A stretch of 64,000 nucleotides of DNA, taken from positions 16,454,304 through 16,518,303 of the forward strand of contig JAVLUZ010000145.1 of the NCBI GenBank assembly GCA_036768485.1, given 5' to 3'. The notes under the pieces are model-generated. The model ran no database searches and was not told the origin of the DNA. It saw only the letters and a list, made by a program, of their open reading frames with translations. Made by a program: the position numbers and the translations under genes. Below are positions 1-64,000 of the stretch, one piece after another. Origin of the DNA: Mermis nigrescens. Taxonomy: Eukaryota; Nematoda; Enoplea; Mermithida; Mermithidae. Positions within the stretch are counted from its first letter, which is position 1. Each line of letters opens with the position of its first letter.

Positions 1-1988
1 CTGACGAAAACTCCGTTTTTGTGGTTATTTTTACTTGCTTTTGGAATTATCTTACCCCACCCCCCAGATAACCAGAACCCCCTTAAAAAATTCCGAGCCG
101 TTGCATGCATGATAATACTGGCTGGATTATATTTCGCTTGAATGTGTTCTTTAGTGTCAACTGCCCATAAATTTACGAAACTTGTCTAGAATACTGTCAC
201 ATTAGAAACAATGTCATAAAAAAGGAAAAAACAGAAAAAAGGCTAAAAATGTTATCATGTTCGTAAGTTAGGGATCTTTAGGTAGGACTGTTTTTGAGTG
301 CCATGCCAAAAGTTGGTGAAACATTCTCAGAATTTCACAAAATGTAAAATACTAAGCAGGTGCACTAATTTTTTTCGTTTCGTTAGAATGTCGTGAACTC
401 CGTTTATAATTGTTTTCTGTTCACCTATGCACCTGTAATATTCACTGAGAGTTTCAATCTATACATATTTGTTACTATGTAGTATACGTAATTGCTTTGT
501 AAGCACTTTGGCATCGATCGCACCTGTTTGTAATAAATAGAAAGATTAGCCAGATGTAGATTATACTTGCATTTGATTTATCTGCGGGCCAAAACTTCTG
601 ACTTATTTTGCTATCGTTTTTTACAGTGAATATCGCTAATATACGTTTCTTTATTTTCTTCCCTTTGCTTTTATGATGAACATCGGATACACAATTTTAG
701 TCAAAAAACGGAAAAGGGCGCGTGTAAGCTGCAATTTAGCAGTTCTAGTCAGTATTTTCAATCTACATATGTGCCTTGAGCTGTGAGAAAATCGGGAAAT
801 TTTTTTGAAGTCCGTAAGCAAGCTGTAAAAACAGCAGGGCAACGTTGCTCACATCAATCAATAAATTTTGTCCTATGTACATAGGTGCACATTAGTCGGT
901 AGGTAGCTACCTCGTTTCTACAAACGTTACTTACGTATGTACATAGGTGATGTACCTAACTACGTAGATACCCTATCTAATGAAAGTTAAAAATGATGTC
1001 GCTGCAAAAGGACTTCTGCGTATGCGTACACTATTGTGTAAGTTAGGTAGCAAGCAGGTGTCCGTTGTAGAAAAACGTTACGTAATCTACTTACGAAATA
1101 TGTATACGCCTAGGTACCTACATATGTACCTAATAATTGGTAAATCAATCGTAGCCAGACGATAATACGCTAGATTTGTAATCTTGAGGACAACAGAAAT
1201 TATAAAGTGACTCAATGGCAAGCTAAATCGTAACAAAAAGTGGCCGTGAATTGCAGTCACTGGATTATCACCGACTCCTGTTTTGCTATCAAACATGAAA
1301 GAAAGCAAAATACATATAATTTATGCACATTTTCGATTATTTATGAACTAATTGCTGAACACAAGTAAAAGCGTGCACCAAAACGAGCTTTTTATTCATT
1401 GAAAAGAAAGTGCAAACGCTTCATTTTAGCTATCAGGATAATGTTTCATAAATAGCTAAATAAAATCCGAGAAAAAGTCTAGCTTCATTTGTATATTTTG
1501 TTTGATACAACCAAATGAGTGTGGGTACATATGCTGGATAAAAATTTTGTTGCCCAGCAAAGCTGAGCATTTACTTCATCCGCGCTAGAGAAATAATTAT
1601 CGATTTTTTCTTCGGATGTGACGTTCCAGGAACCCAGTTAGGCAGCGTGGTTATACAGTATGAACACGCGTTGGTGTGCTAAGAACGAGCAGGATATAGC
1701 ATTGCTCATATAAACGCGTATAAAGCATACGCCTTGTATACCTTCTGTATGTGATCGGCGATCACAGCTTTGGGAGAAAAATGTAATCTAGGACCACGGG
1801 AAGATGAGGGTTAATACTCTGTTTAGTCTAGCATACTTTTGAAAATACGGTGGCACACTAAATTTTTGATTTAGTACCCGGTTTAGCACGTGCTAATGTT
1901 AATACGCTTTCAAAAATTCCACCCGTTTCTAGGTGGTTTGCTGTAATAAAATTTTGCTTAGCAAAACTTTGTATCCTTATCAATTGCT
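1..1988. other. No gene seen; AT-rich intergenic DNA
   Basis: No ORF here has recognisable protein features. The stretch from about 870 to 1140 is rich in short palindromic TACCTA/TAGGTA and TACGTA words, which look like a degenerate dispersed repeat. The rest shows nothing I can name. Confidence 0.5.
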
Positions 1989-2177
1989 ATGCACAGTATC
2001 ATGATTGCTGCTTTAGTTTATACCGCTTTTGTAATTCATTTACATTATCTAAAGAATTATGATCCATGGGCTAGGTTCCATGAAACAACTACATATACCT
2101 ATAAACTTTGTGTGAATGAGAGCTGTGTCAAACCAGGTTGTTATATATGTTTTAACAGGAAGTGCTTAATCTTATGA
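1989..2177 (+). CDS. Small Cys-rich, possibly secreted ORF (unrecognised)
   Basis: A 62-residue ORF I do not recognise. The N-terminus is hydrophobic (about residues 4-21) and could be a signal peptide. The C-terminal third has five cysteines spaced C-x4-C-x4-C-x2-C-x4-C, including a CYxC motif. Small secreted Cys-rich proteins of this look are common among arthropod salivary or venom products, but nothing here proves expression. The last codons lie in a stretch (about 2155-2245) with a near copy at about 5340-5413, and the shared part begins with an acceptor-like tttaacag. The ORF may therefore be one exon of a larger spliced gene, or a chance reading frame. Confidence 0.25.
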   Translation: MHSIMIAALVYTAFVIHLHYLKNYDPWARFHETTTYTYKLCVNESCVKPGCYICFNRKCLIL

Positions 2178-2245
2178 ATGCAAATGGTGAAATAAGATCG
2201 AAATGTAGAGTACTAAACTTTATTTTAATTATTATTGACACGATA
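2157..2245 (+). repeat. Duplicated segment, unoccupied counterpart of the Polinton A insertion flank
   Basis: The sequence from the acceptor-like tttaacaggaagtg to actttattttaattattatt recurs with few changes at about 5340-5413. The similarity stops exactly where the AGTAGTTAAGCC Polinton terminus begins in the second copy, so this copy looks like a paralogous empty site. Confidence 0.5.
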
Positions 2246-3928
2246 AGCATACTTCATTAATAAATCTATTTCAGGCGGAATCCAGCAACAATATAGGACA
2301 ATCTGAAGATTCAGATATTTGAATAGCAAAGTATGAGTGAACTTATATTCACTGTTGCTGTGAAATTATTAATAAAGAAGATAGAAGGGTTAAATTAACT
2401 ATTATTTTGGCGTGGCGCCTTTTAGAATGGCTCAGTATACAATTTCCCAAAAACGTAATTTAAAAATTTAATTTTGTTTTTTTTTAAATTACAGCAATAC
2501 AAAAACTATGAAAATAATATTTTGTACTCATAAATTAAATATTTTTCTATTCAATTAATTGAGTCTTACTTTTAACACAAAGCATTGGACTATAGTGTTG
2601 ATAAGCATGTCGAAGAAGTAATAAGAATTATCAAACAAATAACTGTTACAGTAAAAACAGAACATTTAAAATAGTAACTTTGCTTTTGATGAAGTGGTAT
2701 GCAATGCAGTAGCAATTGTTTTTGTTCACAGAAGCCGAGAGGCAAGCCAAAAAATGGTGAGATAGAAATTAAATAAATAAAATATTATGAATACATAAAA
2801 TCAAAGTGAAATTATTTTCTTCAGAAAATAAGCAGTGGGCAGCAAAAGCGCAATAGTACAACTGCAGTTTACCCCACTCGTGAAATTTTGAAAGTATGCT
2901 TTAGCTGAAACTTATAAAAAGCAAGTTACTACAATACAAATGGATGACATGCATATTTATATTTCTATCTAAAAATTACAAGGATATTATAGTTGAAAAG
3001 TAAAAAAATAAATAAAAGAGATAGCAAACAAGTCACCCATGTAAGTTCAATGGGGAAAATCCCCAAAAATTTTAATTTTTAGGATATGACCCAGTTTGAT
3101 GTATTATTTTTTGAGCACCCCTGGTTTGACTGATTATCATGTACGTTGACCAATTCAAAAGCACTCAAAACACCCATCTGTGATTGTCAAATGGGAAGGT
3201 TTGTCGCATTTGACCGAAGGTCAACTGACAGAGCTGCTGCAGAAAGAATGCAGCCTGATGGAATATATCTACAAGTATAATTTTAGCAGCAAAGGAGTCA
3301 AGCATTACCGTTTCTGTTATGTTGATTTTGAAGATATAACAAACATAGCTCTTGAGCACTCAAATTTATTGCAAAAATAGTTCAAACTAATGCATGTGTC
3401 ACTTTTCAGTGTTATTTTTTGTTGTTGTTATTTTATACTTTTTTTTATTGATGAGGGTTGAGGTCAGCTTGTTTCAGAACTTAATGATATACATTAACAT
3501 GATTTGTTGATCTACCATTGTAGACACCTCCCAACCCCAGCCCTTAAACTTATTCTGAATATCATTTTTATTCTGCTGTGCCTTTTTGTGTTTGCTCAAC
3601 TTGTGCTATTCATATTTCTCAACTTGGTTCAATTTTGGCATCTTATACAGTTAACTATTATCAACCTTTATACAGTGATGAATATTGCTTGCTCATCAAA
3701 TAATTTAAGCAGGCATTGAAATTATCATTTTTTCTTGTTTACATATTTACATGCATATGGCAAATACAACCCTTTATGTGACGCCTATAAATATAAGGCT
3801 TAACATGTACATATTCTTAAGCTACTTAAAAATGACTTTCTAATTACGTTTATTCCTAATTTTTTTAGTTTCAAACACATAAATGCTAAAACCTGTATGA
3901 ACTAACAAATTTTCTAAGGCAGGTCAGA
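2178..3928. other. Mostly non-coding; microexon-like islands
   Basis: No long ORF. A 25-base stretch at 2732-2756 is flanked by an acceptor-like ttttgttcacag and a donor-like gtgaga. Another island after tttcttcag starts near 2824. The small ORFs at 3180-3380 and 3504-3719 have no features I recognise; the second is just a hydrophobic AT-rich stretch. Confidence 0.3.
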
Positions 3929-4249
3929 TTGGTGCTCTTGACAAACAGTTGTGACTTTCAAGTTCTTAGTTGGAAAAACTCCACTGAAAAATATTCTGAT
4001 CTCGATTCTGTAAAATTGAGTCCATTTTGCAAAAATTGTCTGAAAATTGATGAGCATTTTACTGGAATAAAAATTGGAGGCAGATGTTCAGAAAGCAATA
4101 TGAATAGCAGACTTAACGAAGATTTGAATATCATTTCAAATGAAATTGCAAGCTGCATAGCTTTGCTAGTCACGTTGACTATTTTATATTTGTTTTGCTT
4201 TATTAAGAAAGAAATTCTACATAATGTAAAGAAATTCTCCATAATATGA
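3929..4249 (+). CDS. Uncharacterised ORF with C-terminal membrane segment
   Basis: A 106-residue ORF of unknown function. It has several cysteines in the N-terminal half and one strongly hydrophobic segment near residues 75-96 followed by lysines, as in a single-pass membrane protein. An acceptor-like sequence ending in cag lies just upstream, near 3920. No family is recognised, and the opposite strand is open over the same length, which weakens the call. Confidence 0.2.
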   Translation: MVLLTNSCDFQVLSWKNSTEKYSDLDSVKLSPFCKNCLKIDEHFTGIKIGGRCSESNMNSRLNEDLNIISNEIASCIALLVTLTILYLFCFIKKEILHNVKKFSII

Positions 4250-5413
4250 AAAGAATGCATAATAATAATGATCACAATCAATCATGTGGCAGGATAATTC
4301 CGCTTTCCACAAGCAATTTTCTATGCTCTTCAACTGTCAGAGTCATTTTCCAAGTACTCTTTGAAAACATTGAACCAAAATGAATTCAAGATAATTTGAG
4401 AAGTTATGGCCAAGCAGCCCGGATTCGCTTTTTGAATAAGATTGATCAATTCATTATGTTCCTTTGGATTTCCTTCTTCCAGAGAGTAATTGGCACAAGT
4501 TTGCTCTTTTTTGGTGAAAAACTGATGTAACGGGCATACACACTGTTGAGAATCAGAGTGAGGTCTGGATTGAAGGGCCAGTTTATTTTATCTAGCAACA
4601 CGTTTTTCCAGCCTGTGCACACTTGTTTGCATTTCACTTAATCATGAAAGTCCAAATGTGAGAAAATTTTCAATTGCGATTCAGCAGGAAGTTAGGAGTG
4701 AGAAGCAATGTTAAGTAGATAGCAAATGCTCAACAAAATGAAGTGAAGAATAAATTTTTCATACAAAAAGTTTGCCGGTAAAAATTTCCATTGTGGAAAT
4801 TTTGTAGTAGAAATTATATATGCATCTCCCTACTTTGATTATATACTGTCATTCACTATTGCGCATATAACACAATATAGGGATACTATTGGACAGGCCA
4901 AGTTTATATTAGCGAAGAGAATTATATATATCACCCTTCCTTATGGCTATTAAATGTCTTTGCAATATTACGTATATACATAATCATCATTTTTTTGTAT
5001 TTTTAGGTACATTTCAATAAAAGTTGAAGAAAAAAGGCAACACACATAATTGGCAAAAGTGGGAGAGGATAGCAAAATTAAATCCCCTTTCCCTTCATTT
5101 CCAACCTTGCGCCATTGTATTAGAAAACAGTCATGTTGATTAAATTGATTAAATCGAATTAATTAAATTGATTAAAACCAAATGTTGATTAAAGCAGAAA
5201 TATTAAACTGGATAAAGCTTTTATTTCACAGAAATTAATGAACAATGATACAAAAATGGTTCTGTATGTATGATAGTCAAAGAGGTAATTAAATTTTTAT
5301 ATCGAATCATGTGGACAAAATTGAGTATTATATTGCTTTAACAGGAAGTGCTTAATCTTATAGATGCAATATTGAAATATAGAGTACTAAACTTTATTTT
5401 GATTATTATTCAC
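4250..5413. other. No gene seen
   Basis: AT-rich DNA with no supported ORF. A GGAAAT/ATTTCC palindromic repeat patch lies near 4770-4810, related to patches at 5580, 8860, 15870 and 16905. Short TTGATTAAA direct repeats occur near 5137-5190. Confidence 0.4.
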
Positions 5414-5445
5414 AGTAGTTAAGCCTGTTTCCCTAGTGCGCAACA
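5414..5445 (+). repeat. Proposed left terminal inverted repeat tip of Polinton A
   Basis: Begins AGTAGTTAAGCC and continues with a conserved ccctag...gcaac block. The same arrangement starts at 19641. Polinton ends classically begin with AG, and duplication of flanking sequence (2157-2245) supports the boundary. Confidence 0.5.
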
Positions 5446-5579
5446 TTATAACATAGCCCAGGAGGGGCTCAGAATCTGCTCCTTGGCTTTTCTCAGGGAG
5501 CAATGCTGTAGCATAAGCTGTGTTGTAGCATAGGTGCCTGCCCGGGGGAGGAAGCACATGCCAGCCCAGGGCCAGGTGG

Positions 5580-5655
5580 GTGGAAATTTTCCTGGGGGAA
5601 ATTTCCATGGGGAAAATTCCTATGGGGGAAATTTCCCTATGGGAAAACTTGAAAT
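5580..5655. repeat. GGGAAATTTCC palindromic repeat cluster
   Basis: Consecutive imperfect copies of a near-palindromic GGGGAAATTTCC word separated by about 6-8 bases. Related clusters are at about 4770-4810, 8860-8945, 15870-15900 and 16903-16955. Confidence 0.6.
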
Positions 5656-6328
5656 AACTTTAACTCAAGAAGCAGAGGTCAGATTGGGCTCAAATTTTCA
5701 GAGTATGTTAAGTATGCTATGTACAGAATCTTAGCGTGCAACTTACAGTATGCCTATATTATTTTACACTGTCAATTTTTTCAGGAAGAAGAGCGAAATG
5801 AAGAATGGTAAGTTACCCATTTGCAATAGCAGGCTTGAAGTGCCAAATGGGCTTAAGCTGCTTGCAGCAAACCAATAGCTAACCATTTTTTACTTTACAC
5901 AAAACAAAACACTAACGTAATTGAGGGTAAATCAAAACAATTTTGTATTCATCATATTTTTTCACGTATTACTATTCATAAGACTTTGTTGTAGGCATTA
6001 TAGTGGGCGTTAAACCCAATTACACTCTCAAATTTTAACTTGAAAAAATTGGAAGAGTTCTTTATTATCTTGTTCTCCATACCAGCTATCTCCATATCAG
6101 AGAGTTGTTTCCATTAAATGCCTCAGTTTTCTTTTTTATGACAAAAAATGCTTTGAGATTTTGGGTTTTTCCGTTCCTTTTCCTTTCTATATTGCCACTT
6201 CAACATGTTTGGCTATGTGATATTTATTATTCTCTTTGCTGAGAAAAACTCGGCCTTCCCAATAGTATCCCCACATTGTCTTCAATGCGTAATAGTAAAA
6301 CACAGTGAATAATCAAAGTAGGTATATA

Positions 6329-6387
<59 letters not shown>

Positions 6388-8860
6388 TAGCAAAGAAAAA
6401 TGCTTTGATGGAACAAAAAAGATGAAAATACTTGGAATTGTGGATTATTAAGGATGTATAAGGAGAGGACTAGGAAAAGTCTACCTATAGTTGCAAAATC
6501 TGCTAAAATCAGACTTTCTTTAAGCAACGCAAAAATCGAAGTATATTCTGCAGTTTATAAAAAAGTGTATTTTTTAAATAATGTTCGAAGTTTCAGATAA
6601 GAGTGTATGAATTATAATATATATAGAAATGGGTTAATTATGAAATACTCAACAAATTTTTCCAAGTCTAAGAAAACAAAAATTGATGCAATATTTGCAC
6701 TGTAGTATTTTTGGATAATTGAGACGAGTTTAAACAAACTAGGAATTTTTCAGGCAGTCTCAATATGCCCAATGACGCTCAATTCCCTATTAAAATTCAT
6801 GTTTGTTTGCAATATATATATATTATTCTAAAAATCATTACTTGTGTGGCTTCTGTTTTGTCAGGGACAAGTTTTAAATTCGGATATTTGTTGATGACGT
6901 TTTCTGCGCTCTTAAAGAAATGCTGTTTTGTTTTAATTCATCAGAGTAAAATATTTAATCTTTACTCTTATGACTATGTTTCCGTTTAACAGGAAGTCAT
7001 TTGATGCACTAAAATTGCTGTCAAATTTGACGGACATAATTTGCTTAAATAATATTCATTATTTTTTTCTAGTGCAATCCGCACAGAGCCTGTAATCCTC
7101 TTAAAGCACTACCCTGAAAATGGAAATTAAAGGGGCATGTCCTATACCTAGGTGTGGGGGTATGCAGAAGGCAAAATACCTTAAATGAAAATTCCCAGCA
7201 ATACCCCCAGAATTTTGATCTTCAATTTTTCCACAATTTTTCATGTCAATGAATAGAGCTAGACAATAAAGGTTGAAAAAATGGTGTTTTTTTGTCATTG
7301 CACTGTTTGAGCCCAACATTGACTTTAAAAAAATTTTGCAACCCTTCCAGAACTTTAGTGCCATCCACCTATGGTAATGCCCCTCCCCCTGATATATGAG
7401 GAAGTGATGAACTTTTGGCTCTACACCACAAATACAATTGTTCAAAATTTTTTGAGTTGAAAAAAATTATTGTCACCAAGTATTAAAAATTGTGATGTTA
7501 ATGCATATGTATATTTTTCAAAGCCTAAAGAGCCACATAAAAAATTCCGGCTCATCTCTTGTATGTGCATGTCTGGTTCTCACAAACTTTTTAAATGTTA
7601 ATGAAAGTCGGAAACATCCTCCATTTGGACAATATTTGCAAACGTGATCATATTTTGTCAATCGTTATTTTTATAATCCATTTTGGTGACAAAATCAACA
7701 CTTTTACAAGAATTTCATAATTCGCTAATGCAGAGTGATTTTGAATAAAATTTTCTAAATCCGAATTATTCAAAAAATATTGCAAGCCATCAAAAATGAA
7801 CTCAAAATCGTGATTTCTACCGTGTGCATGTTCTATTATGTAGGTAAATGTTCGGCGCGCCATTAAATGCACGGGTCTCATGCGCAAAAAATAGAATCAG
7901 TAACAATTTTTTCAGATTAGGCAGCAAGCTTAGAACAAGGTTCATTGTATTTAAGAGCATGGTATTCAAATAACAATGAAAAACAAAAAGCAAGGAGGGT
8001 TGAAGCAGTCTGAGAAGCACAAAAAACAGGAATCAAATTTAGAATTTTGAATGATAATGCGGTAAAGCAAAATTGTGTTAGGAACAGTTGCTAAATTTTA
8101 AACGGAACACGTGTCAAAAATGAGAGTTTTAGCACGCGCATCATTTATTATAACCACCCAATTTTCATCTATATCAACTCCCTGGATTTTAATTGTGCCA
8201 GGTCTGCAGCGTTCTATTATCACCAGCAGTAATTTGCCTATCGGATCCATCATGTCGCATGACAAATCTTCGCCAGGCCCCTATCCCAAGAAGCTGATTT
8301 TAGAGCCCACACTTGATAGGAAACTTTTTCGGATCATTTTCAGGATTTCCGGGGGCAAAGAAAATTCTAAAAAAATTATTAAGCATAAAACAAATACGTT
8401 GAAAATATTTAGCTAATCTACCATACTGTCTTATATAGTTCAAAGAAATTTAGCGAAGCTAAAGCTCTTAATAAGAGAAGTGAAAAAAATTATTGTTCTG
8501 TTGCAAAAACATTTTGAAAAATTTAGTTACTCTCTGGTGAAAGCTTCTTGATCGCAAAAAGCAATGGAGATGGTCAATTGTTTGGATGTGGGTTATAGCT
8601 ATTGAGAATTAGAGTTGCGCCACTCCCAACAGACGCCAGCAGCCCAAAACCGACTCAAAAACTCCAGGTAGCTTTAAATTTTTGTTTTTAGCTCAGTAGG
8701 CAAGCAAGCAAGCAACATTGTAATAGATTGCACCTTGTCAAATAAGATTTTATCTCATTTTGTCGGCAAACTAAACGAATTTATTGTAATAGACTGAATG
8801 AATAGATCACAAAAACACTGACTGAATTGTTACTTGTTATGCATCATATGTTTACAGGTA
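5656..8860. other. No firm gene; unexplained minus-strand ORF pieces
   Basis: Contains the (TA)n tract. Minus-strand open stretches at 7101-7445 (114 residues) and 7648-8020, plus an antisense-open stretch at about 8110-8345, could be decayed accessory genes of Polinton A, but I recognise no family. A 23-base microexon-like island (5785-5807) has a tttttcag acceptor and a GTAAGT donor. Confidence 0.3.
6323..6385. repeat. (TA)n microsatellite
   Basis: About 63 bases of nearly pure TA repeats with one TG interruption. Confidence 0.95.
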
Positions 8861-8945
8861 AATTTCCATTAGGGAAATTTCCACTAGCTAAAGTTCCACT
8901 AGGGAAATTTCCATGAGGGAAAATTCCACTATACAAATTTTTGCT
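8860..8945. repeat. GGGAAATTTCC palindromic repeat cluster
   Basis: Four to five spaced copies of the GGGAAATTTCCA type, like those at 5580-5655. Confidence 0.6.
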
Positions 8946-8998
8946 ATTGAAATTTAACCATTTTCCCAAGTTTAAGAGTTTTCCGTGTTAATCAAAAT

Positions 8999-9343
8999 AT
9001 GCTAGGTTATTATCCATCTAGAAAGTTTAATTCATCATTTGCCATTTCCGAGAATGCCTACAAGTATTTTTTGAAACACTTAAATATTTCCAAAGCTCTT
9101 AAATTTATGCTTTCCCAAAACAAGCGCCTGTGTTACCTTACCATAACTGAACCAAAATTAATGAATTTATTATTTGATGCAGTTGAAAAAGGTCAATATA
9201 AATTCTCAAAAACTCAGGTTGTCATAACGTATAAACCATGTCTTCATTGGGTATTAATTTACAAAGAAAATCATGCTGCTCTATTCTTATTTGTGCAGAT
9301 TTGTGGGCGAGGAATGACAAACAATAACTATTCATCCTATTAA
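8999..9343 (+). pseudogene. Possible adenain-type cysteine protease remnant (Polinton), plus strand
   Basis: A 114-residue ORF whose second half resembles the N-terminal half of the intact Polinton protease at 22584-23054. A run of hydrophobic beta-strand residues is followed by a His-Trp-Val-x-x-Tyr-Lys stretch at the position of the catalytic histidine, and a Gly-Arg follows where the Asp-containing loop is expected, although the aspartate itself is not evident. The reading frame ends before the glutamine/cysteine half. It runs opposite to the other Polinton A genes, so it may be a piece of a third, inverted element. The match is short and the call tentative. Confidence 0.33.
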
Positions 9344-12078
9344 GTACGTTTTTTTGAATATTTTTCATAGCTTCTTCAATATTATATTTTTACTATATTT
9401 CCAGATTGAAAGAATGCAATGTCACGAGCGGAGGGAGGAGGGGTTGATTTGTGATGTAAATTATATCATAGTTCATATATTTCTGTGAAATAAAAGTTTA
9501 ATCCGGTTGAATATTTCTCATTTAATCAATATTTTTTCAATGTATGACTGTTTTCTAATACATGGCGCAGGGTTAGAAATGAAGGGAAAGGGGATTAAAT
9601 CCTGCTATACTCTCCCGCTTTTACCTATTATATGTGTTGCGTTTTTTTCTCCAACATTTATTAAAATTTACCTAAAATTACATAAATGGCGAAGGCTTTA
9701 CAGAAATTAGGGGCGAAAAAATATAAAAATGATGATTATTTACAGAAAAATGCAAAGACATTTAATAGCCATATAGAAGGGTGTGAAACATTGGGTACAA
9801 GGCGCGTTTATTGTAGACCACTCTATAGTCCTTAGAACAAATAGAAGTGAAAACGTTTTGTTCATGGTCACGCAAAATTCGTTTTTCCAAAATTGTTCTA
9901 ATCATTACATTGTCAGATAAGGCAAATTTGAAGACCATAGAACAAAGCAAAGCATAATTGACAGTCTTTTCAGTCAAAAGGGCTAATCTGATGCCTCGGA
10001 TTTTCACGCTCTGTCCAACTATTTCCCCATTTTCATTCAAAACTCTATATGCATAATTTTTAGGACCTCCAGCCACAAGCTCCACAAGATATGCATTTGG
10101 CCCAAATCCACTCAATTTGTTGGTTATTTCCCCTAGGTAGCAGCCTGTTGGGACAATGTACGAGTCACTGATTTTGGAGAGGTAAATGATTGAGTCTAGA
10201 AATAAACAAAAGGACAATTAATTTCATTTAATCGTAGGCATAATTTGTTTGGGCTGACTTCCATCCCCGATGATTACCCCTGTTTTTTATCCATATAAAA
10301 ACTATGCTTATTTCACAAAATACATTGTTTAAAAGTAAAAATCATATCTCACCTGTGTCAAGGTAGAGGGACCCGCTCCTCAAGTTTCTCCAAGTATGAG
10401 TAAAGTTTATGTCAAGCTTGAGCAGTTACAAAGGAGACGATGACCGGGTTAGTATATTGCAAGGCTTCCAAAAACTATTCTTTGTTTGTGTAGGTTTCAC
10501 AGGCCAGCAAATCTTCAAAAAACCGCTAACTGGGGATATTTACTTTATTGCTGAACACAAGATCAAAAAAAGACTGCGGGTCTGTGAAGTATCTTGTATG
10601 GGACTGGTTATCGCGTTGCCCAAACTGGAAAAAAGGAAAAATTTTAAATTTTATGTTTTCAAGAAATAAATCTGAAAACGCCAAAGGTTATTTAGTATAT
10701 TCTTAGCATAGGTATACTGCATGCTGATAAACTTTAAATTTTTTCTCACTTTGCCCCAAAAGGAATTGAGCATTAATTTTGCAAGTGCTCTCATTCCAAT
10801 GTTCTTTTTTGATTTTGACAGGGTCCAGCTGGATCCCCTCAATTTTGTAGTAATTTTTACATATTGGGCTTTTTCTTGGTCGGTTTTGGCATCCAAGGGC
10901 CACCCATCAGCCTGCTGCTTAAGCCGCAGGAAGGTATTTATGTGCTCTGCAAACAATCCACCACTTTTGTTTTTGGATCATATTGGACCATTTTAGGGTA
11001 ATGCCATACCTCGTGAATTTTGATAATCTGAATAAACAATGAGAAGCGATTAATTATGTCAAAATGAAATGATTTCTTATGGGGGTGAGGGAATTATCAG
11101 ATTTTTTAGAACAATAATTGTTGAAAATAGGGTTTTTAGACAAAGAACGCATATTTGTGAGTTTTCTCCTGTTTATCCACTGTGCAATATTCAATTATCT
11201 GCATTTATTTATATAATTGAATTAATATATAAGTTCTAAAAAGGTATTCAAACCTGAAAAAGTAATTTTTAGGGGTTTTACCCTTCTTCTATTGTATGCA
11301 TAACTACACGTAATAATACGTCCTGAAGCCTTTTACCCCCTCTATGTACACATTTGTATTTTTCTCACTTTATAGCCTTTTTCCAGGGCCTTGTAAATCT
11401 CTAACAAGACCCGCGCTCCGCTCAATGCCCGCTCAGAATTGGTATGCTCGCAAAAATCCATTTTTTTTGGTGGCTGCACATGTGGTACAGTGGGAAAAGG
11501 AGGCTTTCCATTCATACGGTAAGGAAGCACTAAGTGGTATAATTTGTGTGGGGGGCAAAACACAGCACTTTATTATTCCCGTGTATGGTTTATTAGCCAA
11601 TTCCTCAAAATTTCTGGTAATTATTTTAGGATGTCTGAAAAACTATGAAACAAAACATTAGTTTTTTGCATTTTAGAAATTAAACCTGAAAACACCAAGT
11701 TTATTAAGAACACAAATGGACAAAACAAAGTGCAAAAATATTTAAAAATCTCACTTTATTGGGAATGGACTGGTCTTGCAGACCCATGGATAGAGGGAGC
11801 ACACATCCACATATTGGATGGTCTCTCCAGGTTGGCACTTGTGATACAGCTTTATGGCGTTTGTCCTTCCTCTAAAAAAGCTTTGCAAGGCCCGAGGGCT
11901 TCCATTATTTTGAGTGAGTCAAAAATGCCTTCATTTCCTTGTTTTCCTGGAAAATCAGGGAAAAACGCATTATTTTCACGTATGAAATAGCGAAAAATGC
12001 CTGGATCCCCACCTCCCCTTCATACATTTGCTTTTAATAATAATCATACATACATTATGTTTTTACTAGTGTTGTAAA

Positions 12079-12233
12079 AGATATCTTTATCTTTATCTTT
12101 TTAGCAAGATAAAGATAAAGATAAAGACATCTTTATCTTTATTTTGATGATTTTTTATCTTTATCTTTATCTTTTGGAAAAATCACAGGCTATCTTTATC
12201 TTTATCTTTATCTTTTTTGCAAAAAAGATAAAG
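12079..12233. repeat. (ATCTTT)n microsatellite with inverted arms
   Basis: Blocks of ATCTTT hexamers alternate with their complement AAAGAT, so the tract can fold into hairpins. It sits inside the polymerase B pseudogene. Confidence 0.9.
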
Positions 12234-14447
12234 TATGTATATAAGTTAGCATGTAATCCAAAATGCAGGTTTGACTGGAAATACATTAAGATGCATTCAA
12301 CTTTTATTATAATACAAAAAAAGAAAAGAAAACAATTGTTTAAACCCTATGGTGTGCGGCCCAAACTAATGCATGTACATATATCAACCTGCGGGAGTGA
12401 TACCCATCTAAGCAGGAGTTTTACTACTAGCACCCATGTTAATCAAAGTCCAAGCTTAGGAAACATGGGAAAGTTTGAAAAATCAATATCTGTTGCGACT
12501 ACACTTTGTGCAGGCGTACAAAGCAGAGTTCTGATGCTTGTAAAAGAAAGAAGTGACTTGCTATCTGCCAGTGGCAGTAGTACGTGGGTCAGTTTTTGTC
12601 AAGAATGTGAAATTTCCGTAAATTTGCAATATTGTAAAACCAAAATATGCATAAGCTAATCTTTAAATAATTACTATTTTTTGTTGAAGATGAACGTTTT
12701 TACATAAATTTGCAATATTTTAGCTTATTTTTAGGAAAAAATATCAAAAATGAAAATTTTCTACATAAATACTACTTTTACCATTGAAAAAATGCTGCTC
12801 TCGCTTCTGCATTCATTGAGTCTGGGCCATAATGTTCAGAATCTGGCAATGGGCCAACATAGTCCCGATTTGTAGAGGTGTTGAAGAAATGGAGGAAGTA
12901 GCCTTTTTTGAAGCTAGTTTCACTGAAGGTCTTTGGAAATGTGCTCAGGGAGCATTGGCAGAAAATTCAGCGTGTTGATCATGCAAACACCTACAGCCTC
13001 CAGCATGAGAATCTCCAGCCCTTGAAAATATAATAATGGTGATTAGAAAAAATGTATTATTTACGCTTTAAATCTATATTTTTTATGCAGAAATAAGAGT
13101 TTTTTTTGCAAACATTTGTCTTAAAAATTTTTAATCTCTCTTTTTTACTATATGTGTATATCTATTCATTTTTAGCTTTTTTCTTTGTATATTTTTAGGC
13201 TAGCATGTTTTAAAAATAAAATACTGATTACTTAACGTTTCTCATATTTTTGAACAATTTTGAGTCTTGATTATTTTTATTGCTCACCTTTCATTAGTAC
13301 TTTAGGCGGAATAATCCTCTGCTTGTGCAAATATTTGAGGAGGAACTGGGAATCGAAGCCACATGCATTATGGGCCAATGCGGTCACTCCTTGGTTTTGC
13401 ACAGAGAACAACCATTTACCGAACTCGCTGAGGCAAGTCTCTCCCATGGATATATGACAATTTTGGCCTCCTGCAGTTGGCGCAAGACCTCAGCTCTTTG
13501 TCCCTGCATTGATCGCACAATTGGTACACAATGCAGCAGTTAGGGATGTGCTTGAAAATTGGATTATTGACATTTTCGGACATCTGCATGTCCTGACGGG
13601 TCTTTGAAGTCAAAGAAAATGAAGACTGGCCGCTTTTTGCCTAATCTTTTGTCCTCTTCCTTAATGGTCTGAAATGAAAAAGACGCTTTAAATTAAACGT
13701 TCTGCTAGGCAGGAATTATGAGGGCTCTCTCCTTTTTTCAAAAATAATTTCGAAAAAATGAGTAAAATTCAGTAAAATTAGAAAAAAATTGCAGGTATTG
13801 TGTGCTTTTTATACTGATTTCTGAAAAAAATTCAAGAAAAACTAGTAAAATTCCATAAAAAAAGAGCTTAGGTCCCTCCTAAATCCCTTGTGCTGTACAC
13901 ATAATAGATAAATGCAAAATAAAATTTTTTCTAATTTTTCCTCTTTCTTTGTGTAATTATTTATTTTTCCATATTTTCTTTATTTTTTTGCCAAATTAAT
14001 CACTTTATATTATTATCTTAGCTTTGAAACTTACTTTCATGTAGCATCCTGCCCCTGCTTGTCCACATTTTTGTTGCAAGTCTTGCAGTGGAACTATAAA
14101 CATTTGTGTTGCTTAGCATGCCTGGTCTTAATCAGTTGGTTGCAATTCTTGCACCATTTTACTTGCTTGTAAACTGAATGAACTTTCTGTACTTTGCCGG
14201 TTTTCTTTGCTTTGGATTGGCCCATTTTGTGGTTCAGGAAGCACTGCAGGCTTGGGGAATACCTTCAATTCAAGAAAAACAAAAAATTAGTAGATTGGCT
14301 TTTACAAGCAGATGAAAAATATAAATTTTGGTTTGAAAAATTTGTTTTTTTTCAAAAACCTCATTAAGTCAAAAAGTATTTTGCTTCAAACTATCTACGT
14401 GTATATGTATGTGTGCATATGTATATATATATGATAATGGTAAAAGC

Positions 14448-14512
<65 letters not shown>
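14448..14512. repeat. (AAT)n microsatellite
   Basis: About 65 bases of pure AAT repeats inside the polymerase B pseudogene. It creates a spurious poly-isoleucine reading frame. Confidence 0.95.
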
Positions 14513-14514
<2 letters not shown>

Positions 14515-14960
14515 TTTATTCACCTATTGCAGTCTTCACAGTTTCCATTCTTCTTTGAAGCATGCTTTTGGTCAATTGCATCCCGGACACCCTTCCCTAT
14601 TGCATGGGTGGTCTTCCTCATTGCTGTAGCCATGATCGCATTTATCACAGTAATAGGCTCTGGCCATGAACGTGGGCATTTTGGTAATCAAATCATAGTG
14701 ATTGTCACAAAGGTATATATGCAAAAAATTCTCAGCAGGAGGGCCTTTGTAAATCAGTGCATTGAAATGCTCTTTGAAAATATCTTGATCTGATATTCAG
14801 TGCTCAAAAATTCCTGCATTTTCTGCGCTTCTTCAATGCCACAAAAAACCGAGGAAATTTTTGAGACCGGAGTCTGCCATTAATTGCTGGGCCAGACGCT
14901 TTTGCAGCATATTTCTACCATGCTCTCCTACTCTTATGGTGTTCCATTGCAGGTGTTTGT

Positions 14961-17900
14961 CCAATTGGGCTTTGGCTACCATGATCGCTCAAGCCGAGCA
15001 TAAATTATCTGTATTTTTCATCTAAACTTTCAAAACAAAATTTTAGAACTTGAAATACTAACAATTTCGACAGTTGTAATTTTTTTATCTTTTTTTCAAT
15101 TGAAAGTGAGAAAATTGATAGTATTCAATACAGTGGGAATTTACCCCCGGGAAATTCTTAAAATGTAAAAAATTGACAGTTCTGGCACAAAACTCATAAA
15201 ACAATGAAAATAACAAGAGAAGAAATTACGTTTTTAACGCTTTTAGCACATTCAATATGAAAAATCTCGCTTTTAAAAAATTATGTGTTCTGCACATTTC
15301 AAACAAAAATAATATATAGGGTTTATTCAAACACGTCGTTCAGAATCTTTTTAATAATTAAACATTTATCAATAAAAAACGAAACATAAAGATTATTATG
15401 TTTTTTTCTTTCCATGGAGTTGAGATTTATAATGAAAGATTACAATTTTTCCTTGCTCATTTGAGATGATAAACACATTTTTTTAAAATTGTACATTCTA
15501 AATAAATACGCTAACTTGATTAATTAAGTTTTTATGTCAGCTCTTATACTATGTACATACATACTGTTAAGCAAAAAATCTTTTATTCTCATAAATTATG
15601 TATTGCGTTTTTTCAATATAAGTGAATTTCAGAATATTAACCATTAAGAAAATTACGTTTCTATTGATTCTCCTCGCATTTTTTTAAATCGTCGTTTATG
15701 GTCAATCTGGCGTAAAGTTTACTCATTGTTTGCATCATATATGTATTAATTTCTGCTAATGAGGACTGTTTTGCTCCTGCATTTGTAAATTTATGTTTTT
15801 CCTTTTTATTCAAGCATAATTAATCTAATCTTATTTTGGCTTAGAATTCTTATGTTATGTGAACACGGAGTGGAAATTTCCCCCCAGGGAAATTTTTCAT
15901 GCAAAAACTAGGCTGAGTTACACAAAATTGACTATTTTTATAAGCATTTTCTGAGATGTGCTTTTTAGAATACCAAAAAAATTTAAGCAAATTTGAGCTA
16001 AAATTTAAATTTCTGAATCTGTATAAAACAGCCTCCATGCGGGCCAGTATGTTTATTGAACCATTCCTGCCAATTTACACCACAATTGTGAAGACTGGTG
16101 TTGGCCTCTTGCCCCCTCTTGGCAAATCTATGATGACCACCACATCAGATTACTGAATTTGCTCAATGACATTCAAGATGCGGTCAGCATTCATTGATTC
16201 TACCAGGGCAAAGGCCACCAGGATGCGAGTATTGAGACTTGGATGACCTATCTCGAGGCCTACTTGTTGTTAGAATTGTGCCCAGACAAGATGTGTTTGG
16301 CAACCACATTCTAAATGACAGGAAACAAATTTGCACTGATTTTATTGATATTTTTGAACTGAATGCAGTATGGATGTGGCTTCTGCGTTGAATCTTTTTT
16401 ACCTTTTACGTGTGATTGTTTGCCAATGATAAAATAATTTTTCAACTGGGGCTAATCCACCCTAAACTGCTGTCCAATTTAGCTGTTGAATAGAGAATGC
16501 CGTAATTTGGGGGATCCAAAATTGGCTCGTTCTCAAGTCAATGAATTCAAAATTTGTATAACTTTGGCAATAAACCATAAAATTTTCCAATCGTTTTTCC
16601 ACAATTTGCTGTCAACCAAGAGCTGCAAATTTTCACGAGAAATTTTGGGGGAAAAGTAGTTGATGCGAGGAGCTGGAATCCTTTTATTGTAGTTACCCAA
16701 AATTGTTCTGTGGTTATATTTTGGCATTCAATAAATAACAGTATTCTGCAATAGGTTAATTAAGTGCAAGTTGCCAACCTACACGCTTGATTCAATAATT
16801 TGTTTCAGTAAGTCTCAATTGAGAGCCATTTGTTTGCAAGCTAGACCATGAACGACTAATCATCCATTGCCCTCCCTATTTATAACATTTTTTCCTTAGT
16901 GGAAATTTTCACAGTGGAAATTTCCCTGATGGAAATTTCCTTAATGGAAGTTCATGGTGATATGATGAAATATGACGCAATTCTATGCTAGACTGTATGC
17001 ATTTGATGAGTCATCATCAGCTCAGTCTTGAGGCAAGCAGATACTTGCTTTTCAAGTATAATGCAAAATTGCATTAAGTGCTTTTTTGATTTTACCTATT
17101 GGTTCATACATATAAAAAACTTCAATGTTGTAAAGCTTTTTGGTGTGTACCTATCCGTAGCAGTATCTTCAGCTACAGCAACTACTTTTACTAGGTCTAC
17201 CATGCTTTTTGGAACCACAGTGTCTTTATTTTTTTGTAAAGCACTCCTATGAGGAATTTAAGTTTCTTCCTATTTCACAGGCAACTTTTTAAACCATGCC
17301 TCTTGTAACTACTGCTCCTCATTTGGGTTCCCCTTAACTCTCCTTGGACTGTTCCTACCATACTTGACAGTTTTGCTGGCTTGGGAACAATATTTACAGT
17401 AAGAGGGGTGCTAAAAGCCCTCTTTGGCTGCTCTTCTAAGACGCTTAGTAAATGCGTTGCAAGAATATATTTACGCACTTTTTGCTCTGAACTACCTTTT
17501 TTAACTTTTCAGTAATTGTTCTTTATCCGATTTGATTTGTACCTGAGCAATAATTACAGGATCTTCCATAATTTTAGATTATTTCATGAGCAAGTCAAGA
17601 AAAATTGCTTGGGATGACTTACATTTTAAAACACTGTTATTCATTTGAACAATGTTAGTGTCAAGGCTGAGCAAAGTTCAAAATGCAAATTCTGGCGGTT
17701 CTGGGTCTTAATACTTTTTGTTTATCTTTTTTGCTCATAGACGGTCCTGCAATGAGGTGAAGACTATGTTCAAATTTCTTACAGTAATCTGGATGTTTGG
17801 AGCAAAATGTACCATTGAGAAGATGATGCGCAGATCAAGTCAAAACTTAATAAAATTCAGGGGTGCCTGTTTTATGAGCAAAAATGCACAGATTTGCTTT

Positions 17901-18044
17901 TATATATTTGGTACCTAGCAAACAAGAATAAGGTTCACTCGATTCAATCTCTTTAAGAGCCCTAGTTTGCATATTTAGGCATAAATTAGATGTTTCGTTT
18001 TTCAAAAAGCTTATATTTTTGGTATTTATAGTTTTCATCATAAA
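14961..18044. other. Polinton A interior, no gene recognised
   Basis: Between the polymerase and ATPase pseudogenes. Short minus-strand open pieces (15850-16038, 16533-16727, 17275-17478) could be decayed accessory genes but match no family I recognise. GGGAAATTTCC repeat patches occur at 15870-15900 and 16903-16955. Confidence 0.35.
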
Positions 18045-18620
18045 GGTCTCCAAATTATCATAGGCTTTTCATCTGCAAAAATGTTTGATTGCATCTGTTT
18101 TTAATAATCCAAGAACACATTATCAAGATATATGGCTTTGTGCACGTTTCAGTAGCTGCTTCAGGGGTCTCCACCACTGTTGCATGTTCAATGTATCTAG
18201 CACATTCAGATGACGGTTTATTGCAAGAGAAATAAATTGTGGGTATTGCGGTTAATAGTTGTAGAAAGGAGGCCTCTAAAAAGGATTTTGGGAGATGAAA
18301 AAATTCAAAATACATTTATCATGGCGAAAAATGGTAAAAGGTCTAGCTAATGCATCGCTTTTTATGGCAAGGTCAGCTAGGTCATTGCATATACATACAT
18401 TAACAATGACTGGCTCAGACAAACACTAGTTTTTGATTTCATCTAAGGATAAGCCTTGCACAAATTCTATGTACGGGAATTTTTCGAGAAATTTTTCAAA
18501 AAGTGGCTGCCATACGTTATAAAAATATATCATTTTATTCTTCTCCTGCTTGAAAGGCCATTCTCCTAATAATTTTAAGAGAAAATATGTTTTCCCACTC
18601 CCGTGGCCCTAAAATTACAA
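18045..18620 (-). pseudogene. Polinton A packaging ATPase remnant
   Basis: A decayed copy of the FtsK/HerA-type genome-packaging ATPase. The DNA from about 18360 to 18610 matches the intact counterpart at about 22260-22530 closely enough to align by eye, including the aggccattct..taataatttt segment. In translation the region keeps the Walker B-side string (CICNDLADLA) and a FISQN segment seen in the intact copy, with several frameshifts and stops. The P-loop end lies near 18.6 kb but is not cleanly readable. Confidence 0.7.
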
Positions 18621-18739
18621 AATTAGCAGGGGCTCAAAGATAATTAATGCTCACTATCTACCTGCTCCATTGCTGCATACACAAAGAGTGCTGATTGCTT
18701 GTACAATAACTTGGTAGTTTTAATGACTTGAATTGTTTC

Positions 18740-19200
18740 TGAAACTACAAGCAAATTTGTTTATTGTTGTCTGACTTATTGTTTGAAAATTTGCATAATA
18801 TACTATTTATAGATTTTTGCTGGCACAGCTCCATGGCCAAATATACACAGTATAAGCAGCAGACGTTTGATGCAATGGACTGTAACACTTTGTCCAAAAC
18901 AACAAGAAAAGAGGAATCGGAAAAAATAACTTATTGCATCTTCTACACATTTTCCGTAAGTTGCAGGAATTTGTGCTAAAGTATCAAAAAGCAAGCATTT
19001 TTTATGTCAAAAAAGCTGAATCCAATGCAGACCTGTTTGATGCAAAGATGGGGCCGTGTTCACTATAATGAAAAATATTTGATCTTTGGGTATTTTTATG
19101 TCTAAAATGCGATCACAAGGGTGCACACCCCCAAAATATTTGTTGGATATGCAATCTAGCTTTAGAATAACGCTAATCTGATTAGCATACATGTTTTGGG
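18740..19200 (-). pseudogene. Polinton A adenain-type protease remnant
   Basis: A decayed copy of the capsid-maturation cysteine protease. The piece at 19007-19192 carries the N-terminal half, ending in a Gly-Leu-His-Trp stretch equivalent to the catalytic-histidine region of the intact protease at 22584-23054. The piece at about 18740-18995 corresponds to the Gln/Cys half but is out of frame. Confidence 0.6.
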
Positions 19201-19209
19201 TATAAAATT

Positions 19210-19640
19210 GAGAATAATATTCATCCTCTGATCAATACTTATAATATTATCCTAGAGCATATAGAAAATTAGCATGAAACTATCATTGAGCGTATTTACA
19301 TCCCACTGCCCTGTAAAACTAACCATCCTATTTCACCTGGTTGAGATTCCACCCTCTTTCCAAATTTGAATCAAATGGGAGAATCTGATGCCCCAATCTT
19401 GAAAAATCATACAGCGTGATACCCATGCCGGAATCCGTATAAAGTTTTTGCACAATATGTAAAGAATTCATGTACGGGTCCATTAATGATTCGCTAGGTG
19501 TGTAGGCTACGGTGGTGGAAACAATCGCCCATTTACTTCAACTTTAGCTCTAATGCAATTTCTAAATGTAGGATTAAAGGGGTTTCTTGCATAATGACCT
19601 AACAACGCATTAGACATCACTAGTGATATTATTACGAGTC
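19210..19640 (-). pseudogene. Polinton A major capsid protein, C-terminal remnant
   Basis: The minus strand, read across several frames, gives a segment with NALLGHYARNPF and then VNGRLFPPP. These match the equivalent strings (NYARNPF, VNGRQYPPA) in the intact capsid gene at 23334-24341. A further part, equivalent to the intact gene's C-terminal end, follows. The gene is cut at 19640, where Polinton B begins. Confidence 0.65.
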
Positions 19641-19913
19641 AGTAGTTAAGCCGTGCGTCCCTAGGGTGCAACACAAAGTATATACAGCTATGTTTTGTGT
19701 TATATGCCCCGCCCGCCCGCCGATTGATCGCTAACAGCCGACACGCCGATTGACGAAGCCCCGCCCACCGAGGAATGAAATAGCGATACATACATAGGTT
19801 GTGTGTGCATATACGCACCTACACGATTTAAAAAATGGTGGTTGCCCACCGCTAATTTGGCCCTTAAAAGGGCCGTTGGGTTTAGGTATGGGCGACATTA
19901 GGTAGCAAACGGC
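19641..19913. repeat. Left terminal region of Polinton B
   Basis: The tip AGTAGTTAAGCC is followed by a GC-rich patch of CCCGCC repeats near 19708-19765 and an imperfect inverted block around ttggcccttaaaagggccg. No ORF. This is the expected place for the terminal inverted repeat; the partner end is not in the window. Confidence 0.6.
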
Positions 19914-20277
19914 TTAGACGTATTGTGTAATGAACCACATGGCCAGGTGTAGCTTGAAGTAGCTCTTGAACGAATAAAGTAAAATCCCAACATCCATATT
20001 TTTGCGTTCCATATTTTCGGCTAAAATATCCGTGTAGGCTAAGAGCGTGTATAAGCGTTGCTTTGTTATGCCCGATCGCATGACGTCATCGGCGAATTTC
20101 GCGTAATTGGCCGTTGTAGCTGTCTCGACGTCCATATCGAAGGGTTGATTTCGCAAGCTCCTTTTCAACCTCTTGCACCTTCTCGGCAAGTTCTCGGTAC
20201 AATGAATCATCGAATCGTGCGCCCATAATGTAAAGGCGAAGAAATCGCAACATATAATTCGTAGCAATTTCGGCCAT
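19914..20277 (-). CDS. Possible Bcl-2-like protein of Polinton B (one frameshift)
   Basis: Two overlapping frames (20086-20277 and 19914-20267) look like one helical protein of about 115 residues split by a single-base shift near 20150. The C-terminal half has the outline of a Bcl-2 fold: a helix ending in a Ser-Gly-Ile-Thr turn, where BH1 has Asp-Gly-x-Asn-Trp-Gly-Arg, then an RLYTLLAYTDILA helix. A final FKSYFKLHLAMWFI segment resembles the helix before BH2. The BH1 NWGR core is not conserved. Bcl-2 and other anti-apoptotic homologues have been reported in adintoviruses, and the position in the accessory block fits. Without structure prediction this remains a hypothesis. Confidence 0.35.
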
Positions 20278-20289
20278 CTAAAAATTTTA

Positions 20290-20793
20290 TTATTCTAAAA
20301 TACAACGCACAATAGCAAATGCACGAAACAGTTCATGTTTATGCTTTGCACCGGTAACAAAAAATTTGCCCGTATGAAAAATAACAGCAGTAACGGCGGG
20401 TTTAAACAGTTTCAGAGTGAGCCCTGGAAAAATTTCTGGCTCGTAAAAACAGTAGGTAGAGCATTTCTTGTACAGTTTAGGCAAATCGACGGGTTTATCG
20501 GCTTTGCAGGAGCCAACAAAATTGTGCACTTTAAAATGCAAAATGCGAATATTAGGTATCTTCAACGTTTCGATGGCTTTAAGCAAGGCTTGGCGTCCTT
20601 CTTCGGAGCTTTTTGTCCCCGTAGAGACCATCTTGCCCGACTTGAAAAGCAGAACCGTTGCTTTTGGGTCAATCAGCTTGAGGCTCAACCCTGGGAACCG
20701 CTTATGAACGCGTAAATTATGCACTTTCGCAATTTCTCCTAAATCCAGAGGAGTTTTTAAATCAGCACTGCAGACAACGTTGCACACAGACAT
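20290..20793 (-). CDS. TATA-binding protein (TBP) homologue carried by Polinton B
   Basis: A 167-residue protein consisting of just the saddle-shaped TBP core, which binds the TATA box and nucleates transcription initiation. Both direct repeats are present, about residues 1-79 and 81-167. Repeat 1 has KRFPG and LLFKSGKMVSTGTKS. Repeat 2 has VGSC, YEPEIFPGL and VIFHTGKFFVTGAKH. The four DNA-intercalating phenylalanines of TBP have counterparts at F33, F50, F122 and F139, with the canonical 17-residue spacing in each repeat. There is no N-terminal extension. The frame is intact, unlike several neighbours. It starts 110 bases from a divergently oriented F-box gene. A cellular TBP pseudogene is unlikely, because the sequence is divergent, intronless and embedded between Polinton genes. 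Confidence 0.85.
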   Translation of the reverse strand: MSVCNVVCSADLKTPLDLGEIAKVHNLRVHKRFPGLSLKLIDPKATVLLFKSGKMVSTGTKSSEEGRQALLKAIETLKIPNIRILHFKVHNFVGSCKADKPVDLPKLYKKCSTYCFYEPEIFPGLTLKLFKPAVTAVIFHTGKFFVTGAKHKHELFRAFAIVRCILE

Positions 20794-20902
20794 TATGGCG
20801 GGAACTTTTGAATTTTTTCAATTTATACTTAAACTTGTAGCTACAAGTTTTGTAGCTACAAAGCAGACTAGAAAAGGCCGTGTTTTCATCATTTTCTCAA
20901 AA
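20794..20902. promoter_or_regulatory. Divergent promoter region with paired palindromes
   Basis: Lies between the TBP start codon (minus strand) and the preferred F-box start (plus strand, 20903). Two identical palindromes TTGTAGCTACAA are at 20835-20846 and 20850-20861, 15 bases apart centre to centre. An E2F-like GGCGGGAA lies at 20797-20804, next to the TBP start. Short TATA-like AT stretches (atttatac) precede the palindromes. The paired sites suggest binding of a dimeric regulator. If the F-box protein instead starts at 20780, the palindromes would be coding. Confidence 0.45.
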
Positions 20903-21889
20903 ATGGAAAACTTGCCCTATCACGTTCTCTTGCTTATTTTCTCATATTTGGGAATCAATGAACGAGTCACCTGCGAATCTGTGTGCAAGCGGTGGCTGTA
21001 TGTTTTGCGGAATTTTATTGGCCCGATCCAACAGAAGCTGATTTTACACGTCAAAATCATTGAAAGTATTCGATACAATAATTACACGAGTGGTCTTTTT
21101 TCCGCCGGCAACCCCTACAATGACCCAGCTCTATACCCCGTCGTAGGAGGCCCCAAGGTCGAGCTGATGGTCGTACGTCACAAAGGAAATCGCGCCCTAA
21201 AGGGAAAACACCATCGCTACGTCACCGATGCCCTGGAAAGATCCAACCCCGAAGTTTTGTCACTATCGAACATTGATATTAATGCCTATTGGGGAAGCCG
21301 CGTTTTAAATCGATTTTTGCAGTCGAATTCGCAGAAACGCTCGCTAATTTTACATGACGCCCGCCTAAAGCTCGAATTTTGGCCCATGGCTGCCTCCAAA
21401 CCCATCAAGATGCTCGTCATGACCCACCTTCACCTCAACTCTCATTTTCCAGAATTTGTTCGCCGCCTCAACCCAGAAAAAATAGTGCTTATCACTGTCA
21501 TTGTGCCTACGGACTACAATGCTATACTCTATGCCTCCATGATTCAAGCCACTCGCCTTACATTTCTGTCTCTCGATTTTGCCGACGAACGAATTTCCGA
21601 AAATCCCCATCAAAAAGTTTCAGTACGCGATTGTTTCGAAAATATTGTTCAATTTTTGTATTTTGATAATCGCAATACTTCGATCACTCTATGTTTTAAT
21701 TTATCGCAAATTTACGAAAATGATGAAGAATTTAACGACTTTATTGTTCAGTATTTTGATCGTGTTAATTTGTACATACTGGACGCGAAACGTCATGCTT
21801 CCGATCTCGATTGGATCGCTGTAAATTATAAATGTTCAAACAAAATTATTTTGCGCAATCGTAATAATTACTTTGTGTCTTCTTACTAA
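20903..21889 (+). CDS. F-box protein carried by Polinton B
   Basis: A protein of about 328 residues, probably the substrate-receptor subunit of an SCF (Skp1-Cullin-F-box) ubiquitin ligase. Residues 1-42 form an F-box: LPYHVLLLIFSYLGINERVT followed by an S/C-V-C-KRW motif. The remaining 285 residues carry no repeats I can name and presumably bind the target. The frame is open upstream to a Met at 20780, but that start would overlap the TBP gene, and the F-box begins right at the Met at 20903, so I prefer the latter. It is the only plus-strand gene of the element. Many viruses encode F-box proteins to redirect host ubiquitination; the target here is unknown. Confidence 0.75.
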   Translation: MENLPYHVLLLIFSYLGINERVTCESVCKRWLYVLRNFIGPIQQKLILHVKIIESIRYNNYTSGLFSAGNPYNDPALYPVVGGPKVELMVVRHKGNRALKGKHHRYVTDALERSNPEVLSLSNIDINAYWGSRVLNRFLQSNSQKRSLILHDARLKLEFWPMAASKPIKMLVMTHLHLNSHFPEFVRRLNPEKIVLITVIVPTDYNAILYASMIQATRLTFLSLDFADERISENPHQKVSVRDCFENIVQFLYFDNRNTSITLCFNLSQIYENDEEFNDFIVQYFDRVNLYILDAKRHASDLDWIAVNYKCSNKIILRNRNNYFVSSY

Positions 21890-21926
21890 TAAAATCAAAA
21901 AACAAATTAGACCGGAATTTTCCGGG

Positions 21927-22581
21927 TTATGTGCTTGCGCGCCATATAATCATGGGTTTTTCAGAAGAAAAAATATTAGTACGCATTTTGTCTCTAAAAT
22001 TATCACAAAAAACATCTACCAAAATATAGTTGTACGGCTTATCGGACATTGTTTTCAGGTATGCGGCTCTCAAAGGTCCATTGGCGCCATATAGTTGCCT
22101 GCTTAATGTATCCACTGCATTAAGATGAGGTGTTTTCGTGAGAACATAATAATGCGTGTTTCTATTTATTGTGGTTGAATAAGGACCTTTCAAAAAAAGA
22201 TTTTGCGATATGAAAACGTTGAGAAGGTTTTTATGGTGCCCATAGACTGTGAAAAGGCGGGCAAAGTCTTCACTTTTACATGCACAGTCGGCTAAATCAT
22301 CGCATATGCAGACTCTTATTTTATCATCTGCATCTTTTTCCAAGCAGCGGTTCTAAGCATAAGCCCTGAATAAATTTAATGTCTGGGAACGTTGCGATAA
22401 ATTCTTCGAAAAGCGGTTGCCATATATTGTAAAAATAATAAATTTCGCCTCTTTCTGATTTGAAAGGCCATTCTTTTAATAATTTCAACAAGAAATACGT
22501 TTTTCCGGAACCTGTAGCTCCTGAAATTATAATATTAGCTGGTGTTTTTAAAAATTCAATGTCCGAATTTATTTCCTCCAT
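21927..22581 (-). CDS. Polinton genome-packaging ATPase (one frameshift)
   Basis: FtsK/HerA superfamily ATPase that drives DNA into capsids of Polintons and related viruses. The N-terminal frame (22324-22581) has the Walker A loop GATGSGKT at residues 21-28. The C-terminal frame (21927-22343) has the Walker B string VCICDDLAD and the downstream SQN sensor-like segment. The two frames overlap by about 20 bases, and one single-base shift near 22330-22343 separates them, consistent with a recent indel or a consensus error. It lies 2 bases from the protease start region, in the usual Polinton protease-ATPase neighbourhood. Confidence 0.85.
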
Positions 22582-22583
22582 CG

Positions 22584-23054
22584 TCAGGGCTTATGCAAAT
22601 ATTTTTTGAACCATATACAGATTTTTTCATCGTTATCAAGTGTATTATCCGTAAAGTTTCGCTCAATCATATTTATGCTTTTATTTCTGCTCAGCTGATA
22701 TATTGCGTACACGCTATACATACCACAATAATTTGATTGTCTCGACTGTAGAACTTTATTCGATGAAGAATATTTGCTTGCTCCTGCTGCAAAGTGATTA
22801 AACGCCAATTTTAGGCAACTTGCGTAACTGTTAAATTTTCTTCCTGTGCTATCGAAAAACGAAACGCTTTTTCCATTTTTGTAGAATACTACCCAGTGAA
22901 CGCCTGGTCCAGTAGATGAGTCTGTGTTGACAATAACGCAGCTATGTTTTTTAAATTTTTGTCGCTTTATTTCATCGCAAGAAAATACGCCTTGGAAGAT
23001 TTCGCTCGATTCCTTATCGCATTTAATTAAGTTTCTTAATTCATTCGTATTCAT
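22584..23054 (-). CDS. Adenain-type cysteine protease (Polinton PRO)
   Basis: An intact 156-residue C5-family cysteine protease, the maturation enzyme for capsid proteins in Polintons and adenoviruses. Catalytic residues are readable: His53 in GVHWV, Asp68 in FFDSTG, a Gln at 103 or 106 before the nucleophile, and Cys110 in NYCGMYS. The length is slightly shorter than adenovirus adenain. It sits between the capsid gene and the ATPase, all on the minus strand with almost no intergenic space. Confidence 0.9.
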   Translation of the reverse strand: MNTNELRNLIKCDKESSEIFQGVFSCDEIKRQKFKKHSCVIVNTDSSTGPGVHWVVFYKNGKSVSFFDSTGRKFNSYASCLKLAFNHFAAGASKYSSSNKVLQSRQSNYCGMYSVYAIYQLSRNKSINMIERNFTDNTLDNDEKICIWFKKYLHKP

Positions 23055-23055
23055 G

Positions 23056-24341
23056 GTATAAAGTCTAAAATTATATTTTTGCGCTCATCAATAGATATAA
23101 TGTTATCCCATAGAAGATAAAAAAGGACCGTAAAATTTTCATTAATTTCATTCTGTGGCCAGGTTCCGGAAAAAGTTACAACACCATTACTGCGCGCTGG
23201 CACACCCCTTCCTCGGGCATAAGGTCAAAAGGAAGGATTTGGTACCCTTGTTCAGTCCAATCATCATAGCTTACGCCAGTGTCCGAGTCACTGAATAATT
23301 TTCTAACCATGCGCAATGAATTAAGATAAGGTTCTAACATGGAAAAAATGGACTGTAGGGGGCTGGTGGGTACTGCCTCCCATTCACATCAATTTGCGCC
23401 AAAAGGCATTTTTTCAACGTGAAAAGAAAAGGATTGCGCGCATAGTTTCCTGAAAAACAATTGCTAGGCATTAAAGTTAAAATTATTAAACGGGGAACCT
23501 GGCCACTGTGTAATGTGAAGTTTGACAATTGTGTTTGGAACATTATCATTTGAGTAGTTCGGACTACAGCGTGATTAACTGCGTATTGAGCGGGCTTTTG
23601 TTTAAGTCCACGTTCTATAGCCAAAACGCCTGCACTGCTTAAATTTATGCGCCTTACTTTTAAAACCATTTTCGTGATTATCATTTTTTCGGCCGCATTA
23701 TTAGTTCCAGAAAGCAAATGAAAAGGAGAGGAAGATGGAAAAAATGTCAATGAAAATTTTACTCCTGGAATAATTAGCTTATTTTGTAATAAAAGGTCTA
23801 AATGAAGTCTTCCGGCCATTGTTACTTCGGCGCTCTTTGCAAATTTTGACATTCTCGCATCAAAACCTGGGTTTATATCTTTGTCAACACCGTTAAATTT
23901 CCCTGCTTTGTCTTTATAGTAGAGCTGAGGGGCTCCCGCTGACCCGTTTTTTGCAGCTGTTGAGTAGGTAAATGCTGTTTCAATGTAGGCCCTGTAGGGG
24001 TAGGTACCTGTAGCTTGGCTAACTAAGACCCCATTTGCTTTCAATGTAATGTCTTTAAAAATCGAATGTAAAGCTAAATTAACGGGCCCGACTCTCACAC
24101 CATCTGCCAAATCAGCTCCAACCCCATCGACGATTTTAGTTCTTACTTTTAATAAAAAACTCGGATCACTTAACTGTGTAAAAGATTCTGGAATATCAAA
24201 TTGTATTGGTTCATCTGACATAAGCGGATTAATCGGAAAAAATTCCGTTTCGGTCTCGCCAGTGATTGCAGATTGCAAGGTAGGACCGGAAAAAATATCC
24301 AGTTCCTCGACGTTTTCGGTAAGTTTCTTAATTTTTGGCAT
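23056..24341 (-). CDS. Polinton major capsid protein (double jelly-roll; frameshifted C-terminus)
   Basis: The major capsid protein that forms the hexon-like trimers of Polinton particles. The first 335 residues are in one frame (23334-24341) and match the family in order: an N-terminal SGP..QS segment, PIQFDIPES, FLLKVRTKIV, VNLALHSIF, TYPYRAYIE, then the second jelly-roll with GRLHLDLLLQNKL, and NYARNPF near the end. The remaining roughly 90 codons continue down to about 23056 in two other frames, implying two single-base shifts near 23330 and 23210. The overall length would then be typical. The breaks may be consensus errors, since nearby genes are intact. Confidence 0.85.
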
Positions 24342-24519
24342 ATTTAGAGTTTCTTAATGCAAAATTGCGTTGTTTTGTAATATTTATAGACTTTCTGCCT
24401 GCACCAACCTGCTCTTTCTTGCTCTTTTTCTTCTTTTTCTGAGTTTGTTTAATGAAGTCTCCAAATGCCCCACCAACTTGCGTATTATTAGTATTTCTAC
24501 AAAAAGGCTCGTATTTCAT
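24328..24519 (-). CDS. Small basic protein between penton and capsid genes
   Basis: A 63-residue ORF overlapping the ends of both neighbours by 14 and 23 bases. It is strongly basic, with an eight-residue Lys/Ser run (QKKKKKSKKE), a preceding Gly-rich GGAFGDF segment and a basic C-terminal tail. By size, charge and position it could be a core or virion DNA-binding peptide like adenovirus pX, or a nuclear-localisation carrier. No homologue is recognised. Confidence 0.4.
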   Translation of the reverse strand: MKYEPFCRNTNNTQVGGAFGDFIKQTQKKKKKSKKEQVGAGRKSINITKQRNFALRNSKYAKN

Positions 24520-25244
24520 TATGCCTTCGAAAATGAAATTTTATGATAATGGGGTCTAAAATATCGTATGGATTTCCCTTAATATCAGTTATAGTCAAAA
24601 ACATTGACGAAATATAGCTTCGAATTATTTTATGATAACATACACGAGAATATTTATAACTTTTGTACATGCTAAACTGGAAAGAATCCATGCATAAAAT
24701 TTGAATATTTCTTGAGCCGAGCATTACTGGCAAAGTGAAGTCGCACACAATGTAAAAAATTGGGTGAGGGACGGAAACTTTGTAATCTGCACGAATTTTT
24801 TGAAGTTTAGTGGGTAGAACGTTAGGGTAAGTTTCATTCTTTTTAAATCCTAAATATTCAGAATCAAATTTCACTTGAGTATTCAAAATGTTCAGAATAG
24901 CAAAATTTTCATCATTTAATTCTACGCTAAAATATTTTTTCAAAGAATCTGGTATCGCAGAGTTGAAAGAAGCAACAAGTTGCTGAGCATTTTGTGGAAA
25001 ATCGATATTTTTAATTGTAAACAGCTCAGAAATTTTATTAGGATCATCCGGAGAGGCATATTTTATAATTTTAGGGCTTCCCACGGGAGGACTTAGAATA
25101 ATTTCTTCGATTCCAACTTCCCATTCACTCGGAAATTCTAGGGGTTTTTTAGCTGAAAAATATAACCATCTTTCTGCTTAATGCTGTCAAGTGAATTGAA
25201 ATAAACGTAAAATTCAGAAGGTCCTGTGGCAAAATCATCCATCT
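24497..25244 (-). CDS. Polinton penton (minor capsid) protein, broken near N-terminus
   Basis: The single jelly-roll penton protein that caps capsid vertices. The main frame (24497-25084, 195 residues) has the family segments FYIVCDFTLPVMLGSRNIQ, the Tyr-rich YKSYKYSRVCYH, and ITDIKGNPYDILDP. The likely true start is about 25244, where a second frame begins with MDDFATGP and a FYVYFNSLDSI string. A single-base shift between about 25085 and 25180 separates the two. It is followed by the small basic ORF and the capsid gene. Confidence 0.75.
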
Positions 25245-25275
25245 TTGTTGTTTTTTAATTCACTAAAAATAATAT

Positions 25276-26331
25276 TTATAATTTAATTACGTCAGAGACC
25301 CAAGAATCAAATTTTGGACCATAACCCCGCCATCTGACTAAATAATCTGTTTTACCATTCTTTTTACGAGTTTCCAGTATTTTTTCAATCACAAATGAAT
25401 CATCGGCTGAAACGCGAATTTTCTGCATTTCTGGCTCATAGAAAATGCCCTGCAATTTTTCATCCATTTGATCCTTTAATGTGTAAACGGGTGGATTCCT
25501 GGCGAACCTCTCTGCTACAATAAAATACTCTTCTGTCCAGTTTGGCCAATACCCCTTTTCGAAAGTCCGCTTAACTTTACTTATTCGCACTTTATCCCCA
25601 ATATTGAATTTAAATTTTACACTTTTTGCTTCGATTCTAAATGCCCTATTTAAAATTTCTTGCTCATTTTCTCCCGAAACATCTTTCGGCGCCATCCCTA
25701 TTGTTCGGTGAAATGATGAATTATAATTTTCCACTAATTTGTCTATAATATCGATGTACCTGTATGTGTTGTTTTTCGAAAAGTATCGCCACATACGTTC
25801 TTTAAGCGTACGGTTAAATCGTTCAACTACACTTGATTTCATTTCGCTTTGTGTTGTGAAAAAAGCTATAAATTCAGACTTTAAAAATTTCTGAAAAACG
25901 CTGTTTGTAAATTCTTTGCCTTCGTCTGTTTGTAATTTATACGGCTTCCTGCCATCAGATAAAATTTTCTTGAATGCATTCAAAACATCATTTGTGCTTT
26001 TTGACTTTAGAGGAATCGCCCATGCAAATTTTGAAAAAAGGTCAATACATGTTAAGAGATATTTGTAATTTTCGTTAAATTTAATTAGTGTTTGCAAATC
26101 TACAATATCGGCTTGCCACTGTTCATCTATTGCGCTGACTAAAACTTTATTCCTACTGTACGTCTTGCGAGCTTGTTTATGCATACTGTATGTCGGCTGC
26201 TTTTGAAGCCAAGCGCTTACATCTTTAAGCTTAACCTTTGGCGAAATTTTTCTAGCGCGGGTCCAGAGTCCACGGGCACCGATATAACCAGTATCAGGCG
26301 CATAATATAATTTTTCTAGAATTTTCTCCAT
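25276..26331 (-). CDS. Polinton integrase (retroviral-type DDE, with chromodomain)
   Basis: An intact 351-residue integrase that inserts the element into chromosomes. The rve core begins near residue 70. The catalytic triad is readable as Asp75 (WQADIV), Asp136 (QTDEGKEF) and Glu170 (SVVERFNRT), with 33 residues between the last two. After a beta-barrel-like region (KFNIGDKVRI), residues 311-351 form a chromodomain (VIEKILETR, YLVRWRGY, DSWV), which in this family is thought to guide insertion to modified chromatin. An N-terminal His/Cys zinc finger is not evident, so the start may be shortened. Confidence 0.92.
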   Translation of the reverse strand: MEKILEKLYYAPDTGYIGARGLWTRARKISPKVKLKDVSAWLQKQPTYSMHKQARKTYSRNKVLVSAIDEQWQADIVDLQTLIKFNENYKYLLTCIDLFSKFAWAIPLKSKSTNDVLNAFKKILSDGRKPYKLQTDEGKEFTNSVFQKFLKSEFIAFFTTQSEMKSSVVERFNRTLKERMWRYFSKNNTYRYIDIIDKLVENYNSSFHRTIGMAPKDVSGENEQEILNRAFRIEAKSVKFKFNIGDKVRISKVKRTFEKGYWPNWTEEYFIVAERFARNPPVYTLKDQMDEKLQGIFYEPEMQKIRVSADDSFVIEKILETRKKNGKTDYLVRWRGYGPKFDSWVSDVIKL

Positions 26332-26640
26332 TTTTTATCATGCACTCGATGCATTCGTTACTTATAAACAGCGCCCGATCGGCGCCTGGTTTCATATCTA
26401 AAAGCGACGTGGTGGCGCCAGCAGATGAAACTTCACGTATTTAAAGCCGTCTGCCTCAGCACAGATTCATTTGCAGCTATAGTCTGTTCTCGCGAAACCT
26501 TGTGTATGCTTAAGAAAATGCTACAGTATTTTGCTTATATTTTCCATAACAAGGCTTTTGCAAAATTGACTACATTGTACTGCCTTTTATTAAGGCGCTA
26601 ATTTTTTTGGTTTTTTTATTGTTTAATTCGAATAAATCGT
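26332..26640. promoter_or_regulatory. Intergenic region upstream of integrase
   Basis: No ORF. It contains a GC-rich near-palindrome GCGCCCGATCGGCGC near 26371-26385. AT boxes on the minus strand at about 26435-26445 (TTTAAATA) and 26355-26365 (TATAAG) lie 25-110 bases ahead of the integrase start. These are candidate promoter elements for integrase, interesting because the element encodes its own TBP; function is inferred only. Confidence 0.3.
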
Positions 26641-26967
26641 TTATAATACGCGACTAACTCGCTCGTTTAGGCAATTTTCATACATGCTTTCCCATGTATT
26701 TTTGCCATTTTGATCGAAGTCTTGCCATAAATCTAAAATAGGCTCGATTTCACGATTTATTAGGCATCGTTTCACATAAAGCGCAAAATTCCAAAATGCT
26801 TTCCGATTATCGAGGCTTTTGCGATTTTCTTTGTATTCTTCAGAAAGCAAACTCCAAAAGCAGGAGCCAATGCTTTGTGCATCGTGAAAAGTGATGTACC
26901 TTGTACTGGCTTTATCAGCCAACTTGGTCACAAAATGATTAAAACTCAATTCACCTTGAGAACTCAT
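26641..26967 (-). CDS. Hypothetical Polinton protein, 108 aa
   Basis: A complete ORF of unknown function upstream of the integrase. It is predicted mostly helical, with several Trp/Phe residues (CFWSLL, AFWNFALYV) and an acidic DLWQDFDQ segment; no catalytic motif is visible. The codon pattern and compact spacing resemble the neighbouring Polinton genes, so I consider it real. Confidence 0.5.
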   Translation of the reverse strand: MSSQGELSFNHFVTKLADKASTRYITFHDAQSIGSCFWSLLSEEYKENRKSLDNRKAFWNFALYVKRCLINREIEPILDLWQDFDQNGKNTWESMYENCLNERVSRVL

Positions 26968-27009
26968 TTTGTAGATACTTTTTGTCAGATATCGCTCATA
27001 TTTATAACT

Positions 27010-27170
27010 TTACAAGCCATTTTTCGCTTCTTCAACCTGTTGAGCAACATATTTCTTAATCACCATGTTCCAAGCCTCCTGGGATGCCCTATTATATTCA
27101 CAACATCTTGGGCACATTTGAACGTTAAAATACCATTTTCCTGAATTTGTTTCAAAAACGTCTTTTTCAG
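27010..27170 (-). CDS. Hypothetical protein, partial (5' part lost in gap)
   Basis: The last 52 codons of a minus-strand gene that runs into the assembly gap. The visible end has a CPRCC cysteine cluster and a helical acidic/basic tail, which could be part of a zinc-binding domain. By Polinton layout the missing upstream part could be another accessory gene or the end of the polymerase, but no polymerase motif is visible. Confidence 0.4.
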
Positions 27171-27270
27171 NNNNNNNNNNNNNNNNNNNNNNNNNNNNNN
27201 NNNNNNNNNNNNNNNNNNNNNNNNNNNNNNNNNNNNNNNNNNNNNNNNNNNNNNNNNNNNNNNNNNNNNN
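27171..27270. other. Assembly gap, 100 N
   Basis: Exactly 100 N, the usual placeholder for a gap of unknown length. TA repeats flank it on the right. Confidence 0.99.
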
Positions 27271-27479
27271 TATATATATATAGCATTTCCTTAGATTATC
27301 TCCAAAAATTTTCTCCCTGTACAAAACATAGCCCTGTCCAAGTTACCCCTTCGCCCCGTCCAACTTTTGGTTCGGCCCGTCCTAATGATGGGCCGATATG
27401 GGGCATTGCTCAGGTGTGCTGAGGGGTATGCTTCTCGAAAGTCCTGGTAGAGGAGATAGCCCCCATAGCTGCACAAGCG

Positions 27480-27895
27480 TCAGGGTCGGCAGGAGGTGGG
27501 GGGTGAAATCCTGAAAATCCAAAACAGTGAATTTAAGGTTCACGATGTTTTTGCTGTTTTAACGATCAAAATGGTCAAAATAGCCTATAAAACGTTTTTC
27601 CGTGGTAATATCGCATTTTAAAGGCATTTGCAGTCCATTTTGACCGCATTATATTACTTTTAACACTAAAATTGCAAAAATTTATCAATTTTGGGGCGCT
27701 TTTAGAATAAAAGTATTTGAGAGTGCTAATCTGGCGCGCCGCAACGGAAAAATTTTGACGTTTTTACTGCTTTTGACCTAAAAAATGATGCAAAAAACGT
27801 TCCATCAGCTCAAAATCGCTGAACATTACCTGTCCGGCTGATTCTTCAGGGGGTAACACCCCTCACCCCCTATGTGCATGCATGCCCCCCATAGC
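27480..27895 (+). repeat. Dispersed repeat family R1 (GCGCC hairpin type)
   Basis: Shares with 27985-28412, 38585-38918, 63107-63515 and 63710-64000 a common order: a dense T-rich body, a GGCGC..GCGCC mini-hairpin followed by aaaatttttgacg, a tcagctcaaaatcgc segment, and a C-rich GGGGTAATACCCCCTCACC end near tatgtgcatgcatg. No coding capacity. Confidence 0.75.
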
Positions 27896-27907
27896 CCCTC
27901 AGTGTGC

Positions 27908-28540
27908 CAGGCACGTAGCTGGCCGTCCTATTTCGGGGGAACCAACATCAATTTTGGGGTGTCCGGGCATAGTTTCCCAAGGTCGAAAGTTCAGGGGGGG
28001 TGAAATCCCAAAATTTAGGACCACTAAATTTAGAGTCTAGCCTTTTTGCAGGTCAAATATGAAAAATGGCTAAAACTTCCTATGTAACGTGCTTTAATGA
28101 GAAAAACTGCATTTTAAACTTATTTTTGTCCCATTCTGACTAGTTTCGTCACTCTTGTGAACAAAAAATATAAGAATTCATAGAAAATATTGACTTTTCA
28201 AATCATTTTAAGTTCATTCTAGGTATTTTATGGGTAAACAAAAGAGAAATGTATTAGTCGGCGCGAAGCGCCGAAAAATTTTAATATCTTCGCTGCTTTT
28301 GTACCCAAAAATCATGCAGAAAATAATTGATAGCTCAAAATCGTCCGACAGCGATTCAAGTCTCGGACCCTGAGGTGGGGTAATACCCCCTCACCCCCTA
28401 TGAGAATGTGTGGGTCCGGGGTCCAAAAAGGCCAAAAATAGCACAAAATAACGTTTTAAAAGTCCTATCTTTCCGTCTTTTCTGAATTTGGGGGAAGAGG
28501 CCCGGACCCCCCCCCCCCTTCCCCCACAGCTACGTGCCTG
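27908..28540. mobile_element. hAT-type MITE (family M1), split by a nested R1 repeat
   Basis: Ends are the perfect 13-bp inverted repeats CAGGCACGTAGCT and AGCTACGTGCCTG, flanked by a perfect 8-bp target duplication CAGTGTGC (27900-27907 and 28541-28548). The middle (about 27963-28412) is an R1 repeat inserted into the MITE; comparison with the copy at 36432-36595 shows what was interrupted. Non-coding. Confidence 0.9.
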
Positions 28541-28600
28541 CAGTGTGCATGTAAAGTGAGATTACATATGTTAAACGACTTAGATGAGGACTAAAATTAT

Positions 28601-29956
28601 AGCTAGACCCACCGTCCCGCTAGACCCACCGTCTCACTAGACCCACTTTTTCGTCCCGCTAGACCCACCGGAAGTCTCGCTAGACCCACCACGTGCATAA
28701 TGAGGTGTCCCGCTAGACCCACCGTTTCGCGACCGTCCCGCTAGACCCACTGTCTCGGAAGACCCACTCGAAAAAATGAAGACATACATATTACACGTGA
28801 AATGAAAAATAGTTATCAAGACGCTTAAGTGAATTCTGCAAAAATTTTTGTAATCATTAATTAAAAAGCAAGTTTGAGGTGTGCAATAGTCAATAACAAG
28901 CGGTTAGTTTGTTTTCATGAATGTGCAATTGTATATAATTACCATAGGTACTTCATTCGAAAAAAGTTTCGTTATTATCAGCTTCACAGACTAACATAGC
29001 TGACTTCATCATAACGAATTAAAACGAAATTAGCGCGACCGAAATCCATGGCTCGATTCGAAATCAAAATTTCTATATAGTATTTGAAGCGATGAAATAA
29101 AGTGAGCACATGGACATTAGCGCTCCTTAGTCCTATTTTTAAAAATAGATTCGGATTTATTGACAATGACCTAATTAACATTTTCGATTTTTTAGTGAGA
29201 ATTTGCAACATCCGCTCGGCCCGATTATTGTTGAGCCGTCTTTGTGAAATGCCTACATGCTTTTCATCATATTCATATGTGCATATCTGTACTGTTATCG
29301 GAATGCAGTGTCAACGCTTCAATCTGTGTGCCTACTTAGTATGCGGAAATTCCCTGATCGGAGGATACAAAGAGTACAGTACCATTACGATAATAAGCAA
29401 AAAATGCACTCTGAAATGTGTTTGACAAGAGTGTATTCCTTGACATGAAAAATAGAAATTCATTCTTAAAAAATTATCGGCCATGGCTGGTTACTTACCA
29501 TTGCCACACACATGCACGCACATATCTTCTTTGCATGTTATAATTTGTAATATACACAATTTCATGCAATAATATACAAAATTTATTTATTTATTAATTA
29601 AATTTAATTGATTAGGTGGTTAATTAAATGTAATTATTTTTTAATTAATTATTTATATATTTGACTAAACATATATACTTGAATGGATACACTTTGAAAG
29701 CATTTCTGTTTTTGCTTATAAGCGTACATAATTTTCTTCTCTGGTGGGTCTTCCGAGACAGTGGGTCTAGCGGGACGGTCGCAAAACGGTGGGTCTAGCG
29801 GGACACCTCATTATGCACGTGGTGGGTCTAGCGAGACTTCCGGTGGGTCTAGCGGGACGAAAAAGTGGGTCTAGTGGGACGAAAGTGGGTCTAGTGGGAC
29901 GGTGGGTCTAGCAGGACGGTGGGTCAAGCGGGACGGTGGGTCTAGCGAGACGGGAC
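28601..29956. mobile_element. Foldback-like element with arms of tandem GTGGGTCTAGCGGGAC repeats
   Basis: The left arm (28601-28768) and right arm (29743-29956) are inverted copies built of 16-17-base units whose core is GTGGGTCTAGCGGGAC. Unique spacers, such as cctcattatgcacgtg and gacttccg, occur in mirrored order. The right arm has extra outer units. The 970-base loop holds AT-rich DNA with no recognisable gene. The arrangement resembles FB-type foldback transposons. Confidence 0.75.
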
Positions 29957-30463
29957 CCGCAGAAATAATCGGGCATAAACGACTAGAGTTCTAATCAATA
30001 AAATATTCTGATTATAAAAATATTAAAATTACTGAAATTTACGATTAAATCGAGGTGTAAACAAGTCACTGAAATCATTTGGTATCAACTGATTTTATCG
30101 AATTACCATTTATGTAAATTACAATCAAACTTGAACTAAACTTATTACAAATTAAAGTAAATAAAATCCCGAATCCAAAATCAAACCCAAATTGCTTAAA
30201 TTGAATTTAAATTAAATCACTTAAATCTTAAATAAACTTACATAGATTACAAACTTAAATAGCAAAACGAAGCTACATTTTTCAAAAACATCATATATTA
30301 TTTGCTCTAAACCGAAAGTTATATTATTGTACAAATATGAGATAAAAAACTAAAAATTTTATCAGTTTTAATATATAATTTATTAATTAATTATTTATTA
30401 TTAATTAATTATTTATTTTTTATGTATTATAATTTATTAATCTTGTAAATTTTTTATATATAC
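29957..30463. other. No gene seen; AT-rich
   Basis: AT-rich DNA between the foldback element and the last visible GNL3-like exon. No exon of the missing gene part is recognised. Confidence 0.5.
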
Positions 30464-33400
30464 CAGATTTGAACTCTGTTCCTGAGTCGATGCTTTAAAG
30501 GCCACGGTAGGAAATTCGCTTCTAAGTACTTCAACCAGGCTATTACGTTATCTTTAGGAATAAGATCTGAAAAAAACAACAAAAATAACGAATAAAAAGT
30601 GCCATACATTTTTATTTATCGATTATCGTTCATTCAGTTTATTCTTTTATGATTTATTTATCTGTATTATCTTTTATTTAATCATTTAATCATTATTTAT
30701 TCAATTGTTCGCCTGACTTACGTCGTACCCGAAATTATTTTTTACCGAAAATAAATTAAAAAAATAGACCGATAATAGAATAGAATTGATTAAAATAAAT
30801 TTGATTGTTTTCACCCTTAGTTATTGATAAACAACACTTAAAACGCAAATTTGGGTAGTTGTAAACAAAATTTAATACTATTTCTACGTATAACAACTAC
30901 GTAAGTGTGTAATGCGTAATTTGTAAAGTGTAATGTGTAAAGTGTAATGTGTAAAGTGTAATGTGTAATGTGTAATGTGCTATGAGTAATGTAGCGCCTA
31001 CTCGATCATTTTCCTTAAAAATCGTAGATTTAAGAATGAATTGAAATTAATTAAGGTAAAATAATAGGAAACTTAGCCAGTGTCAGTTGTTCAAATGCCG
31101 ATTAGAAAATTCGGCAACACAGGTAAATTAGGCATATCCAATAAAATATTAAAAAATGATAAGAAACAAGCGTAAAACAGAGACACAATAATTATTTGCC
31201 AAACCAGGGTTAAACCTAGCTTAATGCTAAGCTTAGACCGTAGCCTAAAAACGCATGGTCTGAATTCGCATGCCTTATTACCAACAGTCTAAAATTAGGA
31301 TATGCGACGTGGAAGCGAACTAAACTCGTTTTAAATCTAGCTTAAGCCATATGGCGGTGACACTAATTTAGGGTTGACGTCCTTATTCCCATAAAATTAC
31401 GAAAAATTAGATTTTTCCTCTTACCCCAATTACGTTTTCGAATAAAAGTGCTTAATTTGATCTTTTTTGGCGATTCCGTAATTTTTGACCAAAAATAGCC
31501 AACTACTTACGCTTACAAATGACCGACTAACCCAGCCTAATTTTAAGCCCATACGTTTAAACCCGGATTAAATCTAAATTAAGAGCTTCGAGTTAGGGCC
31601 CGAAAATGGGCAACAATTGCTCAGCTATTATGGAGTCGACGCAAGGTTTAAATCGTACTACGACAAATCCATTAACCCAACTTAAACCAAAATTAAGCGA
31701 GGATTAAGCCAAAAATAAGCGATGCTTAAATTCAGATATAAAAACTGAGTCTAAAATACGATTAAAAACTGAAATACCGATTTTATTTAGAAGAAAGATT
31801 AGGCGTTTGCCGCTTTCGATGACATTCTTCTCCAAATCTCGGCTTCTCGAACCCAGCGGATCCCTGGCGTCCAAAACTTCCACCACAATATCCGCTTTTT
31901 CCACAACTTTCTTTACTTCCGAATAATAAATTTTCAACGAATTGTCGGCCGCCTTTGAAGTCGTAAAATCAACGGCGTCGACGTTCGAGCGTTCGGCGGC
32001 TAATGTTTGCTTTGAAAAAAAGAATTAAAATTTACGAAAACATGCAAAAAAAACAAGCAGCAAAAACAAAAACGAAAAACAAACAAAAACAAAAACTTAA
32101 AAAAAACAAAACAAAAACTACACAAAAACAAAAACATAAAAGAAAAGCAAAAACAAATAAAAAACAAGAAACTAAATTCGAAAACATTAAGTCAAACACG
32201 GATTAAAATGAATAAAATAAAATTTAAATAAAACTAAACAAAAACTAAAAGCAGCATTAAGAAAGTATTGATATCAAAATTATATATGTATATGTATATA
32301 TCAAAAAATCTTGAGCAAAATTTGAAAATAAGAAAAATTTTGAATAAACAATAAAACAGGAGAAAAAGAATAATAGAAATAAAAAAGATAGGCATACCAA
32401 AGGAACAAATTGACAAATTATATACGAACACGAAACAATAATTAAGAAAAAACAAACAACAAAGATAAAACGCAGAAAAAGTAGAAAAAAATGAAAATTA
32501 ACGAAATAGACAAGTAAAATATTTCCCTGAAAAATATAATATAGGCCTAAAAAATCGAAACTCTCAAAAACTGCCTTCCGATGATTATTATCTGGCATTT
32601 TCAAATTCCAAAAATTATATTTCTTATCCCACCCCAAAAACTGATATTTTATTCCCACCCTTTTTGGCAAAAACTTACGTTTTTTAAACCTTTTTTATTT
32701 ATGTACATATGCAAGTGTTTTTGTGCCAAATTTTACCCAAAACGCAGGTCATTTACCCCCCCCCCCAACAGAAAAAAAGGCCAAACGCCAACCTAAATGA
32801 AAAATGCTCAAATTTCTAGTAGAATGGTGGAAAACGCTTAAACTAGGGTCAAATTGCGAAAAAATACACTTTTGCATCTATTTGCTGAGAAACTTATATT
32901 TTTTACATTTCATTTCAAACTTCTTTATTTTAGAAAACTTAAATATTTTTAATATATATTTAAAATATTTTTGTTGCATTTTTTTAGTTTTTTGGCTTAA
33001 TATTATTTAACATTAGCGAATTACTGTAGCATCGTATTGATTTTGGCGAACGAGCGCGTCTTGTATCAATGAACCCAAATTGCGCTTCTCGTTCAATTTT
33101 TTATCCTTGGCCCTCTTTCGCTTATCTTTGAGCGCTTGCCTCTGCTTCAATTTGTTAGTTTCTTCCTTGAATGGTAAATAAATGATAAATAAGTTAATAA
33201 ATTATCATAAATAATGGGGAAAATGCGAATATTGAAAACTGACTAAGCGCCCCAGCGCAATGAATAAAAAAGGTCGCGAAAACGAGAAAAATATGGGTTG
33301 GGGAAAAAAGATCAAATTGAGTGAGTGTGGTTCAGAAAAATGGTGAAATTTTGAAAACTTTCGAAAACTTCATTAGAGAAGAAGGTGAGGCGAAAATAAA

Positions 33401-36168
33401 TAAATAAATTATTAAATCGTAGGCCAGTAAAATAAACTAATAAATTATTAAATCAAATTTAAGTGATAAATTAGAAAAGAAATCATTCATCATTCATCTG
33501 AAATTTATAAACTAAAATTTAACATAGAACAGTAGAAAACAGAATATGTACCTAATTCCATTTTTTGTCAGAAATATTACCTAAGATAAGAGCCTTCGTG
33601 CTGAATATTTAGTTAGCGATAATTTAGTTTACACATGTCGGTCTGATAGTTTACATTCTTTCTATCCAGAAAAGCTGACGTTTACGTACAGTTTAAACCA
33701 TTCGAAAACACAAATTTTAGTTTAAACCGATCGTTTTTCAAAATTTCGATTCGGTTCTCATTTTTTTATTCTTTTAAGCAATGTTATAACACTGCATATA
33801 TTGAACAGCGTGCATGTTTCCTTCTATTAAGTCTAAACTTTTATTTTTAAACCGAATTCTCAAAAGCTGTTCCTCTATTTGCTAATCTATACCATTTTTA
33901 GATAGTCGTCCTAGTATTTTATTTAAAATGGTCATTTTTATAATGTTTTTTTTCTGGTTTGCTATTGTTTTTATTTTTGGATTCTCGAACGAGGGACGAG
34001 CCATTTACGGTGCTTTGAAGTTTCTGTTTATTTTTAACTTTATGACAAGCGTTTTAGATTATTTAGATATTTTATTTAATATTAAATTCTTTGTTATTAT
34101 CGCTGAATTTAAATATTAAATCCATTTTTTTAAATTTAAATATTAAACCATTAAATGCTGTCTAATGAATAGAAGATTAATTCATCACTGCTTTAATCCA
34201 CTGCAAATCTACGATCTTAATTCTCAGTTCATTTGATAATAAATTGAGTTGATTAAATATAGGACGGCGTCTTTTTATACGGGAATTTTTCGATTATAAA
34301 ACGATAAGAGTATGAACTCACTTCAATATCCACTGATCTAGGTCATTCATGCTTTTGCACGGACTTTGCACGTGCATATATTTAAGTGTGCATACGTGTA
34401 ATAGGGAGATGGAGAGATGGGAGGGATATTGGCATACATGTAACAGGCGGGGATGGGGATCCCCTCAGCCAAAGCCAGCCTTTCCCCCCATCCCCCAAAG
34501 CCAAAAAATTTTTGACACCCCAAATTTCTGGAAAAAATCAAATTTTTCGGCCATTTTTAATTATTTTCGGCCAGAAATTGGAGGTTAGTAACCCCCCCTA
34601 ATGGCCGGGACCCCCAATCCTGAGCCGTTAAATGTACCGTTAAATGTATGGATATAAAAGAATACCCATTCAAAGTAGGCCGTTCAGCCATCCATCGAAA
34701 CTCAGCTCTTTGAAACTCACTCCCGACTTTTGGCAAAAACTTACGTTTTTAACCATTTTTAGAGATGCTCTTTTGCCATTTTTGGCTAAAAATTGACGGA
34801 CATTTACCCCCGTCCTTGAAAAAATGGCCGACTACACCAATCCGAAATTTCTACATTTTATAAGTCTGAATCATATATGCGTATACGCAGACATGCACAG
34901 CGTGGGAATTATGGGGAAGGGTATTTTAAAGTGCCTTTTTTGGGCCCCAAAATGGCGAATATGCGTCAAAAACGTCGTTTTTGGCGTTTCTGACAAAGCT
35001 CTATCTTCCATAACATAAAAACATAGGAAATTAAAAAAAATCGGACAAACTGAACAAAAAATATTCAAAAAATGACTATATGGCGCGAAACGCCGAAAAC
35101 TTGACATTTTTGAGCAAATAAGTAGCTGAAAATGCTTAAAACAGCACCCTTTCACGAATTTTCCAGAAACTTTTGGCAAATCGCGAATTCTAGGGGAGTA
35201 AAAAAATTTCTGGAGGGGAAAGCGGCGAAACCCCTTCCCCAAAACCCACCCTCGATCAAGATTATTGTATGGCGATCCAATCCCCCAATCCCCCAAAGAC
35301 TGACATTTCTTACCCCTCCCGATTTTTGACCAAAACTAGCGTTGTCAGGTGCATTTTTATGCCATTTTTAGCCGGAAACTGACAGTCATTCACCCCTTCC
35401 GAAAAGGGGCTTGTTGTCAGGGCGGATTTAGGGAAATGGGCGGGGGGGGGCGGCCGCCCCCCCCATCGGCCCAAAATAGTGCGCAAAATTAAGGATTTTT
35501 TAACGATTTTTAGCGATTTTCGGATTAAATCGGCTAATTTTTCCTCCCAAGTCAGGGTTCCGCCCCCCCTTAGGGGTACCGCCCCCCTTAGGAAAATCCT
35601 GGATCCGCCACTGCCTGCTGTTACCCATTTCCAAAATTTTAATTACGTGTCTGAGAAGACCATTTATTGGGAATGAAGGAAGAGGATAAAGTTCTCTGTT
35701 CTAGGTCAAAAATGCCGAAAAAAACGATAAAGACGAACTTTTGCCGGAAAGTAAGCACTGTGAGTGGGAAAGCTTATTTTTCGAGATCCTTAGGTTAAAG
35801 TTTTTGACAAGATTTTTCAATTTTTTTTTATTCTTCCAAATGTTTTAAATTTCAATTTTTTTAAGCAAGAATTTAGTTGTTGAACGAAGTAAGTACTAAC
35901 AATTTGCCTATTTTCTATCGCTTCGCGCAATATTTCGTCTTTGAATGGACATTTACTGGGCACAGGCACGTCGGGCTTCTTTCTGGCGCTGCCTAATTTC
36001 TTGCGTTTCTCCTTCTCCTCTTTTTTCACTTTCCGATTATGCTCTCTTACCTGATTCGACATATCGCAGTTTAATACAAAAAAACCGAGCAAAAATCTCA
36101 ACTAATTAGCATTACTTTTCGTTCAATTTTGTATTTCCGATGGCAAGTCATCCGCTTGCTCCTTTTTT
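30464..36168 (-). CDS. Nucleostemin/GNL3-like nucleolar GTPase, five exons, 3' part missing
   Basis: A host gene for the YlqF/MMR_HSR1 circularly permuted GTPase family, needed for nucleolar ribosome assembly and cell proliferation. Exons on the minus strand: 36116-36168 (KRMTCHRKYKIERK basic motif), 35901-36050 (VREHNRKVKKEEKEKRKK, then VPVPSKCPFKDEILREA), 33025-33165 (Lys/Arg-rich coiled region), 31778-32009 (YYSEVKKVVEKADIVVEV, then LDARDPLG and the G4 start LLNKI), 30464-30566 (Asp completing NKID, then LIPKDNVIAWLKYL). All junctions are GT/AG and phases match. A single-base loss after WLKYL shifts frame inside the last exon. The first coding exon and the exons for the G1 and G3 motifs are not found in the window. 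Confidence 0.85.
30903..30992. repeat. GTGTAATGTGTAAA minisatellite
   Basis: About seven tandem, slightly varied copies of a 7-14 base GTGTAATG unit in an intron of the GNL3-like gene. Confidence 0.85.
32030..32230. repeat. A-rich AAACAAAAAC low-complexity tract
   Basis: Simple-sequence purine/A-rich tract within an intron of the GNL3-like gene. It causes a spurious lysine-rich frame. Confidence 0.8.
32590..32790. repeat. Dispersed repeat R2 fragment
   Basis: Shares words such as ttggcaaaaacttacgttttt and catttacccccc with 34725-34820 and a related stretch at 35285-35400. Non-coding, lies in a GNL3-like intron. Confidence 0.5.
34725..35400. repeat. Dispersed repeats R2 and R1-like, nested
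   Basis: A mosaic of R2 words (cttacgtttttaaccattttt, gacggacatttacccccg) and an R1-like ggcgcgaaacgccgaaaac core near 35080, inside a GNL3-like intron. Confidence 0.5.
35418..35613. mobile_element. MITE family M3 (CAGKGGCGGATYYAGG ends)
   Basis: A 196-base element whose ends CAGGGCGGATTTAGG and CCTGGATCCGCCACTG are imperfect inverted repeats. The flanking octamers cttgttgt and cctgctgt agree at 6 of 8 positions, as in an eroded hAT 8-bp target duplication. The interior is G/C-run rich. Confidence 0.65.
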
Positions 36169-36431
36169 CTACAAGAAAAATTATCTAATCACTGATATGA
36201 ATAATTAATGATAAGAGCAAACTAAAATAATTCAGAATGAGGTTTGATAAGCTCAAAGTATAAGTGATAAAGAAAACAAGACATTGAATGCGTCAACGAA
36301 ATCTATTTTTATACTTCTGTCGTAATTTCCCTAATGAAGTCATTTTAGCATACCAGAGCGCAGGGAGGAAGAGGAGCATTAATTATAACCCACTGTTGCC
36401 TAGTAATATTTGGAAAGTTAGATAATGTCAG

Positions 36432-36595
36432 CAGGCACGTAGCTGTGGGGGGAATGGGGGGTCCGGACCCACCCAAAATTCAGAAAAAAACCGGAGAAAT
36501 AGGACTTTTTACACGTTATTTTGTTCTATTTTTGGCTTGGACCCCCCAAAATTGGTGTTGATGCCCCCAAAATAGGAGGGCCAGCTACGTGCCTT
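36432..36595. mobile_element. hAT-type MITE (family M1), 164 bp
   Basis: Inverted ends CAGGCACGTAGCT and AGCTACGTGCCT(T), with an 8-bp target duplication AATGTCAG at 36424-36431 and 36596-36603. It is the uninterrupted relative of 27908-28540. Confidence 0.92.
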
Positions 36596-36900
36596 AATGT
36601 CAGGCCAGTTTGGAATAGAGCGCGATGTCGCAGGAGAATTTTCAACTTAGCGTGGAAAAATCCGACTGAATACCCAAATTTTTAATAATTTTGATCAGGT
36701 GACTGTGAAAATATTAACTTCTTTTACTTCTATGAATAATACTAGCTTTTGCATGCTAAGTTACTCGCATAAAATATGGTGAAAAAGGCTTATTTTATTC
36801 TAAAAAGTGCATTTAGAAATGGGATTTATCATCCACTAATGCCGAGAAAGGAATTTCATGAAGCAAAGCATTTCAAAAAGCATTTCACCATATCTCACAT

Positions 36901-36998
36901 ATGCGCGTGGAGAGGGTCTGGACGACCCACCGAGAATTCGGCAAGAACCCCCTAAAAATCGATAGATCCCAGAACTTAGTGGCTGCCCATCTATGCCT
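36901..36998. repeat. Dispersed repeat family C fragment
   Basis: Shares the accccctaaaaatcgata, ccagaa and ggctgcccat words with copies at 45434-45613, 48232-48460, 51690-51838 and 62445-62500. Confidence 0.5.
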
Positions 36999-38584
36999 CC
37001 TCTGGCCATGCTTATCTTTCCTATGTGTATATTATAGTCTTCAGTTCAGTATCAAATACATGTGCATTGCATAGGCTTACAACATGACCGGTCTTACGGT
37101 CAGCCAATTGTGCTCAAATAGCACAAAAAATCAGTACAAATGCTTTTAAATATCTTACTTTGTTAGTCAAATTCAAACAGATCTGCAAAAAAGCCTTGCC
37201 ACTTAACCATTTTTTGTTCTAATTTTTCTTTATTTTATTCGGAAAATTTTCATTTCTTGCTTTTTGGAAAAGTAGATAAAATAGATATATAGACCCTCAA
37301 AACTTCCACGCGCAAACGCATTGGTTCGCGATCACAGCTAGCGGAGATAAGTGGATCCCCAATCTAAAAGACTAAAATTTTCTAGCATCATACACAACTT
37401 TTTATGCATAGCGAATATGTGCATTGTACATTGTCAAATTTGAAATTTTTGAGATCCTATATATGTACAAAAAAGATAAAAACGCACCAAAGGAAAAAGA
37501 TAGAAAAGGTAAAAAAATTGCAATTTTTTATATAGGTAATAAGTATGCAAATGTAAGAATGCCTACTAGAAATCGCATTAAATATGAACAAGACTCCGAG
37601 AAATTTGTTCACATAAGAGCGTTATACCCTATTAGAATTAAGTATATCGTATCGAATTTTTTACTCGTGAAAAAGACCAAAAATTACATATTTAATTACC
37701 CAACTAAAAAACGATTATTTATGCAGGAAAAGTTGCCCAGTGCTAATGAAAATTTTGGCCGTTAGCACGACGTACTAACAGATACGAAGACCTTTTTGGG
37801 CAAAAGAATAGTAATTTCGACGTTTTTGAACGTGTTTTTCAGCAAAAATCCTGACAAATTTTCGGCGCTTCGCGCCGTGTGCCATACGTACTGTTTATTT
37901 AGCCTCAAGCGCGCAATTCAGACGCTCCAAAATCAATCTTCGTGTAATCTAATAGATTATTTGCTAAACCCGGCTATTTGTTTAATAATTTCCAGCTCAA
38001 CATAATTAAAGACAATTTCGCGCTGTTTTCTGTTGCTTGTAAAAAAATTAGCTTGTTTATATTTATTAATTATTTAAGTTCATAAGCATAGGGGCGTCTA
38101 TTGTCAGATTAAATTATGACAAACGTATAATCATTTCTGATGTTGTATATTAGCTACAAAGGGTCAGCTTTCTGAATTTAATGAGTCATAGGGAGACAAT
38201 CATTCTGATATATCATTGATTTCTTGATTTATTTAAATTTAGCAAAAAATATTGATAAAAAATATCAATCTGCAGATACAAGCTCACAGCTATATTAAAA
38301 AGAGAAAAACATGCATTAATGACACCATACTACAGGTATTACATAGGTAAAAAACTAGCTTGCTAATGTACATAAGCCATCCCGTCCTAATGGAAAAAAT
38401 TTTCATTAGCACCAGTGCTAATGGGGGTCGTGCTAAAAATGCGGTTACAGACTGCCATTTTATGCATGTCACATAAACCATATATTTTTTATATTTCCTA
38501 AAATTGCTCATTCAATAATCCTTTGCATTATTGTATTGGTATTTGTTTTAATATGTATTGTCCATGTAATTCAGCCAATAAACT
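36999..38584. other. No gene recognised
   Basis: A 113-residue open frame at 37424-37765 is lysine-rich and matches nothing I know; a chance frame is likely. The surrounding DNA is AT-rich. Confidence 0.4.
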
Positions 38585-38918
38585 AATACTGAAATGGTCG
38601 AAATAGCCTATAAAACGTTTTTTCGCGGTAGGTACTCTTAAATTTTAAAAGCAGTTTTGGTCCATTTTGACTGCATCATATCACTTTTAACACTAGAAAA
38701 ACTGCAAAAATTTATAAATTTTGGGCGCTTTTTGAGTAAAGTACTCTAAATATGCTAATCTGGCGCAAAGCGCCGGAAAATTTTTGACGTTTTTACTGCT
38801 TTTAACCTCAAAAATGATGCAAAAAACGGTCTCATCAGCTCAAAATCGCCGGACAGTGCCTGTCCGGCTGATCCTGCAGGGGGGTAATACCCTCCTCATC
38901 CCCTATGTGCATGCATGA
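38585..38918 (+). repeat. Dispersed repeat R1 copy
   Basis: Close copy of the 27480-27895 repeat, including the GGCGCAAAGCGCC hairpin at about 38761 and the GGGGTAATACC end. Confidence 0.8.
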
Positions 38919-40786
38919 CATTAATATATGTCACACCGGAAGAATTAAGGTAAATTACTTGCTAAAAAGCTTTTAACCATTCTTGTATCACAGCTGGGTA
39001 GCAAAAAATCTCAGTAGCCTGGTACTTATCGTTGTATACTATAAAGTTCGGTGAACAGAATGCAGCGGGGCGCTGAAAAGTAATTATAAATAATGCGTAA
39101 TGACGCGAGATACAATATTTGCAGTATAGTGATTAAAAACTGAAATGTATAAGACATATTTTTGATAGTCGAGACGATTTAGCTACTTTTAAGCTCGTTT
39201 ATATCGCTTCTAGTTTAATTAAATAAGTAAAACTAGAAATAGAAACAGCTAGCATGTTATTTTTAAACCCCTCTGGCGTGCTCAATGGTTTTACAATGAC
39301 GCGAACTTGGCAGTTATTGACTAAAGTTGGGTAGAAAAAGAGACTTTTGCATTACGAGCTGAAAATTGGGTATCTAGAGAGCGCCGGAGAATTTCAAACT
39401 TTGATTGTTCTCATGTTTAATGCGGCTTTTCAGTGAGAAATAGTAGAGAACTATGGGATCGAAAAACGATCAGTGTACATAAAAAACTTGGCGCTCCTGA
39501 CGATGCACTTATTTTCTAAATACCAGAACAAAAAAATTTCGAAAAATATGGAAATAAACCTAGTAAATTGAGCAAATAATAGCCAACAAATGAGTGCATG
39601 GCGCAAACGAAGCGCTAAAAGTTAGACACTTCGAGCCTAAATATCGCTAAAATTTCTTATCAACGTCTTTTCTACTATTTTTTTGGAAAACCAAGAATGC
39701 TCGGGTTGAAAAAATTTTTGAGGAAGGAAAACTCTCCCTCAAGAATACAAATGTAGTGACAGCTTGAAATTTTATACGGGAAAGTCTCTTTGCATTCACT
39801 AGGCATAGCCGGAAGTAAGGATCAGGCATCTTAAAGTACAACTGGAAGAAATACAGCCGAACCGCACATGCTCCATAATGGCAAACACCTACTTTGATTG
39901 GTACAGAAGGTAAGGACAGGTATCCCTTTCAAAAAACGTTGAATCAAATAGGTCATTACGGAATACAAATAAAAAAACTCACTTTTCATCACACTGAGGT
40001 ATCTTTTACTCGCTTATGCGCTAAGCATTATATTTTAAAAATGTCATCAATGGAATAAGCGCATCCGAAAACTTAGAAAAACCATAACCAAGCGCACAAA
40101 CGCTAACTGTAAGCAAGCTAATAACCACAAACACAAAAGATAGGGGTTAAGCACACTTGGGCCTACCCTATTTCTGCCCGTCCCATAGACGTATCCAGGA
40201 TTTTTCCAGAAAAGAGCCCGAAAATTTTTTTATTTTAAAAGTCGATCAGAACTTCTAAATATGCGTCCTAAATGTGAAATAATGCCTTTTTTGAACTTTT
40301 CACATCGCTCTACATTATAATTAAAATGCAAAGGCATAAAATTTTCTATGAAAATTTTTCACAATCAATGCTGCACACTTTGCAAGTATCACTACTTGGG
40401 TAGGACCTTAGATTAGAGAGAATGCAACGAAAATCTCTTTTTTGGGGCTGGAGGTCTGGGGTGGTGCGCTCAAGCGCCCCCCAGCACGTCCTGGGGCAGA
40501 GCAGCGGAAAATTTTGCAAAATGAGCACTGAAATCCTGCATTTTTACAATTTTCGTCAAATCGTCCTAATCTTGGTTCTAAATTCAGCTAATAAATAGAT
40601 AAAATAGACTGGCGCAAAACGCCGAAATTTTCTAATGTTTACATGCCAGAATGATTAAAAAATTCATAGGACGTATGAGATACGAATCTTTTGGTAATTT
40701 GTCTTGTCATACAGCTTTTAAAAAGCGCAATCTGTACAAAGCGCGCGAATTTACGGCATACTTTTTAATTTCAATTGTTTAGAGAT
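38919..40786. other. No gene seen; repeat debris
   Basis: AT-rich DNA with isolated GCGC-type repeat words (near 39600 and 40610). The minus-strand frame at 39647-39841 has no recognisable feature. Confidence 0.4.
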
Positions 40787-40927
40787 CAGGCCCGCATCCA
40801 GAATTTTGTTTCGACGGAGGGGAGTGGGTGGGTGCACGACCAAAATTTGTTTGGGGTCCAAAGAGTGAATTTCAATTGCAAATTTCGCTACTCGGATACC
40901 TCGGATAGGGTGAGAATCCAAAGGAAA

Positions 40928-41298
40928 CAGGCCCGTATCCAGGGAGATAGGGGACACGTGCCCCCACGAAACGAAATATGAGAATGATTTTCTTCACTCC
41001 CCTATTGCTTTGATGTAACCAAATATCGCAAAAAATTTTCGGCTTTTCTAGTCTTTATACAACCTAAAGCGTATTTTGCATTTACGTCTTTTTTTGCACA
41101 GGTTTTATGCAATGAGATTTGTTCAAGAGGGTGTCCATCGGATTCTCACCAGTTAAGGCAACCAGGTAGCAAAACTTACAAAGTGCACAGCTATAGTGGT
41201 CGAAAACCGTCTTTATAATCCATCCTTTGACTCTCCATATGTTTAAAGAAAGTGTGGTCATGCCCCCTTCATCAAACCAAATTCCGGATATGGGCCTG
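40928..41298. mobile_element. hAT-type MITE (family M2, CAGGCCCRTATCC ends), 371 bp
   Basis: Ends CAGGCCCGTATCCAGG and CCGGATATGGGCCTG are inverted repeats. Flanking octamers aaaggaaa and aatggaaa match at 7 of 8 positions, an eroded 8-bp target duplication. A partial left end of the same family lies at 40787 and a right end near 62926-62942. Confidence 0.75.
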
Positions 41299-41349
41299 AA
41301 TGGAAACCATTTCATTTAGGGCTAGGGGGTCTAAGTGGCGTGCTCAAGC

Positions 41350-42565
41350 AGGCCCCCATCCAGAGAGTATAGGATGCGTGTTTCCTTCCCAAAATATAAA
41401 TATTATGAGAATGATTTTTCATCTACTCACCGCTTTGCTTTTTTAGCCAAAAATCGTAAAAAATTTTCCACCATTACAATTATAGTCTATTTAGCCCCCA
41501 AGCTCCCGATTTAAATACTCCATTTTTAGTCTTTATACATTCCAAAGCGTATTTTATTCCATCAATATTTTATTGGAAATCAACTTTTACCTTCTGATTC
41601 TGACTGTGTCCGCGATTTAGGTGTTCTAATGTCTCAAAATTTGAAATTTCAGCAGCACTATCATGAAGTGATTAAAAAAGCTTCTCAGCGATCCAGTCTG
41701 ATACTGAAGTTATTCTTCTCTCGTGATCATAAAATTTTGTCTCGTGCTTTTGTTGTATATGTTCGTCCGCTTTTAGAGTACTGCTGTACCGTTTGGAGTC
41801 CTTATCGTATTCGAGATATTGATCGTATCGAGCGAGTTCAGCGCAAGTTTACCCGTTGTATTTTTGGTTTTAACAGTGGTTTGTCATATAATGATCGTTT
41901 AAAAAGTCTGTCGTTAGAACGTCTCGAAATACGCCGTATTCGTTTTGCTTTATCCTTTTATTATCAGATTATTAATGGAAAATCACACATTCTCTGTGAC
42001 GAGTTTTTCGCATTTAATCGCAACTATACTCGCTCTGTCAATAACCTTAAACTGACTGTTCCAGTAGCTCGTTCAGATATTCTCAAGTATGATTTCAGTC
42101 ATAGATATGTGAATCTGTGGAACTCACTTCCAGTTGATGTTGTAAATTCACCTAGCTTAGAAATTTTTTAAACGCAAACTAAATGCTTTTGATTTTTCTG
42201 TTCATCTGAAGGGGCACGTGTAAGTTTTCACGTTCGTGACTGCGTGTCCCGTTGCTGACGTTTTAGTCATATATCGTTTTATCATATCTTTGTATCGTAC
42301 GCTGTGTCTTTATTTTTACCATGTCTTGTACGTTTTGCAATAAAATCTTTGTTTTGTTGTTGTTGTTGTTGTTCTGCACAGGTTTTCTGCATAAAATGAT
42401 ATTTTTCGAGAGGTTGTCATCCATTGAATTCTCACCATATTTAAGGCATCTGGTTAGAAAAATTTACAAAGTGTACAACACTGATGCAGCGTAAAACGCC
42501 TTTTTTATTCATACTTTGGTCCCCGTTATGTTTTTAAAAATTTTGGTCGCGCCCCCCCCTTTCGA
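41350..42565. mobile_element. Second M2 MITE copy, interrupted by a LINE
   Basis: Parallels 40928-41298 word for word (tctttatacattccaaagcg, gcacaggtttt, cattgaattctcacca). It is split between about 41555 and 42373 by a 5'-truncated LINE. Confidence 0.65.
41556..42373 (+). mobile_element. 5'-truncated non-LTR retrotransposon (LINE) 3' end
   Basis: Contains the reverse transcriptase C-terminal region and 3' UTR. The open frame (41629-42171, continuing in frame upstream from about 41574) has the post-RT signature YVRPLLEYCCTVWSP, then IERVQRKFTR, LERLEIRRIRF and WNSLP near the end, typical of Jockey/CR1-like LINEs that lack the usual catalytic part here. It is followed by an AATAAA signal and a (TTG)n tail at about 42350-42373. 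Insertion into an M2 MITE fixes both ends. Confidence 0.85.
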
Positions 42566-42788
42566 GCAAGTTAGTTCAGTAACGTCGAAAATGTATTGTG
42601 GAAGTTGGAATTTTTCTCACAGCTTTTTTTGGTCAGACAGAACTGGCAGTTTTTGGCTGTTTTTCAGGTAAAATTTGGCTGCTTTTGAAGATTCGACCTC
42701 TCAACACTGTTTGGTGCTATGCGCACCAAAAATAAAGCCTGCTTTACGCTTCACGCATCGTGCCAAACTTGCAAAACATCGGCACTGA

Positions 42789-42843
42789 TTATTGGCCAAT
42801 GTTGGCCCCGAATTTTTCGTTAAAGGCCAATATTGGCCAATAA
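42789..42843. repeat. Perfect-class hairpin TTATTGGCCAATGTTGGCC
   Basis: Arms 42789-42807 and 42825-42843 are complementary at 18 of 19 positions with a 17-base loop. Each arm is itself made of GGCCAAT words. Confidence 0.75.
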
Positions 42844-42889
42844 CGCGTGCATTAGGGGCCAATATTTGCGAGATTTAAAATTCTTAAAA

Positions 42890-42975
42890 AGCTTCAGCGT
42901 CCATGGGTTTCCGAACCCCGTACTTTCGTTTTGGTAAACTCACGCGCGCACACTGCGCCATAGCGAAATTGTGAT
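42890..42975 (-). repeat. tRNA-like SINE head (pol III A and B boxes)
   Basis: The minus strand reads a TGGCGCAGTG A box (near 42951-42962) and, 43 bases on, a GGGTTCGGAAACCC B box (42905-42919), the spacing of a tRNA gene. The intervening anticodon stem is not convincing, so a tRNA-derived SINE or decayed tRNA is more likely than a functional tRNA. Confidence 0.45.
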
Positions 42976-44502
42976 CAAAATTCTGAAGAATGATACCAAT
43001 GCTATCTGTTATATACAGTATGCGCAGTTAATATTTTTTGTTTGAAAGAGATTGCTTATCCTATCTTTTATGCCTATGTAGTTTGAACTAGTGATCGACC
43101 GGGGCCCCCCGGCCCCGGCAATCCCCGGCCATGTTTAAGCATCCCCGGCCCCGGCCGGGGCAATGTCAAAAAATGGCCGGGGCCGAGGAAAAATTTAGTG
43201 TAATTCGTATTTGTACAAGGATGTGATACTGCCACTTATTTATCAATGGGCAAGTGTTAATTTTTTGAGAACTGCACTGATTCGACCATATGTATGCATA
43301 GTCCTTGTTATATCTTTGCTACTGTGTATGAATGAGCTTTTACTGAATAAATGTTCAGGAAAATCTGCATCTTTTTGATTCCTTCACTTAACTCATTAAA
43401 CCAAATGCTACTTTTATCTCATTTATTCGTAGCTAGTGGTTAAAAGATTTAGAGTTGACAAATACGTTCCATTTCTAGTTAGAAATTGTACGTTTTCAAA
43501 AAGACAATTTTTACAAAAAAAACACTTACATTTAATTGAATGGGAACCGCCTGCTTTAAAACGCGTTTCTTGTGTAATAGTTGGAAGTTAATTGTAATCA
43601 AATGTAAACTGCGCTGCAGAATCGCGTCCGATCCGATAAACTATATATGTTTACATCCAATACCTATTACGCCCAATCGCGCTACATCTCTGTGATTCCA
43701 CTATACCGCGTTTCTTGCGTTAATATTTATTGCAGCAGAAGTGAATAATAGGCGGAAGTAAACTACACTGCAGTATTGCGACCGATACGATAAGCTAAAT
43801 ATTTCTAATTTATTACGTCCAATACCTATTCCGTCCAATCGCTACATCTTTGTGATCCACTACTTCTGTTTCTGGTTTTGTTAGTGACGATTATTACTTC
43901 TATTTTTCATCAGAGCTTTCTCTTTTATATTCAGTGTCTTTGTTTCTTATTTTAACTTGCTTGGAAAATTTATGCTCTGTTAGGTAATTGTTTGTGTGCT
44001 ATCATTTCTACTCGCTTCCAGATAAGCACAGTGAAAAATTTCTGGGGAGGGGGAGGTGGATGCAATCCAAATAAATTTTTTAAAGTGCCTTTCTTACCGT
44101 AAAAACGCTTTAAATGCGTAACACGAAAAAATTTTAATAAATTGCATTGAATTGACCAAAATATAGTCAGAAAGAGACTAATTATTGACAATTTGGCGCG
44201 AAGCGCCAAAAATTGACAATTTTGAGCCATTTAAACGCTAAAAACTCTTAAATCTAGACATTCCCTATGATTTTTCTAAAAAAGTGTGAATTCTGGGAGG
44301 GGTGACAAATTTTTTGCGTTAGGTGAAAATTTTTTTTTCGTGTGAGGGGGGTTGAAAACTCCCCGAGCCCCCATGATCATGTATGCTCGCTTCTATAAGT
44401 TAGCTCTCACTGAAATTTTCCATTTAGATTACATCAAATCGCAATTATATTCAGTTACTGTTTTTAGGATTTATAACAAATTTATTTTTGTTTGCTATAT
44501 GA

Positions 44503-47500
44503 ATGACTAGCAGCCAGGAGTCCGTAGTTTGGCAATTTTTTGAAATTGACCCTACAGATCAGACGACAGCGAAGTGCATCAAATGTGAAAAAATATACAG
44601 TCGAGGAAAAACGCCTAAAACATATTCAACAAAAAGCTTGCACGATCATCTGAAGAAGAAACATAAACACGAATATGAAGCAGCTCAGGAAAAGAAGGAT
44701 GAAGAGCGAACAAATGATTGTGCATCGCGTGCCGAATCCGTCAAACGCATGAAAAGCTTGAAAGATGTCGAAGGAGAAAGAACGAATCCTAAGCAGCTCA
44801 AAGTTGATGAGCTGTTTCAATCGCGCCAAAAATACAACGCAACTCACCAGGATCAGATTAAGCTAAAATTCAAGCTGATGGAGTGGTTGGCAGATGCGGG
44901 ACTGCCTTATACAGTGGTTAAGAACGATCAATTTAGATTATTCATTGATATGTTGAATGACCGATTCAATATTCCTACTGAAAAATACCTTAGATCAGCA
45001 TTGATGCCTGAAATGTACGTACGTGTAAAGCAAGAAGTGCGGCGCTTAGTTCAAGAAAAGGCAGAATTTTGTTCAATTACGACGGATATTTGGAGTTCTG
45101 CCGCTATGGACGCATACTTAGCAATCACGGTCCACTTTATTGAAAATGAGACTTGGGAGCGTAAGGCAGTTGTGGTCGAATGCTTGCCTTTTTCGGATAC
45201 ACATTCAGGAGAACACATAGCCGCAGCTTTAAAGAAGGTTCTTAAAGAATTTGGCATTCTGGATAAATTACATATTGTGGTCAGGGATAACGGAGCCAAT
45301 GTCGTAAAAGCTATGGAAGTAGGAAATTTCAAAAGTATTGGATGCTTTTTGCATAGCCTCCATTTAGTTGTGCAAAATAGCCTATCAAGCCAGCAAGCCG
45401 TTGTTAATTTACTATCAAAAGTAAGCTAACCATACCTGGGTGTAAGGGTCTTAGGGGAATTATGCACCCCCCCGAGATCTGCTGGACCCCCCGGAATTTG
45501 GCGGACCCCCTAAATCGATATTTGTTGCTATAACCCCAGAATTGCTAGTTTTGCACTTTTTTGCCACTTGACCCTATTCGGACCCCCATAATTTTTTTGC
45601 TGCCCACGTATGCACCCAGTAAGTCTGAAAAAATAGTAAACTAATGTACTATGCAATAAAATATGTACTAAATTGTCCGGCATTGTTCAGAGGGGAAAGC
45701 AAAAAGTGTAATTTATCATTTCATAGTCTGCTGCTGGATATAAATCAATTAATGGTACCTAATCATTTAATTTAACATACTCCAAAATCGTTACAAATAA
45801 AATAACTAATTTAAAAAAGGAAAATAATGGATTTTCAGATTTTCTCTTTTATATTTTACATTTCATTAAACATTGTTCTTACAAAGGAAAACAGAAACCT
45901 TGGTGTGATCACTTATCATACTCACGTCACGATGCTCCTTAGTTTTTCATTACATATATGGGATAACCAAAGAACTTTTACTTCACATTAGGTTACATAA
46001 AATAAGCTCTCTAGGTTTTACTCATTTTGGGCTTTATTCTCTAATTTGATCGTATTCTATTTTTAATATTTATATTAAGTATACGAGTGAATAAGTTCTT
46101 ATATTAAATTAAAATAGATTTTTATTTTTATTTAAATCTTCTCATATTTAAATAAAGTCAAATTTTAATTATTTTGATTATTGATTTATTTTTTTATATT
46201 TTTGACTAGCAAAGCAATCTTAAATTCCAGGTACGATACATAGCAAGAACTGTGCGGCACAGCACAAAAGCAAAGAATATGCTGCTATTGGCTCAAAAGA
46301 AAGAAAATCTGCCACAGCACACGATCCTCATCGACCAACCAACCAGATGGAGTAGCACTTACACAATGATCGAACGCTTTCATGAACAAAAGCAAGCAAT
46401 AAAACGCGTTTGTTGCGAGATTGATAAATTGAATGATCGCATGTTAACCAACAATGAATGGGAAATTTTGCCAACGGTGAGCGTGAGAATGTGATGACAA
46501 TATGCTTTGTTAACATACGTGCAACCAACAGTTCATAGTCGCGGGCCATTTTGAGGGGGTAAATGACCTCCAATTTTCGATAATAGATGGCAAAAAGGTA
46601 CATAAAATGGCCTAAAAACGTTCTTTTTCACAAAAGCAGGAGGTTGACAAACAATTTTCTCACTTTAGGAAGATGATGGTCGACTTTGAGGAAGAGGGAG
46701 TCCGCCACCCCAAAAATAAATTTTTTTTACATTTTAAAATTAATTTTTAAAATAAATTCATCTTATTTTATTTCGAATGTAAAAACATCCTATTATGCGG
46801 GTATATTTACAAAAATTTTATTTTTATAACTGCACTGATATCTGTTTTTTTCCCACAAGTATAAAACTCCAATAAGATGTGCATGCAGAAGCTGTCTTAT
46901 GCAGAAAACGCATCGCTTGCGAACAGCTATGGAATCCAATTTATGCAAAATAGTGTATCTTATTTTCATGTCAGTTTGATAATGATACAAAACAGTACTT
47001 TAATCAATGTCAGATAATAAATATACACACCCCGTATCCAGGATTCCGCCAAGGGGAACGGACCCAAAATAAATTGGTCTATATCTCGGAAAATTAGCAA
47101 GGATAGCTTGCGAAAACCGCATTTTTTGACATTTATTAACGTGCTCTATCCATTAAGACAATAAAATTCGGAATTTTCGAGAAAAAAATTCTTTTCTGTT
47201 TTTCGGTTGCGCCTGAGGCAAAATGATAGAAAATGATTGAGATACGGTGCAAAGCGCCAAAATTTTGATGATTTCATGACTTTGCCATGCAATTTTTCCA
47301 TCTCACGTCATTCCACGCTCCAAAATTTTTATTCTGACCAAGTGGGGGGGGCCGCCGTCCCCTAAATGGTAATCTGTATATACATACATATATACCTTTA
47401 TAATGCTAGAAAATCAGAACACCTTAATTGTGATTATTTTTTCAATTTTTGTGACTGTTGATGGTTTCATTATGAAAACAAAAAATGATAATGCAGCAAC

Positions 47501-50500
47501 TCTTGAGAAACACGTTCTATGCAAATCTAATAAATCTTAGCATATAGTTTCTTAATCTTTCAGCTTACGGCGCTATTGAAAATTCTTGCACACACGGTTA
47601 AACTGCATGAAAAGGAAGGATCGTGCATCTCCGAAGAATTGATTGAAGCAAAGTATATATAATTCTTTATCTCAATAATTAATGATCAATTAGTAATTTT
47701 ATCAGTCGATGTGATCTACGCACGTCATGGAAGCAGTTTAATAATTAAAGAAAAAAGACAAGAAATGCCATTAAGTTCAGAATATCATCTATAGTTATTT
47801 ATTATGTATGTGTATGGTTAGTTAATTTTTGTGAGGAGGAGACATATTAACTGAGTTGGAAGAATTTAAAAGACTTTGAAAGTTATTCAGATTTTCATGT
47901 GTTAAAGCAAAAAGAAAAATGTATGTAAACAAAGTTAAAAAATCCAGAAATCACATTAATTTCTACAATTTGTTAAGCAGTTGCGCTTACACATGTTTGT
48001 GGGGCATACACACGCATAGGGAGGGGTGAGAGGGGATGTATAACTCCCTCTGAAGGAGTCAAAATTTAAGGACTATCAAGCAATTTAGGCCCAAAATGGT
48101 ATATTTTCAGGAAATTTTAACAGCATATCTCAAAACTGCAGGTTGCTACATCAAAAATTTCAGATTTCACCCCTGATAACAGATTCTGGATTTTAACCCT
48201 CTCAGGCTACCCTGACCATGCACATCTATGATGTGTGGGTCTGACTGGACCCCTCAGGATCCAGGTGACTTACCAAAATCGATATTTTTGCCAGACCCCC
48301 AGAACGGCTATTTTTGACATTTTTCGTCATTGGACAACACCTAAACCCCAGAATTTCTTTGCTGCCCATGTATGGTTGCGCTGAGTTAATACCACACATG
48401 CGTGGAAGTCTTGGGGTCAGGCTGGACCCGCAAGAAACTGGTGGACCACCAAAAAGTGAAAATGTTTCCAATTACATGCATATGTGTAGATTAAACCGCA
48501 GGCTCGATTATCTCATCTACTTAAATTTCTTTCAGATGTCTGCTATTTAACCTCGTAAAAGGGAATTTTCCCCAACTTGGCACGCTCTTGGAGCAGATTT
48601 TGACAAAAATCGATCAATACTTTTACGGTGGCGATAATAGGAATCACTTCGGATCCATTGAAGAAAACGAACTGTTCACTATTGCAACACTTCTTGATCC
48701 ACGATTTAAAAAAAGGTATGCGTAAAAAAAGAAAAGATTAATTAGAAACGGGCTTTTATAATGTGGTTCAGAAAGTCCCCATTCACTAGACTTCAGACTG
48801 CTCATTGACTGATCAGTTTCTGCAAGGGTGATGCTGGGCTAATACTTTATACTAATTCAGCATAACATTCCGAAATGCGGGTTTGTTTCATCATCATTAT
48901 TAGACTGATTACAGTTGTAAGTTTCAAATGATCCATTTTTCTTGTAATAATTCTTAAATCTCAAAAAATAATTTGACCGTTTATGCATATACATAGCTAA
49001 TGATTATAAGTAGGGATGCACCGGGGCCAGGCCCCGGCCCCGGCGCCCAGGCCCCGGCCCTGGCCCCGGCGCCCAGGCCCCGGCGCCGGGGCCCAGGCCC
49101 CGGCCCTGGCCGGGGCCAGGCCGGCAGCCCGGCCGGGGCCAAAATACGCAAATTTCAGCCTATTATTAAGAATTATCTCAACTTTTTTTGTTCGGATTTT
49201 GGCGATATTTTGAGGGTAAATCGTGCATAATCGCCTGTGCATATCATTCATGTATAACAAAACATTTGTCACAAATTTTATTTCAGAAATTTCGCTTATT
49301 CACGTTTATAGATGCAATAATTTAATAGTCAAAACCGATAATCTTCAAGTTTTTCGCCAAATACACTAGCGTTTCTAATCGCTCAGGCAGCAAACGAGAA
49401 CGGGAATCCGAGCAAATATTGCCGCTTGTACTGAACAAGCGTTCACTCGGGGTACTCGTGGGCGGGGGGCTTAGATATTTCCTTGCCAGTGATGCCAGGG
49501 CCGGGTAAGTTTCCATTTTTGTTCGCCAAAAGTCCAGTGGATCCGTTTCTGTTCCGACCTTCTCTTCTGCATGGGAAAAAGCATATGTTTAACATTTTGT
49601 GACATTCCTGTGGGTATGTTTGCCGGATGAACAGGCGCGTAGCTCTGGGAGGGAATGGGGTCCGGCTGGACCACCCAAAATGCAGATCCTTGCCTCCTCA
49701 ACTTATGACTTTGTCACATGAATTGCATTTCACCTTCGATAAATCCGCTTCAGTAATATTTGAAGTAATCCCAAATCACAGCCGAAATTCCTTGCGTCAT
49801 GGCTAATTAATCAAATGCGTATAATTGTTTAAAGTTAAAATAGACGTTTCTGTAAAATAAAAAATCATTGAGTGAGAAATTACGCCTGATAACATGACTT
49901 TGAGCTAACACAAAACATGTTAAATACCACGATGATTGAATATTGATGTTAATTTGGCCTGTTGAAGAAAATTTCAAACAAATGGCTAGATTGTAAGGAC
50001 TTATTAGTAAAAATGCGTGCAAGTCTAAAATCGTTTCATGTAATCTGATGCCGTTTAAGCGAAATAATAGTATGCTACAAGGCGTAACACTTATAAGAAC
50101 ACACAATAAAATGAAAACGACACTACACATTAACATAATAAATTATGCACGCGAAATTTCTATCCTTGTTTGAGCTATTTTTAATTTGTCTGATCTAAAA
50201 CATGAGCAATTCGGCTGGTAATGATGCAAGTTACATGAATTGGGCCAAATTTTTTAAATGGCAGGAAAAAAATTTGGCCTATATAAGCTATGATGATTAA
50301 TTGAACTCGGAAATACATGTGGAACGGATGCCATGTACTTGCCCAGACGCTGTTTTGCATAAGTAACATTTTGCCTAATACATATTTATACATGGTATAT
50401 CTGGAATATAGCAAAAATAGTTGGCCCCGGTTGGTCCCAGTCTCTGGTACCGGCCCCGGCGCCGGGGGCCGGGGCCCCGGTCAAAAAGGCGGCCCCGGTG

Positions 50501-52782
50501 CATCCCTAATTATAAGGTATTTGTATAATGTAGTTTCTGTTGTAAGTTGATGGTTGTATTTGTTATTTTTTAAATTAGTGAGCTAATTAGTATAGTACAA
50601 TTCGCTGAAATGATAAATGTATGTTTTCCAGGCCTTTCGAAAGTCCAGCTCTTCTGATCAGGCAGAAAATACGCTGGTTCAACTCATTAAGGAGCAAATC
50701 TTGTTGCGGAGGAAGGAAACAGAATCCGCTGCCAGTCGGAGCAGTAGTAACCCATCAAGAGGAAAATCTGTTATTGCAGAGTAATTGTAATTCAAATTAT
50801 TAAGTAGTAGTGAGTAGTAGGTGAGTTAGCATAGCTTAAATTAAGATATATATTTTGTGGATGGATATTAGCCTAAATGAAATTGATAAATAATAGTTTT
50901 TATTTTTGAGAATTGGATTGTTTCATACACATATACTTCACTGAACAGTATAACACCAAACTTTATTGAAAGAAAAGCCATCTACTAGCTTTATTTATCA
51001 AAAAAAATAAAATAATATTAATATTGAAAAATTATACCAAAAAATATAATACTATAAAATAACAAATTTTTTATTATTTTATACGTACATAATGTACATA
51101 TTATAATCGCGTGTCTGTTTTCTTTATCTCGCATTATACATAGGTACCATATATGCACACACTTAGGGAGGGGTGAGATAGGGTATTACCTCCGCTAAAG
51201 GTGTCAATATTTAGGTACTGTCAAGCAATTTAGACCCGAAATAGTATATTTTCAAGCGATTTTATTATAATATACTTCAAAACGCAGACAACTACAGCAA
51301 AATTTTAGGATTGTACCCTCCCTGATGACATATTCTGGGTTTTAACCGTCCCAGGCGTGCGCATCCATGATAGTTAGGTGCAAATGAATTGCAGGTCATT
51401 AAATGATTAAAGCATGCATTTTAGATTTGTTTAATTATAGATATATTATAAAATATATTACATTATATTATAGAGCCATTCAACCATTTTTTAGACACTA
51501 TGCTGCTATGCTAGAAAGTTCATCAGGCGAAGATGTGTTCGATGAGATAGACCCATTATCTGCGCAACAGAGAGCAAAAGCAATAGTGGCTGACTATATG
51601 GCAGACCAGCGCATCACTGTTGAAGAATCGCCTTTGACTTACTGGAAAATCAACAGTCATAAATATCCAGAACTAGCAGTAGTAAGCATACACGGGCACT
51701 GGGCAGCAAAAGATATTCTGGGGGTCCGGATGGAGTCAAAGAGCAAAAAAGTGGCAAAAATAGCGATTCTGTGAGGTCTAGCAACAAATATCCATTTTGG
51801 GAGTGTCCGCTGCATTCTGGGGGTCCAGCATACATCCATGTGTGGTAGTAATTAACCTGCTTCCTGAGGTCATTAGAAACATTCAAAATACGTCAGATCA
51901 AATGCATGACTTTATCTAAATAACATTATATAATAAAAATAAATAATAATTATCTAAATAACATTATATAGGTACATTGTACATTATGTTTCTATAATTG
52001 CACTGGTTCAACAAATCCTAATATGATTACTAAGAAAAATAATTTATGCAAATTGTATTGTAATGCTGAAGGATTAATATAAAGAACGAAACTTAAGAAA
52101 AATAGAAGTAATAAAATAATGAAAATGTTTTACTAATTATAAGAAAAATCGAACTAGCAAAAAATATATAACAAATCGAATGTTTAGAACTTTCTGATCA
52201 TGTGTTCCTGTTTTGCTGTTCACCTTACACGCACATAGGGAGGGACAAGGGAGAGGTATAACCCCCTACAGGGACCAAAATTTAAGTATTGCCGTGCAAT
52301 TTATGCCTAAAATAGTGAATTTTGAAACGATTTTGACGTAAAATCCCAGATAAAAGCTACTTACTGTGGCGAAAAAACCTAGATTTCTTCACCCTCCCTG
52401 ACTGCCCTGGCCATATGCATCTCACGTTTGCTGTTCATGTGATGCTTTCTACGCGAGTTCATCTTTATTATAGCTCGCCAAAGAATACCTCAGCCCGCCT
52501 ATTAGTTCCGTGTCCAGTGAACGCGAATTCAAGTCAGCTCGTGATTTAGCTAATGGTTCAAGAATTCGATTGAAGCCAGAAAATCTTCAAAAGCTCTTAT
52601 TTCTAGAACATAATTTGCGAGCAATTGGATTCGATACATGGAAGCTCCCAAGCACTTTGGCTGATGAGCATGTAGAATGCGGCGCAAGCAGCAGCAGTAG
52701 TGAAGATTCAAACGATATCGAGTGTGCTAATAGCAGCGACATAGAATTTGTCAATGATTCAGACCATGAAACACTGGACTAA
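44503..52782 (+). CDS. hAT-family transposase (BED-finger type), seven exons
   Basis: About 690 residues in exons 44503-45420, 46231-46476, 47564-47652, 48536-48715, 50632-50780, 51495-51681 and 52474-52782, all with GT/AG junctions. Exon 1 has a BED-type zinc finger (CIKCEKIY with HLKKKH). The RNase-H-like core starts with TTDIWSS (first catalytic Asp); a VRDNGANV segment and the GCFLHSLHLV Cys-x2-His region follow. Exon 2 has PTRWSSTY. Exon 4 has LLDPRFK. Exons 6-7 hold the dimerisation domain (PLTYWKIN, YPELA, YLSPPISSVSSER, LLFLEHNLRAIGF) and an acidic, Ser-rich tail. Phases agree at every junction except exon 4/5, where one base seems missing from an A7 run. Several introns hold dispersed repeats. 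Confidence 0.85.
45434..45613. repeat. Family C repeat in transposase intron 1
   Basis: G/C-run-rich copy with ccccagaattgctag, tttgctgcccacgtatgcaccc and ccctaaatcgatatt words, starting within about 15 bases of the exon 1 donor. Confidence 0.6.
48005..48225 (-). repeat. R1-related short repeat in intron 3
   Basis: Begins gcatacacacgcatagggag and ends near ccatgcacatctatgatg. Nearly parallel copies are at 51150-51372 and 52205-52425. Confidence 0.65.
48232..48460. repeat. Family C repeat in intron 3
   Basis: Shares the gtggtctgactggacccc and tttgctgcccatgtatgg words with other family C copies. Confidence 0.55.
49011..50508 (-). mobile_element. hAT deletion derivative nested in intron 4
   Basis: A 1498-base element with inverted ends TAGGGATGCACCGGGGCC (49011) and GGCCCCGGTGCATCCCTA (ending 50508) and a perfect 8-bp target duplication ATTATAAG (49003-49010 and 50509-50516). 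GC-rich CCGGCCC subterminal runs sit inside both ends, as in the host hAT element, so the two are relatives. It retains only the C-terminal part of a transposase. Confidence 0.92.
49322..49572 (-). pseudogene. hAT transposase C-terminal dimerisation domain remnant
   Basis: The minus strand reads a DFWRTKM-like segment in another frame, then ETYPALASLARKYLSPPPTS, TPSERLFSTSG and the final LPERLETLVYLAKNL: the conserved hAT dimerisation domain. The rest of the transposase is missing from the element. Confidence 0.85.
51150..51372 (-). repeat. R1-related short repeat in intron 5
   Basis: Same head (cttagggaggggtgag) and tail (gcgcatccatgatag) as 48005-48225. Confidence 0.65.
51690..51838. repeat. 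Family C repeat in intron 6
   Basis: Starts about 8 bases after the exon 6 donor, with cactgggcagcaaaaga and attctgggggtccgg words; inverted relative to the copy in intron 1. Confidence 0.55.
52205..52425 (-). repeat. R1-related short repeat in intron 6
   Basis: Third nearly parallel copy of the 48005-48225 repeat, lying just ahead of the last exon. Confidence 0.6.
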
Positions 52783-53040
52783 ATCTGTTTCTTGTGACAT
52801 AAATAGTAATAAAACTTGATTTGAAAAGGCGCCCCTAACTTTGCATTTGCCATTTACTACTGAATGGAGCAGTCGCTCATTATTACTCTTATGCCCACCC
52901 CAAGTATGTGTCTGTTATGCAATAATATTTTCCCAGTCTGACTCCTGCCCTGGCACAGCCCCGGCCCCGGCCGGGGATTTTTTTTCAGCCCCGGTACCAC
53001 CCGGGCCCCGGCCAAAAAAGTCACCCTGGTCGATCACTAG

Positions 53041-53943
53041 TCCTAACCAGCGTTTTTGAAGTTTATAATTATAACCGTCAGTAATAAATGGGCATGGAGC
53101 TTTAATCTGAGTGGGTTCCCATAATAGGGTGCCATCCTCTAGATTACACCATCCCGCTTCAGGATTACAAGCAGTCAGATCTCCCAAATTAGAGCTCATA
53201 TGTAAGCCATCATATGTAGCTATTTGACCCTTTTGAATTATGGCGTTATCAACACTATTACAAATATCTTTGCAACTATATTGATATTTGACATTTAAAG
53301 TTTGATTACTCCGCCAAATATTAGGTTTTACTTGATGTAAAGTTAAACCACGAAACCAATTTGTGCTTATCATCCTTAAGCATCTATGTTGGCTAATTTT
53401 ATAAGGTTCCTGGGATTCTCGCACAATTCCTCGGGAACCCAAAAATCCTGTATTTGTGCATATAGTGTGTGAAAAAGCGGTGCATTTAAAAGCAGGAATT
53501 AAAAGAGCATCTAAATTAGGTGTCCATAAATTTGCAGTAAACGTTTTCACAACATTTTCTGATGAAGGTAGCTTACAATTCAATTTTGATGGTAAAGAAA
53601 AGTGAATTCCAGTAGTATGTGGTTCGCACAGTTGATAAGCTTGAATATTTATGTTAGGCAAAGCAAAATAACAAAGCATGATAGTGATTAATATGAAAGT
53701 AATAATGATATTAAGCATTATTTCTGGAATTCTGACTGAAAAATAATTATGCTCGTAATTTATTCGTAAATTTCGTCCATGATTTCCACTATTTTCTGGA
53801 AATTGATTTATGATCAATGGAGTTTCATGCAAATTATCAACTTTTTCCAATTTTAATATATTTTCATTTGATATGCACGGATATTTTGATTTTTCGATGC
53901 TTTCAATAGCACAAATGATATCATGCATTACAAGGTTACCCAT
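53041..53943 (-). CDS. Envelope-glycoprotein-like ORF, truncated by hAT element
   Basis: About 300 residues of element sequence; the frame stays open 40 codons further only because it runs into the hAT end. It has a hydrophilic leader of about 73 residues, a hydrophobic signal or anchor segment near residues 74-95, then a Cys-rich ectodomain with at least ten cysteines and N-glycosylation motifs such as NQT. This outline is that of a class of envelope glycoproteins carried by retroelements or mononega-like insect viruses, but no family-specific motif lets me name it. Its start codon directly follows the gag stop. The rest of the gene is not found beyond the hAT element. Confidence 0.4.
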
Positions 53944-55069
53944 TTAAGCAGCAGCGCTGATCTTGGACTGCTCTGGATCCAGGGCCGGGTCGGAACCTTC
54001 CTGAATGGCGTATGTCTGGGCTTGACCCTGACCATTCATAGGGTAGTTTCTGCCTCGTTGACCAGACATCAAGCGGTTTCCACCTTGGCGATTCGATGGT
54101 GGAGGGCAATGTTCCAATGAAGCTGATGGCCACTCCCCTCTCCTAGATTCCAGGGTCCGTTCGGGCATGGGTCAATTTGATCTGTTCGGAGTTCGGGGAA
54201 AATTACGGCTTATGTGACCAAATTGTCCGCAGTTATAGCATTGTATTTGTTGCAGTTGCTGTGGCCATGGCAGCATTGTTGGTGGTTTGGATGGAAAACG
54301 TTTGCGGAAATTTTTGTTTGACTGCCGGTGGTAAACAAGCAATGATTTGCAACTGGCTTCCTGCTGCTTATTCATGGCATACAAGCTATTGGACGGCTGC
54401 CACTCGGCCTCCAGGCGCAACTGTGTTTCAGCTTGCCGCACCAGCATTTTGGCTTCCTGAAATGTTGTCGGTTTTCTATCTGAAACGAATCTACAGAAAT
54501 CGGAGTTTAGCCCGTCCACGAAGAATCTTCGTGTAATGGCGTCCAATGTGGCTGCACCTACATTGGGATATGCTTGGATCGCAAGCTGTTGAAGATCCAA
54601 AGCATATTTAGTAACCAACTCCCCGGGGCCCCTGACGCCTTGAATGTAATTGCAAGGCTTTGAGCTCCATGTTTTCCTGGGACACAAAGCGCTGCCTTAG
54701 GCCTTCAACTAAATCATCATAAGTCATTTCCGTGCGTTCTGCGTCCGGAATTGACTCATATGCAATTTCTGCAAAGTCTCGCAGATAGGTCGGCAACAAC
54801 AACCTTTTCTTGGCGTCATTCCACCCATTAGCTAATGCTATTCTGCCAAATCGATCCGTCCATCTATCAAAATTTTCATCTGATTTACCATGGTAGTATT
54901 CACCGATAGAAACTTGGTTTCCCGTCCCTACAGGGGCAGGTGCCATTTCAACGGGAGGTTGTAAGTTATCAATCTGTTGTTGTTGCCAACGAGTTTGTGT
55001 AGTTAATCTTTCTACTTCAGTTCTCAACCTTTCTAAAGCATTTCCGCGAGAAATGTTACTCATTTTCAC
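53944..55069 (-). CDS. LTR retrotransposon Gag polyprotein (frameshifted)
   Basis: A capsid-nucleocapsid protein of the Ty3/gypsy-like retrotrans_gag type. The N-terminal frame (54608-55069) has a coiled start, then IGEYYHGKSDENFDRWTDRF, LPTYLRDFAEIAYESI and LVEGLRQRF, the classic capsid core. The second frame (54172-54687) continues with PGELVTKYALDLQQLAIQAYP and ends in a CCHC-like knuckle reading CYNCGQFGHISRNF, whose last cysteine is replaced. The C-terminal tail (53944-54168) is in a third frame. The shifts near 54640 and 54170 are single-base changes. Confidence 0.8.
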
Positions 55070-55428
55070 AAAAGTTAGTCATGGAAAATGAATATTCGTA
55101 AATTTTGAATTCCAAAAGTCACTTTCAGAAGTCCAAATTTGATTAAAATCAAATTAATAAAGTAATCCTGAAGAAAACACGCATATATTAATTAACTGTT
55201 ACTGCATTAGATCAAACACTTGGGTCAAAGATTCGAAAAATATAGGTAAAAACAATAAGTAATGATGACTAATAGAGATGTAGGTTGCAGAGCAAGTACC
55301 CATTAAAAAAACAAATACAATAAAAGTACAAAGTTTTATTAAGGGCTAATATGAGGAAAAGTGTATAGTGAGCGAATAAATAAGGATAAACAGAGGTTTA
55401 GATTAAATAAATTGGATTAATTGTCCAA

Positions 55429-55956
55429 TTAAGTGAGAATTGTGCCAAATATTAGTCCGTTAAAATCACGAGCCGGGTCATAGGGCCGCGCCTGGCCCTC
55501 ATTTGATGTATAAGCGCCATTCCCATTGTTGGCGCGCTCATTGCCGTCGTTGGTGCCTGGCGACCATCCTTGGATTTGGTTCTGTATCGGCCGGCCACGT
55601 CCAACGCCGCCTGAATTGCCTAAACGGCAACTCGTCAGCATTTCTTGAGTTTTGGGGCCGCCCTCGGACCATATGGCCCAGAAAAACAATGCGTCGAGGT
55701 CGCAAACCTTGAGAAGGCAAGTAGCCGCCAACTCGTTCGGAATGACCTCTTCCGACAGTAGGTACCAAATGTACCATCTGAAATAGGCGATTGGCCCATC
55801 CTCGTTGCCTATGGCTAGGTCAAATGTGCCGGTTAAATCCCATGCGCCTGTTGTCATTTTGCGGAAAACATCCCCAACGAGATGTATTGCCTTGTCTTTG
55901 TCTATGCAAAAATGAAGAGGGGCCAGAATGGCCCAAAATTGTATTACGTAGGTCAT
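55429..55956 (-). CDS. Unknown ORF upstream of gag (possible nucleoprotein-like)
   Basis: A 175-residue ORF upstream of gag on the same strand. The first two thirds are helical with many Trp/Tyr residues (YFRWYIWYLLSEE, LFFWAIWSEGG); the tail is low-complexity Gly/Asn/Gln-rich. This shape recalls nucleoproteins of negative-strand RNA viruses or an extra structural protein of a retroelement, but I cannot assign a family. It overlaps no other plausible gene. Confidence 0.35.
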   Translation of the reverse strand: MTYVIQFWAILAPLHFCIDKDKAIHLVGDVFRKMTTGAWDLTGTFDLAIGNEDGPIAYFRWYIWYLLSEEVIPNELAATCLLKVCDLDALFFWAIWSEGGPKTQEMLTSCRLGNSGGVGRGRPIQNQIQGWSPGTNDGNERANNGNGAYTSNEGQARPYDPARDFNGLIFGTILT

Positions 55957-57963
55957 CAGGGAGTCTAAGGCGCGCTGTTTGACCCCTCTGGTGACGACTC
56001 GACCTTTAGGAAAAAGATTTTTTTAAAGATTTTAATTTAGGAGAATTAGGCACACAAAAGCAACTCACGTAGTGAAGGGAATGTTATGACGGTATTTTTG
56101 TGTTTGAAATAATGGTAAATCCATGACATGTTTCTGGAATCAAGAATCAATGATAAATATTAAAATGATTTTCTTTTGTGACACCGAATCTTTTCAGAAG
56201 ACCATGTTCTACTTTTTCTAAATCGCAAAAAATCTGATAAACCCATTTTTTTCGCACATTAACCCAATAACTTTATTCTTTATTTCAAGCTCCCGAGTGG
56301 TTCTTCGGTTATCCACTCTGAACTTCAGTCAATGATGACTGACAATGCAAACTATGGCACTTCCAAGCGCTGCAACACAATCGGTATCATTAAAATTATC
56401 ACAGTTTTATTAGACAATCAGAATCACTGCAGGTAATTAGGTTACAAAAATTCTTTCCAAGATTGAGGCCTCCAACCACAAAAACTTATTTTGATGCACC
56501 TTTAAGCTTTAGTGGCTCACCGACAAAACAAAATAAACGCCCTTGCAGCAAACAACATGCGCATGTTTTACGAAAAATCACACATTTGCTAAAATTGGAG
56601 CGAAATTCGAATGAATATCGAGAGCACCAGGTCGCTCAAATCATTCGACATTCTTATCACCTACTAGTGATCAGAAATGGGGCAAAAATATCTCAGAATT
56701 TTCCAAATTCTGACAGAAGTTTACTGGAACACAGCATGCCAAAATCTTCAGAGCATAGTTTAAGAATTAGTTCAGATATTTTCCGATTTAATTTTTTTTC
56801 TGGCCTAGATTCGCCGTCGCCTAATTAGAACGTGCACGTAAAAATTTTGAAGCCCTTTTTCTTAACAAATGCCTCGGGGCTTCTCGCTCATTTATTTCAT
56901 AATATTACAGCATATACGATAAAGCATAAACTATGCAAAACTTTGACCCAAGGTGAGCAGTACAGTAATTATGCGTATATCAGAGGCAAAAGATGAGGAA
57001 AATTTACAAAATCCAAAAAATGTGAGCAGAAATTTGCAAAGAAATAGAATTATTTCTGTATCAAATAAATGCTCGAAAATCAGGAAAATAATTCGGGAAG
57101 CGCCTCGGAGAAAAACACAAATATACACTAATGCATTTAAAATAGATGCACCATCTACAGTAGTTTCGGCGCAGCATATTGCGCTTCTGCCGACAAAATC
57201 TTTTAAATAATTCGGCTTAGCATAATGCGCTATTACCGGCTGACAAAGGTAATTAAAAAGAATAATAAAAGAATGGCACAATGCCAACACACATTCAATT
57301 CGATGAATAAGGTGAGAAATTTCAAACACAATATTCACAGATTTTACAACAAGGAAATAATTATATACATTTTAAAGCTCACCGAATTTTTTTAGAACAG
57401 TAAAAGAAAACTCGGCTAAAATCGGTAAAAAGGCGAATAAAGTCGATTTAAATCTAAAACGACTCTAAATTGTCGTGTTTTTGATAATCCATTCTATTTA
57501 AAATATCAATGTCGGCATAATGGGCGTAATCTAATAGCTAATGGATATATCAACACGATCATCCATTCTGACCGTCGACTACTCAATCTATAAAACAAGT
57601 CGGGAGGGCCTGGGAGTCCGGAATTTCCCAGATTGCCCCCCAAAAATGTAACCCGATGGTCGGTTACATTTAGAGAAATTTAATAGAATGAGAGCCCTAT
57701 TTGTGAAAGAATCGAGTACTTATAGTTTCGAAATATAGAACATTCCCATCACCTATTACACATTCAAAAGATACAAAGAAACTAGTCTACAAAAACATAA
57801 ATTGACCCAATTTCACAATATCAGCAGATTCAAATAAGCTACAGCGACCAAACTTTACACAAAAATTATCAAACACCTTCTGACTCGCATCAATAAAAAT
57901 AGTGTTGGTCACTGTAGCTTATTTGAATCTACAGTCTTGGTCACTGTAGCTTATTTGAATCGA
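55957..57963. other. Retroelement 5' region and non-coding DNA
   Basis: No firm gene. A palindrome TGTAACC...GGTTACA at 57647-57668 is followed on the minus strand by a TTTTTGGGGGGC stretch similar to an LTR end plus tRNA primer site. This would suit the gag/glycoprotein element, but no second LTR copy was found. Three copies of a cactgtagcttatttgaat repeat (two direct, one inverted) lie at about 57831-57962. Confidence 0.3.
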
Positions 57964-58029
57964 CTAAAAAACGGTGGCGGGTAAATTGTATACTAGATCC
58001 CACATAATGTGGGTGCAAAAAATCGATAA

Positions 58030-59306
58030 AAAAACAAAATATAGATGTTGTCTACATTGATTTTGCGAAAGCTTTGGATACAGTATGTCATGCCAAACTT
58101 TTGCATAAACTGAAACATTTAGATATTGGAGGGTGATATCCTGCTGTGGATTTTGGTCTTTCTGTCTAACCGTAAACAATGCGTCAAAATAAACTATACA
58201 TTTTCAAGGTCAATACCAGTATCAAGTGGTGTCCCGCATAGTACAATTTTGGGACCAATACTTTTCCTTGTATATATATTAATGACCTTCTTGGTGCTCT
58301 TCATGACGACTATATCACATGGCCTTCAATGCTTTTCGCAGACGACCTGAAAATGTTCGGAGTCGTAAACAACATTATGGACTATACTAAATTACAAGAT
58401 GACCTTAATCAGTTACATTTATGGTCAGAGTTGTGGTAATTAAAAATATCCACAGCAAAATGCAACACGTTACATCTAGGAAATAAAAACATGTGTGTCG
58501 GTTACCATTTAGGAACAACAGATATTCCCGAGAAAACTACATGTAATGATTTGGGCATTTTATTTTCATGGTCTCTTACGTAGTGTTTACAAGTCACGTG
58601 CATAGCATTAAAGTAAAAGCCTTACAACCGACTAACTTGATTTTACGTTTCTTCAGATCTAAGAATCGAGACTTACTAATCCGCGCTTTTAAAATTTACA
58701 TTAGGCCCATATTGGAATACAATAGTCAAATATGGAATCCACATCTACTGAAGGATATAGATGCCTTAGAGTCTGTACAGAGATATTTTACACGGCGTCT
58801 TTTGGGTCCTAAAGTTACTTATTTAAATAGAATTAAGGAATTTAAATTGGAATCCTTGGAATATCGGCACACCATTTTCGACCTTGTTTTTTGCTATAAA
58901 ATAATCCACCAATCTGTTGGCCTAAATGTTAATAGCTTTTCAAATTGAACCATTCTGTAACAAGGAGGCATTCATTAAAACTCCAAAAACTACATACTTG
59001 TAAAAACTGACTTGGCCAAATATTTTTTTACCAGTAGGATACTTACTTTGTGGAACTCGCTTTCCGACAATGTAACAAAGCCTACTGCCGCATTATTTAA
59101 AAAAGCTATTTCCGAAATCTCATTTCCAGTGAAGGGTCACTCATTAGTGGATTTGGATTAAAAATCCCTTGTGTCCCTTTGTAGTGCGGCGTTTTTCATT
59201 ACTGGACAGTTTCGTTATATATTTTGCCGTTGTACCTGTTTAAACTTTTGTGTACAGTATATTGTTTTATCGCTGGCTACAGTAAATTACATTACATTAC
59301 ATTAAA
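58030..59306 (+). pseudogene. Decayed LINE reverse transcriptase with ATTAC tail
   Basis: In shifting frames the plus strand reads an RT domain (VYIDFAKALDTV, SGVPHSTILGPILFL, then a FADDLKMF catalytic box near 58337) and the post-RT region in the frame 58568-58948 (YIRPILEYNSQIWNP, VQRYFTRRLLG). It is followed by the WNSLPDNV-type end near 59050 and a TTACATTACATTACA tail at about 59288-59306. Frameshifts and stops show it is dead. It is only distantly similar to the LINE at 41556. Confidence 0.8.
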
Positions 59307-59636
59307 CCCCCCACGCCCAGGTGTGGTCGTAACAGTCTATGTAACTAGCTTTTCCAAATAAAATCAATAGATAGTTATTTCAAATCATTGAAATCTAAAA
59401 TTTTCAGCACCAATATGCAATCTACATATAGTCTGATGCTCCAAGAAACCTCGCATATGGACAACATTTATTTTAGTAAACTTACCTACCTATTTTGACT
59501 ACAAAAGCAGTTCAAACGCAAATTGCCTATATATATAGGCATAAACTTCAAGAACATTTAATCCCCAAGCTGAGAGATGCGATTAAATGCCTTCAGTTAA
59601 ACTGCAATTACTGTAAACTGTCAGTTTACTGTTGGT

Positions 59637-59755
59637 TGGCATTGGCAAAAGCGCCAGCCAGCTCCACCTTTTACCCAGCCGAGGCCAGCGTCAGCGCCAC
59701 CTTTACCGACTTGGCGATGGTCATGGCCAGAACCAGCACCACGATTTACCCACTT
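59637..59755. repeat. Short GC-rich CCAGCGCCACCTTTTACCCA array
   Basis: Three to four units of the same motif that forms the large array at about 61842-62440. Confidence 0.8.
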
Positions 59756-60715
59756 GATTCATTCCTTTACAATTTTTCAATGAAAATAATAATCGACTGT
59801 CAAAAGTGGCGTAGAACCACATTATCTTCTGCATCACAAAAACTCAATTTTACGCAAAAAAACGTATGGTATAATTGATTTTTCGTAAAAAGGAACTATA
59901 TTTAGCTAAAATTTTCGTTGAAATCGAATGTTATAGTGAACCGCGTATTTTCTGCATTTTGAAAGTTAATTTTGCTCAAAAAATCACTCAAATAATTTTG
60001 AAATTTTCAGTTAAATACGTTAGTATAGTCTATTCAACATTTAAGATGCCTTCTACCTTCATTTGAATAATTAATGACGGCTAAACTGGCGAATATGTGT
60101 ACCGAACGAAAAGTTGCAAGCAGTACATCACTCGATAGAGTTTCTGGAGCTGATTTCAGTAAAAAAAAATTTCGAGTGGGTCGGCATTATTGATGGATTT
60201 ACTGTCGTTTAAAGATATCAGATTATCAAGGGGGACTATAGGTATGAAAAAACATCGGAAAATCGAAAAAAACGTAAGTTGCAAGCAGTACATCAATCGA
60301 TAGAGATTCTGGAGCTGACTTAAGCAAAAAAAAATTAGGGCTAAACTTTACTATATGGTGTGAACGGAAAACTTGCAGTTGTACGTGGAAAGGAACGATA
60401 TTGATAGAAATGAGGAGGACATGCATAAAGAGAGTGCGGAAAAAAATTTATGAAAAACGGACCAATATTGGTGAAGATAGAGTAACTCAGGATATAGCTA
60501 TATTAAAGTGAGGTATTTTACAGTTTACCGAAAATGTTCCGAATTTGGGCTGTAAACATATGTATCTGACATTTTCAAGGTCGCTGATTACGAAAAAATA
60601 ACTTTTATTTCACGGAAAAAAATTTTGTTTGAAAATTTTTAAATTTGAAAAAAACAATTTTTCGCATGTTCATCCTGCCTACATAATGTGAAAATTCAAG
60701 TTTCTGCTCAAATGA

Positions 60716-60890
60716 CGCTTAGGCTTAGGCTTAGTTTATCTGAGAAGGTGTTTTCGGCTGCTTAGGTCGAGGTCGCTCCCGCTTAGGTCGAGGTCTAGAT
60801 GCTTAGGTCAACGTATAGATGCTTAGGTCGATGTATAGATGCTCAGGTCGATGTCGATGTATAGATGCTCAGGTCTAAGTTGGGTACATG
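60716..60890. repeat. GATGCTTAGGTCGATGTATA minisatellite, copy 1
   Basis: Tandem variable 19-20-base units after a gcttaggcttaggcttag start. The same block with flanks recurs at about 61493-61612. Confidence 0.85.
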
Positions 60891-61492
60891 TTATTCTGCA
60901 TTCCACTGTTTGAATCTTCAAAGGGTTGAAACTTTAAGATAATCCAAAAATGCCGTTCGAATCGTATTAAAGTAGAAATCTTCAACTGGATGTAAACAAT
61001 GCTAAAAATAGTGAAATTAAAAAAAAATTTACTTGAAAATTTGGGCAAAAAATTACAAAAAAATTTTTCTTCAATTTTGGTTTCCACGCAGTATAACCTA
61101 ATTTTTTGTAATCTGCGACCTTGAAAACGGCAGGAAAATATTAATTAGTAAAAATTGGAAACCTTTGATAAACTGCTAAAATTCCTTAAAGTGGCTCAAA
61201 ATGGTGAATGTCGGTCGAAGTATGATGTTTGAAGTACCGTAACTCTGTGAGTTTTGTATGGATTTGGTTTATTATTTTTTTCCGCGTCTTTTAGTGACAC
61301 AAAGTATCGTTTTTGCGCAATTGTACGGCAATTCTGCCGGAATGGCGCAAAATCGGTTCACACCATATTCTTCAAAAACTCCAAAATTAGGATTGGGTCG
61401 GCATTTTTGATGGAGTTACTGTCGTTTTAAGATTTCATATTACCAACTTGATAAGATATAGGAAAATCTAAGTTTTTGCTTCTAATATACTT

Positions 61493-61612
61493 AGGTTTAG
61501 GCTTAGTATATCTGTAAAGGTGTTTTAAGCTGCTTAGGTCGAGGTCGCTCCCGCTCAGGTCATTGTATAGATGCTTAGGTCGATGTATAGATGCTTAGGT
61601 CAATGTATAGAG
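61493..61612. repeat. GATGCTTAGGTCGATGTATA minisatellite, copy 2
   Basis: Same unit order as 60716-60890, starting with a cttaggtttaggcttag variant, which implies a segmental duplication of about 780 bases. Confidence 0.8.
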
Positions 61613-61841
61613 ATTGACACTTCAAATGGCTGTAACTTTTTACTGGAATGAGACCCACGCAAAAATTTTTTTTAAAAATGATCGTCTCATTGAGGTCTAC
61701 CGAAAGGTGTATCACTTGCTAAATTTGGTTAGGTACACATGTTCTGCCAAAAATTCCTTAATGACTATCATTAAGTTCAACCCTTATTTTGATGTTTCAG
61801 AAAAGTTATATAAAACATCTTTGCTAGCTTTGCTGACATCA

Positions 61842-62440
61842 GCTGGGGCAAATGGCTGGTGCTACCTTTTACCCACTTGGCTGTGGCCAAAGCCAAGCCG
61901 AGCGCCAGCACCTCCTTTTACCCAGTTGATGAGGGCCAGCGCCAGCGCCACGCTTACCCAGTTGGCGAGGGCCAGCACCACCTTTACCCAGTTGGCGAGG
62001 GCCAGCGCTAGCGCCATCTTTTACCCATGTGACCAGGGCCAGTGCCAGCGCCACCTTTTACCCAGTTGGTGAGGGCCAGGGCCAGTGCCACCTTTTACCC
62101 AGTTGGCAAGGGCCAGGGCCAGCACCAACGCCACCTTTACCCAGAGGGCAATGGCAAGGGCCAGCGCCACCTTTTACCCAGTTGGCGAAGGCCAGCGCCA
62201 GCGCCACCTTTTACCTATGTGCGCCAGGGCCAGCGCCAGCGCCACCTTTTACCTATGGGCGCCAGGACTAGCGCCACCTCTTACCTATGTACGCCAGGGC
62301 CAGCGTCAGTGCCACCTTTTACCCAGTTGCCGAGGGTCAGGGCCGGCGCCAGCTCCACCTTTTACCCACTTGGCCATGGCCAAGGCCAGCGCCATTGCCA
62401 TTGCCACCTTTTACCCATGTGCGCCAGCGCCACCATTTAC
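61842..62440. repeat. GC-rich minisatellite, about 36-base unit
   Basis: About 15-17 tandem units whose core is GCCAGCGCCACCTTTTACCC with a cagttggcgagg spacer. It stands out as a GC island in AT-rich DNA. Long open frames occur in more than one plus-strand frame, which follows from the repeat and is not evidence for a gene. Confidence 0.9.
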
Positions 62441-63106
62441 TTATGCCCAGCATCTGAACCCCCTGCAAAAATTGATAACCCCAGAACTTAATGTTTGACA
62501 TTTTTTATTTCCCGGTTTTGACTCCTAGAGTTTGGCTGTTGCATATGAATAGTCCTAACACCTAGGCTACTGGCGGGAAACGGCTCGTTATGCAGTCAAT
62601 TTACCAAACTCAATGGGTAGGTAAGTAAGAAAGCCATTGCTTCTTTTGCTTTACACTTATTGATTAAATCGATGTTGCTTTCGAATCACTTTACTATGAA
62701 AAAGTCTTAAGAATTTTGAATCAGACTGTAAGAATAATGATAAAAACATAAAAACAGAAAAAATGCTGAACATTATTGTAAAAAATAATATTAATATCAT
62801 AAATATTTTTTGGGTCGTCCGTCATGTTTGTTAACGAAATGTTATTTTTTCTGGAAGAATATTGTGAATGAAAACTAAAACAATGTCTCTTTCCACTAAC
62901 GATAACAACGCTACTCCGGACCAAAATCCTGAATATGGGCCTGGTTTAGCGCACGGGCTAAGCCTGAGATAAGCGGTGAAAATTGCAGAGCAAGCAAAGC
63001 GAGCAGAACAATTTTTGCCCCATTTGTGCCTTAGGCTTAGATGTTTGGCGCCAATCGGACTCCTCAAGCGATCCCAGAAACTTACCTAATCGGTTGCTTG
63101 TGAGCA

Positions 63107-63515
63107 TACATGCACATAAGGAAGGGGTGAGGAGGGGGTATTACTCCTGCCCTGAAGGGTCAGTCGGACGGGTACTGTCCGGCGATTTTGAGCTGATGGA
63201 ACGTTTTTTGCATCATTTTTGAGGTCAAAAGCAGTAAAAGCGTCAAAAATTTTCCGGCGTCTTGCGCTAAATTAGTACTTTTAAGCACTTTTTACTCCAA
63301 AAGCGCCCAAAATCGATGAAGTTTTGCATTTTTTAATGTTAAAAGTGATATAATGCTGTCAAAATGGACTAAAAATGCTTTTAAATGCGATATTACCACG
63401 AAAAAAACTTTTATAGGCTATTTTGACCATTTTGTATCCATAAAACAGCAAAAAAAAATCGTGAATGTTATAATTTACTGTCTTGGATTTTAGGGATTCC
63501 ACCTCCCCTTGCCGG
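63107..63515 (-). repeat. Dispersed repeat R1 copy, inverted
   Basis: Reverse orientation of 27480-27895: starts catacatgcacataaggaag with the GGGGGTATTAC block and carries the caaaaattttccggcg core. Confidence 0.75.
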
Positions 63516-63709
63516 CCCTCTCCTTGTGCATCTATCCGTATAAGACAGGGTTATAACTATCTTACTTGCTCTTAGAACCAGGCGGCATCACCGACTGGTG
63601 AATGCATTGTGCAGTAGAGTAAGAGATCTGAGGATTGAAATCTGGCAACTGCACGTTATTTTCTCTTTCTGATGAAAATCGAAACCCATAAGGTACATAA
63701 ACAGGGCAG

Positions 63710-64000
63710 ACAAGCATAATGATAACTCATACCTACCCAGGCACACGTTTTCATAGGAGGGGAGTGAGGGCGATATTACCCCCTCAGGTTCTGAGATTCG
63801 AAGCACTGTCAGACGATTTTGAGCTATCAAACATTTTCTGCCTAATTTATTGGTACAAAAAGCAGCAAAGAAAAAAATTTATTCGGCGCTTCGCACTGAC
63901 TTGTATATTTCTGTTTTGTTTACCAATAAAATACTTGAGAATAAAGTTAAAATGATCAGAAAAGTCAAAGTTTTCGGTCAGTCCTTATATTTTTTACTTA
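63710..64000 (-). repeat. Dispersed repeat R1 copy, partial at window edge
   Basis: Close to the copy at 27985-28412 in reverse, with attaccccctcagg and attcggcgcttcgc words. Runs off the window end. Confidence 0.7.

Follow-up and report, generated by a model that had tools for sequence, protein, structure and literature searches.

Does a mobile element of the Polinton kind in the nematode Mermis nigrescens carry a TATA-binding protein (TBP) of its own, and if so, to what end? TBP ranks among the most conserved transcription factors of eukaryotes and as a rule occurs as a single copy or a small number of copies, and Polintons are believed to lie close to the origin of numerous DNA viruses of eukaryotes. 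A preliminary description of one 64,000-nucleotide stretch of contig JAVLUZ010000145.1 (the window) had reported an intact TBP gene within a Polinton, and had proposed that the element may direct initiation at its own promoters or compete with host TBP. Taken as a whole, this interpretation is supported by the analysis below, with DNA binding and promoter use as the parts that we infer.

The TBP gene and its element in the window

The gene lies at 20290-20793 on the minus strand, a strand that the description had not given; it starts with ATG and reads through 167 codons (167 aa) without internal stops, exactly the frame that had been claimed. A profile search with PF00352 matched both repeats in two stretches with 139.8 bits against a cut-off of 22.9 (E 2.6e-41), which rules out a chance open reading frame. 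In the alignment, the four phenylalanines that had been proposed to kink DNA (F33, F50, F122, and F139) coincide with the four intercalating phenylalanines of cellular TBPs, spaced by 17 residues in each repeat, and the structure prediction that had been suggested as a check returned a confident saddle, for which the matching solved structures include the Brf-TBP complexes 4rod and 6cnb. The repeats, the four phenylalanines, and the predicted saddle confirm the window protein as a member of the PF00352 family.

The further claim that the gene is embedded between Polinton genes holds for one side only. There, ATPase, protease, and integrase genes occupy 21927-26331; on the other side lies the left end of the element, near 19641 and some 650 bp from the TBP gene. 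The terminus (19641-19646, no strand) reads AGTAGT in the window and in loci L015, L016, and L025, and its first bases differ in L014, the left end being common to these five copies. An older decayed Polinton remnant stands directly to the left of the TBP-bearing element (10735-19638, minus strand), with polymerase, ATPase, protease, and capsid-type pieces.

Within the element, an F-box protein ORF on the plus strand (20780-21889; PF12937, E 1.1e-8; likely ATG at 20903 by hand count) is divergent from TBP and adjoins its start. Beyond it, all on the minus strand, come the distal part of a packaging-type ATPase (21927-22343), its frame broken relative to the next ORF, which holds the A32-like P-loop part (22324-22581; PF04665, E 3.2e-5); an adenovirus-type cysteine protease (22584-23054; PF00770, E 2.2e-5); a putative capsid protein of 335 aa (23334-24341), whose relative in L029 has 420 aa; an open frame for a putative second structural protein, named from its position only (24497-25177); a retrovirus-type integrase with a chromodomain (25276-26331; PF00665, E 1.7e-14; PF00385, E 1.3e-7); and a small ORF with an MCPRC motif (27010-27342, with N at 27171-27270). 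The putative capsid gene is broken, with more matches in other frames at 23054-23343, and its product gave no Pfam match, no PDB sequence match, and a model (pLDDT 43) too weak for the double jelly-roll that was sought. By eye, the small CxxC-motif (MCPRC) ORF at the right of the element resembles one that lies near the TBPs of family H in L048, L049, and L052. F-box-like ORFs occur near TBP again in L028 (8097-9762; noticed by eye, and a 26% match in the comparison of loci), and a role of such ORFs in the degradation of host proteins is possible. Elsewhere in the window, exon-like pieces at 31707-36101 (minus strand) resemble, by eye, a host gene for a nucleostemin/GNL3-type GTPase.

The window copy thus carries an rve integrase, an A32-type ATPase with a broken frame, and an adenovirus-type protease. 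A type B DNA polymerase (DNA_pol_B_2) was not found at 19641-27342, the polymerase pieces at 10735-13638 belonging to the older remnant outside the TBP-bearing element, and no right terminus or inverted repeat matching the left end was found in a search across the sequence, which has one N run. Because the window copy is without polymerase we term it Polinton-derived, truncated or non-autonomous; it represents a Polinton derivative, decayed or non-autonomous, whose TBP is intact. A co-linear block recurs in L014 (97.2% over 5858 bp), L015 (96.5%, 4489 bp), and L016 (96.1%, 5863 bp), and the 1-kb flanks of these three loci and the window are unrelated, apart from a single 96-bp match that links L014 with L015. 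L009 and L010 are 100% identical to window positions 15593-25493 over 9901 bp, sequence outside the element included, which may reflect transposition, a large segmental duplication, or an assembly duplicate.

Copies, neighbours, and descent

The genome that we searched comprises 523,963,438 b in 860 contigs (numbered C, with loci numbered L); the published Mermis nigrescens assembly is given as 524,220,005 b in 867 scaffolds (PMC10989877), and the words Polinton and Maverick are absent from the main text of that paper. Among named proteins, those of the mermithids Thaumamermis and Romanomermis are closest (67-68%) to a COX1 gene on contig C61, which may be mitochondrial or a nuclear copy. The best 150 of 1793 candidates were scored for the window TBP, the best 150 of 2048 for the family I TBP of L045, and the best 150 of 2553 for the TBP Pfam profile (family letters A, B, C, E, F/G, H, and I are labels of the present analysis). 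Joining the two protein listings, which do not overlap, gives at least 299 TBP-like places, identical places included and with C457:488638 and C457:488907 counted as one broken copy; the recurrence that the description had asked for is therefore plain. At least 108 rows of the window query and at least 71 of the family I query, about 179 together, are intact, meaning stop-free over at least 150 query residues as flagged by hand, and many other copies are truncated or bear stops. In L020 (1215-8422) and L021 (711-7716), TBP copies occur within inverted repeats that measure 3.3-3.4 kb and are 98.5% identical, with a start-less copy in the spacer of the former and one TBP in each arm of the latter; the arms also hold pieces of another family's TBP.

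Around TBP copies we examined 25 stretches (L009-L033), each about 10 kb long, with integrase, protease, capsid-type, ATPase, and polymerase queries. At least one Polinton-gene match was present in 12 of them (L009, L010, L014, L015, L016, L017, L026, L028, L029, L031, L032, and L033), L009 and L010 being identical to the window, and no Polinton enzyme or capsid-type match was found in the other 13 (L011, L012, L013, L018-L025, L027, and L030). Pfam profiles confirmed the ATPase in L029, a DNA_pol_B_2 polymerase in L031 (167.5 bits), and integrase and protease in L033. TBP groups A, B, E, and F/G were thereby found to have direct Polinton neighbours, and for C (L030) none was seen; the link of family H is a small ORF identified by eye only, and that of family I is by position. 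Approached from the polymerase, a listed TBP lies within 15 kb at 29 or more of 80 places (the best 80 of 1062 candidates), where 1.4 would be expected under uniform placement; of these 29 TBPs, twenty belong to family I and lie downstream of the polymerase, on its strand, at 9.7 to 13.7 kb, one is on the opposite strand, and eight, from the window-query listing, lie upstream, again on the polymerase strand, at 3.4 to 3.7 kb. At the other 51 places a TBP is not among the matches listed, which is not to be read as absence. TBP-bearing relatives in the genome therefore possess the polymerase that characterizes Polintons/Mavericks (L031; at least 29 of the 80 places). Our best reading, promoter use included, is that a lineage of Polintons in this mermithid probably encodes TBP as a regular element gene.

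In a tree of 54 rows, which was built without TRF1/TRF2 and mirusvirus TBPs, 16 of 17 element TBPs and five environmental proteins form one clade (98/97), and the host TBP falls inside the eukaryotic clade (97/97). The five environmental proteins come from unnamed assemblies and are considered here by their protein sequence. The family I TBP (L045) stands apart, near P0169 (91/61). Grouping the window TBP and L017 with the host TBP was rejected by the AU test (p 7e-70), as was grouping the 16 element and five environmental TBPs with it (p 0.005); placing family I with the other element TBPs was not rejected (p 0.12). The host gene itself lies on C73 as two exon pieces 2.9 kb apart, with canonical sequence. 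A recent processed copy of host TBP, the outcome against which the description had proposed a tree, is ruled out by the separate clade, the AU test (p 7e-70), and the intron-split host gene: the element TBP is an old lineage of separate descent, captured perhaps twice if family I is counted.

Three short environmental TBPs of 157-176 aa (P0003, P0021, and P0022) adjoin the clade of Polinton TBPs, in a weakly supported position. Scans of IMG/VR with the window TBP, A1, A2, the integrase A3, P0003, P0021, and P0171 returned one locus, L034 (29% identical), in which a TBP-like ORF (7974-8531) has portal- and terminase-like ORFs as neighbours and which, by eye, is an archaeal tailed virus. These scans thus yielded no Polintons lacking TBP with which the element promoters could be compared.

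Retained surfaces, selection, and TATA boxes

Residue numbers and partner labels (TFIIA, TFIIB, helix-2 basic patch) follow the TBP literature. The intercalating phenylalanines are kept in 17/17, 17/17, 17/17, and 15/17 element TBPs, the fourth being changed in two. Two glutamates, which we take to be the known TFIIB-contact residues, are kept in all 17 element TBPs and in 5/5 environmental TBPs (22/22). E191 is retained in 1/17, R205 in 0/17, R235 in 1/17, R239 in 1/17, and K243 in 2/17; retention is intermediate at K236 (12/17), A184 (10/17), N189 (7/17), and R231 (6/17), and the second dyad asparagine is lost in 6/17 element and 1/5 environmental TBPs. As judged from the alignment, two putative TFIIA-contact residues (E191 and R205) are lost, as is the greater part of the helix-2 basic patch, though not all such positions. 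The element TBPs thus resemble the cellular TBP, a TFIID subunit, in their two repeats, saddle, four phenylalanines, and TFIIB glutamates, but differ in forming their own clade, in the loss of E191, R205, and most helix-2 basic residues, in an identity of 36-41%, and in being encoded by a mobile element in one uninterrupted frame without an N-terminal extension.

Comparison across copies, another check that had been proposed, gave NG86 dN/dS values of 0.15-0.17 where dS is 0.40-0.96 (four pairs, three in F/G and one in H), 0.11-0.17 in seven more distant pairs in which dS is saturated, and 0.17-0.47 in six window-family pairs. TBP is under purifying selection in some element families.

The TBP gene of the window has a predicted TATA box, TATAAATT, at 20820-20827 (minus strand), 34 nt before its ATG, and the extended form CTATAAATA stands before the putative capsid gene at 24381-24389 (minus strand). 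In a sample of 25 upstream stretches of at most 130 bp each, controlled by the antisense strand and the first 130 bp of ORFs, TATAAATA occurs in 8 (0.31 expected; antisense 3, ORFs 1) and TATAAR in 17 (4.4 expected; antisense 6, ORFs 4); some of the stretches belong to elements that are related to each other (L028/L029; L032/L033), and p-values therefore treat them as more independent than they are. The eight stretches without TATAAR include, by eye, those of the window ATPase, the window protease, and the L031 TBP. TATT-type promoters like those of herpesviruses were considered and rejected, TATTAA occurring in none of the 25 (2.9 expected).

Across seven element segments, 15 of 27 CTATAAATA sites lie 21-72 bp before an ORF start (background 0.044), compared with 0/3 in the rest of the window; the other 12 have no ORF start downstream. 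Twelve of the 15 are outside same-strand ORFs of 80 aa or more, and two of the remaining three encode QKSINT within the ATPase end, where protein constraint is therefore a possible cause. By eye, boxes before capsid-type genes could encode KSIN in a shorter upstream frame. Many element genes thus carry a predicted TATA box 21-72 bp before the start codon, an observation new here. As the sample consists of element genes, with host promoters outside it, host TBP may use the boxes just as well.

A search with the TFIIB family PF00382 gave three exon-like matches among 10 candidates, so that TFIIB is not multiplied alongside the elements, and there was no sign of an element-encoded TFIIB.

Possible roles of an element TBP

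From the gene, its predicted fold, separate descent, and multiplicity, together with some purifying selection, the TATA boxes, the residue pattern, and the non-multiplied TFIIB, all established by computation, we infer a positive use in transcription. The saddle would bind and bend a TATA box, often CTATAAATA, just upstream of many element genes, and the kept C-terminal stirrup would recruit host TFIIB and hence host RNA polymerase II. That the self-encoded TBP places host TFIIB and polymerase on element promoters in this way is the reading that we favour, with some reserve. Since TFIIA-contact residues have been lost, along with the greater part of the helix-2 basic patch, the protein probably acts under little control by TFIIA, TAFs, NC2, or Mot1, and element genes could switch on while host TBP is limiting or regulated. 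The complete proposal of a private core-promoter system, in which an old self-encoded TBP lineage, perhaps acquired twice, acts through an extended TATA box on many element genes, relies on the host's TFIIB and Pol II, and evades control by TFIIA, TAFs, NC2, and Mot1, is put forward as a tentative suggestion that may well need revision.

Competition with host TBP is possible, and the element protein might mainly titrate host TFIIB or sit on TATA promoters of the host, so that host transcription is dampened while the elements are in a burst. A kept TFIIB stirrup combined with the loss of E191, R205, and most helix-2 residues could describe a partial, dominant-negative-like TBP, and the divergent F-box gene next to it could target host proteins; however, the well-placed TATA boxes on many element genes fit positive use, and the DNA-contact phenylalanines would be needless for TFIIB titration alone, which makes interference as the main role unlikely. 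We regard as rather less likely still an architectural role, in which bending of element DNA by the saddle would serve replication, packaging, or integration and not transcription: the DNA-bending phenylalanines are kept and several loci have TBP close to genes for packaging and integration, but bending alone does not need TFIIB-contact glutamates that are invariant in 22/22 proteins, nor would it place 15/27 CTATAAATA sites before ORF starts. It is improbable that TBP is a captured, functionless passenger drifting in the elements, as the many truncated or stop-bearing copies and a window-family dN/dS of up to 0.47 might suggest, since the four pairs with unsaturated dS stand at 0.15-0.17, the phenylalanine and glutamate residues are invariant, the TBP-polymerase distance is nearly fixed, and the clade lies apart from host TBP. 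The use of host Brf-type factors by the element TBP in a Pol III route, brought to mind by the match to 4rod and 6cnb, is the least credible of all, because element genes are ordinary protein genes and the lost helix-2 residues also serve in Pol III complexes.

Positive use at element promoters has counterparts among viruses. Herpesvirus vTBP works with host Pol II and, by role, may be the closest working analogue, as a viral TBP-like factor for viral promoters. HCMV UL87 is described as a TBP-like factor for viral late promoters, one of a set of six viral factors, with TATT as its binding site (PMC7162547), whereas in the worm elements TATAAATA is enriched and TATTAA is absent from the sampled stretches. 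African swine fever virus likewise encodes a TBP-like factor, B263R, thought to serve late promoters, but this is accompanied by viral RNA polymerase and a viral TFIIB, C315R (PMC7458399), and no multiplied TFIIB was found for the worm elements. TBP is also reported in 59% of mirusvirus genomes (PMC10132985) and in mirusvirus-like elements of Cymbomonas (PMC10675990), again on a DNA virus or endogenised element; mirusviruses, however, are large HK97-fold plankton viruses with RNA polymerase hallmark genes, and ours are Polinton-kind elements in an animal.

Polintons have been recorded in nematodes (Jeong 2023, as cited in PMC11071308), with 6.5 Mb reported from R. culicivorax (PMC10879605). 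The worm elements share with Polintons/Mavericks the chromodomain integrase, A32-type ATPase, and adenovirus-type protease, and in relatives the type B polymerase, but differ in having TBP as a regular gene; we found no report of this in the open-access literature, in line with the preliminary description, which knew of none, and no report there of an animal genome in which mobile and diverging TBP genes number in the hundreds.

These data suggest that Polintons can bring their own promoter recognition. The TBP-bearing elements make it testable which TBP surfaces serve initiation (TFIIB) and which serve host regulation (TFIIA, TAFs, NC2, and Mot1), and the surplus TBPs bear on how a host tolerates them. 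If the private core-promoter system is true, the hundreds of TBP genes in one worm would be a standing natural library of variants shaped by selection.
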